From Halobacillus massiliensis (lineage in GTDB: Bacteria > Bacillota > Bacilli > Bacillales > Halobacillaceae), in assembly GCF_900166625.1 (NCBI RefSeq), contig NZ_LT800499.1, forward strand, positions 2,632,357 through 2,696,356: a DNA stretch of 64,000 bases. The letters are read 5' to 3'. Below, one piece after another: positions 1 to 64,000 of the stretch. Position 1 is the first letter of the stretch; every line of letters starts with the position of its first letter. The notes under the pieces are model-generated. The model had not been told where the DNA came from. It was given only the letters and a program-made list of their open reading frames with translations, and made no database searches. The position numbers and the translations under genes were made by a program.

Positions 1-928
1 ACGCTACTGCCGTACTCGCTGATGCTGTTAATACAGCAATAATTATAATGATAACTAGTCTTTTACCATTAAAAATACGATCGCTAATCATTCCCCACCC
101 TATGCGGCCCAGTGAACCGCAAATTTCAGAGATAACATAAAGCATCCCTGCAAAAAATAAGCTGATTCCAATTTTTTCATGGGCAAATAATACAATGTAA
201 GTATTTAAACACATTTGAGAGCCGTTAAGAAACATGGCACTAATGCTCACAAATAATAATGGCTTGTGTTTCGCCATTGACAAAAGAGATACGTAAAAAG
301 ATTTTATAGACTGTGGATTTTTACTTCCTCTTTCTTCTACAGGATCTTTATAAGAAAGAAAGGCTAACACTCCTGCAAGGATAAGACCGAGACCTGCGCA
401 AAATAAAACAGGCCGCCAGCCGTAAGAAGCAGCAAGCGGCAGTAAGAGAAAACCAGCCAGAGCCGAGCCCAGCGTAATGCCCATTTGTTTAATCCCCATA
501 GCCGTCCCCCGGTTCGACTGTGTAAACCAATAGACAATCCCCCGATTTGTTGTCGGATGCATCCCTCCATACCCTAACCCACCGATAATAATGAGCACAA
601 TCAGCAGCCAATAATAAGCATTAAAGGTCATCACCATGAAGCTTAGGCCTAAACAGCAGGTCATTATTAATAAGAGCGGACGTGAACCAAACCTGTCCAC
701 TACAAATCCAGTAGGTATGGAAGCCAGCGCCTGACCGATAAACAAGGCGGAAGGCAAAAGGCCGATCTGAGCTTTAGACAGGGAAAAATCTTCGCCGATT
801 AAAATACCGAGAGGTCCAAGGCTGCGGCCGATAAAAGCTACCATAATCTGGGCAATTAACAGCCACAGCAGCATTTTCCAAGGGTTTATTAAATTGTCAG
901 GTGTATGGTTGGCTGATAGAGCCTTCAT
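1..928 (-). CDS. MFS transporter, C-terminus cut off by window edge
   Basis: Integral membrane carrier of the major facilitator superfamily, probably for a small organic anion. At least 309 codons read from an ATG at 928 and run off the left edge without a stop. The N-terminal half shows hydrophobic helices, a loop of the D-R-F-G-S-R type after helix 2 (the MFS loop 2-3 motif) and a G-G-x-G-Y-G-G stretch in helix 4. It begins 16 bases after the stop of the sodium/solute symporter gene and is the last gene seen of the CoA-transferase/DUF/SSS operon, so it probably belongs to the same GntR-controlled carboxylate module. A weak Shine-Dalgarno (AGAGATGA) precedes the start. The substrate cannot be told; oxalate/formate-type carriers are one possible relative. 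Confidence 0.85.
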   Translation of the reverse strand, partial: MKALSANHTPDNLINPWKMLLWLLIAQIMVAFIGRSLGPLGILIGEDFSLSKAQIGLLPSALFIGQALASIPTGFVVDRFGSRPLLLIMTCCLGLSFMVMTFNAYYWLLIVLIIIGGLGYGGMHPTTNRGIVYWFTQSNRGTAMGIKQMGITLGSALAGFLLLPLAASYGWRPVLFCAGLGLILAGVLAFLSYKDPVEERGSKNPQSIKSFYVSLLSMAKHKPLLFVSISAMFLNGSQMCLNTYIVLFAHEKIGISLFFAGMLYVISEICGSLGRIGWGMISDRIFNGKRLVIIIIIAVLTASASTAVA

Positions 929-944
929 TCTTCATCATCTCTTT

Positions 945-2447
945 TTATGCTTCAATTTTTAAGGATGTCATTTCCTCTGCTTCTGACCGCTCTTTCGCTG
1001 ATACATTCGAAATGAGCGAGCCAGTGACTGCGATTACGAAGTTTACAGCAAGACCGATAACTCCGCCATGTATTCCAAAGAGGGTACTATTTCCTGTAAG
1101 CGTCATACCGCCAGCAATCACAGCACCAGCCAACATCCCCCAGAAAACGGGTTTTGCAGCCATCTTATTCCAATACAAGCCTAGAATAAATGCCGGTGCT
1201 ACTTGGACTAATAATTCAAATTTTAACACAAATATTTGGTAAAGGGTCCCTGGAGGATTCCAAGCGAGCCAAAGGAGTACAGCTACTACAGCGATTCCCC
1301 ACAATTTTCCCACTTTTACCTTCTTGTGTTCTGAGGCATTCGGATTTACAAATTTACCATAAATATCATTGGAAATCATGGAGGAAAAGCTTAAAAGTAC
1401 AGAGTCAGCCGTTGATATAATAGCGGCGACAATTGCCCCGAAAAATATGATCATTACCCAGTAATAAAGCGGGTGTATGGCAGCGATTTCATTTGCCATC
1501 ATGCCCACAAGCTGTTCAGACCCTGATTCATTAAGACCAGGAAACATCATGATGCCGATAATACCAATTACAAAAACAAGACCCGTCGTAATCGGCGGCA
1601 TCCACGCCATACGGGAAAAAGAGCGCTTTAATGTTCTTTCACTCTCAGCTGAGAAAATACGTTGGATGGCATGAGGATAAATGGCCGCACCAAACCCTAC
1701 AAGCAGCAGCATACTCATCCAGTTCACAGAAACATCTATCGGCGGCACACCGACTTTTGCAGGATCTGTACTTGCGATATAGGAAGTGACATTTCCAAAA
1801 TTCCCTCCTACTAAATATAAAGCTCCCGCTAAAAACACTAAAATTCCCACCATTAAAACTATACCTTGCATGACATCTGTAAAGGCCACAGCTCTCATTC
1901 CGCCCATCCATTCATACACAAGCATAACGAGAACAAACGCAATAACTGCAACTTGATAAGGAATTGTACCGCCTGTAAGGCCGGCAACTGCCTGACCGAT
2001 AGCGACAAGCTGTTCCAGAAGGTAATTCCCCAGACCCCAGAGCATTAAAAAGATCGCCAAAATTGTAACCGCTTTCGATTTAAAGCGATATTGAATCCAG
2101 TCCGTTGGAGTAACAAAGTTTCTTCTTTTAGAGATCACATAAAGACGTGGGGCAAAAAGGAGATAAATCCCGATAATTATGGTCATAAAAGAAATGGACT
2201 GCAGCCAGCTAAACCCCGTACGATAAGCTGTAGGAGCATATCCAATAATAGTGTTTCCACTATACTGTGTAGCGTAAAGAGTGAAAAATAAAGCAATAAT
2301 CCCTAAATTTTTTCCTGCTAAATAATATCCTGATAAACTTTCCTGTATGTTTTTTCCTCTGCCCGCCAAGTAACCAATCAGAAGCATAACTGCAGCATAA
2401 GAAGCCAGAATGATTACACCATCTGCCCCTGCAAATGCTAATTCCAT
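945..2447 (-). CDS. Sodium:solute symporter (SSS/SLC5 family)
   Basis: Na+-coupled membrane symporter of 500 residues, the usual SSS length, with about 13 hydrophobic segments. The family traits seen are an early G-Y-Y-L-A-G-K-N segment, a T-Q-Y-S-G-N-T-I stretch in the first core helices and a long conserved W-M-G-G-M-R-A-V-x-x-T-D segment near residue 180. The start is an ATG behind AAGGAGGGATAAGT. It lies 2 bases after the stop of the 84-residue membrane protein gene, so the two are translationally linked; SSS carriers are often paired with such a small partner. Downstream of a CoA-transferase gene and across from an HMG-CoA lyase gene, it most likely imports the carboxylate that this module degrades. 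Substrate specificity is inference. Confidence 0.93.
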   Translation of the reverse strand: MELAFAGADGVIILASYAAVMLLIGYLAGRGKNIQESLSGYYLAGKNLGIIALFFTLYATQYSGNTIIGYAPTAYRTGFSWLQSISFMTIIIGIYLLFAPRLYVISKRRNFVTPTDWIQYRFKSKAVTILAIFLMLWGLGNYLLEQLVAIGQAVAGLTGGTIPYQVAVIAFVLVMLVYEWMGGMRAVAFTDVMQGIVLMVGILVFLAGALYLVGGNFGNVTSYIASTDPAKVGVPPIDVSVNWMSMLLLVGFGAAIYPHAIQRIFSAESERTLKRSFSRMAWMPPITTGLVFVIGIIGIMMFPGLNESGSEQLVGMMANEIAAIHPLYYWVMIIFFGAIVAAIISTADSVLLSFSSMISNDIYGKFVNPNASEHKKVKVGKLWGIAVVAVLLWLAWNPPGTLYQIFVLKFELLVQVAPAFILGLYWNKMAAKPVFWGMLAGAVIAGGMTLTGNSTLFGIHGGVIGLAVNFVIAVTGSLISNVSAKERSEAEEMTSLKIEA

Positions 2448-2449
2448 AC

Positions 2450-2704
2450 TTATCCCTCCTTAGTCATTCTCTTTTGTTCCTCTTCATCTTCAACAATGTT
2501 CCACTGTGAAACACTGAGCCAGCTTAAATATGCACATAAAACAATTGAAAAAAACAGTGAAGTTAACGCCCAGTAAGGGAAACCAAGAATAATCGCCACT
2601 TCTCCCCCTCTTGGAAAATACCAGGGAACAATTGCGAGAAGAATTAATACAAAACCTATCCAAATCCATTTCTTCTTAATCGGTTCCTTTATTTCTTTCT
2701 GCAT
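2450..2704 (-). CDS. Small two-helix membrane protein, partner of SSS symporter (DUF3311/YhdT-like)
   Basis: An 84-residue protein with two predicted membrane helices (about residues 12-30 and 38-62), a basic N-terminus and a very acidic C-terminal tail. The short L-G-F-P-Y-W linker between the helices resembles small proteins (DUF3311 or YhdT type) that are encoded directly before SSS-family symporters and are thought to help them assemble or function. That association is known from the family; the exact family assignment here is by eye. The ATG has a GGAGAAA ribosome site, and the stop lies 2 bases before the symporter start. It sits in the operon starting with the CoA-transferase gene. Confidence 0.75.
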   Translation of the reverse strand: MQKEIKEPIKKKWIWIGFVLILLAIVPWYFPRGGEVAIILGFPYWALTSLFFSIVLCAYLSWLSVSQWNIVEDEEEQKRMTKEG

Positions 2705-2755
2705 GGAATTTCTCCTTTCTTATTTGAAAATTCAAAAAACTAAACTTAAAAATTT

Positions 2756-3967
2756 TTAAATAATTCCGTTTGATTTCAACTTTTTCACTTGTTCATCCGA
2801 ATAGTTTAACAACTCCCTGTAGATGGTTTCATTATGTTCTCCCATTGCAGTGGATCCTGGATGCTTAATCTTTCCAGGAGTACGGCTTAGTTTCGGTACA
2901 ATTCCCGGCATAGGAAAATCACCAAGATCAGGGTGATCAACGGAAACGATCATTTCTCTTTCTTTATAGTGAGGGTCTTCAACAATATCTTTAGCCGAAT
3001 AAATTAAGCCCGAAGGCACTCCTTTTTCTTCTAGGATGCTGAGTGCTTCCTTTGCCGACAATGTTTTTGTCCATTCTTCAATAAGTAAATCAAGCATCTT
3101 CATATTTTTTCCTCTCGCCTCATGTGTAGCGTAGTCTGGATCATCAGCCAGTTCTTCCTGCCCCATTGCCTGGCAAAGTCTACGGAAGACCCCATCTGCA
3201 TTGGCACCAATCACAATATATGTTTCATCTTCTGTCAAATAAATATTTGATGGAGCCACACCTGGAAGAATGTTACCCATCCGTTCTCTTACAAAGTCAG
3301 CGAGCAGATAATCCGGAACTAAGCTTTCCATTACAGAAAAAACTGATTCATATAAAGCTGTATCCACAACCTGTCCCTTTCCGGAGATAGTCCGTTCATT
3401 TACGGCCACAAGACATCCGATCGTAGCAAACATGGCGGCTAGGGTATCCCCGATTGAAATTCCAATCCTCGTCGGTGCTCTATCCGTATAGCCAGTAATA
3501 TGTCGTAATCCTCCCATTGCTTCTCCTACACTCCCGAAGCCGGCACGCTGTTTGTAAGGGCCCGTCTGTCCAAAACCTGAGGTGCGCACCATAATTAACC
3601 GCGGGTTTATCTCTGATAACTCTTCGTATGAAAGGTTCCATTTTTCCATTGTTCCCGGACGAAAATTCTCGATTAGTACATCTGCTTCTTTAATTAAATC
3701 CTTTAGAACATCTTGTCCTTCTTTTTCACGAAGATTGATTGTCACTGATTTTTTGTTACGTGACTGAATAGGCCACCAAAGCCCTGTGCCATTTACCTCT
3801 TTCCCCCATTTACGCATTGGATCGGCTTTGCCAGGCGGCTCTACTTTAATTACTTCAGCTCCAAAATCGGCTAACAGCCTTCCTGAGAATGGTCCGGCAA
3901 GCAGCGTTCCCAATTCGATTACTCTTAAATTTTCCAGGGGCAAATGCCCGTCTTCATTATTAATCAT
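2756..3967 (-). CDS. CaiB/BaiF family (class III) CoA-transferase
   Basis: A 403-residue class III CoA-transferase, which moves CoA from a donor such as succinyl-CoA to a free carboxylic acid through an aspartyl-CoA thioester. Family traits are L-A-G-P-F near residue 24, G-A-E-V-I-K-V-E near 37, R-N-K-K-S near 70 and the expected catalytic aspartate, Asp174, in I-S-I-G-D-T. The start ATG follows GGGAGGAAAGGAA. It is the first gene of a minus-strand operon with a small membrane protein, an SSS symporter and an MFS carrier, and is divergent from gntR and an HMG-CoA lyase gene. A reasonable inference is that it activates an imported branched dicarboxylate such as 3-hydroxy-3-methylglutarate for the lyase. 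The CoA acceptor is not proven by sequence. Confidence 0.92.
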   Translation of the reverse strand: MINNEDGHLPLENLRVIELGTLLAGPFSGRLLADFGAEVIKVEPPGKADPMRKWGKEVNGTGLWWPIQSRNKKSVTINLREKEGQDVLKDLIKEADVLIENFRPGTMEKWNLSYEELSEINPRLIMVRTSGFGQTGPYKQRAGFGSVGEAMGGLRHITGYTDRAPTRIGISIGDTLAAMFATIGCLVAVNERTISGKGQVVDTALYESVFSVMESLVPDYLLADFVRERMGNILPGVAPSNIYLTEDETYIVIGANADGVFRRLCQAMGQEELADDPDYATHEARGKNMKMLDLLIEEWTKTLSAKEALSILEEKGVPSGLIYSAKDIVEDPHYKEREMIVSVDHPDLGDFPMPGIVPKLSRTPGKIKHPGSTAMGEHNETIYRELLNYSDEQVKKLKSNGII

Positions 3968-4006
3968 TTCCTTTCCTCCCTGTTTAAAAATGTAATTTTC
4001 TGAATG

Positions 4007-4016
4007 TTGTGTACAA
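4007..4016. promoter_or_regulatory. GntR operator candidate 1 (TTGTGTACAA)
   Basis: A 10-base near-palindrome differing in one base from the two sites at 4028 and 4151. Its centre lies 21 bases (two helical turns) from the next site, on the CoA-transferase side of the divergent region. FadR-type GntR proteins commonly bind such TTGTATACAA-like sites. Confidence 0.6.
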
Positions 4017-4027
4017 TCCTAACAGAC

Positions 4028-4037
4028 TTGTATACAA
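4028..4037. promoter_or_regulatory. GntR operator candidate 2 (TTGTATACAA)
   Basis: A perfect 10-base palindrome, same helical face as the site at 4007. A weak minus-strand promoter for the CoA-transferase operon can be read around it (TTGATT, 18 bases, TAGGAT), so a bound protein would block that promoter. Confidence 0.65.
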
Positions 4038-4132
4038 AAAATCAACTCATTTTTTGAAAGCGGTTTATTAAACTAAAAATATCGTTCTTTTTGTATAAAA
4101 AAACCATTATAACTCAAAATAATTAGAAAATA

Positions 4133-4161
4133 TTGATAATTGTCTTTTCATTGTATACAAT
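4133..4161 (+). promoter_or_regulatory. Sigma-A promoter of gntR
   Basis: TTGATA (4133-4138), a 17-base spacer and TACAAT (4156-4161). The predicted transcript starts near 4168, only about 11 bases before the gntR ATG. The -10 box lies inside the 20-base palindrome at 4146-4165, as expected for autorepression. Confidence 0.7.
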
Positions 4162-4165
4162 GAAA
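4146..4165. promoter_or_regulatory. GntR operator candidate 3, perfect 20-base palindrome
   Basis: TTTCATTGTATACAATGAAA is fully palindromic, contains the TTGTATACAA core found twice more on the other side of the divergent region, and covers the -10 box of gntR. Confidence 0.75.
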
Positions 4166-4178
4166 ACGAGGTGTTGAA

Positions 4179-4844
4179 ATGAACGCATACAATTTTATAA
4201 AAGACGGTATTATTCAAGGTAAATATCAGCCAGGCATGCGTCTTACCGAAGAGAAGCTTGCTCACGAACTACAAATCAGTCGGACCCCTATTCGTGAAGC
4301 TATTAAACAGTTAACGACCGAAGGTTTAATCGTTCCTTTAAAAAGGGGCATAAGTGTTCGAAACTTTACAAAGGAAGATATCCGACAGATTTACGATTTA
4401 CGAACATTGCTTGAGGGCTATGCAGCAGGACAGGCGGCTGTCAATCGGACGAAGGACGACTTGGCTAAAATGTCTAAAGCCAATGAATTATATGAACAGG
4501 CCATTGAACAATATGTAGAAGGTGATTTCAACTCCATCGTAAGAATCGTGGAGATGAACCAACAATTCCATGAATCTGTTGTAGCTGCATCTAAAAATGA
4601 ACACATTCATTTTCATATTTCTAAAGTCGTAGTAGTACCTATTGTCTTTCGCTCTTTCTATTGGTATGATCACGAGAAATTAAAGAGGTCTCTTGATTAC
4701 CATAAAATTCTTTTACAAGCGATTGAGAGCAAAGATACAGATCGAGCCCGGATAGCGATGCATGAACATATATATCAAGGGAGAGACCAGGTGCTTAAGC
4801 ATCTCGATGAAATAAAGAGTGACCACTTAGAGGAGGAACTTTGA
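4179..4844 (+). CDS. GntR family transcriptional regulator (FadR/FCD subfamily)
   Basis: A 221-residue DNA-binding regulator. Residues 1-65 form the winged helix-turn-helix, with the typical R-L-T-E-E-K-L-A and S-R-T-P-I-R-E-A-I segments. Residues 75-210 form an all-helical FCD effector domain whose histidines (Q-Q-F-H-E, Y-H-K-I-L, M-H-E-H-I) match the metal-binding positions of the family, so a carboxylate effector is likely. The ATG follows GAGGTG. Its stop overlaps the start of the HMG-CoA lyase gene by one base, giving a two-gene operon. A perfect 20-base palindrome over its -10 box, plus two related sites near the divergent CoA-transferase gene, point to autoregulation and control of the whole module. 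The effector is unknown. Confidence 0.92.
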   Translation: MNAYNFIKDGIIQGKYQPGMRLTEEKLAHELQISRTPIREAIKQLTTEGLIVPLKRGISVRNFTKEDIRQIYDLRTLLEGYAAGQAAVNRTKDDLAKMSKANELYEQAIEQYVEGDFNSIVRIVEMNQQFHESVVAASKNEHIHFHISKVVVVPIVFRSFYWYDHEKLKRSLDYHKILLQAIESKDTDRARIAMHEHIYQGRDQVLKHLDEIKSDHLEEEL

Positions 4845-5740
4845 TGATAGAAATCTGCGAGGTCGGACCGAGAGATGGTTTGCAAAATGAATGTAAGATC
4901 GTGACTACAGATAAAAAAGTAAAACTGATCGAAAAGCTGATCGATGCAGGCATCCGAACACTTGAAGTTGTGTCTTTTGTTAATCCAAAAGTTGTGCCTC
5001 AGATGTCAGACGCAGAAGATGTTTTAGAAAGACTCCCCCGATTGGAAGGTATCCGTTATGGTGGTCTTGTTTTAAGCCGGTCTGGTTTAGAACGTGCCCA
5101 GAAAACTTCAGTGGATTACTTACATGTCGCTATGACTACAAGTGACGCATTTAATTTAAAAAATGCCAAGCGAACAGTAAAAGAAAGTACAGAAGAATTA
5201 ACCAAAGTAATACGTGAAGGCGTGGAAGCCGGAAAGGGTGTATCGGGAATATTAGGTACAGCCTTTGGCTGCCCATATGAGGGTGAGGTGCCGATCGAGA
5301 GAATATTAGAGTCAGCAGAATCTTTTTTAAGCGCCGGCTGCCATGAATTAACACTTGCCGATACTACAGGCATGGCCAACCCCGCACAGGTGACAAAAAC
5401 AGTAAAGGCCTTTCAAAAGAAATTTGGAAAAGACTTGAATTTAGGACTTCACTTCCATAATACTCGTGGTTTAGGACTTGCCAATACTTTATCAGGATAT
5501 GAAGCAGGTATCCAAAGGTTTGATTCTTCAATCGCCGGACTAGGGGGCTGCCCGTTTGCACCAAAAGCTGTCGGAAATGTATGCACCGAAGACATGGTAA
5601 ATATGTTTGAAGGAATGGGAATCAACACAAATACTAACCTGACCAAGCTCATAGAAACAGCTAAATGGATGGAAGACTATATGGATCGTCCTCTTGATGG
5701 AATGATAATGAAAGCAGGTATTGCCCAGACAGCTCAATGA
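4844..5740 (+). CDS. Hydroxymethylglutaryl-CoA lyase
   Basis: Splits (S)-3-hydroxy-3-methylglutaryl-CoA into acetyl-CoA and acetoacetate; 298 residues, a TIM-barrel enzyme of the DRE-TIM/HMGL family. The N-terminal V-G-P-R-D-G-L-Q-N-E (Arg10, Asp11) supplies metal and substrate ligands, L-H-F-H-N-T-R-G supplies two metal histidines, and the glycine-rich loop G-L-G-G-C-P-F carries the catalytic Cys236. The preferred start is ATG 4844, 7 bases after AGGAGG; a TTG at 4841 is in frame but closer. It is coupled to gntR and lacks the biotin carboxylase partners of leucine-degradation clusters, so it may serve an imported HMG-like acid rather than leucine. Specificity for HMG-CoA over related 3-hydroxyacyl-CoAs is inferred. 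Confidence 0.92.
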   Translation: MIEICEVGPRDGLQNECKIVTTDKKVKLIEKLIDAGIRTLEVVSFVNPKVVPQMSDAEDVLERLPRLEGIRYGGLVLSRSGLERAQKTSVDYLHVAMTTSDAFNLKNAKRTVKESTEELTKVIREGVEAGKGVSGILGTAFGCPYEGEVPIERILESAESFLSAGCHELTLADTTGMANPAQVTKTVKAFQKKFGKDLNLGLHFHNTRGLGLANTLSGYEAGIQRFDSSIAGLGGCPFAPKAVGNVCTEDMVNMFEGMGINTNTNLTKLIETAKWMEDYMDRPLDGMIMKAGIAQTAQ

Positions 5741-5753
5741 GAGCTGTCTTTTT
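5727..5753 (+). terminator. Rho-independent terminator of gntR-HMG lyase operon
   Basis: Stem AGACAGCTC / GAGCTGTCT with a 5-base loop, followed by TTTT. The loop contains the HMG-CoA lyase stop codon. Confidence 0.85.
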
Positions 5754-5821
5754 AGTTTTTAAGCCATTGCAACATTATTTTTCTTTTTCATAAGATATAA
5801 AAAAGCGCGGAGGTGCTTTTC

Positions 5822-6316
5822 ATGATTCACACGGTCAGGCCAGGTGAAACACTGTACCAGATCTCTTTGGATTACCGCACCCCATTATATGAAATCATTA
5901 ATGCCAACCCTTCGATTAATCCTAATCTTATTTATTCTGGGCAATCTATTGTCATTCCAGGCTTTCCTGATCCCAACACACTTCCTTATCAAGTCGAAAT
6001 CTTACTAAACAGCAAGCAGCTTAAGCTATATCGTAACGGTAGTCTGCAGAAGACATATCCTATTGCGGTTGGAAAAATGCTGAGCTCAACCCCTACAGGT
6101 AATTTTATTATTATAAATAAGGCACCAAACCCAGGTGGTCCATTTGGAACGATGTGGATGAGTTTGTCGAAAGAACATTATGGGATTCATGGCACTAATG
6201 ATCCCAGCTCGATTGGCAATGCCGTATCTAAAGGCTGCATCCGCATGTATAACGAGGATGTAGAAGAACTGGCCCGCACCATTCCAATCGGAACACCCGT
6301 TTATATTCATCCATAA
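5822..6316 (+). CDS. ykuD: L,D-transpeptidase with LysM domain (YkuD type)
   Basis: Peptidoglycan cross-linking enzyme forming 3-3 type links; 164 residues, the same length as Bacillus subtilis YkuD. Residues 1-46 are one LysM cell-wall-binding repeat (H-T-V-R-P-G-E-T-L through G-Q-S-I-V-I-P). Residues 55-164 are the YkuD catalytic domain, with His123 in G-I-H-G-T and the nucleophile Cys139 in S-K-G-C-I-R-M. There is no classical signal peptide, as in YkuD itself, which is linked to spores. The ATG at 5822 lies 8 bases after GGAGG; an upstream in-frame GTG at 5813 overlaps that ribosome site and is rejected. The gene stands alone between two terminators. Confidence 0.93.
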
Positions 6317-6353
6317 AAAATCGCCTCTCATCAAGAGGGACGATTTTTTTAAT
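6317..6353 (+). terminator. Terminator after ykuD
   Basis: Imperfect stem AAAATCG-CCTCT / AGAGG-CGATTTT with a short loop and a run of seven T, starting at the stop codon. Confidence 0.75.
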
Positions 6354-6393
6354 TCAAGCAGTACCTATGAACATAAATTTTTTTCTAACCTGC

Positions 6394-6582
6394 TTATTCC
6401 TCTTCCTTACAAGCATCGCAAATCGTTTTAATATCAATTCCACGCTCACCCTGCATTGTAATCCCTTGTTGTTCATCCGAATCATTTAGTAAATCGAAGC
6501 CCAGCTGGGCTGGATCCGATTGTTGAGCATCAACCTCGCCTACTTGACGCTCACATTGCCGGCAGAAGTAACGAATCTTCAT
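6394..6582 (-). CDS. Fin-like (DUF2757) small zinc-ribbon protein, short paralog
   Basis: A 62-residue protein resembling Fin (YabK), the anti-sigma-F factor that helps switch off sigma-F in the Bacillus forespore. Matching traits are Y-F-C-R-Q-C near the N-terminus, V-G-E-V, L-G-F-D-L-L and a C-terminal T-I-C-D-A-C pair, so two CxxC pairs can hold zinc. It ends right after the second pair and lacks the tail of about 14 residues present in Fin. The ATG at 6582 follows GGAGG by 6 bases; longer in-frame extensions lack a ribosome site. True fin lies beside mfd/spoVG-region genes in Bacillus, which is not the context here, so this is probably a second copy. Function is inferred from family only. 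Confidence 0.75.
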   Translation of the reverse strand: MKIRYFCRQCERQVGEVDAQQSDPAQLGFDLLNDSDEQQGITMQGERGIDIKTICDACKEEE

Positions 6583-6688
6583 CTTTTTCCTCCTGATAAG
6601 GTCATAGTGATGAATAGTCTGTTCAAAAAAGAATATTTTATGCTTAACGGCCTTTTTCAAGAGTTTTGTCCATTTAAAAAACTTTTAC

Positions 6689-6716
6689 TTTGCAGTGCTG
6701 TTTAATTAGTTATAAT
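6689..6716 (+). promoter_or_regulatory. Sigma-A-like promoter upstream of SET-domain gene
   Basis: TTTGCA, 16-base spacer, perfect TATAAT (6711-6716). Predicted start of transcription near 6723. Confidence 0.5.
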
Positions 6717-6794
6717 AATTAAATTTGCTTTTCGAGGATTTGAATGTCAGACTATAGTAGGTTTATTAATTACAGAAAGGACAGGTGGCTAAAT

Positions 6795-7169
6795 ATGATT
6801 GAAGTGCGAACTTCCTCCCTCACCGACGATAATTTCAACAGAGGGGTTTTTGCTACACGTAACATTCAGAAAAAAGAGCTTATTCACAAAGCCCCTGTGA
6901 TTCCTTATCCAAATAACGAGCATAAATTTATTGAACAGACAAGGTTGGCTGATTACGCATTTGAATACGGAGAGAATCACACAGCATTTCTCTTAGGCTT
7001 CGGAATGTTGTTTAACCATTCCGCAGCTCCTAATGCAAATTATAAAATTAATTTTGACAACGATACTTTCGATTTTTATGCCTATAAGGATATTAAAGCA
7101 GGAGAAGAAGTCCTCATTAATTACAATGGATTCGTCGATGATAAAGAACTTTTATGGTTTGAAAAATAA
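6795..7169 (+). CDS. SET-domain protein (putative protein lysine methyltransferase)
   Basis: A 124-residue protein that is almost only a SET domain, the fold of S-adenosylmethionine-dependent protein lysine methyltransferases. It shows R-G-V-F-A-T-R-N-I near residue 15, G-F-G-M-L-F-N-H-S with the Asn-His pair of the cofactor site, and D-I-K-A-G-E-E-V-L-I-N-Y near the C-terminus with the usual active-site tyrosine. The ATG at 6795 follows AGGTGG; an in-frame ATG at 6744 with GAGG would add 17 residues and cannot be excluded. It is a single gene with its own promoter and a shared bidirectional terminator. The target protein is unknown; small SET proteins occur in many Bacillaceae. Confidence 0.85.
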   Translation: MIEVRTSSLTDDNFNRGVFATRNIQKKELIHKAPVIPYPNNEHKFIEQTRLADYAFEYGENHTAFLLGFGMLFNHSAAPNANYKINFDNDTFDFYAYKDIKAGEEVLINYNGFVDDKELLWFEK

Positions 7170-7214
7170 AAAGGCTGCCCTATAAGTCATAAAAGACTTA
7201 GGGCGGCCTTTTTT
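7170..7214. terminator. Bidirectional terminator between SET gene and UPF0182 gene
   Basis: Long stem AAAAAGGC-GCCCTA-AGTC / GACTTAGGGC-GGCCTTTTTT. T-runs in both directions serve the two convergent genes. Confidence 0.85.
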
Positions 7215-7215
7215 A

Positions 7216-9948
7216 TTATTCCTGACCTGCTTCAGCTAGGCGGTTCTCGATTTCTGCCATAATAGATCCTGCTTCTTCCCAGTTGCCGTTGGATAGAGCT
7301 TCCTGATACTGATCAAACATACCAGAAATTTCCTGAAGAATTTCTTCTGATTGAATCATTTCCTGCGGATCAGCTGGTTCTGCCTGCTCATCCTCTTCCC
7401 CGCTTTCCACCTCAGGATCGATCCGTCCGAGCATAGTTTCTAACGCATCATCAAATGTCGGCTCCATGACGATCTCATCCCCATAAGCTAAAATTACCTG
7501 TTTAACTTCTGGAAGAGACGTCTCATTAGATGATTCTATATAAATAGGTTCTACATACATCACAGTATCTTCGATCGGAATTGCTAATAAGTTTCCTCTA
7601 ATTACTTCAGAACCTCCCTGTGACCAAAGGTTCAGCTGCTGAGATATCGAACTATCCTGATTGATTCTGTTTTCTATCTGCTGAGGTCCGTAAACATTGC
7701 GTTGTTTAGGGAATTGGTAAACGAACATTTCCCCATAACCATCGCCATCATTTCTAACGCCCATCCAGGCAATCATATTCTGTCGGTTTCTAGGAGTATA
7801 GGGCATCATTAGAATGAACTCTTCCTCGTCGTATTCTGGAAGTTTCATTGTTCCGTAATAAGGCTCCATGGTTACATCTTCGTTAAAATATTTTTCTGTC
7901 GGGAACTGCCAGAAATCTTCCCTGTTATAAAAAACTTCCAAATTCGTCATGTGATATGTTCCATACATTTCTGACTGAATCTTAAACATGTCGATAGGAT
8001 AACGGAAATGATTGCGCACATCATCTGGTATCTCTTCCGTTAATAAATCAGGGAACATTTTTTGATATGTCTGCACTAAAGGCTCTTCAGGATCCACTGC
8101 GTAGAAATTCACTTCTCCGGTATAAGCATCTACTTCAACTTTCACTGAATTTCGGATATAGCTTTCGTCCCCTTGATGAGGTTCAGAATATGGATATCGT
8201 TCAGCCGTTAAATAAGCATCAATCAACCAGGCAAGACTTCCATCGTCACGAACGAAAATATAAGGATCTTCATCATAGGTGAAAAATGGAGCGATCCTTT
8301 GAACACGTTCCATAACATTACGCGTATCAAGCAGCTGGCTGTCTTCATTCAGCTGGTTAGATACGAGCATTCTAAATGATCCTTCATTAATCGCAAACAG
8401 CAGACGGTTTATTCCACTTAAGGGTATTCCGCTGTCGGCTTCGTAACGCGTAGACATATTCTCATCTCCAGCTGGATAATCAAATTCATCTACTTCACTG
8501 TTCACAATTACGTTTTGTGAGTTCTCTTCACCAAAATAAATCTCAGGACGATTAACGTCTAGGACTCCTTCTGGCGGAAGGTTTTTAAGAATATATTCTG
8601 GCTGACCTTGTGAAGTAATTTCATTGACATTACTCATCGCTACGCCATAACCGTGAGTATATCTTAAATTCTCATTCACCCATGTTTTTGCCTGGTCAGG
8701 CAAATCAGCCGTGTTTAACTCCCGTGCCCCAATGAATACTTGCTGATATTCTCCATCAATATTATATCTGTCAATGTCTATATCATTGTATCGATAATAT
8801 GTTCGGAATGTCTGAAGCTGGTTGTAGATATCAAGAATCGGCCGGGCATCGTTTATTCTGACATTATCAATTGTCTGCTGGTTTCTTTCAATCATACTCT
8901 GATCGAGACTCTGATTACCTGGATGTTCTCTCACATCGATATTAGCCAAATCATAAGCTGTTCTAGTAAATTCCAGGTTGTGCTCTAAATAGGGGCTCTC
9001 TCTTGAAAATTCGTTAGGGGAAACGACGTAATTCTGTACAATGATTGATGCGCCTTGTGCAGCGATTAGTACAATGACATAAGCAGCAATAGGATAAATC
9101 ATTCTCCTTACATTTCCCCGTGTCAATATTAATATCATCCATACTGCGCAAATAACGGCGACCGCCGCCAGAACGTAAGAGGCCGGATTATTCAAGACTT
9201 TGTCTGTATAGCTCAGACCATGTACGACGCTACTTTGAAATAAGTTTACTTGATTCGTTAATAACGATTCATAAGGCTGCATAATATGCATAGCCGCTAA
9301 CATTAAACCAATAAATCCTAGCGTTGTCCCCATATGCAGCTGAGCCATCCGGCTCAAGCGGTACATATTAAATACAGAATAAAAACCCGTTTGAACGAGC
9401 AGCAAAACAACAGCCAGACCAAGGAGGGTAAATACGGTAAACTCTAAAAACGGAAGAATAAACATATAAAAAGAAATATCCATCCCAAAGTGAGGATCCT
9501 GTTCGCCAAATGAAGCACGATTAAGAAATTTCAGCCAAAGTTCCCAGCCTACCCCTTGTACGATACTGCTTCCGATCAGACCCACAAATAAAGCTATCCC
9601 TAAAATCGAAAGCCTGCTCCATTTCTTTGACTGAACGACAGCAGGCAGCTGTTCCGGCTGAAAGTGCCCAAGATAATTTCTTCGGACCCAGGATAAAGTC
9701 CAGTAAGTCGCCACAAAGAATAAGAGAAACCCTATGCCTCCAAGCAGCACCTTACTTCCCAGGATCGTTATATACACTTGCTTAAACCCAAGGGTGTCCA
9801 TCCATATGTAGTCTGTAATCCACGACAACGATAACCATCCTATAAAAAGAATGATTAATAGCAGACTAAAAACCTTCCCTATAATAGATAAAGTCTTTTT
9901 AGCCAGTTGTGTCTGCTTTGGGCGGAATGTTTTTGTTTTTTTATCCAA
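7216..9948 (-). CDS. UPF0182 family large membrane protein
   Basis: A 910-residue protein of the UPF0182 (COG1615) family, typical length. The first 330 residues hold about seven hydrophobic helices, interrupted by loops; residues from about 335 form a large, hydrophilic and probably extracytoplasmic domain with motifs such as G-Y-G-V-A-M-S-N and Y-T-P-R-N-R-Q-N-M-I-A-W-M, which are strongly conserved in the family. The last 70 residues are acidic and low-complexity. The start is a TTG at 9948 behind GAGGGGGAGA; the nearby ATG is out of frame. It is monocistronic. The biochemical function of the family is unknown to me. Three evenly spaced ACGT boxes lie upstream. Confidence 0.9.
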   Translation of the reverse strand: MDKKTKTFRPKQTQLAKKTLSIIGKVFSLLLIILFIGWLSLSWITDYIWMDTLGFKQVYITILGSKVLLGGIGFLLFFVATYWTLSWVRRNYLGHFQPEQLPAVVQSKKWSRLSILGIALFVGLIGSSIVQGVGWELWLKFLNRASFGEQDPHFGMDISFYMFILPFLEFTVFTLLGLAVVLLLVQTGFYSVFNMYRLSRMAQLHMGTTLGFIGLMLAAMHIMQPYESLLTNQVNLFQSSVVHGLSYTDKVLNNPASYVLAAVAVICAVWMILILTRGNVRRMIYPIAAYVIVLIAAQGASIIVQNYVVSPNEFSRESPYLEHNLEFTRTAYDLANIDVREHPGNQSLDQSMIERNQQTIDNVRINDARPILDIYNQLQTFRTYYRYNDIDIDRYNIDGEYQQVFIGARELNTADLPDQAKTWVNENLRYTHGYGVAMSNVNEITSQGQPEYILKNLPPEGVLDVNRPEIYFGEENSQNVIVNSEVDEFDYPAGDENMSTRYEADSGIPLSGINRLLFAINEGSFRMLVSNQLNEDSQLLDTRNVMERVQRIAPFFTYDEDPYIFVRDDGSLAWLIDAYLTAERYPYSEPHQGDESYIRNSVKVEVDAYTGEVNFYAVDPEEPLVQTYQKMFPDLLTEEIPDDVRNHFRYPIDMFKIQSEMYGTYHMTNLEVFYNREDFWQFPTEKYFNEDVTMEPYYGTMKLPEYDEEEFILMMPYTPRNRQNMIAWMGVRNDGDGYGEMFVYQFPKQRNVYGPQQIENRINQDSSISQQLNLWSQGGSEVIRGNLLAIPIEDTVMYVEPIYIESSNETSLPEVKQVILAYGDEIVMEPTFDDALETMLGRIDPEVESGEEDEQAEPADPQEMIQSEEILQEISGMFDQYQEALSNGNWEEAGSIMAEIENRLAEAGQE

Positions 9949-9992
9949 CCCATCTCCCCCTCTCGCTTACTATTGTAAGGTCTATTACTTTA

Positions 9993-10019
9993 TACGTAGC
10001 TTAACGTAATATATACGTA
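9993..10019. promoter_or_regulatory. Three helically phased ACGT boxes upstream of UPF0182 gene
   Basis: ACGT cores at 9994-9997, 10004-10007 and 10015-10018; the outer two sit in palindromic TACGTA. The spacing is 10 and 11 bases, so all face the same side of the helix. They lie about 45-70 bases upstream of the TTG start, where the promoter should be. No known regulator is assigned. Confidence 0.35.
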
Positions 10020-10181
10020 TAACTGTCCCTCTTACCTTACGAATGACCTTCTCCTTTTGTTTCACTTTTTTATTTATTTTGTTATGTAAAAATATGGATA
10101 TTATTTTCCCATTAACATGACCGTATGATCTGTACACGGAACGTAAATCCTATAAACAGCCTTGATTAAGGAGGGATTCAA

Positions 10182-10364
10182 TTGCAGGTACAGAGAGCTC
10201 AGGAAATCGCCGATTCTCCCGTAATGGCTGATGTAACATATAACGCTCAGCCCATTTATATTCAGCATGTTGACGAAAAAAATCTAACAGCACGTATCTT
10301 TCCTCTGGATAACCCCGAAGAGGAATTAGAAGTATCTTTGAACGAACTAAAAGAAAATCATTAG
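10182..10364 (+). CDS. sspH: H-type small acid-soluble spore protein
   Basis: A 60-residue minor small acid-soluble spore protein of the SspH family, made in the forespore and packed in the spore core. The family signature is clear: an N-terminal Q-R-A-Q-E-I-A-D-S-P, then Y-I-Q-H-V-D-E near residue 27, A-R-I-F-P-L-D-N-P near 36 and a charged E-L-E-V-S-L-N-E-L end. The start is a TTG 7 bases after AAGGAGG. It stands alone, followed by a compact terminator. A forespore sigma-G promoter is expected from family knowledge, but I could not identify one confidently in the 230 bases upstream. Confidence 0.93.
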   Translation: MQVQRAQEIADSPVMADVTYNAQPIYIQHVDEKNLTARIFPLDNPEEELEVSLNELKENH

Positions 10365-10365
10365 T

Positions 10366-10389
10366 AAAACCACCCTAATAGGTGGTTTT
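10366..10389. terminator. Terminator shared by sspH and the convergent NAD-binding gene
   Basis: Stem AAAACCACC / GGTGGTTTT with a 6-base loop; T-rich on both strands. Confidence 0.8.
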
Positions 10390-10390
10390 C

Positions 10391-10921
10391 TTATGGGTTC
10401 ACACGGCCAATATTTGAAGTAGCCCGCGGTGAATGCATGGCTTCATAAACTCCTGAAGAAATTTCAGAATGGGTAAGCCAGCGCATATGATCTTTTTCCA
10501 TGACGTGTCCTAATATCACTTGTTTATATGTACACAGCAGACCGGTCTTAGGGGAAAAATTTTGAGCGGGGTTTCCTGCCCTGCTCCCCTTTACATGAAT
10601 GAGCTCCCATTCTCTTCTCTGAACGGACGAAAAAAGATTACACATCTCCTGCAGGGTGTGATACCCCGTTTCGTGAAACCATGCGACTACTTTCTGAACC
10701 GGTCTCTGCCCGCTAATCTTACTTACTTTATTAATAAAGTATTCAGCATTTGTATAATCTGCTGATATAATATGGAGTTTAGCTGGATGTTCAGCCTGCT
10801 CCTGAACTCTCTTCAGCTTCGTTAAATTTCTGCCAATCACAGACACAGTCTGGCCTTCTTTATTTAACTTTAAGGCTAGTTCTTTCAGCATTCCGCTCCC
10901 GCCGATTATTAATATATGCAA
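10391..10921 (-). CDS. Short Rossmann-fold NAD(P)-binding protein
   Basis: A 176-residue protein starting with I-L-I-I-G-G-S-G-M-L, a dinucleotide-binding G-G-x-G-M pattern at residues 6-11, followed by an R-N-L-T-K-L segment where the adenosine ribose is bound in short-chain dehydrogenases. The rest has no Y-x-x-x-K catalytic pair that I can see, so it may be a binding protein or an atypical oxidoreductase. The start is a TTG at 10921 close behind GGGGGAGG. It is convergent with sspH and stands alone. Similar short proteins annotated as short-chain dehydrogenases occur in Bacillaceae; the role is not known. Confidence 0.75.
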   Translation of the reverse strand: MHILIIGGSGMLKELALKLNKEGQTVSVIGRNLTKLKRVQEQAEHPAKLHIISADYTNAEYFINKVSKISGQRPVQKVVAWFHETGYHTLQEMCNLFSSVQRREWELIHVKGSRAGNPAQNFSPKTGLLCTYKQVILGHVMEKDHMRWLTHSEISSGVYEAMHSPRATSNIGRVNP

Positions 10922-11000
10922 ATTCCTCCCCCTTTCTATGATTGTCCTCTCAAACAGTAGACCATATCTTCTTATGTTTCAACTATAACAATAATAAAAA

Positions 11001-11030
11001 TAAGCCTGAAGAGATTACTCTTCAGGCTTA
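11001..11030 (-). terminator. Terminator of the 45-residue protein gene
   Basis: Perfect 13-base stem TAAGCCTGAAGAG / CTCTTCAGGCTTA with a 4-base loop; on the minus strand it runs into TTTTTATTATTG. Confidence 0.8.
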
Positions 11031-11037
11031 TCACTTT

Positions 11038-11175
11038 TTATTCAAAATCGTCCGGGTTTTTCTCATCACTTATTCCGCGCTTACCATCCATCCGGCTTTT
11101 TTCCTCCGGTGTATGCGCTGACGAGATAATATTGCCTTCTGCATCATATTGAATCTTTTCTTTCTTATCCTGCAT
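11038..11175 (-). CDS. Small hydrophilic protein, 45 residues, unknown
   Basis: A short reading frame with strong translation and termination signals: AGGAGGT lies 9 bases before the ATG at 11175, and a strong hairpin terminator starts 8 bases after the stop. The product is very hydrophilic and rich in Lys, Glu and Asp, with the pattern Y-D-A-E-G-N-I near residue 10 and H-T-P-E-E-K near 21, and it has no membrane segment or cysteine. I do not recognise a family. Proteins of this size and composition are common in Bacillaceae, some of them sporulation-linked, but no function should be assigned. Confidence 0.75.
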   Translation of the reverse strand: MQDKKEKIQYDAEGNIISSAHTPEEKSRMDGKRGISDEKNPDDFE

Positions 11176-11289
11176 TTTTAGAGTACCTCCTGTTATTGAT
11201 GTACTCTTATCGTTCCAAATTCCTTATATTTTAATCTAAATAATATACCTAATTACACACGTCCCTTTAAATACAGTATGTTAACACAG

Positions 11290-11949
11290 CTAATTCATTT
11301 CACTTGTACTCGTAATTTCCACATCATTTAAAGCCTGAGAAGCCAATCGGTCTGCTTCCCTGTTTTGCTTTCTGGAGATGACATTATAAATAGGATTTAT
11401 CCCCATTTTCTTCATTTTTCCTTCGATCCGATCCGCCCAGTCATTTAGATCCTTTTCAAGCGTTGGCCACTCACCTTCCAACTGATTTAGTACGACTTGA
11501 GAATCTCCAGAGAACTCTACAGTTATATGATGAATGTTCAACAGGTCAAGCTCTGATAAAGCAAGATGAAGAGCTGCATATTCTGCTTCATTATTAGAGT
11601 TCAGTTGTTCCACTAAAGCATTTTTACGAAGGCGGAATGATTTTCCATTTTGATCGTAATAAACGACACAGCCTAAACCTGATTTTCTCGTTTTTAAATC
11701 ATATCCGCCATCAAAGTATACCTTTATGTTATGCGGCTCTGTCTGGATCCCTTTTAAATATTCTCTTAATTCCTTGAAACTCCAGGGATTCCCGCTTAAC
11801 GAGTCAATAAATTCCAGATGCTTCACACGGCCAGTTTTTTCGAAATCTTCAGCGACTATCAGCGCTTTTTCTGCTTTCATTTCATCCGATCGAAACATCG
11901 TCATTAAACCTTTTGGAGTAACGTATGTAATCTCCATTCTCACTTCCAT
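11290..11949 (-). CDS. RNase H-like (RVT_3/RNase HI fold) protein with N-terminal extension
   Basis: A 219-residue protein. Residues 72-210 have the RNase HI fold with all four expected acidic residues: Asp in V-Y-F-D-G-G, Glu in N-N-E-A-E-Y, Asp in S-G-D-S-Q-V and Asp in N-R-E-A-D-R. It could therefore cleave the RNA strand of RNA/DNA hybrids. The first 70 residues are a separate, family-specific extension of unknown role. The start is taken as ATG 11949 (MEVRMEI) because GAGGTG ends 6 bases before it; an in-frame GTG at 11958 overlaps that site. It is a single gene. Related Bacillus proteins are annotated as RNase H-like or reverse-transcriptase-like; activity is not established. Confidence 0.85.
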   Translation of the reverse strand: MEVRMEITYVTPKGLMTMFRSDEMKAEKALIVAEDFEKTGRVKHLEFIDSLSGNPWSFKELREYLKGIQTEPHNIKVYFDGGYDLKTRKSGLGCVVYYDQNGKSFRLRKNALVEQLNSNNEAEYAALHLALSELDLLNIHHITVEFSGDSQVVLNQLEGEWPTLEKDLNDWADRIEGKMKKMGINPIYNVISRKQNREADRLASQALNDVEITSTSEMN

Positions 11950-12253
11950 GTAAAACACCTCTGCTTATAAATAATTTATTAGTAAACTTCCCTCTTTTTT
12001 AACAAATTAATTATCCATAAAATCCCTTTTCATTCAGCAATCAATAAGCAAATAAACAAGACTTTTGTCAAGTTTTAAAACTTTATCTGAATAATAATAA
12101 ATAAATCGTTTTTTTAATAATAGTTACCGTATATGGGTATTAATATATCATATAACTTGTTATGATATAGATAGTCTCATTATAGTGAGATAAGAAATCA
12201 AACTTCGGTAAAAGTTATCTCGCGAATATAAAATGGGGCACTGAGGCTATATT
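11950..12253 (+). other. Intergenic region with structured leader of the 58-codon gene
   Basis: AT-rich, no gene of its own. A possible -10 (TATGAT, 12161-12166) precedes two overlapping hairpins: TCTCA/TGAGA at 12175-12190 and a larger one joining GAGAT (12187-12191) to ATCTC (12217-12221) with an inner AACTT/AAGTT stem. They share GAGA, so only one can form at a time. No T-run follows them. Confidence 0.45.
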
Positions 12254-12430
12254 ATGCTTTATAGAGTCGTAGGTTTAATGAAAGGCGGCAGTCTCGTATC
12301 TTTCTGTCAGGAAAATGAGGAATATACCTTTTCGACTAGGGCAAAGGCTCAGAGCTTCTTAGAGAATATAAAATCTGAACAGGTTTTACCTTCAAACTAT
12401 CAGCTTAAGATCGAAAAAACGATCCACTAA
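12254..12430 (+). CDS. Small protein, 58 residues, unknown
   Basis: A short frame with GAGG 7 bases before the ATG and a strong terminator 20 bases after the stop, so it is probably a real gene. The product starts L-Y-R-V-V-G-L-M-K-G-G-S-L-V-S-F, contains one Cys, and has a middle S-T-R-A-K-A-Q-S-F-L-E-N pattern that looks like a short beta-beta-alpha fold. It has no signal peptide or membrane helix. I do not recognise the family. The long structured leader suggests that its expression is controlled at RNA level, but this is inference. Confidence 0.7.
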   Translation: MLYRVVGLMKGGSLVSFCQENEEYTFSTRAKAQSFLENIKSEQVLPSNYQLKIEKTIH

Positions 12431-12450
12431 TATAAGATGAGCAGCTCTTA

Positions 12451-12481
12451 AAGGACGCCGATAAAAGGCGTCCTTTTTTAT
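12451..12481 (+). terminator. Terminator of the 58-codon gene
   Basis: Stem AAGGACGCC / GGCGTCCTT with a GATAAAA loop and TTTTTTATTT. Confidence 0.85.
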
Positions 12482-12518
12482 TTGTTTTCAAAACATCATA
12501 TTCAGATATAACTCAACT

Positions 12519-12560
12519 AAAAGAAAAGCCCAATTCCTGATAAGAAGAATTGAACTTTAT
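12519..12560 (-). terminator. Terminator of exosporium-like gene 1
   Basis: On the minus strand, an imperfect AAG-TTCAATTC / GAATTGGGCTT stem is followed by TTTCTTTT. Confidence 0.55.
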
Positions 12561-12562
12561 TT

Positions 12563-13210
12563 TTATCTATCGGGAGACGGAAATCTGGCTGCTGCAAAGA
12601 ACGGTGTACTTGACCCAGGATTATATGCTGCTAACGCTCCTGCAATAGAGCTCTCCATAAAAATTTCCACTCTGTCCCCTGCTTCCAACTGTAAAATTGA
12701 GGAAACTTGAACTGCATTTAAATTCGCTACACCAGTTCCCCAGAAATCATTGTCAGCTGCTTCATATGGATTACCATTAATTCTAATTTCAACCCTGGCC
12801 CTGTAATTCGTTTCATTGTTTTCCGGAGCGAAAGAAATTTGCCCCTGTACTAAATAAACTCCATCTCTTTTTGGAATAAAAACGGAGTTATTCGGACGAT
12901 ATTCCCCTCTTAAGTCAAACTGCTGGTCTTGATAGAATACTTTAATTTCTTCATTTGCTTCCACGCTTACACTCTCTGTTGAAACCGCACGAAATGCTGA
13001 AGCTCTAGTTGAAGTATTAAAACCATTATCTGTTCCTATATTAATGGTAGGGTTCCCGATGTTAGCAAGTTTATCTACTTGGCCCTGGAGCTGACCTTGA
13101 AGCTGGCCTTGTCCCTGTCCTTGTCCCTGACCTTGAACTTGATCTCGATCATTTTGACATTTTCTGCAGGAACCATAGTATTGGCTGTTTTCATGTCCAT
13201 ATCCACTCAT
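12563..13210 (-). CDS. C1q/TNF-fold exosporium-like protein 1 with Gln-Gly repeats
   Basis: A 215-residue protein, probably of the spore surface. The N-terminus M-S-G-Y-G-H has two Cys in C-R-K-C, then a Q-G dipeptide run (about residues 28-46), then a C-terminal domain of about 150 residues resembling the C1q/TNF jelly roll seen at the end of exosporium proteins (V-F-Y-Q-D-Q-Q-F-D-L-R-G, D-G-V-Y-L-V-Q-G-Q-I-S-F, I-F-M-E-S-S-I-A-G). The ATG at 13210 follows GGCAGGTG; an in-frame GTG at 13219 is part of that site. A sigma-K-type CATAGGATA and an AGGTTG/CAACCT hairpin lie upstream, as in its tandem paralog. Spore location is inferred from family and promoter. Confidence 0.82.
   Translation of the reverse strand: MSGYGHENSQYYGSCRKCQNDRDQVQGQGQGQGQGQLQGQLQGQVDKLANIGNPTINIGTDNGFNTSTRASAFRAVSTESVSVEANEEIKVFYQDQQFDLRGEYRPNNSVFIPKRDGVYLVQGQISFAPENNETNYRARVEIRINGNPYEAADNDFWGTGVANLNAVQVSSILQLEAGDRVEIFMESSIAGALAAYNPGSSTPFFAAARFPSPDR
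13084..13140 (-). repeat. Gln-Gly codon repeat in exosporium-like gene 1
   Basis: Repeated six-base CAAGGT/CAGGGA-like units coding for Gln-Gly and Leu-Gln-Gly-Gln. The paralog at 13998-14066 has more units, so the tract changes length in frame. Confidence 0.7.
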
Positions 13211-13238
13211 AACTATCACCTGCCTTTTCCTTTTGTAT

Positions 13239-13257
13239 AGGTTGATAGATGCAACCT
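13239..13257. promoter_or_regulatory. Leader hairpin of exosporium-like gene 1 (AGGTTG N7 CAACCT)
   Basis: A perfect 6-base stem with a 7-base loop, between promoter and ribosome site. The same stem with a different loop precedes the paralog (14185-14203), so the pairing and not the loop is conserved. Confidence 0.55.
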
Positions 13258-13261
13258 TTTA

Positions 13262-13270
13262 TATCCTATG
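13262..13270 (-). promoter_or_regulatory. Sigma-K-type -10 element (CATAGGATA) of gene 1
   Basis: Matches the mother-cell consensus CATANNNTA on the minus strand, 5 bases upstream of the leader hairpin. The flanking upstream block GGACAAA-ACCCTT is shared with the paralog at the same distance. Confidence 0.6.
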
Positions 13271-13431
13271 TAATATTTCCAAAGAGGGAAGGGTTTTTGT
13301 CCAAACTATTTTCAATATAGTGAGTCTTTCCATGTTAAAAATGTAATCTTTTATAGGATGCTGATCAGGGCGTTTCTATTGTATTTCAAATTTATAGATA
13401 GAAATTAATTCCTATAGATGGTAATTTTATT

Positions 13432-13475
13432 AAGAAAAAGCCCAGATTCCCCAAATGAGGAAGTGAGCTTTAATT
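13432..13475 (-). terminator. Terminator of exosporium-like gene 2
   Basis: On the minus strand, AAAGCTCA-CTTCC pairs imperfectly with GGGAA-TCTGGGCTTT, followed by TTCTT. It is placed like the terminator of gene 1. Confidence 0.5.
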
Positions 13476-14156
13476 TTATCTATCTGGTGAAGGAAATCTT
13501 GCAGCTGCAAAGAAAGTTGTATTGTCCCCGGGAGTATTTGCTTTTATCGTCCCAGCAATAGAACTTTCCATAAAAATTTCCACTCTGTCTCCAGCTTCAA
13601 GATTTAGAATCGAAGAAACTTGAACAGCGTTTGTAATCTCTACACCCGTTCCCCAGAAATCATTATCTGCTGCTTCATATGGGTTTCCATTAATTTTAAT
13701 TTCAACTCGAGCCCTGTAATTCGTTTCATAATTTTCTGGTTCGAAGGAAATCTGACCCTGCACTAAATAAACTCCATCTCTTCTTGGAATAAAAACGGAG
13801 CGATTCGGACGATATTCCCCTCTTAAGTCAAATTGCTGGTCTTGATAGAACACTTTAATTTCTTCATTTGCTTCCACGCTTACATCCTCTGTTGAAACCG
13901 CGCGAAATGCAGAAGCTCTTGTTGAAGTATCTAAACCATTATCTGTTCCTATATTAATGGTAGGGTTCCCGATATTAGCAAGTTTATCTACTTGACCCTG
14001 GAGCTGGCCTTGAAGCTGGCCTTGACCCTGTCCCTGCCCTTGTCCTTGCCCTTGACCCTGGCGTCTCATCTGATTAACTTGTTCTCTTAGATTCTCAATT
14101 TGGCAGTCTTTGCAGGAACAAGGGTATTGGCTATTATCATTTCCATATCCGCTCAT
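13476..14156 (-). CDS. C1q/TNF-fold exosporium-like protein 2 with Gln-Gly repeats
   Basis: A 226-residue tandem paralog of the 12563-13210 product; the two are almost the same from the Q-G run to the end (V-D-K-L-A-N-I-G-N-P-T-I-N onwards), with scattered changes near the C-terminus. It has the same N-terminal M-S-G-Y-G start, two Cys in C-K-D-C, an extra linker E-N-L-R-E-Q-V-N-Q-M-R-R and a longer Q-G tract. The start is ATG 14156 behind GGCAGGTG. Promoter, leader hairpin and ribosome site are conserved with gene 1, so the whole transcription unit was duplicated. The likely role is a structural protein of the spore outer layer, by family resemblance. Confidence 0.82.
   Translation of the reverse strand: MSGYGNDNSQYPCSCKDCQIENLREQVNQMRRQGQGQGQGQGQGQGQLQGQLQGQVDKLANIGNPTINIGTDNGLDTSTRASAFRAVSTEDVSVEANEEIKVFYQDQQFDLRGEYRPNRSVFIPRRDGVYLVQGQISFEPENYETNYRARVEIKINGNPYEAADNDFWGTGVEITNAVQVSSILNLEAGDRVEIFMESSIAGTIKANTPGDNTTFFAAARFPSPDR
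13998..14066 (-). repeat. Gln-Gly codon repeat in exosporium-like gene 2
   Basis: Six-base units coding for alternating Gln and Gly, two Q-G pairs longer than in the neighbouring paralog, and then the same L-Q-G-Q-L-Q-G-Q end. Confidence 0.7.
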
Positions 14157-14184
14157 AACTATCACCTGCCTTTTCATTTTATAA

Positions 14185-14203
14185 AGGTTGAACAATCCAA
14201 CCT
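14185..14203. promoter_or_regulatory. Leader hairpin of exosporium-like gene 2 (AGGTTG N7 CAACCT)
   Basis: Same stem as at 13239-13257 with the loop changed from ATAGATG to AACAATC. Confidence 0.55.
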
Positions 14204-14207
14204 AAAC

Positions 14208-14216
14208 TATCCTATG
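14208..14216 (-). promoter_or_regulatory. Sigma-K-type -10 element (CATAGGATA) of gene 2
   Basis: Identical to the element at 13262-13270 and at the same distance from the shared upstream GGACAAA-ACCCTT block. Confidence 0.6.
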
Positions 14217-14281
14217 CACTATATTTACAAGTGAAAGGGTGTTTGTCCGATTCTTTTGATTTTGTTGAGCACATTCTATGC

Positions 14282-14310
14282 TTGTCACCTATCATGAAAT
14301 GAAGTAATAT
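14282..14310 (+). promoter_or_regulatory. Sigma-A-like promoter of rlmN
   Basis: TTGTCA, 17-base spacer, TAATAT. Predicted transcript start near 14317, 30 bases before the ATG. Confidence 0.45.
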
Positions 14311-14346
14311 AGGAATAGCGATTTTTTTTAATAGAGGAGCGTATGT

Positions 14347-15441
14347 ATGAAACGATCCATTTACGGATTGACGTTTGAACAACTGACAAACTGGCTTACG
14401 GAACACGGAGAGAAAAAGTTTCGCTCCAAGCAGGTATGGGACTGGCTTTATCAAAAAAGGGTTACTGACTTTTCTCAAATGAAAAATGTAAATCAATCCT
14501 GTATTGATCTATTAGATGAACATTTTACTATCGAAACACTGACCGAAGAAATCAAGCAGGAATCTAAAGACGGAACGATTAAGTTTCTATTTAAGCTAGA
14601 CGACGGCAATGTCATTGAAACGGTACTCATGCGTTTTAATTACGGGCTGTCAGTCTGTGTAACAACACAGGTCGGCTGTAATATCGGCTGTTCTTTCTGT
14701 GCTAGTGGTGTTTTAAGAAAGAACCGTGACTTATCAAGTGGAGAGATTGTTGAGCAGATTATGCAGGTTCAGCAGCATCTTGATAAGCAGGGTAAAGATG
14801 AGCGTGTCAGTCATATTGTTGTTATGGGAATCGGTGAGCCGTTTGATAACTATGATAATCTGATTGACTTCCTAAGAGTTGTAAATGATAAGCAAGGTCT
14901 TTCTATCGGAGCCCGGCACATTACTGTGTCCACGAGTGGTATTGCGCCTAAGATGTATGAGTTTGCAGATGAAGGTATTCAGATTAATCTGGCACTTTCT
15001 ATCCATGCACCTAATAATGAACTTCGTACGAAAATTATGAAGATTAATCGGGCATACCCTCTTGAAAAATTGATGCCCGCCATTGATTATTATCTAGAAA
15101 AAACGAACCGGCGAATTACGTTTGAATATATTTTGTTAAAAGATGTTAACGATCATAAAAAAGAAGCAGAACAGTTAGCTGAACTGCTTAAAGATAAGCG
15201 TCACTTGTCTTATGTTAATTTGATCCCTTACAACCCTGTGGCTGACAATCCCTATGAACGAAGCGAAAAGGAAGCCATTCTAACGTTCTACCAGACGCTT
15301 ATGGATCGAGGAATTAGGTGTGGAGTACGGACGGAACATGGTACAGATATTGATGCGGCATGCGGACAGCTGCGAAGCAAGCAGATTGAAAAAGAAAAAG
15401 CACGTAAAAAGAAAAAAATGCAGGAAAAGCATGGGGCTTAA
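14347..15441 (+). CDS. rlmN: 23S rRNA (adenine-2503-C2)-methyltransferase, radical SAM
   Basis: Methylates C2 of A2503 in 23S rRNA, and A37 of some tRNAs; 364 residues, the usual length. The radical SAM cluster motif is C111-N-I-G-C115-S-F-C118, followed by G-I-G-E-P-F-D-N, which holds SAM, and a C-terminal D-I-D-A-A-C-G-Q-L whose Cys is the second catalytic cysteine. The N-terminal domain has the [10 protein letters not shown] pattern of RNA-binding RlmN. The sequence around the cluster (F-C-A-S-G-V-L-R) is of the Staphylococcus RlmN type rather than Cfr. The ATG lies 7 bases after GAGGAG. The C-terminus is lysine-rich and a terminator overlaps the stop. Single gene. Confidence 0.95.
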
Positions 15442-15457
15442 TGCCTCATGCTTTTTT
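15424..15457 (+). terminator. Terminator overlapping the end of rlmN
   Basis: Stem AAAGCATG-GGGC / GCC-TCATGCTTT with TTTTTT; the stop codon TAA is in the loop. Confidence 0.75.
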
Positions 15458-15754
15458 ACTTTTCAAATCTTTAAACTGACTGGCGTGCTCTTTAGCAAAC
15501 TGAATAATGTCTGTATATATTTTTGGATCAATTTCTTTTTTTGAAAGAGAATATAACTTAGCTGTCCCCTCATCAATGATTTTAACCCGCTCTCCGCCCC
15601 TTACGTACAAAGTCACATATAAAAACGGATCAAGAATATCATTTTCCACTAAAAATCCTTTCGGAAAGTCTGCAGTGATAAGCACTCTGTCTTCTATTTG
15701 TTTAATGGAAAGCTGACTGTAAAATTGAAGGTTACTGAGTTCTTTTAAAAACAT
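15446..15754 (-). CDS. Hypothetical protein, 102 residues
   Basis: I do not recognise this family. The 102-residue product is a mix of short hydrophobic strands and charged helices: L-S-I-K-Q-I-E-D-R-V-L-I-T-A-D-F-P near residue 15, then F-L-Y-V-T-L-Y-V-R and a C-terminal amphipathic helix with F-A-K-E-H-A. It has no signal peptide, membrane helix or cysteine, so it is probably a small cytosolic protein. The ATG follows AAGGGAGTGG. It is convergent with rlmN, with only 4 bases between the stops, and has no close partner gene. Confidence 0.7.
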   Translation of the reverse strand: MFLKELSNLQFYSQLSIKQIEDRVLITADFPKGFLVENDILDPFLYVTLYVRGGERVKIIDEGTAKLYSLSKKEIDPKIYTDIIQFAKEHASQFKDLKSKKA

Positions 15755-15891
15755 TATTGTTCCACTCCCTTACTTCTTCACTCTAACTCTCATCCTACTA
15801 CTTTTCCCTTAAGATTATTCCCCTCTGCCTATGAAGTAAATGTTAAAATTCTTTTAAATCGTTAATTTTAACAAGATTGTCATTGTTGTGA

Positions 15892-15921
15892 TTGTTTTCT
15901 TTATATATTTTCCGTTATACT
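15892..15921 (+). promoter_or_regulatory. Possible sigma-A promoter of ctaM
   Basis: TTGTTT, 18-base spacer, TATACT; predicted start near 15928. Confidence 0.35.
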
Positions 15922-15958
15922 TTTTCATGAAAATCTTTTTATGAGATGGGGAATCACT

Positions 15959-16489
15959 TTGAAAATAAATAATGATTTTAACTATGTGCCATGGGTCATC
16001 GGGCTGTCAATTGCGATTAATGCCATAGTCGTGGCCCTGCTTTTTGTTCCAAAAATCGACAGTACTTCAGATTTTGATATCACCATTCTGCCGCTGCTTA
16101 ATGCTGTATTTAACTCTTTTACATTTGTCTTTTTACTGGCTGCACTGTTTATGATTCTTCGTAAAAATGTAACATGGCATAAACGATTCATCTTTACAGC
16201 CTTTACAACTACTGCCTTATTTCTCGTATCGTATTTAACTTATCATTCCATGGCTCCTTCAACTTCTTATGGCGGTGAGGGAATTCTAGCACCCATTTAC
16301 TATTTTATACTCATTACGCACATTATATTGGCAGCTGTTATTGTACCGTTAGCTTTACTTACTCTTTTTCGCGGGCTGGCTATGAAAGTAGACAAACACC
16401 GCAAAATAGCAAGATGGACAATGCCCCTTTGGCTGTATGTAAGCTTAACAGGAGTTATTGTTTACTTAATGATCTCTCCTTATTATTAA
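15959..16489 (+). CDS. ctaM: DUF420 membrane protein, CtaM (YozB) family
   Basis: A membrane protein of about 176 residues with five predicted helices. DUF420 proteins of Firmicutes (YozB/CtaM) are needed for activity of heme A-type terminal oxidases. The family histidines are present: W-H-K-R-F-I-F after helix 3, T-Y-H-S-M near the next loop, L-I-T-H-I-I-L in helix 4 and K-H-R-K-I-A-R-W before the last helix. Start choice: an ATG at 15941 is in frame but has no ribosome site, whereas a TTG at 15959 has GGGGA 6 bases before it and gives a product starting K-I-N-N-D-F-N-Y-V. It stands alone; ctaA/ctaB and the oxidase genes are not in the window. Confidence 0.82.
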   Translation: MKINNDFNYVPWVIGLSIAINAIVVALLFVPKIDSTSDFDITILPLLNAVFNSFTFVFLLAALFMILRKNVTWHKRFIFTAFTTTALFLVSYLTYHSMAPSTSYGGEGILAPIYYFILITHIILAAVIVPLALLTLFRGLAMKVDKHRKIARWTMPLWLYVSLTGVIVYLMISPYY

Positions 16490-16491
16490 AT

Positions 16492-16531
16492 CAGAAAAAG
16501 GAAGGAACCGTCACGTTCCTCCCTTTTTCTG
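16492..16531 (+). terminator. Terminator of ctaM
   Basis: Stem CAGAAAAAGG-AGGAAC / GTTCCT-CCTTTTTCTG with a 6-base loop. Confidence 0.65.
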
Positions 16532-16721
16532 AGGGCCATTTAAAAATTCTTTGAAAGTGATACTCTTAAAGCGAGAACAAAAAAAGTTAAGAGGCTTACC
16601 TTTTTAGCTTTTATGGAGAGCACCTCCTAATAGAGCTTATTTAAAATAAGCCTACCAGATGCTGCCTGGAATTTATATTTTCCTGTTAAAAAAGTTAACA
16701 CAGAACTTTTCCATTCATACA

Positions 16722-16756
16722 AAAAGACCAACCTGTTTACAAGGCCGGTCTTTTTT
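16722..16756 (-). terminator. Terminator of Mn catalase operon
   Basis: Stem AAAAGACC-CC / GG-GGTCTTTT, preceded on the plus strand by AAAAA, which gives a T-run on the minus strand. Confidence 0.7.
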
Positions 16757-16759
16757 TTA

Positions 16760-17650
16760 TTATAGGTTTTCCATTAATTTTTTATAAATGCGCTGGTAAT
16801 CATCTCTATCAATCCCAGGGGCAAAAAATTCAGGTAAGTCATCAAGATCAGGGATAGGGGCGCCTTCAGGTGTACCTTCTATCACCCTTAGCTGTTCGCC
16901 ATTCTCCGGATTGGTACCCTTCCAGATTTGATTAATATCTTTATAATCCGTATCGCTCCATGTATATAGTACATTATTTAACCCCTGATCTTCGTACTTT
17001 CGAGCATAATCAAACTGTGAGTTATCAAGATTGGGTATTGGCAGCATTTTCTTTACATCTACCCCTGTAGCAATCTCAATAGCCTTTGCATAAGCAAGAG
17101 CATGAGTGCCTCCCCTTACGAGAAGATAGCCTATCATTTCGCGGGCTGTTGGGTGATCTGTCATTTCATACACTCTCATCTTATGAGTCCTGGCCCCTAA
17201 TTCAAGGAAAAAGTTGTGCATAAGATCAAGAACCAGATTGCCGCTGTTAAAGACATAATCACCTGTCCATGCTTTTCCCATAGAATCTCCAGGAAGTGCC
17301 GTTTGGGCAGTAGCAATATAATGATACGTATTTCGTGCATCTAACCCGCTTCGAAGTGGAGTAGTATCCGGGTCGCCCGGGAAAGTAGTACCTCTTGTCA
17401 AAAGGTTAATTGTGTTATTGACAAGCTCCACATGACCAAATTCTTCGGCCGTAATGCTTGCCACAAGATCATAAAAAGGTTTCAGTTTCTTTTTGTTACG
17501 GAATCCAAATGATTGATACATATAATTATTAAGTGTGGACATTTCGCCAAACCGGCCTCCGAGCAGTTCTTGGACTGCAGCTGCTGCATTTACATCTCCA
17601 TGCTCAGGAACGGTTAATTCTATTGCCATCCTATCCATCCGCTTAAACAT
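16760..17650 (-). CDS. Manganese catalase (non-heme)
   Basis: Di-manganese catalase that splits hydrogen peroxide; 296 residues, within the usual range. The ferritin-like helices carry the metal ligands: Glu in A-V-Q-E-L-L near residue 28, E-E-F-G-H near 70, and E-L-G-A-R-T-H and G-G-T-H-A-L-A-Y further on. The C-terminal 70 residues are the family-specific extension rich in Asp and Pro. The ATG follows AAGGAGGAATTAG. It is 11 bases after a DUF2642 gene, and Bacillus relatives of both (YdbD/CotJC type and YuzF type) are linked with spores, so spore-coat localisation is a reasonable inference. Confidence 0.92.
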   Translation of the reverse strand: MFKRMDRMAIELTVPEHGDVNAAAAVQELLGGRFGEMSTLNNYMYQSFGFRNKKKLKPFYDLVASITAEEFGHVELVNNTINLLTRGTTFPGDPDTTPLRSGLDARNTYHYIATAQTALPGDSMGKAWTGDYVFNSGNLVLDLMHNFFLELGARTHKMRVYEMTDHPTAREMIGYLLVRGGTHALAYAKAIEIATGVDVKKMLPIPNLDNSQFDYARKYEDQGLNNVLYTWSDTDYKDINQIWKGTNPENGEQLRVIEGTPEGAPIPDLDDLPEFFAPGIDRDDYQRIYKKLMENL

Positions 17651-17661
17651 CTAATTCCTCC

Positions 17662-17904
17662 TTAACCCTGGAAAGGAGATACCCAGACAATTTGTTGAGT
17701 CCTTATAAAAAAGGGAACATTATTCACCTCTACGATTATATGATCAGGCATAACCGTTCGTAATTTCCCTCGCAGAGATCCCCGGATTGTTTCCACTACA
17801 ACACCTTGTCCTGTAAGTGATGATAATGTTTGATAAACATAAGGATCGATCAATGTAAAACCCATTAAATTCTGCCCGTTATTTTGACCATTCAATCCTT
17901 CCAT
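17662..17904 (-). CDS. DUF2642 protein (YuzF-like), probably spore-related
   Basis: An 80-residue protein of the DUF2642 type: I-D-P-Y-V-Y-Q-T-L, then a small SH3/LSm-like barrel with V-V-V-E-T-I-R-G-S-L-R-G-K-L and P-D-H-I-I-V, ending F-F-I-R-T-Q-Q-I-V-W-V. Bacillus subtilis YuzF has the same pattern and length. The N-terminal 15 residues are Gly/Asn/Gln-rich. The ATG at 17904 directly follows GGGAG, a very short spacing, so translation start is uncertain. It is the first gene of a two-gene operon with the Mn catalase. Function of the family is not known; DUF2642 domains occur in spore coat proteins. Confidence 0.8.
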   Translation of the reverse strand: MEGLNGQNNGQNLMGFTLIDPYVYQTLSSLTGQGVVVETIRGSLRGKLRTVMPDHIIVEVNNVPFFIRTQQIVWVSPFQG

Positions 17905-18048
17905 CTCCCTTTATATTCACTCTATAAAAATCTATATGAGAAAGGGGCACTATCTATTCTTTTAAATGTTTGTATTCCTTCAATTGTGGGCAGGATAACA
18001 AAGCTCTTGACCATGACCATAAATGATATCCATAGATATTTCTTTTTT

Positions 18049-18080
18049 TAAAAAGCTGCCGAAAACGACGCGGCAGCTTA
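18049..18080 (-). terminator. Terminator of nucleosidase-like lipoprotein gene
   Basis: Stem AAGCTGCCG / CGGCAGCTT; on the minus strand followed by TTTTTAAAAAAAG. Confidence 0.75.
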
Positions 18081-18087
18081 AAATTTA

Positions 18088-18948
18088 TTATTCAATAGAA
18101 GAAATATATTCTTTTACTACTTCATAGACGTATTTCTGATTAGCTTCTGCCGTGTTAGGATCATATTCCCCTTCATTGACTTTGTTATTGGAAAGGATAC
18201 GAATACCGAGGTATGGAACACTATATGCTTCAGCGATTTGCGCCCCGGCGGCTCCTTCCATTTCTTCTACAGAAGTTCCGTAATTTTCATGAAACCAATT
18301 AATTCGGTCAACTTCATTATTCCAAACATCCGCAGAACCAATGGTGCCTTTCACGACTTTACCACCCTTATGTATTTCCTTAACAGCTTCAGCAGCTTTT
18401 AAAAGTTTTTCATCTCCTTCAAAATACCGGATATTCTCTGCATCCGGATCTTCCCCTGCACTTCCTTCAGAAGCCATTAAATCCATCGGAACCCACTCTT
18501 TCGGAGAAATTCCTTCCCCTTTTTCTTTATCTCCTGTTTTTAAAGAACCAATATTCGTCACTTTTTCGCCAAGAACTATATCATATACTTGTAAATCAGG
18601 ATCGTGCCCGCCGGAAGTTCCCTGATTAATGATTGCCGCCGGGTTATATTTTTCAATAGCTACGGCTGTTGCTGCTGCGGTGTTTTCCATTCCTTTTCCT
18701 GTCTTCGCTACAATGACAGGGTAATTATCCACCGTTCCTTTATAAAAAATAAAATTCCCTGATTGCTCTTCTTCTACATCTTTAAGTTTTTCAGCAAACT
18801 TTTCTGCTTCAATTGGCATTGGCCCCTGGACGATAATTGGCTGTTTAGCTTCTTTCTCACTTTCTCCTTTTGTTTCGGCATTGCATCCAGAGAATAAAGC
18901 CAATAAAAACATAATGATGATTGCTAAAAAGATGTGTTTTTTGTTCAC
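18088..18948 (-). CDS. Lipoprotein with nucleoside phosphorylase/MTA-SAH nucleosidase-like domain
   Basis: A 286-residue exported lipoprotein: basic start, hydrophobic core and lipobox L-F-S-G-C at residues 18-22. Residues 35-285 resemble the phosphorylase/MTA-SAH nucleosidase superfamily: I-I-N-Q-G-T-S-G-G-H in the base-binding region, V-E-E-M-E-G-A-A with the ribose-binding Met-Glu pair, and G-I-R-I-L-S-N-N with a loop before a C-terminal helix. A nucleosidase anchored outside the membrane could release bases from extracellular nucleosides. The start is a GTG at 18948 behind GGGGGAAATGAC. It is divergent from rpiA, and two CGAAC boxes lie between them. The substrate is unknown. Confidence 0.8.
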   Translation of the reverse strand: MNKKHIFLAIIIMFLLALFSGCNAETKGESEKEAKQPIIVQGPMPIEAEKFAEKLKDVEEEQSGNFIFYKGTVDNYPVIVAKTGKGMENTAAATAVAIEKYNPAAIINQGTSGGHDPDLQVYDIVLGEKVTNIGSLKTGDKEKGEGISPKEWVPMDLMASEGSAGEDPDAENIRYFEGDEKLLKAAEAVKEIHKGGKVVKGTIGSADVWNNEVDRINWFHENYGTSVEEMEGAAGAQIAEAYSVPYLGIRILSNNKVNEGEYDPNTAEANQKYVYEVVKEYISSIE

Positions 18949-19037
18949 GTCATTTCCCCCTTACATAGTGTATACTCCGTTTTGTAAAAATAAGTACTGT
19001 GTAAATATAGCAGACTCAAATATTCTGATCAACCCAA

Positions 19038-19081
19038 AAACACGAACTTTATTTAAATAATTAATAAAATTGTTCGTATTT
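19038..19081. promoter_or_regulatory. Inverted CGAAC boxes resembling a PurR operator
   Basis: AAACACGAACTTT (19038-19050) and ATTGTTCGTATTT (19069-19081), inverted. Bacillus PurR boxes have the consensus AWWWCCGAACWWT in the same inverted arrangement. The second box fits 12 of 13 positions, the first 11 of 13. The pair lies upstream of the rpiA -10 (TACAAT at 19103-19108). Confidence 0.4.
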
Positions 19082-19138
19082 ATTTTAAGTCTTTAAGTAT
19101 AGTACAATAAAGAAAACGATCATTGAAAAGGTGGTATT

Positions 19139-19816
19139 ATGAAAAAAGCTGAGCGAAGTAAAAGATCCGCGGGAGAAAAAGCTGTAGATTACATAGAGCA
19201 CGGAATGACAATCGGATTAGGTTCAGGATCAACGGTGTATTGGATGTTAAAAAAACTGGGTGAGCATGTACAAAAGGGGCTGTCTGTTAAAGGGGTTCCT
19301 TCTTCAATAAAAACAGAAAAATGGGCAGCAGAATTCGGCGTTCCTCTCACCAGCTTTACAGAAGTTGATAAGCTGGATCTTGCTATAGACGGGGCGGATG
19401 AAATCTCTCCTGATTTTACCCTTCTTAAAGGTGGAGGCGGCTCTTTAGTCAGAGAAAAAATAGTTAACAGCGCGGCAGACAGAGTGATTACAATAGCTGA
19501 CCATACAAAATGTGTCTCTCAGCTGGGAAAGAGAGCTCTCCCTGTTGAAGTAGTACCTTTTGGCTGGGAAGTTACGGCTAAACAAATTAAGGAGCTTGAT
19601 GCAGGAATTCAACTAAGAAAAGTAACAAATGAACCTTTTGTTTCTGACAACGGAAACTATATTTTAGATTGTGCATTCGGAACCATCTCACATCCTGAAA
19701 TACTTCATAACCACTTACTCCACATACCAGGAGTCGTAGAAACAGGACTGTTTATAAGCTTAACTGATACTGTGATCATTGCTGAAGACCAAGATATTAA
19801 AATTCTGAGTCATTAA
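19139..19816 (+). CDS. rpiA: Ribose-5-phosphate isomerase A
   Basis: Interconverts ribulose 5-phosphate and ribose 5-phosphate; 225 residues, the usual length. Signature segments are G-L-G-S-G-S-T near residue 22 (phosphate loop), D-L-A-I-D-G-A-D-E with the catalytic-region aspartates near 80, and K-G-G-G-G-S-L-V-R-E-K with the active-site Lys and Glu near 98. The ATG follows AAAGGTGG. It is a single gene, divergent from the nucleosidase-like lipoprotein gene; PurR-like boxes upstream would fit the use of ribose 5-phosphate for PRPP. Strong terminator downstream. The start and identity are secure, the regulation is not. Confidence 0.96.
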   Translation: MKKAERSKRSAGEKAVDYIEHGMTIGLGSGSTVYWMLKKLGEHVQKGLSVKGVPSSIKTEKWAAEFGVPLTSFTEVDKLDLAIDGADEISPDFTLLKGGGGSLVREKIVNSAADRVITIADHTKCVSQLGKRALPVEVVPFGWEVTAKQIKELDAGIQLRKVTNEPFVSDNGNYILDCAFGTISHPEILHNHLLHIPGVVETGLFISLTDTVIIAEDQDIKILSH

Positions 19817-19850
19817 AAAAACAGCCTGCATAATGAGCAGGCTGTTTTTT
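19815..19850. terminator. Bidirectional terminator after rpiA
   Basis: Perfect stem AAAAAACAGCCTGC / GCAGGCTGTTTTTT with a 7-base loop; also serves the convergent gene at 19852. Confidence 0.9.
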
Positions 19851-19851
19851 G

Positions 19852-20127
19852 TTAGTTAGTTTTCTCTTGTTCAAACAAATTAGGTTCATCAAATAAATTC
19901 GTGAATTTAGAGACATTTTCATATGTGAATTCAAATGCCATTCTAACTTCTCCAAATTCCGGCTGATAAAAATAGCCTTGTACTTCATAGCTGCTTTCAT
20001 TTTCCCGTACTTTAGTAAGATGAAAATAACGACGGAAATATTGAGCCATTTCTTCCAGTTTCCTGTTCCGTACTTTTATCCATTGCTGTTTTTCTTCTTC
20101 TGTCTGAAAGTCTGATTCTTTAATCAT
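19852..20127 (-). CDS. Hypothetical cytosolic protein, 91 residues
   Basis: I do not recognise the family. The 91-residue product starts with a charged helix (F-Q-T-E-E-E-K-Q-Q-W and R-N-R-K-L-E-E-M-A-Q-Y-F-R-R-Y-F) and continues with alternating strands (Y-E-V-Q-G-Y-F-Y-Q-P-E-F-G-E-V-R-M-A-F-E-F-T-Y), so an alpha-plus-beta fold is likely. It has no signal peptide, membrane helix or Cys. The ATG follows AGAGGAGTG, and a good promoter (TTGAAA, 18 bases, TATAAT) lies upstream, so it is expressed from its own promoter. It is convergent with rpiA. Confidence 0.75.
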   Translation of the reverse strand: MIKESDFQTEEEKQQWIKVRNRKLEEMAQYFRRYFHLTKVRENESSYEVQGYFYQPEFGEVRMAFEFTYENVSKFTNLFDEPNLFEQEKTN

Positions 20128-20174
20128 TGATTCACTCCTCTTACGGAATTCAAATACTGAAACTGTATATCACC

Positions 20175-20204
20175 ATTATAATAAGACCTTCCACCTATTT
20201 TCAA
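20175..20204 (-). promoter_or_regulatory. Sigma-A promoter of the 91-residue protein gene
   Basis: On the minus strand TTGAAA, 18-base spacer, perfect TATAAT; predicted start near 20168. Confidence 0.55.
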
Positions 20205-20282
20205 CTGCTAAGCGCATAAAGTTTGTTAAGAGAAAGCATTAACGATTGTCTCACACCATAACTCTTAACTGATTAAAATGTA

Positions 20283-21314
20283 TTACGTGACACCATTTTC
20301 TAGAATCGAGAATGTAGATTTGGCACAATTTATTTCTGCCCGCGCTCCGTAGGGCAGCACAAACTTAGGTTCCGTGTGGCCAAAGTTTAAATTATAAAGG
20401 ATCGGCATCTGCTCACAATTAAACTCTTTCATCACTTCTCTAATTACTGTCTTGTATTCTTCATAATGCTCCTCGTCCATCGGCTTTCCGAAGATGATGC
20501 CATTTGCCTTTTGAAAAATCCCTTGTGCTCCATAATTTCGGAGCCAGCATTTTAGAAGAAACGGATGAGCTTTCTCTTCTGACGTTTCAAAGAAAATGAT
20601 GCTCTCCTCCCAGTATTTATCCTCCGGCCATAATTCAGTACCTTTAACCATCTCAAGGACGTCTAAACAGCCTCCAATTAGTCTACCTTCTACAGTGCCG
20701 TTACCCTGAAGGACTTCATAGCCTCTGTTTGTATTCATCTGTCTCGCTGTATTTTTATTATTCTCCTTCCATTCTAAAAACTCACTCGTCCATTTTTCAG
20801 CAGGAGCAATGTCACCAATGGTTTCACTAGAAAAAAGTGTCCGTTCTATGTATTCGACTGTATATGGATCCATCCTTACATTTTCAGCAAAATCTACTAA
20901 TATTGAGGGACCATAAAAGGAAGACACTCCTGCTTTATGACAGAATAAATGGGAGACAGTAATATCCGAATAACCTACCAGTATCTTCGGATTGTTTTGA
21001 ATCACTTCATAATCAATATATGGGATCAATCGAATGCTCTCTTCCCCGCCGATATTAGCAAATATCCCCTTAATATCAGGATCCCTAAAAGCTGTCATTA
21101 GATCCTCGGCCCTCGCCTTAGGATTTTTATAGAGATAGTCAGCTCCTTTTAAACTGTTCGGCATTGGAATGACTTCTAGCCCAAAAACCGATTCTAGCCT
21201 CTCTACCCCCTGCTCATACCTCCATTTAATATCGGGTTCACCGGCGCCTCCCCATGAAGGGCTTACTGTAGCCACTTTGTCTCCAGGCTGTAATTTATCT
21301 GGTTTTATCAGCAT
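20283..21314 (-). CDS. S66 family peptidase (LD-carboxypeptidase/MccF-like)
   Basis: A 343-residue serine peptidase of family S66. These enzymes use a Ser-Glu-His triad to cut L,D-peptide bonds in murein tripeptides or, in the MccF group, the amide bond of microcin C-type toxins. The Ser is in L-V-G-Y-S-D-I-T near residue 116, the Glu in G-R-L-I-G-G-C-L-D region near 215-220, and the His in N-F-G-H-T-E-P near 310. The N-terminal K-V-A-T-V-S-P-S-W-G and F-A-N-I-G-G-E-E-S segments are typical of MccF-like proteins. The ATG follows AAGGAGG. Single gene without a murein-recycling neighbour, so a detoxification role is as likely as cell-wall recycling. Confidence 0.88.
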   Translation of the reverse strand: MLIKPDKLQPGDKVATVSPSWGGAGEPDIKWRYEQGVERLESVFGLEVIPMPNSLKGADYLYKNPKARAEDLMTAFRDPDIKGIFANIGGEESIRLIPYIDYEVIQNNPKILVGYSDITVSHLFCHKAGVSSFYGPSILVDFAENVRMDPYTVEYIERTLFSSETIGDIAPAEKWTSEFLEWKENNKNTARQMNTNRGYEVLQGNGTVEGRLIGGCLDVLEMVKGTELWPEDKYWEESIIFFETSEEKAHPFLLKCWLRNYGAQGIFQKANGIIFGKPMDEEHYEEYKTVIREVMKEFNCEQMPILYNLNFGHTEPKFVLPYGARAEINCAKSTFSILENGVT

Positions 21315-21373
21315 ATTTCTGCCTCCTTATGTACTTTTTATAAAAATACTATTAATTTGAATGGATTACCACT

Positions 21374-21411
21374 AAAAAAACACCTATCATTAACGCGATA
21401 AGTGTTTTTTT
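21374..21411 (-). terminator. Terminator of the sigma-54 acyl-CoA operon
   Basis: Stem AAAAAACAC-TATC / GATA-GTGTTTTTT; T-run on the minus strand just after the last thioesterase gene. Confidence 0.75.
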
Positions 21412-21414
21412 AAC

Positions 21415-21828
21415 TTATTTATCTCTTATTAACTTAAAGGTGCCGATTCCTTTGGCAATTAAGCTGTTCTCCTGATCATAAATCTCACCTTCAGCTGTAA
21501 CGATTTTATACCCCTTCTGGAGAATACGTCCACTTGCTGTTAATTTGCCTTCTCCTGCAGGTGCCAGATAGTTGATATTCAAGTTAATTGTCGAACACCG
21601 TGTCTTAGTTGTCGACCGGATGGCCATTCCAAGTATCAAATCAAGCATGGAAGCATGAACCCCTCCATGGAGAGTTCCATTAACATTATAAAGATTCTCA
21701 TGAACAGCTAAGTTTAACAAAACATTCCCTTCTTCAAATTGAGCAATTTCAAATCCAATATGTGAAAAATAAGGACTGTCCTCAAAGCTTTTTCGTACTT
21801 CATCGATTGTGGCGGTAATACTGGTCAC
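21415..21828 (-). CDS. PaaI-type hotdog thioesterase (last gene of operon)
   Basis: A 137-residue hotdog-fold acyl-CoA thioesterase of the PaaI/YbdB type. The family pattern is N-G-T-L-H-G-G-V-H-A-S-M-L-D near residues 50-63, with the Asp acting as general base and His-Gly-Gly binding the thioester. It is the last gene of the minus-strand operon and overlaps the previous gene by 4 bases (GTGA). The GTG start at 21828 sits inside the ribosome site GGGGAGGTGA, so initiation probably depends on coupling to the upstream gene. Its likely job is to release CoA from stalled or unusual acyl-CoA intermediates. Confidence 0.85.
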   Translation of the reverse strand: MTSITATIDEVRKSFEDSPYFSHIGFEIAQFEEGNVLLNLAVHENLYNVNGTLHGGVHASMLDLILGMAIRSTTKTRCSTINLNINYLAPAGEGKLTASGRILQKGYKIVTAEGEIYDQENSLIAKGIGTFKLIRDK

Positions 21829-22211
21829 CTCCCCTCAGTGGCTGGACTGAGAATTTTAAACGTTCCTGCTGCCTTTGCTGCTATTTCTCCATGAGTATTG
21901 CGGATGATTCCTTCTCCAGTAATTATTTTATTATCTCTATAAGTGATGGAAGCTGTAGAAGTATAGGGTCCGAGATTTTTAAGATTAAAGTAATGCAAGT
22001 TCAAACTTAGAGTGCTCGTTGATTGCTGAACTTCTTCAGCAATCGTTGATCCGATAATAATATCAAGCATCGTGGAAAACAACCCTGTCGGAATATCTCC
22101 GGTTTCTGTTAAGAGCTCTTTTGTGATAGGAAGGTTCAAAACTAAACGTCCGTTTTCGTCGATTTGTTTATTAAAACCGATATGGGCAAAAAAAGAAGAT
22201 GAACTTCTCAA
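21825..22211 (-). CDS. PaaI-like hotdog thioesterase paralog
   Basis: A 128-residue second hotdog protein, partner of the one at 21415. It has the same layout (A-H-I-G-F near the N-terminus, T-G-L-F-S-T-M-L-D-I-I-I-G in the central helix), but the usual H-G-G is replaced by I-P-T-G, so the oxyanion-binding His is missing; it may be weakly active or a structural subunit of a heteromer. The start is taken as TTG 22211, which follows AGGGAGGG-AAAAGGAA and gives a 16-base gap after thiolase; longer in-frame starts would overlap the thiolase gene. It ends in a GTGA overlap with the next gene. Confidence 0.75.
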   Translation of the reverse strand: MRSSSSFFAHIGFNKQIDENGRLVLNLPITKELLTETGDIPTGLFSTMLDIIIGSTIAEEVQQSTSTLSLNLHYFNLKNLGPYTSTASITYRDNKIITGEGIIRNTHGEIAAKAAGTFKILSPATEGR

Positions 22212-22227
22212 ATTCCTTTTCCCTCCC

Positions 22228-23418
22228 TTACATTGACATATTCTCAAACATTATGGCCATACCCTGTCCTCCTCCAGCACAAAGGGTCGCAATTCCAAGT
22301 TTATTCCCTCTTCTTTTCATTTCATGTATCAGTGTAACCGCAATTCTGGCACCGCTGGCACCTACTGGATGGCCAAGTGCTATAGCTCCTCCGTTTACAT
22401 TAACTCGATCAGGGTCTAAATGCAGCTCTCGTATTACAGCGAGAGACTGAGAAGCAAATGCTTCATTTAATTCAAATAAATCGATATCATCTATCGCCTT
22501 GTTTGTTTTCTTGAGCAGCTTTTTTACAGCAGGCACAGGGCCGATTCCCATTACTTCTGGGGAGACACCGGATGTGGCCCAATCAACAATACGAACAAGC
22601 GGATCCAGTCCCAGCTCTTGTGCTTTAGATTCTTTCATAATTGTCAGAGCTGCGGCACCGTCATTCCGCCCGCAGGCATTTCCTGCCGTAACTGTCCCAT
22701 TTTCTCTAAATACAGGCTTTAAACTTGCTAATTTTTCAAGGGTGGTTTCCGGACGGGGATGTTCATCAACAGTAAAAGTATAAGAATTCTTTTTATCTGT
22801 TATTTCTACCGGTAAGATTTCGTCTGAAAATCTTTCTTCTTTGATCGCCTCTGACGCTCGTCTTTGGCTTTCAAGGGCAAAAGCGTCTTGATCCTCCCTT
22901 GAAACTGAATAGCGCTCAGCTACATTTTCAGCTGTAGCTCCCATTCCTAGATTTTTTCCATAGATTTCTTTTGGCTGCTGACCTGCCTCTGAATTAGAAT
23001 CCACCAGTTCAGGTTTATCTCCGCCAAACCGTGAGTTTCTTAAATAGATAGGAGATCGGCTCATGCTTTCTGTCCCACCAGCTACGAGAATTTCTGCTTG
23101 ATTAAAGGCAATTTGCTGAACACTTGAAGCAATGGACTGCATACCCGAAGCACATAAGCGATTAATTGTAAAAGCTGGTGAGGCTTCAGGAATCCCCGCT
23201 CTTAATGCAGCCACTCTTGCCACATTCGAAGATTCCGTTGTCTGACGGACTTCTCCCATAATAACTTCGTCCGCCTGTTCCGGAGATAAGCCTGCTCTTT
23301 CAAGCGCCGCCTGTATAGCCATTGCAGCTAAATGGCCGGAAGAAAAGGTTTTTAATGAACCCCCGTAACGCCCAATTGGAGTTCTTACCGCACTAACAAT
23401 AACTGCTGATTCGTTCAT
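22228..23418 (-). CDS. Acetyl-CoA C-acyltransferase (thiolase)
   Basis: Thiolytic cleavage of 3-oxoacyl-CoA to acetyl-CoA and a shortened acyl-CoA, or the reverse; 396 residues. The nucleophile is Cys89 in N-R-L-C-A-S-G-M-Q, and the C-terminal G-H-P-V-G-A-S-G and T-L-C-A-G-G-G-Q-G hold the catalytic His and second Cys. The N-terminus V-S-A-V-R-T-P-I-G is classical. The start is ATG 23418 behind GAGGAGG; an upstream in-frame start lacks a ribosome site. It follows an acyl-CoA dehydrogenase gene and precedes two thioesterase genes in the sigma-54 operon. Hydratase and 3-hydroxyacyl-CoA dehydrogenase are absent from this operon and must come from elsewhere. Confidence 0.93.
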
Positions 23419-23437
23419 ATAAGCCCTCCTCAATCTA

Positions 23438-24586
23438 CTAGCTATATTCTTTTTTTAACTGATTGGAAATAATATTCTTTTGAATCTCTGAGGTTCCTTC
23501 ATAAATTCGTGTGATCCTCGCGTCACGGAAATACCTTTCAATTGGGTAGTCAGATATGTAGCCGATTCCACCATGGACTTGCACAGCTTTATCTGCCACA
23601 CGATTGTAAACTTCTGATCCATAAAGCTTAAGCATAGCTGCTTCTTTAATGACTTTCTTTCCTTGATCGACCATCCAGGCGATACGATAAGTAAACGACC
23701 TTAAAGCCTCCGTCTCCACTGCCATTTCAGCTACCATATGGGCGACGGCTTGATGATCGATAATAGGAACACCGAACTGCTCTCTTTCCTGAGTATATTC
23801 CATCGATAAATCCAAAAGTTTTTGACACGAACCGAGATTTCGTGCTGCAAGGCCGGCCCGGCCATTTGCCAGAATTTTTAATGCGTTAATATATCCTTCT
23901 CCTTCTTTTCCCAGCACATTTTCCTCAGGAACCTCACAATCTTCTAAAATAATCTCAGCAGATTGAGAGCCGTGCAGTCCCATTTTTGGTTCTACAGCGC
24001 CTACATGAAACCCTGGAAAATCTTTCTCAACTATAAAGGAAGTGATGCCCTTTGGACCTTTTTCAGGATCTGTAACGGCCATCACTGTAAATATATCCGC
24101 AACGGTTGCATTCGTAATATAGTGCTTTGTACCATTTAAAATATATTTATTCCCCTGCTTTATGGCAGTCGTTTTTAAATTCGTGGCATTGGAGCCGGCT
24201 GCAGGCTCAGTAAGTGCAAAAGCCCCGATAGAATCTCCAGAAGCTAATGTCGGGAGATATTTTTGTTTTTGCTCTTCATTTCCAAGCTCTACTATCCCCA
24301 CTGTACCAATCCCGGTATGGGCGCCGATTAACGTCGTATAGCCATTATGTGTCGCTCCTATTTCCTCATAAAGCGCACATTTCCCAACCATTCCGATGCC
24401 TAATCCGCCATATTTCTCTGGAACGCTGAGGCCGAACAGCCCCATCTCTTTAGACATCTGAATAATCCGTTCAGGGATCTTATCCTCTTTTTCTATGTCC
24501 ATCGCAGCAGCCTCTACTTCAGTCTGTATAAAATCCCGGACATTTTTCTTTAAAATCTGTATATCTTCATCTAATTGAAAGTCCAT
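23438..24586 (-). CDS. Acyl-CoA dehydrogenase (operon copy 2)
   Basis: FAD-dependent enzyme making trans-2-enoyl-CoA; 382 residues, the standard length. Seen are the flavin-contact segment [11 protein letters not shown] near residue 128, [10 protein letters not shown] near 155, and near the C-terminus Q-V-H-G-G-I-G-Y followed by the catalytic-base segment I-Y-E-G-T-S-E-I-Q. It is of the short-chain/branched-chain type. The ATG follows GGAGGAGGC. It is closely related to the first dehydrogenase of this operon (29288-30436), so one may act on a longer or branched substrate than the other. Confidence 0.93.
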
Positions 24587-24613
24587 TCCGTAAGCCTCCT
24601 CCAGTTTTCTATA

Positions 24614-26215
24614 TCATTCCGTTGGTTTCTTTGCTTTTTCCGCTTCCACAAGTTTTCTTTTTAACAGCTTGCCAACTGTATTTCTTGGCAGCTCTTTCAT
24701 AATTTCAAACTGTTTTGGTACTTTGTATCTTGTCAGATTTCGATAACAGTGCCCTTTTAATTCTTCAATATCAACAGTACAATTTTCTTTTGGTACAACA
24801 AAAGCTTTTACGACTTCCCCTTGTCTGGCATCTGGAATTCCTACGACAGCTGATTCTTTTATATCAGGATACTCGTAGAGCACACTTTCGATTTCCTGGG
24901 GATAAATATTAAAACCGCCATTAATAATCATTTCTTTTTTACGGCCGACAATATAGAAATATCCGTCTTCGTCTACCATTGCTAAGTCACCTGTATACAA
25001 CCAGCCGTTTCTGATCGCATAGTTTGTTTCCTCTTCATTTCTCCAGTAGCCTCTCATGATCTGCGGTCCTTTTATGATCAGTTCACCGACACTGTTAGCC
25101 GGGAGTTCATTACATTCTTCATCAATAATTTTGCTTTCTGTACCAGGGAGCGGCAGACCAATGCTGCCAATTTTCCTAACACCGTTTGTTGGATTCCTAT
25201 GGGTAGAAGGAGAAGCCTCAGAAAGCCCAAATCCTTCACCAATTACCGCACCGGTTAGTCGTTCGAATTTTTTAATAACCTCTACAGGAAGCGGTGCTGA
25301 TCCGCTTGAACAAAATTTAAGGCAATGAAGCCCGTACTCCTCCACACTTGGAAAATTAACAAAAGCGTTGTACATTCTCGGAACCCCTGGAAAGAAAGTC
25401 GGCTGGTGCTGCTTAATTAGGTTTAAAACCTTTTCTACTTCGAAGGATGAAATCAATAGATTGGTGGCGCCGATGTAGATTCCTAGATTCATTGCGCTTG
25501 TCATGGCGTATACATGATACAGTGGAGTTGCTGTAAGAACCATCTCTTCGCCTTTTACCATTCTGTCCCCATACATAAGGTAGCTTTGAAGCACATTGGA
25601 TAAAAGGTTGAAATGGGTGAGCATCGCTCCCTTCATTTTTCCAGTAGTACCTCCCGTATACTGAATAACAGCGATGTCCTCCTTAGGATCACATGACATA
25701 ACTTTAGTGATTACAGGAAACTCACAGATGAGTTCGTTTAAATCCGACCCGGTTTCTCCTGCAATCATTATTTTGGACAACCCGCCAATATCTTTGACTT
25801 TATCTACAGCATCCAGACTCGATCGCTCTGTCACGATATAGTTCATGGAGGAATCACGGATAATCTGTAAAAGCTCTCTGGCTGTATACCTCGGATTTAT
25901 TTGGACAACAATTAGTCCGAGCCTCTGAGCTGCATAGTAAGATACTATGTAATCTGGATGATTGGATATCATTAAACCGATCCGTTCCCCCTTAATGAAC
26001 CCCATCGCATCCCACGCGCCGGCCAGACGGTCAACTTTTTCCTTTAATTGACTATAAGTAAGCGATTCATCTTTAAATATGACGGCTTTTCGACTGCCGT
26101 ATTGCAAAGCTGCGTTTTCCAGTAATGTATAGATCGGAAGCTCAGGAAACTGGGGATTTTCCTTCATTTCAAGAGTGAAGGCTTGAAACCATTTACGCTC
26201 TATTAAATGACTCAT
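24614..26215 (-). CDS. AMP-forming acyl-CoA synthetase
   Basis: Activates a carboxylic acid to acyl-CoA with ATP; 533 residues. The P-loop-like motif is Q-Y-T-G-G-T-T-G-K-M-K-G near residue 183, followed by G-F-G-L-S-E-A-S-P near 330, Y-T-G-D-L-A near 410, the hinge segment D-E-D-G-Y-F-Y-I-V-G-R-K-K-E-M-I and the C-terminal catalytic Lys in P-R-N-T-V-G-K-L-L. It resembles medium/long-chain ligases. The ATG follows GGGAGGAGAATCAA. It lies directly after the TRAP-TAXI transporter genes, so it probably activates the acid that the transporter imports. Confidence 0.93.
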   Translation of the reverse strand: MSHLIERKWFQAFTLEMKENPQFPELPIYTLLENAALQYGSRKAVIFKDESLTYSQLKEKVDRLAGAWDAMGFIKGERIGLMISNHPDYIVSYYAAQRLGLIVVQINPRYTARELLQIIRDSSMNYIVTERSSLDAVDKVKDIGGLSKIMIAGETGSDLNELICEFPVITKVMSCDPKEDIAVIQYTGGTTGKMKGAMLTHFNLLSNVLQSYLMYGDRMVKGEEMVLTATPLYHVYAMTSAMNLGIYIGATNLLISSFEVEKVLNLIKQHQPTFFPGVPRMYNAFVNFPSVEEYGLHCLKFCSSGSAPLPVEVIKKFERLTGAVIGEGFGLSEASPSTHRNPTNGVRKIGSIGLPLPGTESKIIDEECNELPANSVGELIIKGPQIMRGYWRNEEETNYAIRNGWLYTGDLAMVDEDGYFYIVGRKKEMIINGGFNIYPQEIESVLYEYPDIKESAVVGIPDARQGEVVKAFVVPKENCTVDIEELKGHCYRNLTRYKVPKQFEIMKELPRNTVGKLLKRKLVEAEKAKKPTE

Positions 26216-26256
26216 TTGATTCTCCTCCCGTCCAATGATTTCTATATTGCTTACGT

Positions 26257-27261
26257 TTATTCAAGAGTCCCGGCTTCTTCATAGTACTTCCTTGCCCCTG
26301 GGTGCAAGGTTTCCGGATCAATTCCATCTAGTGCCGTATCTACCGTAAAATGCTTAGCTCGCTCAGGTATTTGCTCTTCAAATACAGGAATATTATCCCA
26401 AAACAGTTTAGTAAGATTATAGACATAATCCTCATCCAAATCACTGCGCGCACTGAGCATAGTAACCATTGTATAGGTTGGTATTGGTTCACTTTGTTGT
26501 TTATATGTTTTGGCAGGAATTTCCCCTGAGGCAATACCTATTCCTTTCTCTTTAATACTCTCAAGTTTATCTTCATCAATCGGGATTATTTTTACAGGTT
26601 TCGTAATTTCAATTTCCTGCAGGGCGGGAATAAATGGTGCTCCCCCACCGACAAACACATCAATGTTATTATCTTTTAGCATCGAAGCTCCATCAGAATA
26701 GTTTCCATATGAAATTTCTCCGCCAGCTTCTGCAATAGCAGACTCATCAATTCCATATTCCTCCATCATGTTCCAAAAAGCCACAGGACCACCGCCGCCT
26801 TTTGGTCCAAGAAAGATATGCTTGTCTACAATATCTTCAATACGATTAATATCAGCATGATCTTCTGTAGTAGCAATTGTCTGATATACAGGGTAAAGGG
26901 CAGCTATCGAAGATATTTCTTTTAATGGCTTATCAAAACCGTCTCCCCCTTCTAATGCAGCTGGGAAATCAGAAGTGTAATTTAAACCTAATTGGATGTC
27001 CCCAATTTCAAGGGATTTCAAATTAGCAGTTGAACCTCCTTCGATTTGCGAAACATTTAATCCTGAAAAACCATCCATATAAACATCAAGCATAACCGTT
27101 GTAATTGGATACCAGCCAGACCCCATAGGGCCGCTTCCAATCTCCAGGAATTTGTCAGGTGCAGAAGGCTTGCCGGAATCATTTGAATTTGCTTCATTAT
27201 TTCCACATGCTGTTAACAGACATGTTAGGGAGATCACTATTAGAAGGGTTATTTTTCTCAT
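26257..27261 (-). CDS. TRAP transporter solute receptor, TAXI family (lipoprotein)
   Basis: Extracytoplasmic solute-binding protein of the TRAP-TAXI type; 334 residues. The signal peptide ends in the lipobox L-L-T-A-C near residue 18, followed by an Asn/Ser-rich linker. The TAXI pattern is visible in I-G-S-G-P-M-G-S-G-W-Y-P and E-G-G-S-T-A-N-L-K. The ATG at 27261 has AAGGTGG 8 bases upstream; the in-frame ATG four codons earlier lies within that region. It is encoded 22 bases after the fused permease. TAXI receptors with known ligands bind amino acids or related acids; here the neighbours suggest a monocarboxylate, which is inference. Confidence 0.92.
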   Translation of the reverse strand: MRKITLLIVISLTCLLTACGNNEANSNDSGKPSAPDKFLEIGSGPMGSGWYPITTVMLDVYMDGFSGLNVSQIEGGSTANLKSLEIGDIQLGLNYTSDFPAALEGGDGFDKPLKEISSIAALYPVYQTIATTEDHADINRIEDIVDKHIFLGPKGGGGPVAFWNMMEEYGIDESAIAEAGGEISYGNYSDGASMLKDNNIDVFVGGGAPFIPALQEIEITKPVKIIPIDEDKLESIKEKGIGIASGEIPAKTYKQQSEPIPTYTMVTMLSARSDLDEDYVYNLTKLFWDNIPVFEEQIPERAKHFTVDTALDGIDPETLHPGARKYYEEAGTLE

Positions 27262-27283
27262 CAACTCATCCACCTTTCAATTA

Positions 27284-29242
27284 TTATCCACTTACTTGCT
27301 TTGCATGTTGCGGTGTAATTTTTTTCGGCTTTCTCATAGTGATTATTAATCCAAGGGCTAAAATTAATCCAATGAGGTCTCCAGCAAATCCTGGGGTTAC
27401 CAGTAGGACAGCACTGATAAATAATAGAATTCTCCTCAATGGGCCAAGCTTTCCAAACAAATAATCTTCAAGAGCTCCAGCAAACAGCACACAGCTGATT
27501 AATGCACTTACAACAGCCAGGGAAATCCTTAAATTATCTCCGCCTTGTAAAAGCAATTCGGGATTATATACAAATATAAACGGTATAAAGAAACCACCCA
27601 TTCCTATTTTTATTGCATATAATGCCGTCTTCGTTGGATTTGATCCTGCTATTCCAGCTGTCGTATAAGCTGTAATGGCGACCGGAGGCGTTAATCCTGA
27701 TAAAACCCCGAAATAAAAGACAAACATATGAGCCGCTACCACGTTAACCCCAAGATCCATTAAAGCAGGTGCTCCTAAGACAGACAAAATGACATAGGCT
27801 GAGACCGTAGGCATGCCCATTCCCATAATAATAGAGGCTCCTGCAACTAGAATTAACAGCATTAATAATGATCCTCCGGCTACATCGATTACGAACCGCG
27901 AAAATGTAATCCCAAGTCCAGTTAATGAAACCGCACCTACGATAATGCCTGCTGTAGCACAGGCAGCAATTACTATTAACGCATTCCTTGCTCCATTTTC
28001 AAGAGCAGCTAAAATGTCCAGCAGATTCATTCTGGTAGCTTTGCGGATCCAGCTTAGAACCACTGTTGCCAAGATGGCATAAAATCCAGCTTTCATCGGA
28101 CTGTAACCATAAATCATCAGTCCAATAATCAAAAGAATAGGCAGAAATAGATAGCTTTGTTTTATGAGCACAGACTTAAGATCGGGCAGCTGTTCTTTAG
28201 GAATTCCAGCCATTTTTAACCGCTTAGCGTGAAAGTATACGACCATCCCTGCAATAAAGAAATATATAAGCGCTGGTATTAACGCAAATATAGCGATTTG
28301 AATATAAGGAAGACCGATTACTTCTGCCATAATAAAAACAGAAGCTCCCATAATAGGCGGCATAATCTGGCCGCCTTGTGATGCTACAGCTTCCACAGCT
28401 GCTGAAAACCGTTTGCTGTAGCCAAGTTTCTTCATCAGCGGAATTGTAAAGGATCCAGTAATTGCAGCATTGGCTGCACCGTTTCCAGTTATTGTAGCCA
28501 CCAGTGCACTTGATCCGACAGCTGACAATGCGGGACCACCGGTTTTATTACCGAAAAGACCAAACGCAAAGTCTGTAAAAAACTGACCGCCTCCTGATTT
28601 CATAAGAAATGATCCAAAGATAACGAAAAGAATCAGCACGGTGGAACTAACGTAAATAGGTTCACTAAAGATTCCCAGAGTACCGTTAAACATATGATCC
28701 ACCATTTTTTCATAGCGGGCCCCCGGATGTGCTAAAGCACCAGGAAAATATCTTCCTAGGAAAATATAAGCTATGAAGAACAGGCCGATTCCTGCCATGA
28801 GTATTCCGTTCGTCCTTCTGGTAGCTTCCAAAACCAGGGCTATGAAGATTGTTCCATAGATCACATCATTATTGCTTATATTCCCTTGTCTTCCTTGAAT
28901 GGCTTCTGCTCCAGAAATCATATAATAAGCAGTAATTATCGTTACAAGCACAATTGCCATGTCTATAACGCCAAATTTCCCTCCCTTTTTGAAAGGGAAT
29001 AATAGAAAAATTAGCAGTAATGCCCAAATCACGTGAATGCTCCTCTGTTCCCAGGACGGTAATGTACCAAATCCTGCGGTATACACGTGAAACAACGATA
29101 ACCCTATCGCCAGCAAGCTGACTATTAGAATAAAAATTCTCGAACCATTCCAGCGGCTTTTCCTTTCTTTCCAAAGCTGCTCAATAAATGCAGGCTTTTC
29201 TTTTACCGTTGTGTCTAGTTTTTCTACCGATTTTACAGCCAT
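27284..29242 (-). CDS. TRAP transporter permease, fused DctQM type (TAXI-associated)
   Basis: A 652-residue membrane protein with four N-terminal helices (small, DctQ-like part) fused to about twelve helices of the large DctM subunit, as normal for TAXI systems. Typical segments are G-N-G-A-A-N-A-A-I-T-G-S and M-G-M-G-M-P-T-V-S-A-Y near residue 480. It uses an ion gradient rather than ATP. The start is ATG 29242 behind GGAGGTGAT; an upstream ATG at 29287 would add 15 residues without a ribosome site and overlap the preceding stop region. It sits between an acyl-CoA dehydrogenase gene and the receptor gene in the sigma-54 operon. Confidence 0.93.
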   Translation of the reverse strand: MAVKSVEKLDTTVKEKPAFIEQLWKERKSRWNGSRIFILIVSLLAIGLSLFHVYTAGFGTLPSWEQRSIHVIWALLLIFLLFPFKKGGKFGVIDMAIVLVTIITAYYMISGAEAIQGRQGNISNNDVIYGTIFIALVLEATRRTNGILMAGIGLFFIAYIFLGRYFPGALAHPGARYEKMVDHMFNGTLGIFSEPIYVSSTVLILFVIFGSFLMKSGGGQFFTDFAFGLFGNKTGGPALSAVGSSALVATITGNGAANAAITGSFTIPLMKKLGYSKRFSAAVEAVASQGGQIMPPIMGASVFIMAEVIGLPYIQIAIFALIPALIYFFIAGMVVYFHAKRLKMAGIPKEQLPDLKSVLIKQSYLFLPILLIIGLMIYGYSPMKAGFYAILATVVLSWIRKATRMNLLDILAALENGARNALIVIAACATAGIIVGAVSLTGLGITFSRFVIDVAGGSLLMLLILVAGASIIMGMGMPTVSAYVILSVLGAPALMDLGVNVVAAHMFVFYFGVLSGLTPPVAITAYTTAGIAGSNPTKTALYAIKIGMGGFFIPFIFVYNPELLLQGGDNLRISLAVVSALISCVLFAGALEDYLFGKLGPLRRILLFISAVLLVTPGFAGDLIGLILALGLIITMRKPKKITPQHAKQVSG

Positions 29243-29287
29243 ACCGTCTATCACCTCCGATGATAACGCTTTCAAAATATTGGTCAA

Positions 29288-30436
29288 TTAGTTTTCTGCA
29301 AGGACTTTTCTAGCAATCAACAGCCGCTGAATTTCATTAGTGCCTTCATAGATCTTTGTTATTCTGGCATCGCGGTAAAATCTTTCTACCGGATATTCTG
29401 CGATATATCCTATGCCACCATGGATTTGTACGGCTTTATCTGCAACCTTATTAAATACTTCTGAAGCAAAGAGTTTAGCCATAGAAGCTTCCTTAATGAC
29501 TTTCTCCCCAGCATCAACCTTTTCAGCGGCCATCATTGTCAATGTTCTGGCTGCTTCCGTTTCCGTAGCCATATCTGCAAGCATCCACTGAATGGCCTGG
29601 TTTTCAGCAATCGGTTTCCCAAATTGGACACGTTCCTTCGCATAGCTGGCCGATAGTTCAATCAATTTATCACAAGACCCCACGGCACGGGCAGCTAATC
29701 CAATTCGACCTTCACCGAGAATACGCAGGGCATTGATATAACCCATCCCGACTTCTCCAATTACATTTTCTTCAGGAACTATACAATCTTCAAAAATAAC
29801 CTGAGCCGTGTATGAACCGCGAAGTCCCATTTTTTTATCTTTTTTACCAATAACCAGTCCTGGGAAATCCTTTTCAATTAAAAAAGCGGTAATCCCTCCT
29901 TTTGCTCCTTTTTCTCTATCTGTTAAGGCAAATACAGTAAACACGTCAGCAACAGGTGCGTTTGTAATAAAATGCTTTGTTCCATTTAAAACCCAGCTGC
30001 TGCCCCTTTTCTCAGCTTGTGTGGATAAATTCGTCGCATCTGATCCTGCACCTGGTTCAGAAAGTGCAAAAGCGGCAATTTTTTCACCAGAGGCCATGGA
30101 TGGAAGGTATTTTTGTTTCAGAAAGTCAGAAGCCAGCTTTACTAAACCCGTGCTCCCAATCCCTGTATGAGCACTGATCAAAGAGACAAATCCGTTATGC
30201 GTGCGGCCAAGCTGCTCAAGCACCATGGCTTTACTAACAGCATTTAATCCAATGCCCCCATACTCTTCTGGAATACTGATCCCAAACAGTCCCAACTCTT
30301 TAGCTTTTTCTACAAGATGCTGCGGTAAGGCATCTTCATCTTCAATCTGTTGGGCATAAGGCTCAACTTCTTTATCAGCAAAATTTTTAATCATTACTTT
30401 CATGGCTTGAATTTCATCTGTCATAGTTACTGACAC
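29288..30436 (-). CDS. Acyl-CoA dehydrogenase (operon copy 1, first gene after sigma-54 promoter)
   Basis: A 382-residue FAD-dependent acyl-CoA dehydrogenase, the same length as the paralog at 23438. Motifs: F-A-L-S-E-P-G-A-G-S-D, N-G-T-K-H-F-I-T-N-A, Q-I-H-G-G-I-G-Y and catalytic I-Y-E-G-T-N-E-I-Q. Start choice: GTG at 30436 with AAAGGGTG 6 bases before it; the longer frame from 30487 would begin upstream of the predicted transcript start of the sigma-54 promoter (about 30465). It is the first gene of an eight-gene operon. The exact chain length is not readable from sequence. Confidence 0.9.
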   Translation of the reverse strand: MSVTMTDEIQAMKVMIKNFADKEVEPYAQQIEDEDALPQHLVEKAKELGLFGISIPEEYGGIGLNAVSKAMVLEQLGRTHNGFVSLISAHTGIGSTGLVKLASDFLKQKYLPSMASGEKIAAFALSEPGAGSDATNLSTQAEKRGSSWVLNGTKHFITNAPVADVFTVFALTDREKGAKGGITAFLIEKDFPGLVIGKKDKKMGLRGSYTAQVIFEDCIVPEENVIGEVGMGYINALRILGEGRIGLAARAVGSCDKLIELSASYAKERVQFGKPIAENQAIQWMLADMATETEAARTLTMMAAEKVDAGEKVIKEASMAKLFASEVFNKVADKAVQIHGGIGYIAEYPVERFYRDARITKIYEGTNEIQRLLIARKVLAEN

Positions 30437-30475
30437 AATAAACACCCTTTCGTTAATTGTCTTCATTTTTATACA

Positions 30476-30492
30476 TGCAAATTCCATGCCAA
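30476..30492 (-). promoter_or_regulatory. Sigma-54 (SigL) -24/-12 promoter
   Basis: On the minus strand TTGGCATGGAATTTGCA: the GG and GC dinucleotides are exactly 10 bases apart, matching TGGCAC-N5-TTGC in all but one of the core positions. It lies 40 bases before the GTG of the acyl-CoA dehydrogenase gene, and a sigma-54 activator gene is upstream. Confidence 0.72.
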
Positions 30493-30521
30493 CTATAAGT
30501 GGCTTTATGTATAAAACGATA

Positions 30522-30548
30522 AAAAGCCCGCATGCGCAGGCTTTTTAA
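30522..30548. terminator. Terminator between activator operon and sigma-54 promoter
   Basis: Stem AAAAAGCC-GC / GC-GGCTTTTT with an ATGC loop. It ends the activator/ketopantoate reductase-like operon on the minus strand, leaving the next operon to its own sigma-54 promoter. Confidence 0.75.
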
Positions 30549-30662
30549 ATATTATAAAATTTCGAGTATTCTATTAAATTTATCGTTAGCTGGCGTATAA
30601 AAAATAAATCTTTAGTGAAAAATTCAAAAGTGAATCATTTACCCATAATCATAAGTCATTTT

Positions 30663-30677
30663 TGAATCAATGATTCA
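30663..30677. promoter_or_regulatory. Palindrome TGAATCA-A-TGATTCA, candidate activator site (UAS)
   Basis: A perfect 7+1+7 palindrome about 180 bases upstream of the sigma-54 promoter, the usual distance for an enhancer-binding protein. It overlaps the stop codon of the upstream gene. A related half-site (TGAATCA) lies nearby at about 30631. Confidence 0.5.
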
Positions 30678-31598
30678 TTTCTGAATTGAAGGGAAGGACT
30701 TTTCATTTATATAGTTTAATATACTGTATATGGATTGAAGAATCGGTGTGGAAATTCCAAGTTTCTTTCCCTCTTTAACAATATAACCACACATCGCCTC
30801 AACTTCCATTTTTTTACCGTTCAAGCGGTCCTGCAGCATAGAAGTCTGATGGGCTTTTGCATATCCCGCCCGGAAAAAGACTTCATTTATTGTTTTCTCC
30901 TTATCAAAGTTAAAACCTTTACTTATGGCTACCTCGACAGCTTCTAAGCAAATTTGTCGTGCCGTTTCATAAAGGTTTTGATCTTCTAAAATCTGTCCCA
31001 CCTTTGCCTGTGCGATGGCTGACAATGGATTAAAAGTAGCGTTCCACAGCAGCTTACTCCATTTTCGGTACAAAATATTTTCCGACCAGCCGGTTTCGAT
31101 ATCTGCCTGCTGAAATAAAGAGACAATTCCTTCAGAATGATGTTGATCTCCTAAGTCCCCGATTAAAAGCTTTACCCTCCCCTGCTGTCGAATCACACCC
31201 GGTTTCTCTATGGCAGCCTGTACATATGTCACTGCAGATAATAAACGGTTAAGTGAAAATACTTCTTGAAGAATCTCTTCATTTTCAACTCCGTTTTGCA
31301 TTGTCAATATTAAAGAATCTTTTTGAAGAGACTTCTTTAAAAGCTCAGCCATCTCTTTCGTATCATTGGATTTAACACAAAACAAGAGGAGTTCACAGGA
31401 ACTAAGATCATAAGGATTGTCTGTAAAATTAGTTTCTACATCAAACTCCTTAGTATCTCCCCTGATCACTAAACCATCTGCTTTCATAGTTCTTAAATGT
31501 TCACCTCTTGCTAGAAATGTTACCTCGTGACCCGCTTTTGCCAGAAGCCCTCCAAAATAGCACCCAACAGCTCCCGCACCCGCTATGCCAATTTTCAT
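30675..31598 (-). CDS. Ketopantoate reductase family (ApbA/PanE-like) dehydrogenase
   Basis: A 307-residue NADPH-dependent 2-oxoacid/2-hydroxyacid dehydrogenase of the PanE/ApbA family. It starts with I-G-I-A-G-A-G-A-V-G (GxGxxG), has V-K-S-N-D near residue 96, the catalytic Lys in W-S-K-L-L-W-N-A near 185 and N-x-x-S-A-I following it, and the helical C-terminal domain. The ATG overlaps the stop of the sigma-54 activator gene by 4 bases. Paralogs of PanE often act on other branched 2-oxo acids. With no panB or panC nearby, a role in the carboxylate pathway of the neighbouring operon is more likely than pantothenate synthesis. Confidence 0.85.
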   Translation of the reverse strand: MKIGIAGAGAVGCYFGGLLAKAGHEVTFLARGEHLRTMKADGLVIRGDTKEFDVETNFTDNPYDLSSCELLLFCVKSNDTKEMAELLKKSLQKDSLILTMQNGVENEEILQEVFSLNRLLSAVTYVQAAIEKPGVIRQQGRVKLLIGDLGDQHHSEGIVSLFQQADIETGWSENILYRKWSKLLWNATFNPLSAIAQAKVGQILEDQNLYETARQICLEAVEVAISKGFNFDKEKTINEVFFRAGYAKAHQTSMLQDRLNGKKMEVEAMCGYIVKEGKKLGISTPILQSIYSILNYINEKSFPSIQK

Positions 31599-33286
31599 TC
31601 TGGTCCCCCTCTGCCTGAAAGAGTCAGGTTATATTTTTTCAGCTTTCTTACAATAGTTGGCTGGCTGCTTTCTAACGCTTTCGCTATTTCGTAAGTACTG
31701 CCGTATTTCTCTGCTGCAAGTTTTAACACTCTTTTCTCACCCAGCTCGGCAGCTTCTTTTAAAGTTAGAAGCGACCCGGGTGCAGGAAGATCAGTTTTAA
31801 AACCTAAATAATCATTTGGGAGACTATCTATTCCTATTCTCTCATTTGGAGCAGTAATGACCAGCCGCTCTAATAGATTTGAAAGCTCTCGTATATTTCC
31901 AGGCCAGTGATAGGAATATAAGAAATTATTCAAACTGGCATCTATCTTTTTATTCATCTGATATTTTTTATTAGCTTCTTTTAAGAAAGTTTCAGCTAAT
32001 GGTAAAATGTCATCTTTTCTATTTCTCAGGGCAGGAATAGAAATAGGGAGGACATTTAGTCTATAATAGAGATCCTCGCGAAATCTCCCCTGTACCACCA
32101 TCTCTTTTAAATTTCTATTGGTTGCTGCAATAATTCTCACATCTACTTTTCTCGGAGAAGTCCCGCCAATCCTATGAATTTCTTTTTCCTGAAGAACTCG
32201 AAGCAGCTTAACTTGAAGCAATAATGGTAATTCTCCAATTTCATCTAAAAATAATACTCCCTTGTCGGCCATTTCAAAAAGACCGGGCTTACCTTTAATA
32301 CTTGCTCCAGTAAATGCCCCTTTTTCATAACCAAATAATTCTGATTCAAGCAGATCCCTTGGGATAGCCCCACAGTTTATTTTAATGAATTGTCCTTCTT
32401 TGGATCGAGTGCTTTCCTTATAGATAAATTCGGCAAGTACGTCTTTCCCTACACCCGTCTCCCCAAGAATTAATACTGTGGCATTAACATTTGCCATACG
32501 TTCAGCAGTATCATAAACCATCCTCATAGGTTCACTTCTTATAACCATTCCATTTCTTGTATGAGGTTTATTTTTTAAAAGATCGAGTTCTCTTTTATAC
32601 TGTTCCTTTAACTGGTTCATTTCGCCAAGTTTCGCCTGAAGTTCATTTAACTCCGATAAATCTCTTATGTTCGTAACAACTTTCTCTACTTCTCCTTCTT
32701 CATTAAAAACAGGGGCTCCTGTTATCAACGTTTCTTTCCCCTGGAAATTACTTTGCACGAGAGAAACCGTTCTCTTTTGCTTAACAACTCTGTGAGTTAC
32801 TGAATTTTCTAATATACCTCGTTTCATAAGAGAGGAGACATTTTTCCCCAAATAATACTCTTTTGGAATTCCCGTAATTCTCTCGATGGCAGAATTTGTT
32901 TTCCATGTCACTCCTTTGCTGTCTGTAATGTAGATACCATCATAAGAATTCTCAATAATAGCATCGAGCTCCCTGGTAAACTTCTTTAATTCTTTGTTTT
33001 CTTTTATTAGTTCGTTAAGTGTGGAGGATAAGATCCCAATGTATAAATGACTGTCCTTCTCCTTCCTACTACATCGTACGAATGCCCGCTGTACTCCTTC
33101 ACTTTCCCCCATGACAAAAGGTGAATCCAGCCTCCACTGAGGAAAAACTTTTTTTATATCCATTCCTGTAGCTATTCTTCCTGGAAGCTTATGCTTAACT
33201 AGTTTATTAAAGGTGAGAATGAAACCTTCATCGTCTAAAAGAAAAGCTGGCAGGGGAATCTGTTCAACACCTTCGGTTACCATCAT
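31595..33286 (-). CDS. Sigma-54-dependent activator with PAS domains (bEBP)
   Basis: A 563-residue enhancer-binding protein for sigma-54 RNA polymerase. An N-terminal PAS-like sensor (about residues 8-95) and a second PAS (about 105-215) are followed by a coiled linker and the AAA+ domain: Walker A G-E-T-G-V-G-K-D (275-282), G-A-F-T-G-A loop (323-328), Walker B L-F-L-D-E (345-349) and R-F-R-E-D-L-Y-Y-R-L-N-V. The C-terminus has a Fis-type helix-turn-helix (S-S-Q-P-T-I-V-R-K-L-K-K-Y). It has no phospho-receiver domain, so a small ligand on a PAS domain is the likely signal. Start: ATG 33286 behind AAAGGTGGTG. It is the expected regulator of the sigma-54 promoter at 30476. Confidence 0.93.
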   Translation of the reverse strand: MMVTEGVEQIPLPAFLLDDEGFILTFNKLVKHKLPGRIATGMDIKKVFPQWRLDSPFVMGESEGVQRAFVRCSRKEKDSHLYIGILSSTLNELIKENKELKKFTRELDAIIENSYDGIYITDSKGVTWKTNSAIERITGIPKEYYLGKNVSSLMKRGILENSVTHRVVKQKRTVSLVQSNFQGKETLITGAPVFNEEGEVEKVVTNIRDLSELNELQAKLGEMNQLKEQYKRELDLLKNKPHTRNGMVIRSEPMRMVYDTAERMANVNATVLILGETGVGKDVLAEFIYKESTRSKEGQFIKINCGAIPRDLLESELFGYEKGAFTGASIKGKPGLFEMADKGVLFLDEIGELPLLLQVKLLRVLQEKEIHRIGGTSPRKVDVRIIAATNRNLKEMVVQGRFREDLYYRLNVLPISIPALRNRKDDILPLAETFLKEANKKYQMNKKIDASLNNFLYSYHWPGNIRELSNLLERLVITAPNERIGIDSLPNDYLGFKTDLPAPGSLLTLKEAAELGEKRVLKLAAEKYGSTYEIAKALESSQPTIVRKLKKYNLTLSGRGGPE

Positions 33287-33313
33287 TCTTACACCACCTT
33301 TTTCATTCAGAAA

Positions 33314-33335
33314 AGGGTGGGTGATTTCCACCCAC
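33314..33335 (-). terminator. Hairpin between GCDH-like gene and activator gene
   Basis: Stem GGTGGGTG / CACCCACC with GAAAT loop, followed on the minus strand by CTTTTC. It is probably a weak terminator for the upstream cluster; some readthrough into the activator gene is possible. Confidence 0.5.
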
Positions 33336-33347
33336 CTTGATTCTTTC

Positions 33348-34559
33348 CTATACTTCCTCTTTTACTTCATCATAAGGCCACGCAGGAAGAGAACGCGACA
33401 ATTGTTTATCTGATCGGTATCCCAGCACGTATTCCGCCTGCATAACCGTATGAATTTCACGAGTTCCTTCATAAATTACAGGGGCTTTAGAGTTTCTCAA
33501 GAAGCGTTCAACTGGGTATTCATTAGAGTAGCCGTAAGCTCCATGAATCTGGACAGCATCATTAGCTGCTTCGTTTGCGAAGTCACAGGCCTGCCACTTG
33601 GCAAGAGAAGTTTCCCTCGTGTTTCTCTTTCCTTGGTTTTTTAAATCTCCGGCACGGAAGACGAGCAGGCGTGACATTTGATATCCCGCTTCCATTTTCG
33701 CAAGCATCTGCTGTACAAGTTGATGTTTGCCGATTTCTTTGCTGAATGTTTTTCTTTCATGGCAATATTTTACGCTTTCTTCAAGGCAGGCAAGTATTTG
33801 ACCGCATGCTCCTGCGGCAACCGTAAAACGGCCATTATCCAAGGCGGACATGGCAATTTTGAAACCTTCCCCTTCTTCACCCAGCAGGTTTTCTTTCGGC
33901 ACTTTGACATTGTCAAAAAACAGCTCTCCCGTATTTCCGGCACGTATGCCAAGTTTTCCTTTCATTCCTTTCGACGAAAAACCTGGCATTGTCCGCTCAA
34001 CGATAAATGCTGAAATCCCTTTATGTTTCTGTGATTTATCGGTATAAGCAAATACAAGGAAATGGTCAGCATGATCACATAGGGAAATCCATGTTTTCTG
34101 CCCATTTAAAATATAAGAATCTCCCTCTCTTTCCGCCGTTGTCTGCAGAGAGGCTACATCTGATCCTGCATTAGGTTCTGTTAAGCCGAATGCCCCGACT
34201 TTCTCTCCTTTAGCTTGAGGAATTAAATATTTCTGTTTTTGCCATTCATCTCCCCACTGCAAGAGTGTCATGCTGTTTAAACCAGTGTGTACGGAAACCG
34301 CTGTTCGAAATGCTGTATCACCGCGCTCCAGCTCTTCACAAACAATGGCGAGTGTATTATAGTCCATGCCGCTTCCACCGTATTGTTCCGGAATGCAAAC
34401 TCCCATTAAATCGAGATCAGCCAGACGCTTTAAAATAGAAGTTTCAAAATGACCCTGTTCATCCCACTCCTGTATGTAAGGATTTATTTCGTTATCCACA
34501 AATTTCCGAACTACTTTTCGTACCATTTCCTGCTCTTCACTTAAAGAAAAATCCATCAT
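33348..34559 (-). CDS. Glutaryl-CoA dehydrogenase-like acyl-CoA dehydrogenase (copy in TetR/ABC cluster)
   Basis: A 403-residue acyl-CoA dehydrogenase very similar over its whole length to the one at 56277. It keeps Arg85 and Ser89 in F-R-T-A-V-S, the positions which in glutaryl-CoA dehydrogenase (Arg94 and Ser98 in the human enzyme) hold the distal carboxylate, plus catalytic Y-E-G-T-R-E-I-H. It may therefore oxidise a dicarboxylyl-CoA, with or without decarboxylation. The ATG follows AGGAGGATGAATTA. It comes 70 bases after the ABC transporter receptor gene with a terminator in between. Substrate specificity is inferred from the two residues and from its paralog's context. Confidence 0.88.
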   Translation of the reverse strand: MMDFSLSEEQEMVRKVVRKFVDNEINPYIQEWDEQGHFETSILKRLADLDLMGVCIPEQYGGSGMDYNTLAIVCEELERGDTAFRTAVSVHTGLNSMTLLQWGDEWQKQKYLIPQAKGEKVGAFGLTEPNAGSDVASLQTTAEREGDSYILNGQKTWISLCDHADHFLVFAYTDKSQKHKGISAFIVERTMPGFSSKGMKGKLGIRAGNTGELFFDNVKVPKENLLGEEGEGFKIAMSALDNGRFTVAAGACGQILACLEESVKYCHERKTFSKEIGKHQLVQQMLAKMEAGYQMSRLLVFRAGDLKNQGKRNTRETSLAKWQACDFANEAANDAVQIHGAYGYSNEYPVERFLRNSKAPVIYEGTREIHTVMQAEYVLGYRSDKQLSRSLPAWPYDEVKEEV

Positions 34560-34579
34560 TAATTCATCCTCCTTTTTGA

Positions 34580-34620
34580 TTAAAAAAGGCTCCGTATCAG
34601 CTTAAACAGAGCCATTTTCG
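34580..34620 (-). terminator. Terminator after ABC receptor gene
   Basis: On the minus strand GGCTCTGT pairs with ACGGAGCC across a 13-base loop, followed by TTTTTT. Confidence 0.7.
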
Positions 34621-34629
34621 TTTTAACTT

Positions 34630-35853
34630 TTATTCATCTGTTTCCATTGTCACTACTTCTCCATCCTCTACCGCCGCTACACGCAGTTCTGTTTGGAAGC
34701 CGCCATTCTCGTCTATCTTCTTAATGGTATATACTTGCTTATCTTCAGGTACAGCATCCAGACCTTCCTGCATGTGTTCACGTATGGCTGAAGGGTCATC
34801 CACACTTCCTGCCGCCTTCATCGCTTCCATAAAAGCGTACATGGCTAAGTAATGATATCCGGCTTCAGAACCAGGATCCTCTCCGTGTGCAGCTTTATAT
34901 TTCTCGATAAACTCTTTCGTACCCGGGTAATCGGAATGAATTAAAGGGGTTACTCCGGCAGAACCTTCAAACGTGTCGTATGTTCCTGTAACCTTCTCCA
35001 TCTCATTGAATTTAGCCTGATCCATGACGATAAACCCGCCATCAAATCCGAGCTCCCGTGCCTGCTTGGCCAGTTTTGCTGTAGGCTCTGAGGCGCCGCC
35101 GATAAACATGACATCCGGATCCTCTTTTAGTGCATTTGTTACCAGTGTGAAAAAGTCGGTATCTTTCGAGAAATCGATCGAGGAATTATAAACAACTTCC
35201 CCGCCCTCTTCTTCCCAAAAAGGAAGTAGTTTTTCTGTCCAGTCTTTTCCATATTGAGAAGCTGTTGGCAGTGCCGCTAATTTAGTTCCATGTTTTTCCA
35301 TCACATACGATGTAAAAGGTTCTAAGTATATGTCATAGCTCGGAGGAATTCTTACAGTTAATTCATTACCGGCTTCCGTTACCGCCGGCTCACTGGAATA
35401 GGCACCGATAAGGAAGTTTTCCTGTTCATTGAATACCTGCATAGCCTGGATCCCGCCGCTGTGTGGAGCGAAAATAATCGGCGTTTCGTTCTCTTGCAGT
35501 AAACGCTTGGCATTTGATGCTGTCTCATTAGGAAGGTACTTATCATCCAGAGAGGTTAGTTGGAATTTATAAGTTTTTCCGTCCACTTCAAAACCGCCAT
35601 TTTCATTGATTTCCTCAATAGCTAAAGTCAGGCCGTTTCTGGCCCGCTCTCCATAGTGGGCAGCTGCTCCGCTTAAAGGACCACTGTAACCGATATTCAC
35701 TACTTCTTCGCCTTCCTCAACGGCAGGTGCATCTGTTTCTTCCGCTTCCCCGCTTTCACTTGCCGCTTCGTTATCAGGGTTTTCGATACATCCTGTCAAG
35801 ATAAGCACAAAAGCCGCCATCACCAAAAAAGCAGATAACTTTAAGATCCTCAT
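34630..35853 (-). CDS. ABC transporter substrate-binding lipoprotein, LivJ/HAAT type
   Basis: A 407-residue receptor of the hydrophobic amino acid uptake (HAAT) class. The signal peptide ends in the lipobox L-T-G-C near residue 22, followed by an acidic linker rich in Glu and Ala. The mature part shows I-G-Y-S-G-P-L-S-G-A-A-A-H-Y-G-E and A-I-E-E-I-N-E-N-G-G-F, typical of periplasmic binding fold type I. The start is ATG 35853 six bases after AGGAGG. It is the last of five transporter genes. HAAT systems also carry aromatic and aliphatic acids; here, next to acyl-CoA enzymes, a carboxylate ligand is more likely than leucine. Confidence 0.92.
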   Translation of the reverse strand: MRILKLSAFLVMAAFVLILTGCIENPDNEAASESGEAEETDAPAVEEGEEVVNIGYSGPLSGAAAHYGERARNGLTLAIEEINENGGFEVDGKTYKFQLTSLDDKYLPNETASNAKRLLQENETPIIFAPHSGGIQAMQVFNEQENFLIGAYSSEPAVTEAGNELTVRIPPSYDIYLEPFTSYVMEKHGTKLAALPTASQYGKDWTEKLLPFWEEEGGEVVYNSSIDFSKDTDFFTLVTNALKEDPDVMFIGGASEPTAKLAKQARELGFDGGFIVMDQAKFNEMEKVTGTYDTFEGSAGVTPLIHSDYPGTKEFIEKYKAAHGEDPGSEAGYHYLAMYAFMEAMKAAGSVDDPSAIREHMQEGLDAVPEDKQVYTIKKIDENGGFQTELRVAAVEDGEVVTMETDE

Positions 35854-35892
35854 TAATATCCTCCTCATAATTTGGTGTTCTGCACTGAAAAA

Positions 35893-36600
35893 TTACGCCC
35901 CTATATACGCCTTACGAACCGTATTATTAGCCAGCAATTCATCTGATGAACCTTTCACTACAATAGATCCGCTTTCAAAAACGTAACCTCTATCTGCTAT
36001 TTTTAAGGCTGCATAAGCATTTTGTTCGGCCAGAAGCACTGTTGTTCCGTCCCTGTTGATTTTCTGAATCACCTCAAACATCTGCTCCACTATTAACGGC
36101 GCCAAACCTATAGATGGCTCGTCTAATAGCAGCAGCTTAGGCTTCGCCATTAATGCTCTGCCAATTGCAAGCATCTGCTGTTGACCGCCGCTTAACGATC
36201 CTGCTGCTTGTTCCTTTTTCTCTTTTAAAATAGGAAAGAGATGATAAACACTCTCGACAGACTCTTTCACCTGTTTACGATTTTTACGATGTACATAGGC
36301 CCCCATTATCAAGTTCTGATGAACAGACATTTGTGGAAAAAGCTTGCGATCTTCCGCACACTGAACAATTCCTGATTTCACAATTTTATCTGGGGCCAGT
36401 CCATTTATGGCTTTCCCTTCAAATAAAATATTTCCTGCACCTGGTTTCTGCAGGCCGCTGATGGCATTAAATGTCGTACTTTTCCCGGCACCATTTGATC
36501 CTAAGAGGACGACGAGTTCACCTTTATCCACACTGATGTCTACATCTTTTACTGCTGTAAAGCTTCCATATTGAACGGAAACATTTGAGAGACTAAGCAC
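35893..36600 (-). CDS. livF: ABC transporter ATPase, LivF type
   Basis: A 235-residue ATPase of the branched-chain amino acid type transporter, LivF subunit. Walker A is G-S-N-G-A-G-K-S near residue 34, the signature L-S-G-G-Q-Q-Q near 135, and Walker B L-L-L-L-D-E-P near 155 with H-loop region A-E-Q-N. The start is a GTG at 36600 behind AGGAGGGG. It overlaps the LivG gene by 8 bases, so the two ATPases are translated together. It works with LivG, LivM and LivH as the inner-membrane complex. Confidence 0.93.
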   Translation of the reverse strand: MLSLSNVSVQYGSFTAVKDVDISVDKGELVVLLGSNGAGKSTTFNAISGLQKPGAGNILFEGKAINGLAPDKIVKSGIVQCAEDRKLFPQMSVHQNLIMGAYVHRKNRKQVKESVESVYHLFPILKEKKEQAAGSLSGGQQQMLAIGRALMAKPKLLLLDEPSIGLAPLIVEQMFEVIQKINRDGTTVLLAEQNAYAALKIADRGYVFESGSIVVKGSSDELLANNTVRKAYIGA

Positions 36601-37366
36601 TGGCGTCCCCTCCTAAATAAGCCTCGATAACCGCTTTGTCGTTCATCACTTCTTCCGCCGTTCCTTCGGCAATCTTTTCACCGTAGTTTAAGACCATAAT
36701 CTTATCTGCAAGTTCCATAATCATTTTCATCTTGTGTTCAATTAAGCAGACAGTAATCCCCTGTTTGACCATCTTCTTCATAAGATCCGCAAGTCCAGCT
36801 GTCTCACCTGGATTAATGCCAGCCGTCGGTTCATCAAGAAAAATTACTTCCGGGTCAGTTGCCAGCGCAAGAGCAAAGGCTACACGCTTTTTCTCTTCTT
36901 GTGTCGTGTTGGCTGCCAGCTTATCCTTAAGATGAGATAAACCAACAAAATCGAGGACTTCTGACGCCTTCTCTCTGCATTTTTCCTCTTCTTTTTTAAA
37001 ACGCTTTGTTCGTAACACGGCATCAAGCAAGTTTGATTGTGTGCGGAGTCTATGACCGACAATAACGTTATCCAGAACCGTTGACTGTTCAAACAGGTTG
37101 GTCGTCTGAAAAGTGCGAGCTACTCCGAGCATAGCTATTTTGTTAGGAGGAAGCTTTGTAACATCCTTTCCTTTGTAAAAGACCTGGCCTGCGCTTGGGG
37201 TATAGTTCCCGCTTACAAGATTAAAAAAAGTCGATTTACCTGCACCATTAGGCCCAATGATGGCATTAATCTTTCCTTTTTCAATCGAGAAATCTACTTC
37301 ATTTACAGCCACCAGTCCTCCAAATCTCTTTGTAAGCTTCTTTGTTTCAATGAACACTTTTCTCAT
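36593..37366 (-). CDS. livG: ABC transporter ATPase, LivG type
   Basis: A 257-residue LivG-like ATPase. Walker A is G-P-N-G-A-G-K-S near residue 38 and Walker B V-I-F-L-D-E-P-T-A-G near 175, with the H-loop I-E-H-K-M near 207. The usual L-S-x-G-Q signature is replaced by T-T-Q-E-E-K-K; LivG proteins of carboxylate-type transporters often deviate here, so the complex may have one degenerate and one consensus ATP site. The ATG overlaps the LivM gene stop by 4 bases. Clear operon partner of LivF. Confidence 0.92.
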   Translation of the reverse strand: MRKVFIETKKLTKRFGGLVAVNEVDFSIEKGKINAIIGPNGAGKSTFFNLVSGNYTPSAGQVFYKGKDVTKLPPNKIAMLGVARTFQTTNLFEQSTVLDNVIVGHRLRTQSNLLDAVLRTKRFKKEEEKCREKASEVLDFVGLSHLKDKLAANTTQEEKKRVAFALALATDPEVIFLDEPTAGINPGETAGLADLMKKMVKQGITVCLIEHKMKMIMELADKIMVLNYGEKIAEGTAEEVMNDKAVIEAYLGGDASA

Positions 37367-38388
37367 CCCTCCTTAACCTTCTGCTCTTCTTCAGACTTTG
37401 AATCAAAATAGGCTTTTCCGGGGACTTGCTTATTCCTTTTCTTTGAACTGAGCTTTACTCGCCAATCAAGAAAAGCACCGGCGATCCCTCTTGGATAGAA
37501 AATAATCAGTATAGTTAACATCGGTCCAAATATGAGCATCCGGTAGTCCTGTAAAAATTGAAGCGACTGAGAAACGGTTACAATAAGAAAGGTTCCGACA
37601 ATTGGTCCGGCAAGCGTCCCGATTCCTCCGACTAACAAATATGTCAGCAAATCAAAGATAACGGTCACATATGCGATGTCAGGCCCTATAAAACGAATAA
37701 ATGATGCGTACAAAGCACCCGCAAGCCCCGCAAAAAATGTAGAAATCACAAACACGAGCAGTTTATTCTTCATAGTAGATATGCCGATCGTCTGTGCCAG
37801 ATCCTCACTGTTTCGGATGGCGATAAATGTTCGTCCTGTCAGTGAATGAACAATACGATACATAATGAACACAGTAGAGATTAAGAAAAACAAAACGAGA
37901 TAATATTGAGAGAATGAAGAATCAAAAGACAGCGGTCCAATATTAGTAGGAGCCGGGATACCTATTAAGCCGCGCACTCCGCCTGTTAAGCTGTCCCATT
38001 TATCAATAACGAGATAAATAATATATCCAACGCAAAGGGTGTAGATCGCAAAAAAATGCTCCCGCGTCCGTAAAGCAACTATCCCTATCAGACAGCCGAT
38101 CACACTTGTGATCATACAAGCGAGAATGAGAGCGGCCCAGTAATTCATCCCTGTCTTTACGGTTAAAAGACCTAATGAATAAGCGCCAATGGCGAAAAAT
38201 CCTGCATGAGCCAGGGACAAGTATCCTGTATATCCGGCCAGCAGGTTAAGACCATACACCGCGATCATCCAAATAAATGCTAATGTTAGTACGTGAAGAA
38301 AGTAGGCATTCTGGATAACCAATGGAAAGATAACGGCGAGGATGACGAGACCTAAGATCCAGCCCTTCTTTTTTAGGAATGAGCCCAA
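37363..38388 (-). CDS. livM: ABC transporter permease, LivM type
   Basis: A 341-residue inner membrane permease with about nine helices and the typical early L-A-G-Y-T-G-Y-L-S-L-A-H-A-G-F-F-A-I-G segment near residue 50. E-H-F-F-A-I-Y-T and R-N-S-E-D-L-A-Q-T-I-G are the cytosolic loops contacting the ATPases. The start is a TTG at 38388, directly next to the LivH stop and 7 bases after GGAGGG. The C-terminal 40 residues are a charged cytosolic tail. It forms the membrane channel with LivH. Confidence 0.92.
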   Translation of the reverse strand: MGSFLKKKGWILGLVILAVIFPLVIQNAYFLHVLTLAFIWMIAVYGLNLLAGYTGYLSLAHAGFFAIGAYSLGLLTVKTGMNYWAALILACMITSVIGCLIGIVALRTREHFFAIYTLCVGYIIYLVIDKWDSLTGGVRGLIGIPAPTNIGPLSFDSSFSQYYLVLFFLISTVFIMYRIVHSLTGRTFIAIRNSEDLAQTIGISTMKNKLLVFVISTFFAGLAGALYASFIRFIGPDIAYVTVIFDLLTYLLVGGIGTLAGPIVGTFLIVTVSQSLQFLQDYRMLIFGPMLTILIIFYPRGIAGAFLDWRVKLSSKKRNKQVPGKAYFDSKSEEEQKVKEG

Positions 38389-39252
38389 TTAAAAACCCTC
38401 CCTCGTAAAAAGACCTTTAGGTTTTATCGAAAGTATGGCCACGAGCAGAAGGAAAGCGATAATGTCTTTGTAATCGTTTGATATATAAGTGGCTCCAAGG
38501 CTTTCTGTAAAGCCGAGGATATATCCTCCTAAAATAGCCCCGGGGACACTCCCCATGCCGCCAATAATAATAATAACGAACGCCTTTAAAATAACGAGGT
38601 GGCCCATTCCAGGAAACACGAGATTGATCGGTGCTGAGAGAGACGCGGCAATAGCGGCAAGCCCGCCTGAAATGAAAAATGTCAGCATGGCCACTTTGTT
38701 CGGATTAATACCGACTAAGTGAGCTCCCTCCCGGTTCTGTGCCATAGCAATAATTGTTGAGCCGATATACGTCTTTTTCAAAAATAAGTAAAGCAGAATC
38801 ATCACAGCAATTGCTCCAATGTTAATTAACAGCCGCTGCATCGTCAGTGTCATCCCGAATAACTCAATAACCTGGCCATAAGGTGTGGTCATTGTCCGAT
38901 ACTCAGCTCCCCAAATCAGCTGGGCGAAAGCCTCAAGAAACAATAAAATTCCAATCGCGGCAATTTTGTCATGGATAGGAGGTGCATTTCGCAGTGGGTG
39001 AAATACAAGTCTGTCCATGATGACACCAAGCAGCCCGACTACGAGCACGGAAACTGCCATGGCAATCCAATAAGGAATACCCCAGAGAAGCATCATCGTC
39101 AAGGTAGTATAGGCGCCAAGCATATAAAGGGCTCCATGGGCAAAGTTCGGAATGTGAAGTATCCCATATACGAGCGTAAGTCCAAGAGCGACAAGACTAT
39201 ATACACTACCGACCGTTAACCCATTAAAAAGCTGCTGAATTAAAATATCCAT
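38389..39252 (-). CDS. livH: ABC transporter permease, LivH type
   Basis: A 287-residue permease with about eight helices. Typical segments are N-G-L-T-V-G-S-V-Y-S-L-V-A-L-G-L-T near the N-terminus, H-I-P-N-F-A-H-G-A-L-Y-M-L-G-A-Y and A-Q-N-R-E-G-A-H-L-V-G-I-N, plus G-G-M-G-S-V-P-G-A-I-L-G-G in the last part. The ATG follows AAGGGGAAGTTAA. It is the first transporter gene, 57 bases after an acyl-CoA ligase gene with a hairpin in the gap. Together with LivM, LivG, LivF and the receptor it makes a complete importer. Confidence 0.93.
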   Translation of the reverse strand: MDILIQQLFNGLTVGSVYSLVALGLTLVYGILHIPNFAHGALYMLGAYTTLTMMLLWGIPYWIAMAVSVLVVGLLGVIMDRLVFHPLRNAPPIHDKIAAIGILLFLEAFAQLIWGAEYRTMTTPYGQVIELFGMTLTMQRLLINIGAIAVMILLYLFLKKTYIGSTIIAMAQNREGAHLVGINPNKVAMLTFFISGGLAAIAASLSAPINLVFPGMGHLVILKAFVIIIIGGMGSVPGAILGGYILGFTESLGATYISNDYKDIIAFLLLVAILSIKPKGLFTREGF

Positions 39253-39290
39253 TTAACTTCCCCTTTAACGATCAATTTTTAAAGCATCAA

Positions 39291-39308
39291 GCGCCCTGAG
39301 ACCAGGGC
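39291..39308 (-). promoter_or_regulatory. Hairpin between acyl-CoA ligase and livH
   Basis: GCGCCCTG / CAGGGCGT stem with a 4-base loop directly after the ligase stop, without a T-run on the minus strand. It may be a processing or attenuation point lowering transporter expression relative to upstream genes. Confidence 0.4.
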
Positions 39309-39309
39309 G

Positions 39310-40980
39310 TCAGCCTTTTTCAACTTTCTCCCTCTCTTCTTCCTGAAGTTTTCTCCAAAGAATCTTACCGCTGTTAGTCGTTGGAAATTCGTTTTTAAAC
39401 TCAATAAGTCTTGGATACTTATAAGCCGCCATCTTTTCCTTGGACCATTCTATAATTTCCTCTTCTGAAACTTTGCCTTTATAATCGTCGTTTAAAATGA
39501 CGAAAGCCTTAATGTTCTCCCCTTTTCTCGGATCCGGCACACCGACGACACAGGCCTGTTGGACGGCAGGATGGTCATACAGCGCTGTTTCCACTTCTGT
39601 CGGCCATACGTTATAGCCTGAAGCATTAATCATCCTCTTCACACGGTCCACAATGAAAAAGTATCCTTCCTCATCCAGCCTTCCGATATCACCTGTTCTA
39701 AAAAATGATTTTCCTTCGATATCAATAAATGAAAGTTCATTTTCTTCTTCCCGATTGTAATACCCGATCATAACCTGCGGGCCGTTGACAATGATTTCAC
39801 CGACTTCTCCAGTTTTCACTTCCTCATTCGTTACTGGATCAATTATTCTTGCATCTACATCAAAGGATGGAATACCAAGACACTGCAGCTTTGGCCTGTC
39901 CGGTGGATTAAAATGAGTTTGAGCAATCGTTTCTGAGAGTCCATAGCCTTCAACGAACTCTAATCCGGTCAGCTTATAAAGCTTCTCTCCAAGAGCTTTA
40001 GGAAATGCAGCTCCTCCACCGGAAATCGCTGTTAGTGTTTTTAAATCCTCCCGCTTTACTTCTGGGTTTGCGAGAAAATCAACGAGCATCGTACTGATGG
40101 TTACCCAGTGCGTACACTTTTGATCACGAATGAGCTGACGTGCTGTTTCACGGTTCCACCTCGTCATAATTACCATTTTATTGCCGCTGAAAATAGGCAT
40201 GTGCATACTGTGTACCATCCCTGTTACGTGGAAAAAGGGAAGTGTTGCCAATGTACTTGAATCCATAGTGGCCCGGGACCAGTAAAAAGCTCCGGCAATA
40301 TTGGCCTGTACTGTTCGGTTTGTATGCATACACCCTTTTGGCAGCCCTGTTGTACCAGAAGTATACGGCAGTACGGCTAAGTCATTACTTGAAGCCGTTA
40401 CGTCTTTCGGATTGATTCTAAGTTTTATAGCTTCAGCCCATATATGAAAATGGGGACGAGGAAGCTCAGCCCTTTCTGCAGAAACTTCCGGCGGGAGTTC
40501 GGAATCCATGTCCTTCCCTTTATAATCGGAATAAGCTGCACTCAAAATGTTTTCAAGAGTAGTTGTTGTAATCAGCGGTTCAACTACATCTTTAAATTCC
40601 TGACCGATAATAGCATTTCGAATGGCACAGTCTTTAATATAAAATTCAAGTTCGTTCGTTTTCAGCATCGGGTTAATGGGCACTACCACCGCCCCGGCAC
40701 GTAAAATGGCATAATAGCCTATGATGAACTGAGGAGAGTTCTGCATAAACAGTAAAACCTTCTCTCCTTCTTTGATTTCTAAGCACTGTTGCATGTACCC
40801 AGCTATATAATCTACTTCCTGCAGAAGATCTTTATAAGTTACTGTATTTCCGTAATAATAAATGGCTTCATGATCAGGATAGCGGGCAGCAGAGACTTTG
40901 AGGTTATCGTAAATTGAAGTTTCCGGTACGGTAATAGACTTTGTAAGCTTCGGCCAAAATTCAAAGTGCTTGGTCTGCAT
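39310..40980 (-). CDS. AMP-forming acyl-CoA ligase (TetR cluster)
   Basis: A 556-residue ATP-dependent acid:CoA ligase. Motifs: L-P-Y-T-S-G-T-T-G-L-P-K-G near residue 200, V-E-G-Y-G-L-S-E-T near 345, F-R-T-G-D-I-G near 420, D-R-V-K-R-M-I-N-A-S-G-Y-N and the C-terminal catalytic Lys in T-N-S-G-K-I-L. It resembles ligases for medium-chain or alicyclic/aromatic acids. The ATG follows AGGAGAGATGTTTC. It lies between an SDR gene and the ABC transporter genes, so its substrate is probably what that transporter brings in. Not closely similar in its N-terminal half to the ligase at 24614. Confidence 0.92.
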   Translation of the reverse strand: MQTKHFEFWPKLTKSITVPETSIYDNLKVSAARYPDHEAIYYYGNTVTYKDLLQEVDYIAGYMQQCLEIKEGEKVLLFMQNSPQFIIGYYAILRAGAVVVPINPMLKTNELEFYIKDCAIRNAIIGQEFKDVVEPLITTTTLENILSAAYSDYKGKDMDSELPPEVSAERAELPRPHFHIWAEAIKLRINPKDVTASSNDLAVLPYTSGTTGLPKGCMHTNRTVQANIAGAFYWSRATMDSSTLATLPFFHVTGMVHSMHMPIFSGNKMVIMTRWNRETARQLIRDQKCTHWVTISTMLVDFLANPEVKREDLKTLTAISGGGAAFPKALGEKLYKLTGLEFVEGYGLSETIAQTHFNPPDRPKLQCLGIPSFDVDARIIDPVTNEEVKTGEVGEIIVNGPQVMIGYYNREEENELSFIDIEGKSFFRTGDIGRLDEEGYFFIVDRVKRMINASGYNVWPTEVETALYDHPAVQQACVVGVPDPRKGENIKAFVILNDDYKGKVSEEEIIEWSKEKMAAYKYPRLIEFKNEFPTTNSGKILWRKLQEEEREKVEKG

Positions 40981-41042
40981 GAAACATCTCTCCTTTTTCT
41001 ACTAAACAACAATTTGTAAGCGCTGCCATAAAAACTAAAAAA

Positions 41043-41813
41043 CTAAGAGATCAACCATCCGCCATCGACTAGTAAATCTGAACCCGTCATATAGGAAGCT
41101 TCATTAGATGCGGCAAATGTGATGACATTTGCGATTTCTTCCGGCTTACCTACTCTGCCTAAAGCCGTGTTTCGTTGAATCGCTTCCTCAAACCTTTTCT
41201 TCTTTAACCCTTCTGCTGTTAAAGGTGTTTCCGCAAAACCTGGTGATACAGAATTCACACGGATTCCGTAAGAGGCAAACTCAAGAGCCAGTGCTTTTGT
41301 AAAATTGATAACAGCCGCTTTAGAGGAGCTGTAGTGTGGAATTTTAGCTCCTGCTTTATGACCGGATAAGGAAGCCACGTTCACAATCGCCTTATTCCCT
41401 GCATCGCTTTCCATCATGAGACGACCAAGCTTTTTGGAGACGAGATAAACACTTTTTAAATTGGTTTCCTGAATCCGGTCCCACTCAGAGGCTTCCATAT
41501 CCATAATCGTTGATTTTCCTGAGGTACCTGCATTATTAACGAGCACATGCAGAAATCCATAGTTACTCTTAATAAATGCTGCCAGATCCTCAATATCAGC
41601 TTCATTCGTTACGTCTGCCTGAAAACTGACGGCTGCCTGTTCAGTTAAACCATTGTTAATTTCCTCTGCCGCTTCATTTATTTTAGAAAGAGTCCGGCCA
41701 ACTAAAACTACGCGGGCACCTCCCTGTGCCAGAATTTTTGCAGTCTGTTTCCCAATACCGCTTCCTGCTCCTGTAACTACAGCTACAGTATCTTTAAAGT
41801 TAAGCAAATTCAT
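41043..41813 (-). CDS. Short-chain dehydrogenase/reductase (SDR)
   Basis: A 256-residue classical SDR: T-G-A-G-S-G-I-G cofactor motif near residue 15, N-N-A-G-T near 90, catalytic Ser in N-V-A-S-L-S-G near 145 and Y-S-S-S-K near 160. Such proteins in acyl-CoA clusters usually are 3-hydroxyacyl-CoA dehydrogenases or ring-hydroxyl dehydrogenases. The ATG at 41813 lies directly after GGGGGG, too close for normal spacing; the in-frame TTG at 41807 has better spacing, so the first two residues are uncertain. It is 11 bases after a thioesterase gene. Confidence 0.9.
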   Translation of the reverse strand: MNLLNFKDTVAVVTGAGSGIGKQTAKILAQGGARVVLVGRTLSKINEAAEEINNGLTEQAAVSFQADVTNEADIEDLAAFIKSNYGFLHVLVNNAGTSGKSTIMDMEASEWDRIQETNLKSVYLVSKKLGRLMMESDAGNKAIVNVASLSGHKAGAKIPHYSSSKAAVINFTKALALEFASYGIRVNSVSPGFAETPLTAEGLKKKRFEEAIQRNTALGRVGKPEEIANVITFAASNEASYMTGSDLLVDGGWLIS

Positions 41814-41824
41814 CCCCCCATTAC

Positions 41825-42244
41825 TTATGCTGTGGCCATATGATGTTCCAGCACTTCCCTCAATTCATCAGAAATCGGCTCGCTCTTTTGCTCTTTATAG
41901 TTAAAGTTAACAATCACAGCATCAGCTTCAGCCACAAGTTCATCTGTGTCTTCTATATGAATGCTGTGTGCAAAATGAAAGCTCTTATTTCCAATCTTTG
42001 AGACCCATGTAGAAACCTTTAAAGTTTGACCATAGTAAGCCTGATTAACATAGTTGCATTTCGTTGAAGCTAAAATAAAACGACCAAAAGAATTTATTGT
42101 TTCCGGAACTTTATCTTCAAAAAACCTTCCCCTGGCTTCTTCTAAGTAAATGAAGTAACTTGAATTATTTACGTGGCCGGCCATATCTGTCTCACTAAAT
42201 CTCACTCTCACCTTTACATCATGATTCAAGTTTTTCACATCCAT
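41825..42244 (-). CDS. YbgC/FadM-type hotdog acyl-CoA thioesterase
   Basis: A 139-residue thioesterase of the 4-hydroxybenzoyl-CoA thioesterase/YbgC group. The catalytic pattern R-V-R-F-S-E-T-D-M-A-G-H-V-N-N is at residues 12-26, with Asp and His-Val-Asn in place. The ATG at 42244 lies within the TetR-type palindrome (42242-42261), and I see no convincing Shine-Dalgarno before it, so translation may be leaderless or weak. It is the first gene after the tetR gene and heads the ligase/ABC transporter operon. Probable role: releasing CoA from trapped intermediates. Confidence 0.85.
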   Translation of the reverse strand: MDVKNLNHDVKVRVRFSETDMAGHVNNSSYFIYLEEARGRFFEDKVPETINSFGRFILASTKCNYVNQAYYGQTLKVSTWVSKIGNKSFHFAHSIHIEDTDELVAEADAVIVNFNYKEQKSEPISDELREVLEHHMATA

Positions 42245-42261
42245 TCTAACCGGTTAGTATG
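42242..42261. promoter_or_regulatory. TetR operator candidate B (contains CTAACCGGTTAG)
   Basis: A 12-base perfect palindrome CTAACCGGTTAG within a 20-base near-palindrome. The half ACCGGTTAGTATGTTTT is identical to that in site A at 49013-49038. It overlaps the start codon of the thioesterase gene, 37 bases after the tetR stop. Confidence 0.65.
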
Positions 42262-42297
42262 TTTTTAACAGAATTCCTCCGCAGATGGAGGGACACT

Positions 42298-42867
42298 TTA
42301 TTCTCTTTTTATAATGCCGTTTAAAATTAAGTTAAGGTAGATGTCTGCCAGCTGCTCTTCAGACACATCCCCTTCTGGATCAAACCAATAGTAGCTCCAG
42401 TTTGTGATTCCAAGAATTCCCCTCGTTACCATATTGGGATTAAGGCTGTCATCAAACTCCCCATTCCGAATGCCTTCTTCCAGAAGAGCCTGCATGTTAA
42501 TCCGGAATTGATCACGTTTTTTGACGTTCTGATCAAGGTAATTGGGTTCAAGGTTACGCATTTCCCTGAAGAATATCCGCGCACTTTTTTTTCTATCCTT
42601 AATACTTGTCAAAATCATGTGGATCATTGCTCGAAGTTTCTCTTTACTGTCCTTCGATTCATCCTCTAAAATTTGCTGCTGATTTTTCAATAAAAATTCG
42701 ATGAAATGAAGATGAATATCTGTCAGAAGCTCTTGCTTGTTTTTAAAATAATAGTAAAACGTACCTTTTGTAACTCCGAGTGTTTCCACGATTTCCTGAA
42801 TCGATGTCTCTGTAAATCCTTTCTTATCAAATAAGTGAATACTTATGTCCATTATCTTTTCTTTCAT
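42298..42867 (-). CDS. TetR/AcrR family regulator of acyl-CoA cluster
   Basis: A 189-residue repressor-type protein. The N-terminal helix-turn-helix spans about residues 5-50, with F-T-E-T-S-I-Q-E-I-V-E-T-L-G-V-T-K-G-T-F-Y-Y-Y-F-K typical of the family. The rest is helical and should bind an acyl-CoA or similar ligand. It is located between the two halves of the catabolic cluster, and two copies of a palindromic ACCGGT site are found, one before each half, which makes it the likely regulator. The ATG is at 42867 behind GAGAGGACAATGG. Ligand and direction of control are inferred. Confidence 0.92.
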   Translation of the reverse strand: MKEKIMDISIHLFDKKGFTETSIQEIVETLGVTKGTFYYYFKNKQELLTDIHLHFIEFLLKNQQQILEDESKDSKEKLRAMIHMILTSIKDRKKSARIFFREMRNLEPNYLDQNVKKRDQFRINMQALLEEGIRNGEFDDSLNPNMVTRGILGITNWSYYWFDPEGDVSEEQLADIYLNLILNGIIKRE

Positions 42868-42939
42868 AGGTCCATTGTCCTCTCATTTAGGGATGATATA
42901 ACATTATAACATTCCTAAACCTATTAAATACGGGAGGAT

Positions 42940-44112
42940 TTACTCTCTTTCGATAATCATGGCAATCCCCTGCCCTCCACCGATACAGGCAGTAATTAAC
43001 GCAAATCTGCCGTTCGTTCGCTTCAGTTCATAAGCCGCTTTTGTTACAAGGATAGCTCCCGTTGCACCAAGCGGGTGGCCGTGGGCAATAGCCCCTCCGT
43101 TTACATTAACTTTATCCATATCGAAATTAAGTTCTTTATTACAGGCAAGTACTTGAGCGGCAAAGGCTTCATTTATTTCAATGAGGTCAATATCCTCAAG
43201 ACTAAGGCCCGTTTTCTGTAAAACTTTCTGAGTCGCAGGCACCGGACCTATTCCCATTATATTTGGATCTACCCCGGCTACCGTACAGGCCTTTACTACT
43301 GCAAGCGGCTTTAATCCGGACGTTTCAGCCTTAGCACGTGACATCAGTGTAAGGGCTGAGGCCGCATCATTTAAACCAGAACTATTTCCAGCCGTGACAC
43401 TCCCATCTTTTTTAAATGCCGGAGAAAGTTTACCCATTCCTTCAAGCTTAGACTGCGGCCGCGGATGTTCATCCACCTTAAATTCGATCGGTTCTCCTTT
43501 TCTTACAGGAATCATCAGAGGTACAATTTGATCATTAAAACGGCCCTCACTTATGGCATTCGCTATTCTTTCCTGGCTCTGTTGAGCGAACTGATCCTGT
43601 GCTTCTCTTGTAATCTCATACTTTTCTGCAAGGTTTTCAGCTGTTATGCCCATTGGAGGATCTCCTATTATTTCAGGAGAAAGCTGAGATTTTCTAAAAG
43701 CTGGAGGAACCGGACTATAGGCACGCTCCGGCCTATCCATTAAATAAGGAGCCCGGCTCATACTTTCCGTTCCACCTGCTACGTATACTTCCCCATGACC
43801 AGCTTCAATCGCCTGGGCTGCCAGATGAATTGCATTTAGTCCTGATCCACACTGCCGATCCACCGTTAAGCCTGGAAGATTAATAGAAAGCCCTGTCTGT
43901 AGAGCTGAAAGACGGGCAATGTTTCCACCTCCACTTAAAACGTTTCCCATAATGACATCCTCGATTTCATCTGGGGAGACAGACGCCCTTTTCACAGCTT
44001 CTTTGATGACCTCAGCCCCAAGCAAATGGGCAGGTACCTGTGCTAAACTCCCCCCCTGCTTCCCAATGGCTGTTCTTACAGCTGCCACAATCACGGCATC
44101 TTGATTTGCCAT
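42940..44112 (-). CDS. Thiolase (acetyl-CoA C-acetyl/acyltransferase)
   Basis: A 390-residue thiolase. The nucleophile is Cys88 in D-R-Q-C-G-S-G-L-N, with H-G-H-P-L-G-A-T-G and C-I-G-G-G-Q-G near the C-terminus carrying the other catalytic residues. The start V-A-A-V-R-T-A-I-G-K is classical. The ATG follows AGGGGTGGTC. It is the last enzyme gene of the upstream half of the TetR cluster, 25 bases after an SDR gene. It completes a full beta-oxidation set: two dehydrogenases, split hydratase, SDRs and thiolase. Confidence 0.93.
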   Translation of the reverse strand: MANQDAVIVAAVRTAIGKQGGSLAQVPAHLLGAEVIKEAVKRASVSPDEIEDVIMGNVLSGGGNIARLSALQTGLSINLPGLTVDRQCGSGLNAIHLAAQAIEAGHGEVYVAGGTESMSRAPYLMDRPERAYSPVPPAFRKSQLSPEIIGDPPMGITAENLAEKYEITREAQDQFAQQSQERIANAISEGRFNDQIVPLMIPVRKGEPIEFKVDEHPRPQSKLEGMGKLSPAFKKDGSVTAGNSSGLNDAASALTLMSRAKAETSGLKPLAVVKACTVAGVDPNIMGIGPVPATQKVLQKTGLSLEDIDLIEINEAFAAQVLACNKELNFDMDKVNVNGGAIAHGHPLGATGAILVTKAAYELKRTNGRFALITACIGGGQGIAMIIERE

Positions 44113-44136
44113 TTGACCACCCCTTTTCTATTAATT

Positions 44137-44910
44137 TCACATTGCATGTGAACCGCCATCAATAATCACGACGTCTCCTGTTATATGATCAGATGCTTTT
44201 GAGCTTAAAAATATAGCAGCTCCTTTTAAATCGTCATCACCGCCAAACTTGCGCAGCGGAGTTCCTTTAAGGAAGGAATCTTCTCCTTCCTCCATAAGAA
44301 CTTTGGACATTTTAGTTGGGAAAAAGCCAGGGGCAATTGCATTGACATGAATACCTCGCGGCCCCCATTTAACTGCAAGGTCTTTAGTAAATGTAAGTAC
44401 AGCCCCCTTGCTCGAGTTATAGCCAATCGTATCCATTAGCTCAGGGTCTGAACCTTTAAGCCCGGCCACTGAAGCAATATTAATGATTTTCCCTGCCCCC
44501 TGCTCGAGCATTACTTTACCTGCGATCTGTGACATAAGAAACGTGCCTGTTACGTTTACGCTAAAAACTTTTTGCCATGCTTCCAGCGGCATTTCTTCTA
44601 CCGGAGCACCCCATGTGGCTCCACTGTTATTTACTAAAATATCAATCCGGCCAAAATGCGCTACTGTCTGATCAACGACCTCCTGAATATCCTCTCGTTT
44701 TGTCACGTCACATTTAAAGGCTAACGAATCTACTCCAAGCTTTTTTAACTGTTCACTTACCTGCTGGCACGGTTCAAGCTTTCTCGAACAGACAACCACA
44801 TGAGCACCGGACTCTGCAAATCCTTTAGCAATTTGCTCACCGAGACCACGTCCGCCTCCTGTTACGATAGCTACTTTACCTGTTAAATCAAACAATTCTT
44901 TAGCGTGCAT
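44137..44910 (-). CDS. Short-chain dehydrogenase/reductase (SDR)
   Basis: A 257-residue SDR with T-G-G-G-R-G-L-G near residue 18, N-N-S-G-A near 95, catalytic Ser in N-I-A-S-V-A-G and Y-N-S-S-K near 165. It resembles gluconate-5-dehydrogenase/3-oxoacyl reductase-like SDRs; in this operon a 3-hydroxyacyl-CoA dehydrogenase role is most likely. Start choice: ATG 44910, with AGGAG 8 bases upstream; an ATG at 44916 is too near that site. The start overlaps the end of the upstream acyl-CoA dehydrogenase gene by 11 bases, indicating coupled translation. Confidence 0.9.
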
Positions 44911-46129
44911 AAGCATTACTCCTATGCGGTGTTTTCTTCAATTCATGCTTAGCGACAGCACGCCGGTGTACTTCGTCAGGACCATCAGCAAGTCTTAATG
45001 TACGAATATTAGCCCAGTTGGCAGCAAGCGGCGTATCATTGCTTACCCCTGCAGCCCCAAACGCTTGTATCGCACGATCGATAACTTTTAGTGCAATATT
45101 TGGAGCAACGACTTTAATCATCGCGATCTCTGCCTTCGCTTCTTTGTTACCGACAGTATCCATCATGTAGGCTGCTTTTAACGTAAGAAGCCTTGCCTGC
45201 TCTATTTCAATTCTTGAGTCAGCAATCCATTCTCGGATAACTCCTTGATCCGCAAGCTTTTTACCGAAGGTTTCACGTTCTTTCACGCGGGCACACATAT
45301 CCTCAAGTGCCCTTTCAGCCGCACCGATCGTTCTCATGCAGTGGTGAATTCTTCCCGGCCCGAGCCGTCCCTGAGCAATAGCAAATCCTTTTCCTTCACC
45401 CCATAGTAGATTAGAGGAGGGAACCCGCACGTCCTTGAATTCAATTTCTGCATGACCGTGAGGAGCATGATCATACCCGAAAACCGGCAGTGTCCGCTTT
45501 ATATGTACTCCTGGTGTTTCAAGCGGGACAAGGATCATTGACTGCTGTTCATATTTTGGAGCATCCGGGTCATTTTTCCCCATGACAATGCTGATTTTGC
45601 ATCTAGGGTCACCGGCACCAGAAGACCACCATTTAGTTCCGTTGATCACATATTCATCACCCACACGCTCAATACTGGTATTTATATTCGTAGCATCCGA
45701 GGAGGCTGCATCAGGTTCTGTCATTGAAAAACATGAGCGGATTTCTCCATCAAGCAGCGGCTTCAGCCACTTTTCTTTTTGTTCATCTGTTCCATAACGG
45801 ACAAGCACTTCCATATTCCCTGTATCAGGAGCCGCACAGTTGAAAACTTCGGGAGCAATGGCCGACCGTCCCATAATCTCACAAAGCGGAGCATATTCCG
45901 TGTTTGTTAACCCTGCGCCATACTCACTATCAGGGAGAAACAAGTTCCAAAGCCCTGCTTCCTTTGCTTTGTTTTTTAATTCATCCATGATTGGCGGAAT
46001 ATCGGCAAAACGATCTTGAGAATTTAATTGTTCATTGTATACAGCTTCGTTTGGATAGATATGCTCTTCCATAAAAGAAGTGAGCTTTTCCTGGAGATCA
46101 CTCACCTTTTCTGAATAGGTAAAATCCAT
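44900..46129 (-). CDS. Acyl-CoA dehydrogenase, ACAD10/11-like
   Basis: A 409-residue acyl-CoA dehydrogenase of a divergent branch. Instead of the usual Y-E-G-T-x-E-I it has [15 protein letters not shown] near residue 390, as in the ACAD10/ACAD11-type enzymes; the flavin segment is [12 protein letters not shown] and G-T-K-W-W-S-S-G. This group includes enzymes for long, branched or hydroxylated acyl-CoAs. The ATG is preceded by GGAGGGCACGT. It overlaps the following SDR gene and comes 22 bases after a MaoC gene. Confidence 0.92.
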
Positions 46130-46151
46130 TACGTGCCCTCCTATCGGCTTG

Positions 46152-46565
46152 TTATACGATCATGCGCTTATTAAAAACGACTTCTCCTTTAATCACATCT
46201 TTTTCATCCTGATTTACGGCTTTTACGCTAAATTTCAGTTCATCTCCGTCTTCCTCGTCCAGTACTGCATGCAGGCTGATCACATCATTCAGGAAAACCA
46301 TCCCTCTAAAGCGAATCGCATAATCCTGAATAAATCCTTCCCCATAATAAGGAGTAAACAGTTTGGCCAGATTTCCCATCGTCCACATTCCATGTGCGAT
46401 AATTCCTGGAAGTCCAGCTTTCTCTGCTTCTTCATCAATGGTATGGATTGGATTAAAATCCCCTGAAGCTCCAGCATATTTAATAAGATCAAGCCTTGAA
46501 ACCGGAGCTAACGTAACCGGTTCTAATTCATCTCCAGGCTTGAGATTCTCAATAAGAGCGGTCAT
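46152..46565 (-). CDS. MaoC-type hydratase subunit
   Basis: A 137-residue single hotdog domain of the MaoC (R-specific enoyl-CoA hydratase) type. The hydratase signature is visible in [14 protein letters not shown] near residues 31-44, with the catalytic Asp and His, then [11 protein letters not shown] near 55. The ATG overlaps the preceding gene by 4 bases (ATGA). The preceding gene encodes a second hotdog protein, so the two probably form a heterodimer in which this one is catalytic, as known for bulky acyl-CoA substrates in actinobacteria. Confidence 0.9.
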
Positions 46566-46996
46566 ACGGTCATCCCCTTTCGGACGGCTTCAGTTATAAT
46601 AACGACCTGTTCTTCAGAGAATATTAGATTTCCTTCTAAATCATCTCCGTACCTTTTAACTTTCAGGAAGCCCATATTTCCGCTTTTGCCGTTTTTTTCA
46701 AAGTAATCTTTTACTTCCGTATAACAGGAAATCTCTTCTCCTACATAAAGCGGCCGTTCATAGTGATAGATTTGCTCGCCATGGATGAGTCCTTTCTTCG
46801 GCAAGTTAAGCTCTTCAATCTCTCCGTAATCAAATACTCGTGGAAATGTCGGAGGAGCGACGTTCCTTTTGTACTTCTCCACATCTATAAAAATTGGGTG
46901 CGGATCTCCAATCGCTTCTGCAAACTTTTTCACCGCACCTCTTTCTACAGCATTTTTCACTTTATTGGATCGTTTACCAATCGCATCTTCAAACAT
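46562..46996 (-). CDS. MaoC-like dehydratase N-terminal-type (FAS1-DH) subunit
   Basis: A 144-residue hotdog protein of the MaoC dehydratase N-terminal type. Typical segments are V-K-K-F-A-E-A-I-G-D-P-H-P-I-F near residue 23, P-P-T-F-P-R-V near 50 and G-E-Q-I-Y-H-Y-E-R-P-L-Y-V-G-E near 75. This part usually lacks the catalytic pair and shapes the acyl pocket. It is coupled by a 4-base overlap to the catalytic MaoC gene. The ATG follows GAAGGAGGATGGCTT. Heterodimer formation is inferred from order and family. Confidence 0.88.
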   Translation of the reverse strand: MFEDAIGKRSNKVKNAVERGAVKKFAEAIGDPHPIFIDVEKYKRNVAPPTFPRVFDYGEIEELNLPKKGLIHGEQIYHYERPLYVGEEISCYTEVKDYFEKNGKSGNMGFLKVKRYGDDLEGNLIFSEEQVVIITEAVRKGMTV

Positions 46997-47014
46997 AAGC
47001 CATCCTCCTTCAAA

Positions 47015-47779
47015 TTAGTCTTTAGGACCGCCGGCTACATAAATGACTTGACCGTTTACAAAAGAAGACCTTTCATCGGCATAAAAAGCTACAGCATTTG
47101 CAATATCTTCAGGCTTTCCGCTGCGGCCGACCGGAATCTTTTCTACACTGGCTTTTACGAGGTCTTCAAATGAAATACCAATCCGGGCAGCTGTCTGCTG
47201 AGTCATTTCTGTCTCAATAAATCCCGGTGCGACTGCATTTGCTGTAATGTTGTACTTTCCCAGTTCAATAGCCAGTGTTTTAGTAAATCCCTGCAAGCCT
47301 GCTTTTGCTGTCGCGTAATTTGCCTGTCCCCTGTTTCCCAGTGCCGAGGTAGATGAAATATTTATAATACGTCCGTATTTTTGTTCGACCATATACTTTT
47401 GACAGGCACGTGCTGCATTAAAAGAACCTTTTAAGTGGACATCCATGACAGTATCCCAGTCAGACTCGGTCATCTTAAAGAGCATATTATCACGAATAAC
47501 ACCGGCGTTATTTACAAGAATGTCGAGTGAACCAAATTGCTCATGTACTTCCTGTGCTGCTTTTTCTACCTGTTCAAAATCTACTACATTGGCTGTCTTG
47601 CAATAAATATCAAAGCCTTCTTCCTTAAACTCGCTTTCGACTTCCTGCAATGCTTCTTCGTTAATATCTATGACCGCGACTTTTGCGCCTTCTTCAGCAA
47701 ACCGGCGGGCGATGCCTTTTCCAATTCCCCGGCTTCCACCGGTAATAAAAGCGGTTCGATTTTCAAATGTTTTTTCCAT
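47015..47779 (-). CDS. SDR, 3-oxoacyl reductase-like (FabG-like)
   Basis: A 254-residue SDR closest in pattern to FabG-type reductases: T-G-G-S-R-G-I-G near residue 12, N-N-A-G-V-I near 90, I-S-S-T-S-A-L catalytic Ser near 140 and Y-A-T-A-K near 155, then T-A-N-A-V-A-P-G-F-I-E-T. In a degradation cluster it would run as a 3-hydroxyacyl-CoA dehydrogenase. It is the second gene of the TetR-controlled operon, after an acyl-CoA dehydrogenase gene. The ATG follows AAGGGAGTG. Three SDR genes in one cluster suggest a substrate with more than one oxidisable group. Confidence 0.9.
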   Translation of the reverse strand: MEKTFENRTAFITGGSRGIGKGIARRFAEEGAKVAVIDINEEALQEVESEFKEEGFDIYCKTANVVDFEQVEKAAQEVHEQFGSLDILVNNAGVIRDNMLFKMTESDWDTVMDVHLKGSFNAARACQKYMVEQKYGRIINISSTSALGNRGQANYATAKAGLQGFTKTLAIELGKYNITANAVAPGFIETEMTQQTAARIGISFEDLVKASVEKIPVGRSGKPEDIANAVAFYADERSSFVNGQVIYVAGGPKD

Positions 47780-47801
47780 ATCCCTACACTCCCTTAATTG
47801 A

Positions 47802-48971
47802 TTAGCCGATTTTCACATGACCTTTTAACAAGTTTCTTGAAATGATTAAGCGCTGGATCTCATCTGTTCCGTCATAAATTCTCCACAGACGAGCTTCTCT
47901 GTACCATCGTTCAATTGGAAGTTCTCTCGTATACCCCATTCCACCATGAATTTGCAGAACACGATCGACAACGTTATTCCCCATATTGGACCCGTAAAGC
48001 TTGGCCATGGAAGCATAATGACGGTTGTCTTCTCCCTGGTCTAATGTAAATGCAGCATTTAAGACGAGCCATTTGGCTGCTTCAATTTCTACTGCAGAAT
48101 CGGCAATCTGCCACTGAATCGCCTGACGTGTAGCAATAGGCTTTCCAAAGGTTTCACGCTCGTTGGCGTAATCTATCGCCATATTAAGCAGTCTTTCAGC
48201 AGCTCCAACCGCACGTGCACCGACAACCCAGCGGGCAAAGCCTATCCACTCAAGCCCCAGGTCATATCCTTTATTCAGTTCACCTAAGATGTTTTCTTCT
48301 GGAACCCTCACATTATCGAAAACAAGAGCGGCCGGTCCCCATTCGCCCATTGTATGAATATATTCTGATTTCCAGCCCATGGATCGGTCGGCGATAAAGC
48401 AGGTAACCCCTTCCCTTCCGCCGGAGGATTTATGTAAATCTTTGTCTGTAATCGCGATGACCATAACGAAGTCGGCTTCATTTCCCCCAGTTATAAATGT
48501 TTTTTCTCCATTTAGCACCCATTCATTTCCTTCTTTCACGGCCGTCATCCGCAGACTTCTTGTATCCGACCCCGCCCCCGGTTCTGTCATAGCAAAACAG
48601 GATTTCTTTTCACCATCAATGGTTGGTATAAGATACTTCTGTTTCTGTTCTTCATTTCCATAATATAAAATATTGTCGGCAGAGCCTCCGAATTGGAAGG
48701 GTACAAATGTTCTGGCGACTTCCATCTGAACAATGGCAAGCATCATCTGTCCTAAGTCGGCTCCCCCATATTCTTCTGGTGTATTTATTCCCCAGAAGCC
48801 TGCTTCTTTCGCTTTTAACTGTAACTCTTTCATTTTTCCTTCCGGAAGACTTGGCCTTCCTTCTCTTTCGTTTCGAAGCACATCATTTTCTAAGGGAATT
48901 AATTCTTTTTCTACAAATCTACGAATTGTTTTCTTTACCATTTCCTGCTCATCTGTTAAACGCAAATGCAT
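47802..48971 (-). CDS. Acyl-CoA dehydrogenase (first gene of TetR-controlled operon)
   Basis: A 389-residue acyl-CoA dehydrogenase. Motifs: F-A-M-T-E-P-G-A-G-S-D near residue 128, N-G-E-K-T-F-I-T-G-G near 155, Q-I-H-G-G-M-G-Y near 345 and catalytic-region I-Y-D-G-T-D-E-I-Q with Asp in place of the usual Glu after Tyr. In most families the base is the Glu of Y-E-G-T; here Y-D-G-T suggests an acidic substitute or a base elsewhere. The ATG at 48971 has only a weak GGGGAT ribosome site. The TetR site A and a -10 box lie just upstream. Confidence 0.92.
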   Translation of the reverse strand: MHLRLTDEQEMVKKTIRRFVEKELIPLENDVLRNEREGRPSLPEGKMKELQLKAKEAGFWGINTPEEYGGADLGQMMLAIVQMEVARTFVPFQFGGSADNILYYGNEEQKQKYLIPTIDGEKKSCFAMTEPGAGSDTRSLRMTAVKEGNEWVLNGEKTFITGGNEADFVMVIAITDKDLHKSSGGREGVTCFIADRSMGWKSEYIHTMGEWGPAALVFDNVRVPEENILGELNKGYDLGLEWIGFARWVVGARAVGAAERLLNMAIDYANERETFGKPIATRQAIQWQIADSAVEIEAAKWLVLNAAFTLDQGEDNRHYASMAKLYGSNMGNNVVDRVLQIHGGMGYTRELPIERWYREARLWRIYDGTDEIQRLIISRNLLKGHVKIG

Positions 48972-49012
48972 GATTGTATCCCCAATCTCATAAGTATTTT
49001 GATACCGGCAGC

Positions 49013-49038
49013 AAACATACCTACCGGTTAGTATGTTT
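49013..49038. promoter_or_regulatory. TetR operator candidate A (AAACATAC...GTATGTTT)
   Basis: A 26-base palindrome with two mismatched central pairs around ACCGGT. Its right half is the same as that of site B at 42242. It covers the predicted transcription start of the operon beginning at 48971. Confidence 0.7.
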
Positions 49039-49041
49039 TAT

Positions 49042-49047
49042 TTTATA
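49042..49047 (-). promoter_or_regulatory. -10 box of the TetR-controlled operon
   Basis: TATAAA on the minus strand, immediately upstream of operator A; a -35 box is not clear (TTTTTC at 16 bases). Confidence 0.4.
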
Positions 49048-49278
49048 CTATTGCAAATTTTGCGAAAAAACAACCTAATTTTTAGAATTTTTTGGTATTA
49101 ACGTTATAGTGATAAAAGTTTGTAATCCATAAAATAGAAAAAAGGCCGATTTAATGCAGCCTTCACCTTCTCTATAAAATATTTATTTTTGAACTCTTCT
49201 CGTATCTGTTCTGTTTATCTTGTGTGAAGAACCATAATTCAGACAAACTTGAGATTATACAACTTGCTGATATCAAAA
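49048..49278. other. Intergenic region between lysine and TetR clusters
   Basis: AT-rich. It holds the upstream promoter part of the TetR-controlled operon and a weak AAGGC/GCCTT hairpin near 49145. I see no gene. Confidence 0.5.
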
Positions 49279-49321
49279 AAAGCTCGAGGACGTTATCATA
49301 ACAATCCCTCAAGCTTTTTTT
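49279..49321 (-). terminator. Terminator after lysine dehydrogenase gene
   Basis: Stem AAAAAAAGCT-GAGG / CCTC-AGCTTTTTTT with a long loop; T-run on the minus strand. Confidence 0.8.
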
Positions 49322-49325
49322 CTGT

Positions 49326-50474
49326 CTAGATTCTTTTTTCGTTTATAACGACTCCTCTTTTTGCCATTTCTACAATATATAAATTCCCAGGCACAATTTG
49401 TTCAGGGGGGCAGACACCTTTTTTGGTAATCGCCTGACTGCCGATCATTTGAGCGACAACTGAAATCGTGTTTGCGGTTGCTCTGGCCATAGCCGTAACA
49501 TTATTTTCACGATCCTTGTATGTTACCATTTCATATTGATATGTCGTGTCCTTCTCTTGTTTTCTGCCTCCGACACAGACACGAAGGAGGACAGCATCAT
49601 CTTTGTCTCTTAAATTAACGATAGGATCCAAGGTTTTAAGCAAAACCTCTCTTGGTTTCACCTTAACTCCTGCCACTTCCACTTCATAATCATTCCGGGT
49701 CAGCTGCAGATCGACTAATAGTTTCATTTTTTCCGCATGGCCTCTGTAACGAATCGTTTTGTATTCGAGTGTATCAATTGCTGGATAAGATTTTAACAGT
49801 GTTGACGTTCCCCCTGAAGTATGAAAAGCCTCTAAAGGACCGAACCTTTCAAAGTGCAGCTGTTCAATTTCCGTGAGTGATTCCACATCGACCAGCCGAC
49901 CGTTACGAATGATCGTGGAAGGGTCTGTATAGTGATCGAGCAGACCTTCCATAGAAAATACGTGATTATATTCAAGAGGCGGTTCAGGCTGAACAGGGAT
50001 CCCACCTACAAAAAGGCGAATCGATCTCAGTTCTTCCAGCTTACTTGCACCATAGCCGGATAAAATATTTATCATCCCCGGTGCTACCCCGAGGTCAGGA
50101 ATAATGGTGACACCGGCTGCTTTTGCCTGGTCGTTCAATTCCAGGACCTGGTCGGTAATATGGCCGATGTGTCCCCCGAGGTCAACTGAGCTGACTCCTA
50201 CTTTGATTGCGGTTTCTGCAACTATTTTATTAAAAGAATAAAATAATGCATTAATTACGACATCATATTGCTTCATGAAAGCAGCTAAATCTTCAGTATT
50301 TCCAGCATCCACCTGATGAGCTTTTATCTTCGGCGAGTCAATGATCTGGCAGACAGCCTCTGCTCTTTTTATATCTATGTCCGCAAGACCTACTTTTTGT
50401 ACGCCTGCACTTTTCACTAAGTCCCGTGCCGCTTCTTTCCCCATTAAACCAGATCCTAAAACAGCTACTCTCAT
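49326..50474 (-). CDS. lysDH: L-lysine 6-dehydrogenase (saccharopine dehydrogenase-like)
   Basis: NAD-dependent oxidative deamination of lysine at the 6-amino group to 2-aminoadipate semialdehyde (cyclising to piperideine-6-carboxylate); 382 residues. The Rossmann start is [15 protein letters not shown]. Conserved stretches I recognise from Geobacillus lysine dehydrogenase include [40 protein letters not shown] and H-T-S-G-G-T-S-T-L. The start is ATG 50474 behind AAGGAGTG; a GTG three codons earlier overlaps the ribosome site. It is the last gene of the four-gene minus-strand lysine operon. High similarity by memory, not by search. Confidence 0.9.
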
Positions 50475-50507
50475 ATGCCGCACTCCTTTATTACGTAATC
50501 TCTCCCA

Positions 50508-52016
50508 TTACTCTACGTCGATCTGGGCCCTCTGGAGCTTGCCGCTAAAGTCTACATAAACAGCTTTCCATTCGGTAAATACATCAAGAGCAGCTACCCC
50601 TGAATCCCGATGGCCATTTCCAGTACCTTTAGTTCCTCCAAACGGCAGATGAATTTCTGCGCCTGTCGTTCCAGCATTAATATAGACAATACCTGTATCT
50701 AAATCACGCTGTGCCGCGAATACTTTATTAACATCACGGGTGAAAATAGAGCTTGATAACCCGTATTCCACACTGTTATTTATCTCTATGGCTTCTTCAA
50801 AGCTTTTTACAGGAATTAATGAAACAACAGGACCAAAAATCTCTTCCTGGGCGATCCGCATATCTCCGCTTACATCTGTGAACAGGGTGGGAGCAAAGTA
50901 ATTCCCGTTTGCATGTGCACCATTTTCCATAATATATCCGCCGGTTAGCAGTTTGGCTCCTTCTTTTTTGCCAACTTTAATATAGGACTTAATTTTCTCC
51001 AGCCCATGGCGATTAATAATCGGTCCTACTTTAATAGATTCATCTAATCCATCACCAATTGATAATTTGGAAATTTCAGTAAGCAAACGTTTTTCGAGTT
51101 CATCTTTTACCCTTTCATGGACCATCACCCGGCTGCAGGCGGTGCATCGCTGGCCGCTCGTTCCATAACCGCTCCAGAGAATTCCTTCCACGGCTAAGGA
51201 GAGATCGGCATCATCCATCACGATAACAGCGTTTTTCCCACCCATTTCCAGTGACACTTTTTTCAGCCGCGCACCGCATTTACTTGCAATACTTCTCCCG
51301 ACTTCATTTGATCCTGTAAAAGAGATGACGCGAATAGTATCCTGTTCGATCATCGCCTCTCCTACAGATGAACCTGATCCGAATACTACATTGATGACTC
51401 CATCAGGAAGACCGGCTTCTTCGAAAATTTTGGCAAGCTCATAGGCCATGATCGGAGTTTCCGTCGACGGTTTCCAGACGACAGCATTTCCAGACACAAT
51501 CGCAGGGAAAGACTTCCATGTCGCAATCGCTATTGGAAAATTCCAAGGAGTGATGATGCCCACTACTCCAACAGGAGCCCGAACACTCATTGCAAACTTA
51601 TTTTTCAACTCAGAAGGGGTTGTCTGTCCAAAGAGACGACGTCCTTCTCCCGCCATATAATATGCCATATCAATGCCTTCCTGAACTTCTCCGCGAGCTT
51701 CTTCAATAACTTTACCGTTTTCCATCGTAAGCAGCTGGGATAAATACTCTTTTCTTTCCTTCATAATCATTCCTACACGATAAAGGACTTCCGCACGCTG
51801 TGGTGCAGGGACTAGCGCCCAATTCTTTTGTGCTTTTTTCGCTGCTTCTGCTGCTGCTTCCACATCTTCCGGGGCGGATAAAGGCACTTGTACGAGAGTT
51901 TCTGAATTAGCCGGATTACTAACCTCTGTATACGTACCTCCTGCAGGCTCCTGCCAGTTTCCATTAATAAAGTTCTTCAATTTTTCAACTTGAATGAGTT
52001 TTCGGTTCATTGCCAT
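50508..52016 (-). CDS. Aldehyde dehydrogenase, probable 2-aminoadipate semialdehyde dehydrogenase
   Basis: A 502-residue NAD(P)-dependent aldehyde dehydrogenase with P-W-N-F-P-I near residue 160, catalytic-region E-M-G-G-K-N and nucleophile Cys291 in G-Q-R-C-T-A-C, and the C-terminal F-G-G-T-K-G-T-G. Next to lysine dehydrogenase its most likely substrate is 2-aminoadipate 6-semialdehyde, giving 2-aminoadipate; it might also oxidise glutarate semialdehyde later in the same pathway. Two starts are possible, ATG 52016 (3 bases after AGGAGG) and ATG 52010 (9 bases after). Substrate is inferred from context. Confidence 0.88.
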   Translation of the reverse strand: MAMNRKLIQVEKLKNFINGNWQEPAGGTYTEVSNPANSETLVQVPLSAPEDVEAAAEAAKKAQKNWALVPAPQRAEVLYRVGMIMKERKEYLSQLLTMENGKVIEEARGEVQEGIDMAYYMAGEGRRLFGQTTPSELKNKFAMSVRAPVGVVGIITPWNFPIAIATWKSFPAIVSGNAVVWKPSTETPIMAYELAKIFEEAGLPDGVINVVFGSGSSVGEAMIEQDTIRVISFTGSNEVGRSIASKCGARLKKVSLEMGGKNAVIVMDDADLSLAVEGILWSGYGTSGQRCTACSRVMVHERVKDELEKRLLTEISKLSIGDGLDESIKVGPIINRHGLEKIKSYIKVGKKEGAKLLTGGYIMENGAHANGNYFAPTLFTDVSGDMRIAQEEIFGPVVSLIPVKSFEEAIEINNSVEYGLSSSIFTRDVNKVFAAQRDLDTGIVYINAGTTGAEIHLPFGGTKGTGNGHRDSGVAALDVFTEWKAVYVDFSGKLQRAQIDVE

Positions 52017-52031
52017 ATTCCTCCTAAAGGA

Positions 52032-53675
52032 TTATTTTTGTCGAAGCCTTAGCTGTTCAATCGTTGAGGTGAATGAAATTTCCTCTGGGTCATTCTCTAC
52101 TTCAATTACTGATGGCCGCTTTTCTAATAGAGCATGGAGAAGGGCCTTTTTGAACTCTTCAGAGGATTTCACGTAAAACCCAGCAGCACCAAGCTCTTTA
52201 GCTATCTCAAAGAAAGGAACCCGGCCTAAGTTTGTGCCAATCGTTTTGTAAGGAAAGTGAATTTCCTGATGCATACGGATCGTGCCATACATGCGATTGT
52301 TAAAAACGATGCTGATCACAGGGATTTGATAGCGGACAGCCGTCTCAATTTCCTGCATCGTCATCATAAAACCGCCATCTCCCGAAAGGGACACGACCTT
52401 TTGGTCAGGACACGCAAGCTTTACACCTAAAGCCGCGGGCATGCCGTAACCCATTGCCCCCGATGTAGGGCCAACGTATGTTTTTTTCTGATTAAATTGA
52501 TAAAAAGCATGAAGCCATCCAGCAAAATTACCGGCATCGTTCGTCACTATCGCATCTCTCGGCAGATGCCTCTGCAGCAGTGTAATGATATGATGATTTA
52601 CAGTTGGTTCACCTTTTGGCATAAGAGTAGCCAGATAGCTTTTATTCCCCTTCTCCGCCCATTTTTCCCAGCTGGGCAGCTTCAATTTAAACAGTGTATT
52701 CAAGCATTCTTTAGCATCAGCCACAACTCCAAGATAAGGAGGATACACTTTTCCAAGTGTGCTGCTGTCAATATCAATATGGAGCAATGGCTGGTTTTTA
52801 TTTAACAGGGAATAATCCTGTGTTGTAACTTCAGAAAGCCTCGTCCCAATGGCAACAATTGTATCGGCTTCTTTCACATAATTTAGAATGCTGGGACTCG
52901 TCCCTAAACCAAGGTGGCCGGCATAAAGTGAATGATTGTTTGGAAACACATCATGCCTGCGAAAAGCGGCCATTACCGGAATGGAGAACTTTTCTGCGAA
53001 TTGCAGCAGGGCTTCTTCACCACCTGCACTCTTTACACCACCGCCCGCAATTAAGAGCGGCTGCTTTGATTTTTTCAACAGCTCCTCGATAAGTGCGATT
53101 TCGCGTGTGGAGGGACAAGGAGACGGCCGAGTAACAGGATCTCCAAACTCCATAACAGCCGACTGTTTTAAAAGGTCTTCCGGAAGGGAAATGACGACAG
53201 GGCCTGGCCGTCCAGTCATAGCAATTCTTAAAGCACGCTGAACAATTTCAGGTACCCTCTCTGCCTCCTGGATTTCTACTGTCCATTTGGAGATCGGTGC
53301 AAAAAATCGATCTAAGTCTACTTCCTGAAACCCTTCTCTTCCCCGAAAGCGGCTGTCTACCTGGCCAAGAAATACAACTAACGGAGTAGAGTCCTGATAG
53401 GCTGTATGAACGCCTATGGCCAAATTCGCCCCGCCTACTGCCCTTGTTGCCATTACTACTCCCGGTCTGCCGCTTGCTTTAGCAAAACCTTCTGCCATAA
53501 AAGCGGCACCACCTTCGTGCCTCGTCGATATAAGTTCCATTTCCGGCTCATCATAAATAGCATCCATAAGAGGGAGATAACTTTCTCCAGGGACGCAGAA
53601 AGCCTTCTGGATTCTTTCAAGTTTTAGACATTGAATAATTGCCTTGGAACTCGACATCCATTCGCCATGCCCCAT
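52032..53675 (-). CDS. ThDP-dependent enzyme (acetolactate synthase-like), candidate 2-oxoadipate decarboxylase
   Basis: A 547-residue thiamine diphosphate enzyme of the acetohydroxyacid synthase/2-oxoacid decarboxylase superfamily. The cofactor-activating Glu54 is in T-R-H-E-G-G-A-A, and the ThDP/Mg motif runs from G-D-G-G-F near residue 428 to N-N near 456. A central domain (about 190-330) is of the FAD-fold type. No ilvN or ilvC neighbours are present. It sits between the aminotransferase and aldehyde dehydrogenase genes in the lysine operon, where the missing chemistry is decarboxylation of 2-oxoadipate to glutarate semialdehyde. The ATG follows GGGAGGTTCTTAA and adjoins the aminotransferase stop. 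The reaction is a hypothesis. Confidence 0.85.
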   Translation of the reverse strand: MGHGEWMSSSKAIIQCLKLERIQKAFCVPGESYLPLMDAIYDEPEMELISTRHEGGAAFMAEGFAKASGRPGVVMATRAVGGANLAIGVHTAYQDSTPLVVFLGQVDSRFRGREGFQEVDLDRFFAPISKWTVEIQEAERVPEIVQRALRIAMTGRPGPVVISLPEDLLKQSAVMEFGDPVTRPSPCPSTREIALIEELLKKSKQPLLIAGGGVKSAGGEEALLQFAEKFSIPVMAAFRRHDVFPNNHSLYAGHLGLGTSPSILNYVKEADTIVAIGTRLSEVTTQDYSLLNKNQPLLHIDIDSSTLGKVYPPYLGVVADAKECLNTLFKLKLPSWEKWAEKGNKSYLATLMPKGEPTVNHHIITLLQRHLPRDAIVTNDAGNFAGWLHAFYQFNQKKTYVGPTSGAMGYGMPAALGVKLACPDQKVVSLSGDGGFMMTMQEIETAVRYQIPVISIVFNNRMYGTIRMHQEIHFPYKTIGTNLGRVPFFEIAKELGAAGFYVKSSEEFKKALLHALLEKRPSVIEVENDPEEISFTSTIEQLRLRQK

Positions 53676-54848
53676 TTAAGAACCTCCCTTCATGAGCTTC
53701 TTCATACGTTGCACCGCTTCCTCAAGCCTGCCGGAAGGTACCGATAACGACAGACGGATAAACCCTTCTCCCCCGGATCCAAACGCCGGACCCGGAGTGA
53801 GAATGACCCCGGCTTCTTCCAGCATTTTTTGCGTAAAAGACTGGGACGTATAGCCTTCTGGCACTTTGGCCCACACAAAAAAAGTTCCTCTTGACCTCTT
53901 CACATCCATGCCTATTTCCTTTAAAGCAGGAAGGACGGCCTTCATTCTTTTTTCGTAAATTTCATTGTTTTCTTTAACGGATGAAAAATCACTATTTAAA
54001 GCTGCCGCCGCGGCTTTTTGTATAGCTAAAAATTGGCTCGTATCCATATTACTTTTTACAATAGACAGGGATTTTATCAGATCTTTATTTCCTGCTACAT
54101 AGCCGATTCTCCAGCCTGTCATGTTAAAACTCTTTGATAAAGAGCCAAATTCAACACAAATGTCCTTAGCGCCTTTGACTTGGAGAATACTCGGTGCCTT
54201 AAAGCCGTCAAATGTGACAAGACCATACGCCGAGTCATGGGCTATTAGTAAATGTTCGGACCTTGCAAATTCCACGGCTTCTTTAAAAGTGGAAAGATTC
54301 ACTGCCGCTCCTGTTGGATTGCCAGGATAATTCAGCAGCATCAACTTGGCCCTTTGAAGATCAGGCTTCGTTAACTTGCTGAATAAGGGCATGTACCCAT
54401 TCGCTTCGTCAAGCGGAAGGGAGATCATAGAGCCATAAGCTAAGTGAATTGCAGACTGATAGACAGGATAGCCGGGGTCCGGGACGAGCACCCCGTCTCC
54501 TGGATCAAGAACAGAACTGATCAAATGAGCTATTCCTTCCTTTGAACCAATTAATGCAAGCACTTCAGTGTCCGGATCCACTTTCACGTCATAATGCCTT
54601 TTATAAAAATCAGCCACAGCCTGTCTGAATTCCAGACAGCCTTCATATGGAGAATACTTGTGGTTGGACGGATTTTTGGCCTCTTCTGCGAGACGATCAA
54701 TAATAAAGGATGGCGTGGGGAGATCTGGCGCCCCAATTCCTAAATCAATGACGTCAACACCCTGCTCCTGAAGCTCTTTTTTCTTCTGATGAAAAACGGA
54801 AAACAGATAAGGAGGCAGACTGTTCACCTGTTTTGAGCAATACTTCAT
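53676..54848 (-). CDS. Class I/II PLP aminotransferase, probable 2-aminoadipate aminotransferase
   Basis: A 390-residue fold-type I aminotransferase. The PLP lysine is in G-S-L-S-K-S-F-N-M-T-G-W-R near residue 236, with N-Y-P-G-N-P-T-G near 175 and the C-terminal substrate Arg in F-I-R-L-S-L near 370. It resembles LL-diaminopimelate/aspartate-type aminotransferases. As the first gene of the lysine operon, next to genes giving 2-aminoadipate, it probably makes 2-oxoadipate. The ATG follows GGGGGTGAG. Stop and next start are adjacent. Substrate is inferred from the operon. Confidence 0.88.
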   Translation of the reverse strand: MKYCSKQVNSLPPYLFSVFHQKKKELQEQGVDVIDLGIGAPDLPTPSFIIDRLAEEAKNPSNHKYSPYEGCLEFRQAVADFYKRHYDVKVDPDTEVLALIGSKEGIAHLISSVLDPGDGVLVPDPGYPVYQSAIHLAYGSMISLPLDEANGYMPLFSKLTKPDLQRAKLMLLNYPGNPTGAAVNLSTFKEAVEFARSEHLLIAHDSAYGLVTFDGFKAPSILQVKGAKDICVEFGSLSKSFNMTGWRIGYVAGNKDLIKSLSIVKSNMDTSQFLAIQKAAAAALNSDFSSVKENNEIYEKRMKAVLPALKEIGMDVKRSRGTFFVWAKVPEGYTSQSFTQKMLEEAGVILTPGPAFGSGGEGFIRLSLSVPSGRLEEAVQRMKKLMKGGS

Positions 54849-55011
54849 TTTCTCACCCCCAGATCAATAGACTCTTATAGGTTTGTCCCATACTATCCTA
54901 TTAAGGGAACACAAGATTCATGATTATCTCTTAAAAATAGGTGGAAATGGCTCATATTTTTCTCATCTTGGAATATAGTGATAGTGTAGGACAACCCTGC
55001 ACATTAGATCC

Positions 55012-55056
55012 CAAGCCAGTTGGATTCATACGTCGTATGGGTTCATCTGGCTTTTT
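55012..55056 (+). terminator. Leader hairpin with T-run before CoA-transferase gene (possible attenuator)
   Basis: An imperfect stem of about 20 pairs, AAGCCAG...CATACG / CGTATG...CTGGCTT, with a TCG loop region followed by TTTTT, 17 bases before the start of the CoA-transferase gene. It could end leader transcripts or terminate transcription before the gene; no known riboswitch class is recognised upstream. Confidence 0.55.
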
Positions 55057-55072
55057 CCTGTAGAGAAAGGAA

Positions 55073-56266
55073 GTGATCGTTCTGACAGCCTTAAAAGGAA
55101 CCCGTGTCCTTGATTTATCAAGAGTGCTCGCGGGTCCCTACTGCTCGATGATTTTAGGAGACCTTGGTGCTGAAGTCATTAAAGTCGAAGCTCCGGGGGG
55201 AAGCGATGACACAAGAAAATGGGGTCCTCCTTTTCAAGATGGGGTAAGTGCCTATTATTTATGCGCTAATCGCAGTAAAAAGAGTCTTACCGTAAACTTA
55301 AAAACAGAAAAAGGCCGCGAGATTATAAAAAAACTCGCAGCCGAGAGTGATGTCGTTCTTCACAATTTTAAAACAGGAACTATGGAACGTTTAGGACTTG
55401 ATTATGAAGTACTTAACGAGATTAACCCCAAAATAGTCTACTGCTCAATTACAGGATTCGGTGAAAATGGTCCATATAAAAACCTCCCGGGTTATGATTT
55501 CATTATTCAGGCGATGAGCGGCCTGATGAGCATAACAGGAGATGAAAAATCCGGCCCGCAAAAACTTGGTGTGGCTATTACCGATATTTTAACTGGACTT
55601 TATGCGTGTATTGGAATCGAGGCGGCTCTGCTTGAAAGACATCAATCGGGACGCGGCCAGAAAATGGATCTGTCTCTTTACGATGCAGCGGTGAGCTCAC
55701 TCGTCAATATTGGCAGCAATTATTTAATGTCAGGCGCACTTCCCAAAAGACTCGGAAATCAACATGCCAACATCGTTCCCTATCAGACATTCTGCTCAAG
55801 TAATGGTGAAATGGTCATTGCTGTCGGCAATGATAAACAGTTCGCTGCTCTTTGTGAAATCATCGAAAGAACCGACCTTTCGTTAGATGAGAGATTTAGG
55901 ACAAACCCTGACAGGGTGGCCAACAGATCAACCCTTATCCCTCTTTTGCAAAAAGAGCTTTTAAAAAAACCGACCTTATACTGGAAGGATAGCTGCCAGC
56001 AATCCGGAATACCATTTGGAGCGATTCAAACAGTTGAGGATCTTATAGAGGATGAACAGCTAAAGGAGCGCAAAATGTTTATTACTACAGACCATCCAAA
56101 AGCAGGCAAGATTAAAATGATAGGCAGTCCATTAAAACTGGGAAGGACGCCACCTTCATTTACCGCTCCTCCTCCAGATCCAGGGGACCATACGGAGGAA
56201 ATTTTGCGTGGATTAGGCTATTCCAAAGAAGAGATTTCTCATTTACAGCAAATGAACACAATATAG
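55073..56266 (+). CDS. Class III CoA-transferase, probable succinyl-CoA:glutarate CoA-transferase
   Basis: A 397-residue CaiB-family enzyme that closely follows the pattern of mammalian SUGCT (succinyl-CoA:glutarate/HMG CoA-transferase): D-D-T-R-K-W-G-P-P-F near residue 45, I-V-P-Y-Q-T-F near 235, a D-K-Q-F-A-A-L-C-E-I-I segment and catalytic Asp171 in A-I-T-D-I-L-T-G. It would turn glutarate plus succinyl-CoA into glutaryl-CoA for the dehydrogenase encoded 10 bases downstream. Start: GTG 55073 is given, but GGAAGTGA is better spaced for a rare CTG at 55082, which yields the typical short N-terminus. It is divergent from the lysine operon with a leader hairpin between them. Confidence 0.88.
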   Translation: MIVLTALKGTRVLDLSRVLAGPYCSMILGDLGAEVIKVEAPGGSDDTRKWGPPFQDGVSAYYLCANRSKKSLTVNLKTEKGREIIKKLAAESDVVLHNFKTGTMERLGLDYEVLNEINPKIVYCSITGFGENGPYKNLPGYDFIIQAMSGLMSITGDEKSGPQKLGVAITDILTGLYACIGIEAALLERHQSGRGQKMDLSLYDAAVSSLVNIGSNYLMSGALPKRLGNQHANIVPYQTFCSSNGEMVIAVGNDKQFAALCEIIERTDLSLDERFRTNPDRVANRSTLIPLLQKELLKKPTLYWKDSCQQSGIPFGAIQTVEDLIEDEQLKERKMFITTDHPKAGKIKMIGSPLKLGRTPPSFTAPPPDPGDHTEEILRGLGYSKEEISHLQQMNTI

Positions 56267-56276
56267 GAGGAGTTTC

Positions 56277-57464
56277 ATGAACTTTGATTACAGCGCTGAA
56301 CAACTGATGCTTCGGAAAACAGTACGGGATTTTACGGATAAGGAAATTATGCCATACATCGGAGAATGGGATGCGAAAGGTTACTTTAATAAGGAGCTCT
56401 TAAAAAAGCTGGCTCACTTAGGCTTAATGGGTGTGTGTATTCCTGAAAAGTATGGGGGCAGCGGCATGGATTATAATGCACTCGCTATAGTTTGTGAGGA
56501 ACTTGAACGCGGAGACACCGCTTTTCGCACAGCCGTTTCCGTCCATACCGGCTTGAACAGTATGTCAATTTTACAATGGGGTACCGAAGAGCAGAAACAA
56601 AAATATCTCATACCACAGGCAAAAGGAGATAAAATCGGTGCCTTTGGGTTAACCGAACCAGGAGCAGGATCTGATGTTGCATCCTTACAGTCTACTGCAA
56701 AAAAAGAAGGTGAATATTATGTGTTAAACGGGCAGAAAACGTGGATTTCACTATGTGACACTGCCGACCATTTCCTCGTATTTGCTTACACAGACAAATC
56801 TAAGAAGCATCATGGGATCTCAGCGTTTATCGTGGAAAGAACGATGGATGGGTTTACATCTAAAGCAACAAAAGGCAAGCTTGGCATCCGGGCAGGTAAT
56901 ACTGGTGAGCTGTTTTTTGATCAGGTTAAGGTTCCTAAAGAAAACCTCGTTGGCAAAGAAGGTGAGGGTTTTAAGATCGCCATGGCGGCACTCGATAACG
57001 GCCGTTTTACAGTCGCTGCCGGTGCCTGCGGCCAGATCATGGCCTGTCTTGAAGCAAGTACAGAGTATTGTCATGAGCGCGAGACTTTTGGAAAGGAAAT
57101 CGGCCGTCACCAGCTCGTTCAGCAGATGATTGCCAAAATGGAAGCAGGGCTGCAAATGAGCCGTCTTCTTGTTTACCGGGCAGGAGAATTAAAAAACAAA
57201 GGGGTTCGTAATACGAGGGAAACTTCTTTAGCGAAATGGCAGGCCTGTGACTTTGCCAATCAGTCGGCAGATGATGCCGTCCAGATCCACGGGGCTTACG
57301 GATATTCAAATGAATATCCTGTCGAACGCTATTTACGTAATTCTAAGGCACCTGTTATATATGAAGGAACGAGAGAGATTCATACGATTATGCAGGCGGA
57401 GTATGCACTCGGATATCGTAAAGATAAGCCATTGAATAAAATGCTGCCGGCGTGGGAGGGGTAA
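56277..57464 (+). CDS. Glutaryl-CoA dehydrogenase
   Basis: A 395-residue acyl-CoA dehydrogenase of the glutaryl-CoA type, making crotonyl-CoA and CO2. Evidence: Arg84 and Ser88 in F-R-T-A-V-S occupy the positions of Arg94 and Ser98, which bind the distal carboxylate in the human enzyme; the catalytic base is Glu363 in Y-E-G-T-R-E-I-H; F-G-L-T-E-P-G-A-G-S-D is the flavin segment. It follows a SUGCT-like CoA-transferase gene by 10 bases with GGAGGAG before the ATG. A near-copy is at 33348. Decarboxylation is inferred from residues and context. Confidence 0.9.
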   Translation: MNFDYSAEQLMLRKTVRDFTDKEIMPYIGEWDAKGYFNKELLKKLAHLGLMGVCIPEKYGGSGMDYNALAIVCEELERGDTAFRTAVSVHTGLNSMSILQWGTEEQKQKYLIPQAKGDKIGAFGLTEPGAGSDVASLQSTAKKEGEYYVLNGQKTWISLCDTADHFLVFAYTDKSKKHHGISAFIVERTMDGFTSKATKGKLGIRAGNTGELFFDQVKVPKENLVGKEGEGFKIAMAALDNGRFTVAAGACGQIMACLEASTEYCHERETFGKEIGRHQLVQQMIAKMEAGLQMSRLLVYRAGELKNKGVRNTRETSLAKWQACDFANQSADDAVQIHGAYGYSNEYPVERYLRNSKAPVIYEGTREIHTIMQAEYALGYRKDKPLNKMLPAWEG

Positions 57465-57678
57465 AAGCCTCTACTTTTTGTATCTTATAGAGAAAAAGCT
57501 ATTCCCTTTATCACTTATAAAGGAAAGAGGTTGGAAATCGCTTACTTTGTGCGGGGAGCTGGTCAGCTAGCTCGTTAAATTCGCAAATCTCACCATAGCT
57601 CTATTTCCCACCCTCTTTACGATTAGTGGTATAAACGGAACCCTGGAGTTTCAGTAACCGCTGTCTTCTCTACCTAAT
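57465..57678. other. Intergenic region after glutaryl-CoA dehydrogenase
   Basis: No gene seen. A hairpin CCTTTAT/ATAAAGG lies near 57510 without a T-run. No clear terminator for the CoA-transferase/dehydrogenase operon was found. Confidence 0.5.
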
Positions 57679-57851
57679 GTTCCGTTACTTAAAAAACAAT
57701 AAAGGGCCGGTGGAAACGGCGAGACTCCTATGGGAGGATAGAACAGGGTGAGATCCCGGAGGGCGAAAAGCCCAAGGAAGCTCACCGTTCGCCCATAGAA
57801 AGCGAGTTGTTTCCACAGGCCCGGTTCTCTAAAACAAGGTAAACGGAACTC
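57679..57851. repeat. Structured Bacillaceae-type interspersed repeat
   Basis: A GC-rich island with nested pairing: outer TTCCGTTACTT / AAGGTAAACGGAA, then GGGCC-GTGGAAAC (57704-57717) / GTTTCCAC-GGCCC (57809-57822), CTATGGG (57728-57734) / CCCATAG (57792-57798), GGTGAG (57747-57752) / CTCACC (57781-57786) and a central GGGC-GAAAA-GCCC. The wording GAGACTCCTATGGG, GGTGAGATCCCG and GGAAGCTCACCG matches a repeated element I know from many Bacillaceae genomes, where it lies between genes. Function unknown. Confidence 0.8.
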
Positions 57852-58025
57852 TCTTCATGTTTAAGTTAGGATCAAAGAAGCCTGCTCTGGAGATAAGACA
57901 TAATGAAGACCCGGAGCTTTTCACCCCAGGAAGTTCATCGTTCCGTTCGTTCATGGAGTCTCTAACGATGCAAACCAGAAGTTGTTTTATTTATGGCGGA
58001 ATACTAGCCAATAAAACATCTGCCA
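57852..58025. other. Intergenic remainder before lipoprotein gene
   Basis: A plus-strand frame of 62 codons (57857-58045) lacks a ribosome site and overlaps the lipoprotein gene; it is not taken as real. Nothing else is seen. Confidence 0.5.
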
Positions 58026-58598
58026 TCAGTTTATTAATTCAGTGATTTTCCTGTTTAGCCCTCCGTCATCAAAATAATTAAATCTATCTATTTTGTGTCT
58101 GTCGTCTACATCAGCCCTGCCTGTCACTTTTGCAGAGTAGGACTCCTGCTCAGTTTTCAACAGGACATCAGCTGAAAAGTGAAATTGGTTTTCGTTTTCC
58201 TCATCTTGCTGAATATCTGAATCAGTTAATTCTATCGAGTAGTTGCCTTCCTCTAAATCCACTTGATAATTCAAAGCGTAAAGCTGTATAAATTTCTCAT
58301 ACATGCTTTCAGTAAAGTATTTTCCATATTTCTTTTTCATGTATTCCTCTAACTGTTTATTTTTTGGTACCGGTTTTGTTTCTCCATCTTTACCAACCAC
58401 ACTGCTATCTCCCGGATCCCCCACCTTATCAAGCATCTCCTCGTCAGGTCCGGTAAATTGGTTCTTCAAAACCTGTTCGATATTATTAACGTCTTCATGA
58501 TCAGTTGATTTAGCTGGCTGTCCAGAAGAGCACCCCGAGATACTTAGCACCATGGCCAGCAGACTCCAAAACAGTATATATAACCACCCTCTTTTCAT
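58026..58598 (-). CDS. Lipoprotein of unknown function, 190 residues
   Basis: A secreted lipoprotein: basic start, hydrophobic segment and lipobox S-I-S-G-C at residues 19-23, followed by a Ser/Gly/Gln linker. The mature part has charged helices (residues 40-100, with E-E-Y-M-K-K-K-Y-G-K-Y-F) and then beta-rich sequence (Y-S-I-E-L-T-D-S-D-I, F-H-F-S-A-D-V-L-L-K), which might be a small ligand-binding or assembly domain. Strongly acidic overall. I do not recognise the family. The ATG is preceded by AAGGGGG. It is single, divergent from the NlpC/P60 gene, 334 bases away. Confidence 0.8.
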   Translation of the reverse strand: MKRGWLYILFWSLLAMVLSISGCSSGQPAKSTDHEDVNNIEQVLKNQFTGPDEEMLDKVGDPGDSSVVGKDGETKPVPKNKQLEEYMKKKYGKYFTESMYEKFIQLYALNYQVDLEEGNYSIELTDSDIQQDEENENQFHFSADVLLKTEQESYSAKVTGRADVDDRHKIDRFNYFDDGGLNRKITELIN

Positions 58599-58932
58599 GA
58601 TTTACCCCCTTCAGATGAAATGATTTGTTACTACTTATACGGGAAAAACATTTAAAAGTTTCGTATAAAGAAAAGTGACGTTTTCCCTTTAGATGCTTCC
58701 ACTGAATTATTCATATATAGGTTAGAGTTTTAATTAAAATAAGTTCAGTCTCAAATATTACACAGACGTAAACAGATTATTAATTTAGCTTAATCTTTTT
58801 GAAACCTGCTGAGGTATTTTCTTTGATAGACTAGGGACTAGTTCGGAAAAAGACGACATAAATCTTCCTTTTCCAAGCTGAAACTACAAAATCCTTATCA
58901 AAAGGATTATTTATCACAGGAGGAATTTTTGT
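58599..58932. other. Divergent intergenic region before NlpC/P60 gene
   Basis: AT-rich, no gene. A hairpin AATCCTT/AAGGATT lies 25 bases before the NlpC/P60 start in the presumed leader. No c-di-AMP (ydaO) riboswitch signature was found although such riboswitches are common before cell-wall hydrolases. Confidence 0.5.
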
Positions 58933-59703
58933 ATGGTATTATCGTCGAAATCAATGAGAAAGTATGCAGTTTCGTCTGCTCTCGTTACTTCTCTTGCCCT
59001 AACACCGCTTATAAGTGACAAGGTCTCTGCACAGGCAAACCCGGAGGCCGATTCTAATACAGAAAGTGTAACTGTCCAGGATAACAGTCTTCTGAAAAAC
59101 GGAGATCGCGGCGCTGATGTAGAGACGTTACAAGAGGATCTAGAAACACAGGGTTATTATACATATAATCTTGACGGAATTTTTGGTCCAATCACAGAGA
59201 AAGCTGTAAAAGAATTTCAGGCAGATCATGGACTAACTGAAGATGGGGTTGTTGGCCCTAGAACAAAGAATGCACTATCCGCTTCGCCGGTTGAGACTGA
59301 AGATGAGGCACCGGCAGGAGAAGAAACCGCCGATGAAGCAGCTTCACAGTCTGATGTTGTTTCTATTGCGGAAGACTTAATCGGGACTCCATATGTTTGG
59401 GGAGGAACTACTCCAGATGGATTTGACAGCAGCGGTTTCATTCAGTATGTGTTTGACCAGGTTGGTGTAGAACTTGATAGAAAAGAAAGCGACATGTGGC
59501 TCAATAACGGAGTGGAAGTAGACTCTCCGGAAGTTGGAGACGTTATTTTCTTCGAAGGCACTTATGACACGGAAGGAGCTTCTCACAGCGGGATTTACAT
59601 TGGAGACAATAAGATGATCCATGCGGGAAGTGACGGCGTAGAAGTCGCAGATATTACGATTGATTATTGGCAGGACCATTACCTTGGCGTAAAATCATTT
59701 TAA
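58933..59703 (+). CDS. Secreted peptidoglycan-binding NlpC/P60 protein with Cys-to-Ser active site
   Basis: A 256-residue exported protein: signal peptide (1-34, S-A-Q-A end), PG_binding_1 domain (52-116, with G-D-R-G-A-D-V and G-I-F-G-P-I-T), acidic linker (118-142) and NlpC/P60 domain (143-256, Y-V-W-G-G-T-T-P-D-G-F-D). The catalytic Cys expected after that segment is Ser166 (codon AGC, 59428-59430); a TGC to AGC change needs one base. The other likely active-site residues, His218 and His230, are present. It may therefore be a wall-binding pseudoenzyme, or a weak Ser enzyme. The ATG follows AGGAGG. Very acidic, as usual for exported proteins of halophiles. Confidence 0.88.
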   Translation: MVLSSKSMRKYAVSSALVTSLALTPLISDKVSAQANPEADSNTESVTVQDNSLLKNGDRGADVETLQEDLETQGYYTYNLDGIFGPITEKAVKEFQADHGLTEDGVVGPRTKNALSASPVETEDEAPAGEETADEAASQSDVVSIAEDLIGTPYVWGGTTPDGFDSSGFIQYVFDQVGVELDRKESDMWLNNGVEVDSPEVGDVIFFEGTYDTEGASHSGIYIGDNKMIHAGSDGVEVADITIDYWQDHYLGVKSF

Positions 59704-59716
59704 GAAATCAACAGCA

Positions 59717-59753
59717 AAAGAAACCGGTGCATCACTCACCGGTTTCTTTTTTT
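59717..59753 (+). terminator. Terminator of the NlpC/P60 gene
   Basis: Stem AAAGAAACCGGTG / CACCGGTTTCTTT with a 7-base loop and TTTTTT. Confidence 0.88.
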
Positions 59754-59808
59754 GGCATCTTCTTTGAGCTGGTAACATATGGTTTGTCATATAAGGAAGG
59801 TGTCTTTT

Positions 59809-60201
59809 ATGCAAAATTATCATTTGCTCTGCCAGCAGTTCGCTCGGATTCTAAATGGCACACCTAAAGTAAATAACGGGGCCTGCTCTGTGGAGCTGGA
59901 GAGAAATCTTAACGTTACGATTCAAGGCCGGCCGAGTAAAAGTGAGCTTCATGCTGAGATGATGTTTGAATCTCTTGATCATAACGGTAATGCCTTAAAT
60001 ATGGGGGAAATCGTTCTCTTAGAGGAAGAAATCCCCATTTTCATAAAAGTTCTCGTGAAAAATGGAATAATAATCAGCGCATTGCACAATCACTGGCTTT
60101 TTACAAACCCAGTAATTCTATACCTTCACTTCCAATCGGTTGAGCCTCCTTTAGATTTTGCTTATAAAACAGCGGAAGCCCTTCATACATTAAAAGAATA
60201 A
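59809..60201 (+). CDS. DUF1259 (LppY/LpqO-like) protein
   Basis: A 130-residue protein of the DUF1259 type. Recognisable segments are A-E-M-M-F-E-S near residue 58, G-E-I-V-L-L-E-E-E-I and the motif A-L-H-N-H-W-L-F near 97 followed by L-Y-L-H-F near 112. It lacks a signal peptide here, unlike the mycobacterial lipoprotein relatives, and is only one copy of the domain. The start is ATG 59809, with AAGGAAGGTG upstream; an earlier in-frame ATG at 59779 has no ribosome site. It is convergent with the ArAE-type gene, without a visible terminator. Function of the family is unknown to me. Confidence 0.82.
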   Translation: MQNYHLLCQQFARILNGTPKVNNGACSVELERNLNVTIQGRPSKSELHAEMMFESLDHNGNALNMGEIVLLEEEIPIFIKVLVKNGIIISALHNHWLFTNPVILYLHFQSVEPPLDFAYKTAEALHTLKE

Positions 60202-60245
60202 CCATAATTCGTATATGTTGCATTTAATTTAACGATCGGTTCGTA

Positions 60246-61319
60246 CTACTGATCTATATAACATCTTTTCACCATATTACTCCTTGAACGGCACATCTCT
60301 TCTAATTCCTCTAAAACATCATGAAAACTAAGCAGCTCATAAATTAAGATGGTCTGCGGTGGCAGATGCTGACGAAAATGGTTTTCCTGCTCGACATGCT
60401 CTTCTTTCCATTTCCAAAACAGCTGATCCAGCTTTTTCACTTTAATAAAATGCTCTTCACTTATTTGATGAGCCGGGTCTTTTAATATTTGAATAAAAGA
60501 GTGAGAAATATCTTCAATCAGTTCTCTTTCAGAGGGTTTGAAATCCTCTATAGTTGTATTGACGTACTGGAGATTTCCTAAATGATAGGCAATCTGCTGA
60601 AGTGCTCCCAATTTTTTCTGTGCAAATTGAAATGATTTCATCTCTTCATTTGTATGGCGATGATATTTCCATTCCTCCCGCTGAAATTGGGACAGCTGGA
60701 AAACTCTTTCCAGATGGGTGGTTAATTGGCGGAAGGAACGTACGACACCTCGACTGCCTTCTTTTTCACTTCCCCATAATACTATCCTTTCGAGAAGTTG
60801 AGCGGCGTGTTCAAAAAGCTCATTAATACTTTTGAAAATCCTTGATGTATAGTTGGGCGGGAGAAGCAGGAAGTTAACAGCAGTTGAAACAAAAATCCCA
60901 ATGGAGGTTGTCGCTAACCGGGTTAAAAATGATACAAAATAATGATCGCCAAAGTCTGGAATCATGGCAATGGCTGTAATCGTGGCTACTAGAATTCCCG
61001 CATCCAGTTTTAATTTGTGACAAATTGCTATCGTTAACATGGCAGCCAACGCGTAAGTTACGGCACTTTTTCCAAAAACCGCATAACATGAAGTCGCAAG
61101 CAGCGCTCCAATTGCTGATGCCGGGAACCTAATGGCCGCCTTTTTTATGGAATCAGCCGCTGTATGTTCAATCGTTACAATCGCCGTAATCACTGCAAAA
61201 ACAACCGGCCAATTAAAAAATCCGCAGATTAATGCGGTTATAAATACTGAAATACCTGTTTTAAGAGTACGGCTACCTAGTAAATTTAATTTTTTTATTC
61301 CTTTTACTACTTTGTTCAC
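60246..61319 (-). CDS. ArAE/FUSC-type (DUF939-like) membrane protein
   Basis: A protein of about 357 residues with six or so N-terminal membrane helices (residues 18-165) and a long cytosolic helical C-terminal half rich in charged residues. This layout and the N-terminal R-T-L-K-T-G-I-S-V-F segment are those of the aromatic acid exporter-like/FUSC proteins of Bacillus (YqjA/YgaE type). Transport of an aromatic or other acid is possible but not proven. The start is uncertain: GTG 61319 has GGAAGTGA at good spacing, while ATG 61325 and TTG 61334 are upstream in frame. Single gene, divergent from tgl. Confidence 0.82.
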   Translation of the reverse strand: MNKVVKGIKKLNLLGSRTLKTGISVFITALICGFFNWPVVFAVITAIVTIEHTAADSIKKAAIRFPASAIGALLATSCYAVFGKSAVTYALAAMLTIAICHKLKLDAGILVATITAIAMIPDFGDHYFVSFLTRLATTSIGIFVSTAVNFLLLPPNYTSRIFKSINELFEHAAQLLERIVLWGSEKEGSRGVVRSFRQLTTHLERVFQLSQFQREEWKYHRHTNEEMKSFQFAQKKLGALQQIAYHLGNLQYVNTTIEDFKPSERELIEDISHSFIQILKDPAHQISEEHFIKVKKLDQLFWKWKEEHVEQENHFRQHLPPQTILIYELLSFHDVLEELEEMCRSRSNMVKRCYIDQ

Positions 61320-61448
61320 AGTCATCACTTCCAAAAATATGTACTACTTCTATCGTATCATCTTTTTAAATGCTGTAGGAAATAAATAATTGAGGTGGAA
61401 AGTGAATAGACATTAATTATGGTTCACATTTAAAGAAAGGGGTTCAAA

Positions 61449-62285
61449 ATGATATATATTTCAGGGTCACCCTTTCAGCCAGATAGTACAGAAAGTGATG
61501 ACAAGAAGATCATTCAGTATATGCAGGCATCTCCTTCTGTTTTTTCTTTTCCCTCGAACAGGGAGTTTAACTTTGAAGTGACCATGCGTAAAAACATAAT
61601 GCTTAGTGCCGAAGCCATGAGTAAAAGCTCAGCCAGTTTTGCAGACTTTACGAATTCACGTGCCAATCCTCAGTATTGGAGTGTTACCCCTTTTGGGGGC
61701 TTTCAGATTCTACCCGGCGTCAAACCTTCTGATGCCCTCCTTGATATATTCAACAATGGAGAGAAGTATGCTTTTGAATGTGCGGGAGCCATGCTGATGA
61801 TCCTATACAGAGCCGCTTTACTTTCAATTGGCGAGCGAAATTTCAACCAGCTTTTCCAAGGCTTGTTTATTTACAGCTGGCATTCGGATTCAGATCTCGG
61901 ATTGAATCCCGTCACTACAAGAAATTTAATACCTGGAGATATTGCCTACTTTAATAATCCGCAATTTGACCCTGCTACTCCCTACTGGAGAGGCGAGAAT
62001 GCTGTTTACCTTGGTAATGATCAGTATTTTGGTCATGGAATTGGAGTTATTTCTTCCAGAGAGCTTATCGATATTCTCAATAGTTTAAGAATGCCGGGCG
62101 CTTATCAATCTGCTTATTTGACAGATTTAGTTGTACGTCCTTCTTTCAGCCACCTTGCCCGTTTTGCCGAACGTGTCAACAACTACCGGAAGATTCAGCT
62201 TCCTGTTATTCTGCATAATGAAAGTTCCATTGCGTTCAGCCGCTATCAAGGGCTGCTATTTGGAGGATTTCCTTTATATTTATAA
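61449..62285 (+). CDS. tgl: Protein-glutamine gamma-glutamyltransferase (spore coat transglutaminase)
   Basis: Cross-links spore coat proteins through epsilon-(gamma-glutamyl)lysine bonds. The 278-residue product aligns in pattern with Bacillus subtilis Tgl (245 residues): Y-W-S-V-T-P-F-G-G-F, Y-A-F-E-C-A-G-A with catalytic Cys111, L-F-I-Y-S-W-H, D-P-A-T-P-Y-W-R-G-E-N with the active-site Glu, and F-G-H-G-I-G with the His. The extra length is mainly at the C-terminus. The ATG follows AAAGGGG. It is monocistronic with a strong terminator. Sigma-K control is known for Tgl; I found only a weak match upstream (CATTAATTA near 61409). Confidence 0.93.
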   Translation: MIYISGSPFQPDSTESDDKKIIQYMQASPSVFSFPSNREFNFEVTMRKNIMLSAEAMSKSSASFADFTNSRANPQYWSVTPFGGFQILPGVKPSDALLDIFNNGEKYAFECAGAMLMILYRAALLSIGERNFNQLFQGLFIYSWHSDSDLGLNPVTTRNLIPGDIAYFNNPQFDPATPYWRGENAVYLGNDQYFGHGIGVISSRELIDILNSLRMPGAYQSAYLTDLVVRPSFSHLARFAERVNNYRKIQLPVILHNESSIAFSRYQGLLFGGFPLYL

Positions 62286-62287
62286 TG

Positions 62288-62325
62288 AAAGAATCTGGTT
62301 ACTCGAAAGGAACCAGATTCTTTTT
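62288..62325. terminator. Bidirectional terminator between tgl and YafY-type gene
   Basis: Stem AGAATCTGGTT / AACCAGATTCT with a 10-base loop and TTTTTTT; A-run on the other side for the convergent gene. Confidence 0.88.
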
Positions 62326-63285
62326 TTACTTATACAATGCCTTTGTAGCTTCTACCAACTTTACTATTTTCTTAGGTAAATCAGCCGGTTTATACACCCT
62401 GATTTTATCGTTAAAACTAAGAATGTATCCAAGTGCTTCTTCCTCCGTATTAAAAGTAAGACTTACGGAAACCCACCCTTCCCTTTCTTCTTCCTCAAGC
62501 TGTTCTACTTGAACGAAGCGATCAGTAAATCTCATTCTAGGAAGAATACTCGTCCTTATATCAGCCAAAATTTTATAAGTGGGCAGACTTTCTATAAAAT
62601 CTTTTGTTGAGGATTTCCAGTATTCACCGAGGTTAAAGTTTACCGGCCTTTTAAAAATTTCCTCTGTTTCTTCGGCAGTCAGAATACGCGAAACTCTGTA
62701 AGAACGAAGCTCACCATCGGGTTTTGCAGCAGCGAGATACCACCTGCTCCCTTTAGCAACCAGGCCCAGAGGATTTACGAGGCGTTCGACACTTTGCCCA
62801 TCTGCGCGTCTATAGGTGATTTTTAACTTTCTATCGTTCCATATTGCCTTCTTAAGGGTTTCAAAAGCTCTAATCTTCTCTTTTTTTACTCTCCAGGTGG
62901 TCGTGTATACATAAATTCGTTCCCAAATACTTTTAGCACTTTCTCGATAAAGGGAAGGAACCGATGCTGCCAATTTATTTCTCGCATTTTCAAATGTGCG
63001 AGTCAGCCCTAAATCCTCAAGCAGTTGTTCAGATGGGGAAAGAAACAATGAACGTATTTCCTCCTCCTTAAGCCCGGTTAAGTTCGTTTTATAGTCATCT
63101 ACCAGTGCCCAGCCTCCATTTTTCCCTCGCTCGGCATACATCGGAATTCCGCTCGTGCTTAAAGCATCCATATCACGATGAATCGTCCGCTCAGAGACCT
63201 CAAGCTTTTCAGCAAGATCCTTTGTTGTTATACGGCCATGTGCCTGAAGCAGTATAAGAATCTTAACAAGACGATCTCCTCTCAA
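62326..63285 (-). CDS. YafY-type HTH/WYL-domain transcriptional regulator
   Basis: A regulator of about 319 residues. An N-terminal HTH_11/DeoR-like domain (residues 2-60: R-L-V-K-I-L-I-L-L-Q, E-V-S-E-R-T-I-H-R-D-M-D-A-L) is followed by a WYL domain (about 130-230; G-S-R-W-Y-L-A-A-A) and the WCX-like C-terminus. WYL domains bind nucleotides or small ligands. Start: TTG 63285 (R-G-D-R-L-V-K-I-L follows) fits family N-termini; a longer frame would start upstream of the predicted transcript start. Its promoter TTGACA/TTTAAT overlaps a TGACA-N5-TGTCA dyad shared with the divergent SDR gene, so autorepression and control of that gene are likely. Confidence 0.9.
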   Translation of the reverse strand: MRGDRLVKILILLQAHGRITTKDLAEKLEVSERTIHRDMDALSTSGIPMYAERGKNGGWALVDDYKTNLTGLKEEEIRSLFLSPSEQLLEDLGLTRTFENARNKLAASVPSLYRESAKSIWERIYVYTTTWRVKKEKIRAFETLKKAIWNDRKLKITYRRADGQSVERLVNPLGLVAKGSRWYLAAAKPDGELRSYRVSRILTAEETEEIFKRPVNFNLGEYWKSSTKDFIESLPTYKILADIRTSILPRMRFTDRFVQVEQLEEEEREGWVSVSLTFNTEEEALGYILSFNDKIRVYKPADLPKKIVKLVEATKALYK

Positions 63286-63316
63286 TATCCTCACCCACTT
63301 AATTAATCTTTCTTTT

Positions 63317-63345
63317 ATTAAATTAAATATGACAATAGGTGTCAA
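63317..63345 (-). promoter_or_regulatory. Sigma-A promoter of the YafY-type gene
   Basis: On the minus strand perfect TTGACA (63340-63345), 17-base spacer, TTTAAT (63317-63322). Confidence 0.65.
63330..63344. promoter_or_regulatory. Dyad TGACA-N5-TGTCA, candidate YafY operator
   Basis: A perfect 5+5 dyad overlapping the -35 box of the regulator gene and lying just upstream of a -10 (TACAAT, 63356-63361) for the divergent SDR gene. Confidence 0.5.
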
Positions 63346-63384
63346 GATTAATGGATACAATTTATAGGGAAAGGGTGATGGTAT

Positions 63385-64000
63385 ATGAAAACATTAAAAG
63401 GAAAAGTAGTACTTGTTACAGGAGCAAGCCGTGGTGCAGGACGAGGAATTGCAGTGGAACTAGGAAAAGCTGGAGCCACTGTTTATGTGACAGGTCGAAG
63501 CATTAGAGGAAATTCCACGAAGGATTGGCCTGGATCTATTGATGACACCGCTGATCAAATTACAGCCGCTGGAGGAGTGGGGATAGCCGTCCAATGTGAT
63601 CATAAAAAAGATTCAGAGACAGCAGCAGTTATAAAACAAATCCGCAATGAACAGGGCAAATTAGATATTTTAGTTAATAATGTATGGGGAGCCCACGATT
63701 ATAAGATTGAGCAGAAACCGTTCTGGGAGTTATCTTTAAAAAACTGGGACTCTATGTTCACTTCAGGAGTACGTGCACAGCTTGCCGTTAATCATTATGC
63801 GGTTCCACTCATAAGAGAAAACTCTCAAGGTCTGATCGTACACACAACTTTTTGGGATAAAAACAAATATACCGGCCAATTTTATTATGATCTGGCTAAA
63901 AACGCTCTTACTCGAATGGCTTACGGATTATCTATTGAATTAAGAATGGACAAAATTGCTGTAGTCGCTGTTTCTCCTGGTTTTATGAGAACAGAACTTG
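63385..64000 (+). CDS. Short-chain dehydrogenase, C-terminus cut off by window edge
   Basis: An SDR of which 205 codons are visible, running off the right edge. T-G-A-S-R-G-A-G-R-G-I near residue 13 is the cofactor motif, V-N-N-V-W-G-A replaces the usual N-N-A-G near 96, and Y-D-L-A-K near 170 is the catalytic pair with a P-G-F-M-R-T-E segment after it. The catalytic Ser position reads T-T-F-W, which is atypical. The ATG follows AAGGGTGATG. It is divergent from a YafY-type regulator gene and shares an operator-like dyad, so it is probably controlled by it. Substrate unknown. Confidence 0.9.
   Translation, partial: MKTLKGKVVLVTGASRGAGRGIAVELGKAGATVYVTGRSIRGNSTKDWPGSIDDTADQITAAGGVGIAVQCDHKKDSETAAVIKQIRNEQGKLDILVNNVWGAHDYKIEQKPFWELSLKNWDSMFTSGVRAQLAVNHYAVPLIRENSQGLIVHTTFWDKNKYTGQFYYDLAKNALTRMAYGLSIELRMDKIAVVAVSPGFMRTEL

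Follow-up and report, generated by a model that had tools for sequence, protein, structure and literature searches.

A divergent six-gene locus predicted to degrade L-lysine

The window, by which we mean the whole 64,000-nucleotide stretch of a Halobacillus-like bacterium analysed here, carries a compact locus that probably serves L-lysine catabolism via 2-aminoadipate and 2-oxoadipate to crotonyl-CoA, with a ThDP-dependent decarboxylase among its enzymes, a sequence-based reading to which we give a probability of roughly three in four. In the proposed pathway, an L-lysine 6-dehydrogenase (Lys6DH) would oxidize lysine at its 6-amino group, an aldehyde dehydrogenase (ALDH1) would convert the semialdehyde/piperideine-6-carboxylate into 2-aminoadipate, and an aminotransferase (AT) would turn this into 2-oxoadipate. 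The ThDP enzyme would then perform a non-oxidative decarboxylation to glutarate semialdehyde, which would be oxidized to glutarate by ALDH1 again or by an unlinked enzyme of the SSADH type (in some relatives, by a linked second aldehyde dehydrogenase, ALDH2). Finally, a CoA-transferase (CoAT), as succinyl-CoA:glutarate CoA-transferase, would act on glutarate ahead of a glutaryl-CoA dehydrogenase (GCDH), whose product would be crotonyl-CoA. We infer every one of these reactions, most of all what the ThDP enzyme acts on and what it makes.

An earlier note on this DNA had placed six lysine-pathway genes here, and both the open reading frame (ORF) list of the window and Pfam agree: the six ORFs are intact at those positions and all six have domains consistent with the proposed family. 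The genes form two divergent groups (Table 1). A scan of the region between them for promoters had no useful outcome, and an Rfam search over 46000-60000 returned no family at the gathering threshold.

Table 1. Features of the locus and their predicted or proposed roles.
Feature	Position	Strand	Family or element
AT-ThDP-ALDH-Lys6DH group	49326-54848	-	
L-lysine 6-dehydrogenase (epsilon-deaminating; Lys6DH), predicted	49326..50483	-	PF03435+PF16653
Aldehyde dehydrogenase 1 (ALDH1)	50508..52016	-	PF00171
ThDP-dependent enzyme, proposed 2-oxoadipate decarboxylase	52032..53675	-	NCBIfam NF006052 (PRK08199)
Aminotransferase (AT), proposed 2-aminoadipate to 2-oxoadipate	53676..54848	-	class I/II
Intergenic region between the divergent groups	54849..55072	.	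imperfect inverted repeat 55021-55045
CoAT-GCDH group	55073-57464	+	
CoA-transferase (CoAT), proposed succinyl-CoA:glutarate CoA-transferase	55073..56266	+	class III (CaiB)
Acyl-CoA dehydrogenase, proposed glutaryl-CoA dehydrogenase (GCDH), to crotonyl-CoA	56277..57464	+	

Conservation of the locus

Among the 44 genomes of the family that were searched, the AT-ThDP-ALDH-Lys6DH genes plus CoAT-GCDH are present in all 32 that bear the ThDP gene (31 fetched loci and the window), and the genomes with Lys6DH are the same 32. All six genes lie within 20 kb in 31/31 fetched family loci and in the window, as they do in 16 of 37 stretches with both ThDP and Lys6DH from genomes outside the family; chance is therefore ruled out as the cause of the grouping. 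Co-occurrence in relatives, on which the earlier note had staked its reading, was thereby put to the test, and the claim came through. Across the order, where scoring covered the top 3 or 4 candidates of each genome and counts are consequently lower bounds, ThDP was found in at least 78 and Lys6DH in at least 74 of 397 genomes. The two occur together in at least 61 (14.5 expected), in at least 50 of which they are less than 10 kb apart. Against the proposed reading, 17 of the 78 ThDP genomes showed no Lys6DH and 13 of the 74 Lys6DH genomes no ThDP at this depth of scoring; when all candidates were scored in the latter 13, no ThDP match exceeded 35% identity. Locus, genome and neighbour counts throughout take no account of phylogeny. 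The SDR and acyl-CoA dehydrogenase genes at 47015-48971 were considered as further members and rejected: among 33 fetched family stretches, both are found at >90% identity only in L039, the nearest relative.

ThDP and CoAT also tend to be absent together. Among Lys6DH genomes with a GCDH match, a CoAT of at least 50% identity occurs in at least 52 of 54 with ThDP, as opposed to 3 of 10 without it (Fisher p=6.3e-6); the remaining two ThDP genomes have a CoAT at 44-45% identity beside GCDH. Lys6DH genomes without ThDP mostly keep GCDH and mostly miss CoAT. The exceptions are G053 and G382, which keep CoAT with GCDH, and G098, which keeps a broken CoAT fragment and moved from "no CoAT" to "CoAT fragment" when the Lys6DH-only genomes were rescored with all candidates (previously 2/10, p=4.3e-7).

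A predicted second aldehyde oxidation

The earlier note had described the pathway as self-contained, with seven steps drawn from six genes. The six genes are indeed conserved together, but the window cluster has a single aldehyde dehydrogenase, and the window lacks a separate gene for the oxidation of glutarate semialdehyde. Either ALDH1 would have to catalyse both oxidations, or the second would fall to one of three unlinked SSADH-like genes found elsewhere in this genome, which show 51-53% identity to a relative's ALDH2. In 17 of 68 loci (4/31 in the family and 13/37 outside stretches) a succinate-semialdehyde-type ALDH2 is linked, and in 14 of them it lies no more than 150 bp from GCDH; its place near GCDH is explained if free glutarate semialdehyde is formed, since this would require a second aldehyde oxidation. 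The ALDH2 of one such locus (L056) scores 600 against the TIGR01780 cut-off of 646.35 bits.

Assignment of the flanking enzymes

No above-cut-off model names the proposed function for Lys6DH, ThDP or AT (among the best 25 families where there were more), and CoAT, GCDH and ALDH1 score below the curated cut-offs of theirs; both points count against the reading. The Lys6DH ORF is listed with a GTG start; the true start is probably an internal Met at codon 4. Counted from this Met, the protein has all seven pocket residues named for the modelled LysEDH of Geobacillus stearothermophilus under identical numbers (V130, V172, F173, H181, Y238, T240 and R242; PMC6697735). The seven match at one constant offset, with 0 or 1 matching at eight others tried. 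In the accessible part of the same report, LysEDH is handled as an isolated enzyme and a gene cluster is not described. The best solved relative of Lys6DH is PH1688 (3abi).

ALDH1 is most likely a 2-aminoadipate-6-semialdehyde/piperideine-6-carboxylate dehydrogenase, and may also oxidize glutarate semialdehyde. Of 13 loci from genomes without ThDP, 9 have it in the same stretch as Lys6DH. None of its best 25 NCBIfam families reaches its cut-off (top 541.8 against 770 bits), and L-piperidine-6-carboxylate dehydrogenase NF050084 gives 423.3 against 730. AT exceeds the cut-off of NF006756, a subfamily of LL-diaminopimelate aminotransferase (520.6 against 507 bits), and falls below that of the equivalog TIGR03540 (520.1 against 593.25).

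The best NCBIfam of CoAT is succinate-glutarate CoA-transferase NF052585, with 432.7 bits and a cut-off of 750; its second and third best solved relatives, chains 9br7 and 9br6, are titled succinate-hydroxymethylglutarate CoA-transferase. GCDH scores 385.4 bits against glutaryl-CoA dehydrogenase NF045552 (cut-off 470) and slightly more, 389.2 of 640, against acryloyl-CoA reductase NF042972. Its motif ELERGDTAFRT aligns with EVERVDSGYRS of a GCDH-like protein from L120, called GCDH by reading and not by an NCBIfam cut-off, and contains the carboxylate-binding Arg and neighbouring Glu (Arg94/Glu87 in human glutaryl-CoA dehydrogenase). The motif is absent from three other acyl-CoA dehydrogenases of the window that were compared (47802, 23441 and 29291) and present in the paralogue at 33348-34559.

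The ThDP enzyme and rival explanations

The ThDP protein scores 713.4 bits against NF006052 (cut-off 539) and has three TPP domains in Pfam; its predicted structure has a pLDDT of 90.5. Its closest solved fold, at 31-32% identity, is BbmA (PDB 8x3x), by its title a ThDP-dependent HKA synthase and in that respect different. We infer a non-oxidative 2-oxoadipate decarboxylase, a step that gains support from the linked ALDH2, from the tendency of ThDP and CoAT to be missing together, and from the lysine-pathway neighbours in other phyla described below. Against it, a search for polar residues that the lysine-context ThDP sets conserve and the 47 others have mostly lost found none (lowest 66%). 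Residue numbers in the window protein (His468, Arg466) run one below full-ORF numbering, the start codon having been left off.

The nearest named families of the protein are mostly acetolactate synthases, as would be expected if it were a carboligase outside lysine catabolism that is carried along by chance. We regard this as very improbable: against biosynthetic acetolactate synthase TIGR00118 the protein reaches 401.9 bits, below the cut-off of 538.35, while another gene of the same genome scores 839.9, which weakens an escape that the earlier note had allowed for. In addition, nearly all members of the subfamily have His in place of a Trp of the fungal acetohydroxyacid synthase 6wo1, and the gene is linked with lysine genes in several phyla. 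An oxidative reaction like that of pyruvate oxidase, from 2-oxoadipate directly to glutarate with electrons passing via flavin to quinone or oxygen, would make the second aldehyde oxidation unneeded, in keeping with the single aldehyde dehydrogenase of the window cluster and the 51 of 68 loci without a linked ALDH2; a pyruvate oxidase model, NF006377, also matches, if more weakly than others (286 bits, cut-off 742). CoAT and free glutarate would be needed all the same. We nevertheless consider it unlikely, for it leaves the linked ALDH2 without a role, and the nearest solved structures are HKA synthase and acetohydroxyacid synthases, with no oxidases.

The ThDP enzyme might instead serve another 2-oxo acid in a side reaction, with the 2-oxoglutarate dehydrogenase complex turning 2-oxoadipate into glutaryl-CoA. 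Mammals use such a lipoamide route (PMC9367764), and the 7 of 10 Lys6DH and GCDH genomes with neither ThDP nor CoAT may do so too. This route needs no CoAT, yet nearly all ThDP genomes with Lys6DH and GCDH keep one, and, if sufficient, it should prevent the biotin auxotrophy that follows loss of CaiB in Agrobacterium tumefaciens (PMC7645780); we hold it to be improbable, to the same degree as the oxidative reaction. The HglS route was rejected: its gene (PF07063) is in none of the 44 family genomes, with a positive control in 2 of 14 named genomes.

Homologues in other phyla and known routes

Among the neighbours of 65 ThDP loci from outside Bacillota, the commonest clusters were piperideine-6-carboxylate dehydrogenase (11), FAD oxidoreductase (7) and glutarate-CoA-transferase-like proteins (7), followed by Lys6DH-like proteins (5) and GCDH (5). 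The ThDP cluster itself covers 60 of these 65 loci in this ORF clustering, which replaced an earlier one whose ThDP cluster covered only 61 of 80. Phyllobacteriaceae account for 5 of the 7 CoAT loci in proteobacteria, and Alcaligenaceae for 4 of the 5 with GCDH, in counts that are uncorrected for phylogeny. Four proteobacterial aldehyde dehydrogenases near ThDP that were tested exceed the NF050084 cut-off of 730 (804.9-829.8), and the seven CoAT neighbours lie below that of NF052585 (521-708.9 against 750). Since 44 of the 65 loci lack all four of the lysine genes looked for, and some relatives lie among sugar-acid or hydantoinase-type genes, the subfamily does not have one function throughout.

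Known lysine pathways diverge at 2-oxoadipate, which is handled by a dehydrogenase complex or by HglS, and animals, plants and pseudomonads are known to take this step by means other than the one proposed here. We put at slightly better than even the chances that 2-oxoadipate breakdown has a widespread third solution, a ThDP-dependent decarboxylase that works without lipoamide or oxygen and occurs in both Bacillota and Pseudomonadota, and that this enzyme provides the unassigned alphaproteobacterial step from lysine to free glutarate, and hence to the glutaryl-CoA of biotin synthesis. The mammalian DHTKD1 route resembles the proposed one in leading from 2-oxoadipate to glutaryl-CoA with a thiamine enzyme, but it does so directly through a lipoamide complex, with neither a free semialdehyde nor a CoA-transferase at this step (PMC9367764). 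The D-lysine route of Pseudomonas putida also passes through 2-oxoadipate, which the iron- and oxygen-dependent HglS, lacking in the window's family, converts to D-2-hydroxyglutarate (PMC7286885). In A. tumefaciens the biotin precursor can derive from lysine, 2-oxoadipate or glutarate; CaiB (Atu2127) is required and charges free glutarate from succinyl-CoA, and the accessible part of that report names no enzyme between 2-oxoadipate and glutarate (PMC7645780). The window CoAT lies well below the cut-off of NF052585, the model named for CaiB.

Searches of the open-access PMC library, outside which most subscription papers fall, turned up no description of 2-oxoadipate decarboxylation by a ThDP-dependent enzyme, which is weak evidence of novelty, and no paper was found there that joins Lys6DH with 2-oxoadipate and glutaryl-CoA. 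In the arginine transaminase pathway of AruH/AruI, an acetolactate-synthase-like ThDP decarboxylase takes over from an aminotransferase, with an aldehyde dehydrogenase next; the window cluster has the same three kinds of enzyme. The AruH/AruI substrate differs, being 5-guanidino-2-oxopentanoate, and the ThDP relatives L070 and L093 score 300.5 and 277 against the corresponding decarboxylase model NF005712 (cut-off 500), which is outside the best 25 families, all at 279 bits or more, listed for the window protein. If the proposed reading is right, a simple decarboxylase would form a third branch of 2-oxoadipate breakdown, give a reason for the glutarate CoA-transferase beside GCDH in many bacteria, help to find a name for the large subfamily now called "thiamine pyrophosphate protein" and be a candidate for the conversion of 2-oxoadipate to glutarate on which BioZ-type biotin synthesis draws. 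Such an enzyme could also be of use in making C5 chemicals from lysine.

Organization and conservation of the module

Genomic context gives good support to the prediction that six adjacent genes form a conserved lysine-to-crotonyl-CoA module in Bacillota, and points to the ThDP-dependent enzyme encoded within it (ThDP) as most likely a non-oxidative 2-oxoadipate decarboxylase. The ORF listing of the window confirmed that the six genes claimed by the earlier note are all intact and correctly placed. The minus-strand group runs in the order aminotransferase (AT), ThDP, aldehyde dehydrogenase (ALDH1) and lysine 6-dehydrogenase (Lys6DH), with the AT gene abutting the ThDP gene, while the genes for a CaiB-type CoA-transferase (CoAT) and a putative glutaryl-CoA dehydrogenase (GCDH) diverge from this group. 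Pfam assignments were consistent for all six proteins. Among the NCBIfam families shown, cut-offs were exceeded by ThDP (NF006052, a subfamily for which no reaction is named) and AT (NF006756), and none was passed by CoAT, GCDH, ALDH1 or Lys6DH. The best CoAT family was succinate-glutarate CoA-transferase (432.7 bits, cut-off 750), and GCDH likewise scored below the cut-offs of both NF045552 (385.4 bits, cut-off 470) and the acryloyl-CoA reductase model (389.2 bits, cut-off 640).

Features of the window and of loci from relatives
Location	Strand	Feature	Remark
49326-50483	-	Lys6DH	
50508-52016	-	ALDH1	
52032-53675	-	ThDP	
53676-54848	-	AT	
55073-56266	+	CoAT	
56277-57464	+	GCDH	
55021-55045		Imperfect inverted repeat	5' of CoAT gene; perhaps an operator or terminator-like element
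33348-34559	-	Second GCDH-like acyl-CoA dehydrogenase	82% identity to module GCDH, Arg motif common to both; adjoins the gene at 31595-33331
31595-33331		Putative sigma-54-type regulator	By eye
2756-5740		CaiB-family CoA-transferase, divergent from GntR-type regulator and HMG-CoA-lyase-like gene	By eye; perhaps another acid-catabolic unit
L051 (genome G034), about 12.2-13.4 kb		Lys6DH matches split over two frames	Frameshift or assembly error
L070, 6547-19867		Paralogue locus, AT-ThDP-CoAT-GCDH	Lacks Lys6DH and ALDH
L112, 5045-6250	-	FAD-dependent oxidoreductase near ThDP	By eye

The family of the window presumably takes in Halobacillus and Thalassobacillus, and ThDP (E<=1e-100) and Lys6DH (E<=1e-20) are present in the identical 32 of its 44 genomes. 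Co-occurrence of the six genes in relatives, which the earlier note had proposed as a check, held within the family: all six lie within 20 kb in 31 of 31 fetched family loci. In five of these, all from a single Thalassobacillus-type genus (g6), CoAT and GCDH sit together on the opposite side. Across 397 genomes of the order, with at most the three or four top candidates scored in each, ThDP (E<=1e-150) occurs in 78 and Lys6DH (E<=1e-60) in 74; they occur together in 61 against 14.5 expected (hypergeometric 6.5e-43, ignoring phylogeny), less than 10 kb apart in 50 of these. Outside the family, 70 ThDP stretches were examined and 37 of them contain Lys6DH, accompanied by ALDH1 (36), AT (32), GCDH (22) and CoAT (20), with all six genes in 16; the two that have GCDH and no CoAT (L158 and L169) are cut at the edge, CoAT lying directly beyond. 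Seventeen ThDP genomes of the order sample have no Lys6DH, and five stretches from Lys6DH-less genomes (L213, L216, L221, L222 and L223) carry ThDP with CoAT and GCDH. The last three are compact ALDH-ThDP-GCDH-CoAT units from genomes without Lys6DH at E<=1e-60. The paralogue locus L070 has IclR-type, symporter and 5-oxoprolinase-like (PxpA/B/C-like) genes as neighbours (by eye), and its substrate is perhaps a lactam of 2-aminoadipate.

Assignment of the first steps

The closest solved relative of the window Lys6DH is PH1688, which we take to be a lysine 6-dehydrogenase. For Geobacillus LysEDH, PMC6697735 names seven pocket residues from a model. All seven letters recur in the window protein at a single constant offset (eight other offsets gave 0 or 1 match), and the numbering coincides with that of LysEDH if counted from an internal Met at codon 4. 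The predicted function of Lys6DH is the best-supported single assignment in the module. In genomes without ThDP, ALDH1 and Lys6DH share a stretch at 9 of 13 loci, which fits the predicted role of ALDH1 directly after Lys6DH.

A free acid or direct formation of glutaryl-CoA

A CoAT with 50% identity or more is present in 52 of 54 genomes with Lys6DH, a GCDH match and ThDP, versus 3 of 10 with Lys6DH and GCDH and without ThDP (Fisher p 6.3e-6, ignoring phylogeny; GCDH matches may take in paralogues). The remaining two of the 54, G371 and G390, carry CoATs of 45% and 44% identity adjoining GCDH; the three ThDP-less genomes with a CoAT are G053, G382 and G098, the last with a broken fragment of 69% identity detected when every candidate was scored. 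The same exhaustive scoring of 13 Lys6DH-only genomes gave no ThDP match above 35% identity. Such joint absence would be expected if the ThDP product were a free C5 acid that needs CoA recharging: the enzyme would release the acid and CoA would then be put back on, while ThDP-less species would make glutaryl-CoA directly. The gene content of five ThDP-less Lys6DH loci (L229, L231, L233, L239 and L244) is what a direct 2-oxoadipate dehydrogenase route would predict, with GCDH and no CoAT in the stretch and a best CoAT in the genome of at most 44% identity, or none. A second, SSADH-type aldehyde dehydrogenase (ALDH2) was detected in 17 loci, 4 among the 31 of the family and 13 among the 37 outside stretches, including those of Thalassobacillus devorans, Virgibacillus oceani, Lentibacillus halodurans and Aquisalibacillus elongatus, and lies less than 150 bp from GCDH in 14 of the 17; that of L056 scored 600 bits against TIGR01780 (cut-off 646.35). 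Free glutarate semialdehyde would explain a linked ALDH2, whereas a route that forms glutaryl-CoA directly leaves it unexplained; the remaining 51 of the 68 loci lack a linked copy.

According to the sections of PMC7645780 on this route, Agrobacterium tumefaciens turns lysine, 2-oxoadipate or glutarate into a biotin precursor, its CaiB charges glutarate with CoA from succinyl-CoA, and CaiB loss causes biotin auxotrophy; strain C58 has no recognisable copies of key L-2-hydroxyglutarate route genes, and the enzyme from 2-oxoadipate to glutarate goes unnamed in those sections. Loci of Mesorhizobium, Pseudaminobacter and Phyllobacterium (L107-L110, L115) have ThDP directly after a CaiB-like gene, from which we infer that the ThDP enzyme may be tied to the A. 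tumefaciens glutarate route. Our searches of the open-access literature gave no report of a ThDP-dependent 2-oxoadipate decarboxylase.

Breadth of the ThDP subfamily

The ThDP subfamily is wider than lysine catabolism. Among 171 plasmid records with a match, six were inspected: two ThDP genes adjoin a piperideine-6-carboxylate dehydrogenase-like ALDH, and four have sugar-acid, hydantoinase or transporter genes alongside. AlphaFold modelled the window ThDP with high confidence (pLDDT 90.5), and the closest folds to this model, HKA synthase and acetohydroxyacid synthases, do not indicate the substrate. An alignment comparison gave no polar residue that the lysine-context sets retain and the other 47 have largely replaced. 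Arg77, Arg112, Arg466 and His468 are near-invariant across all three ThDP sets and differ in aligned acetohydroxyacid synthases, so any dicarboxylate preference may be a trait of the whole subfamily.

Gene neighbourhoods in other phyla also bear on the ThDP step, alongside the linked ALDH2 and the joint absence of ThDP and CoAT. The best 80 of a larger set of matching loci comprised 15 from Bacillota; of the other 65, 63 were proteobacterial, one came from Desulfuromonadaceae and one was labelled Mycobacterium. Unprompted clustering of neighbouring ORFs in these 65 at 50% identity placed piperideine-6-carboxylate dehydrogenase on top (11 loci; 4 of 4 tested exceeded the NF050084 cut-off), followed by an FAD oxidoreductase and a glutarate-CoA-transferase-like gene (7 each), the latter with five of its loci from Phyllobacteriaceae. 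Lys6DH-like and GCDH genes (5 each, four of the GCDH loci from Alcaligenaceae) tied with three other clusters, two of which occur solely in five Phyllobacteriaceae loci and the third solely in five Comamonadaceae loci; redundancy among taxa affects the lysine-gene clusters as well. Of the 65 loci, 21 have one or more of the four lysine genes near ThDP and 44 have none. In a ThDP tree built by a quick method without bootstrap, 17 of the 21 fall in one 29-row clade (SH-aLRT 98), with L089, L093, L096 and L126 outside it. The FAD-dependent oxidoreductase, seen by eye in L112 and six other proteobacterial loci, had no NCBIfam match at E<=1e-120 and is possibly a pipecolate or amino-acid oxidase.
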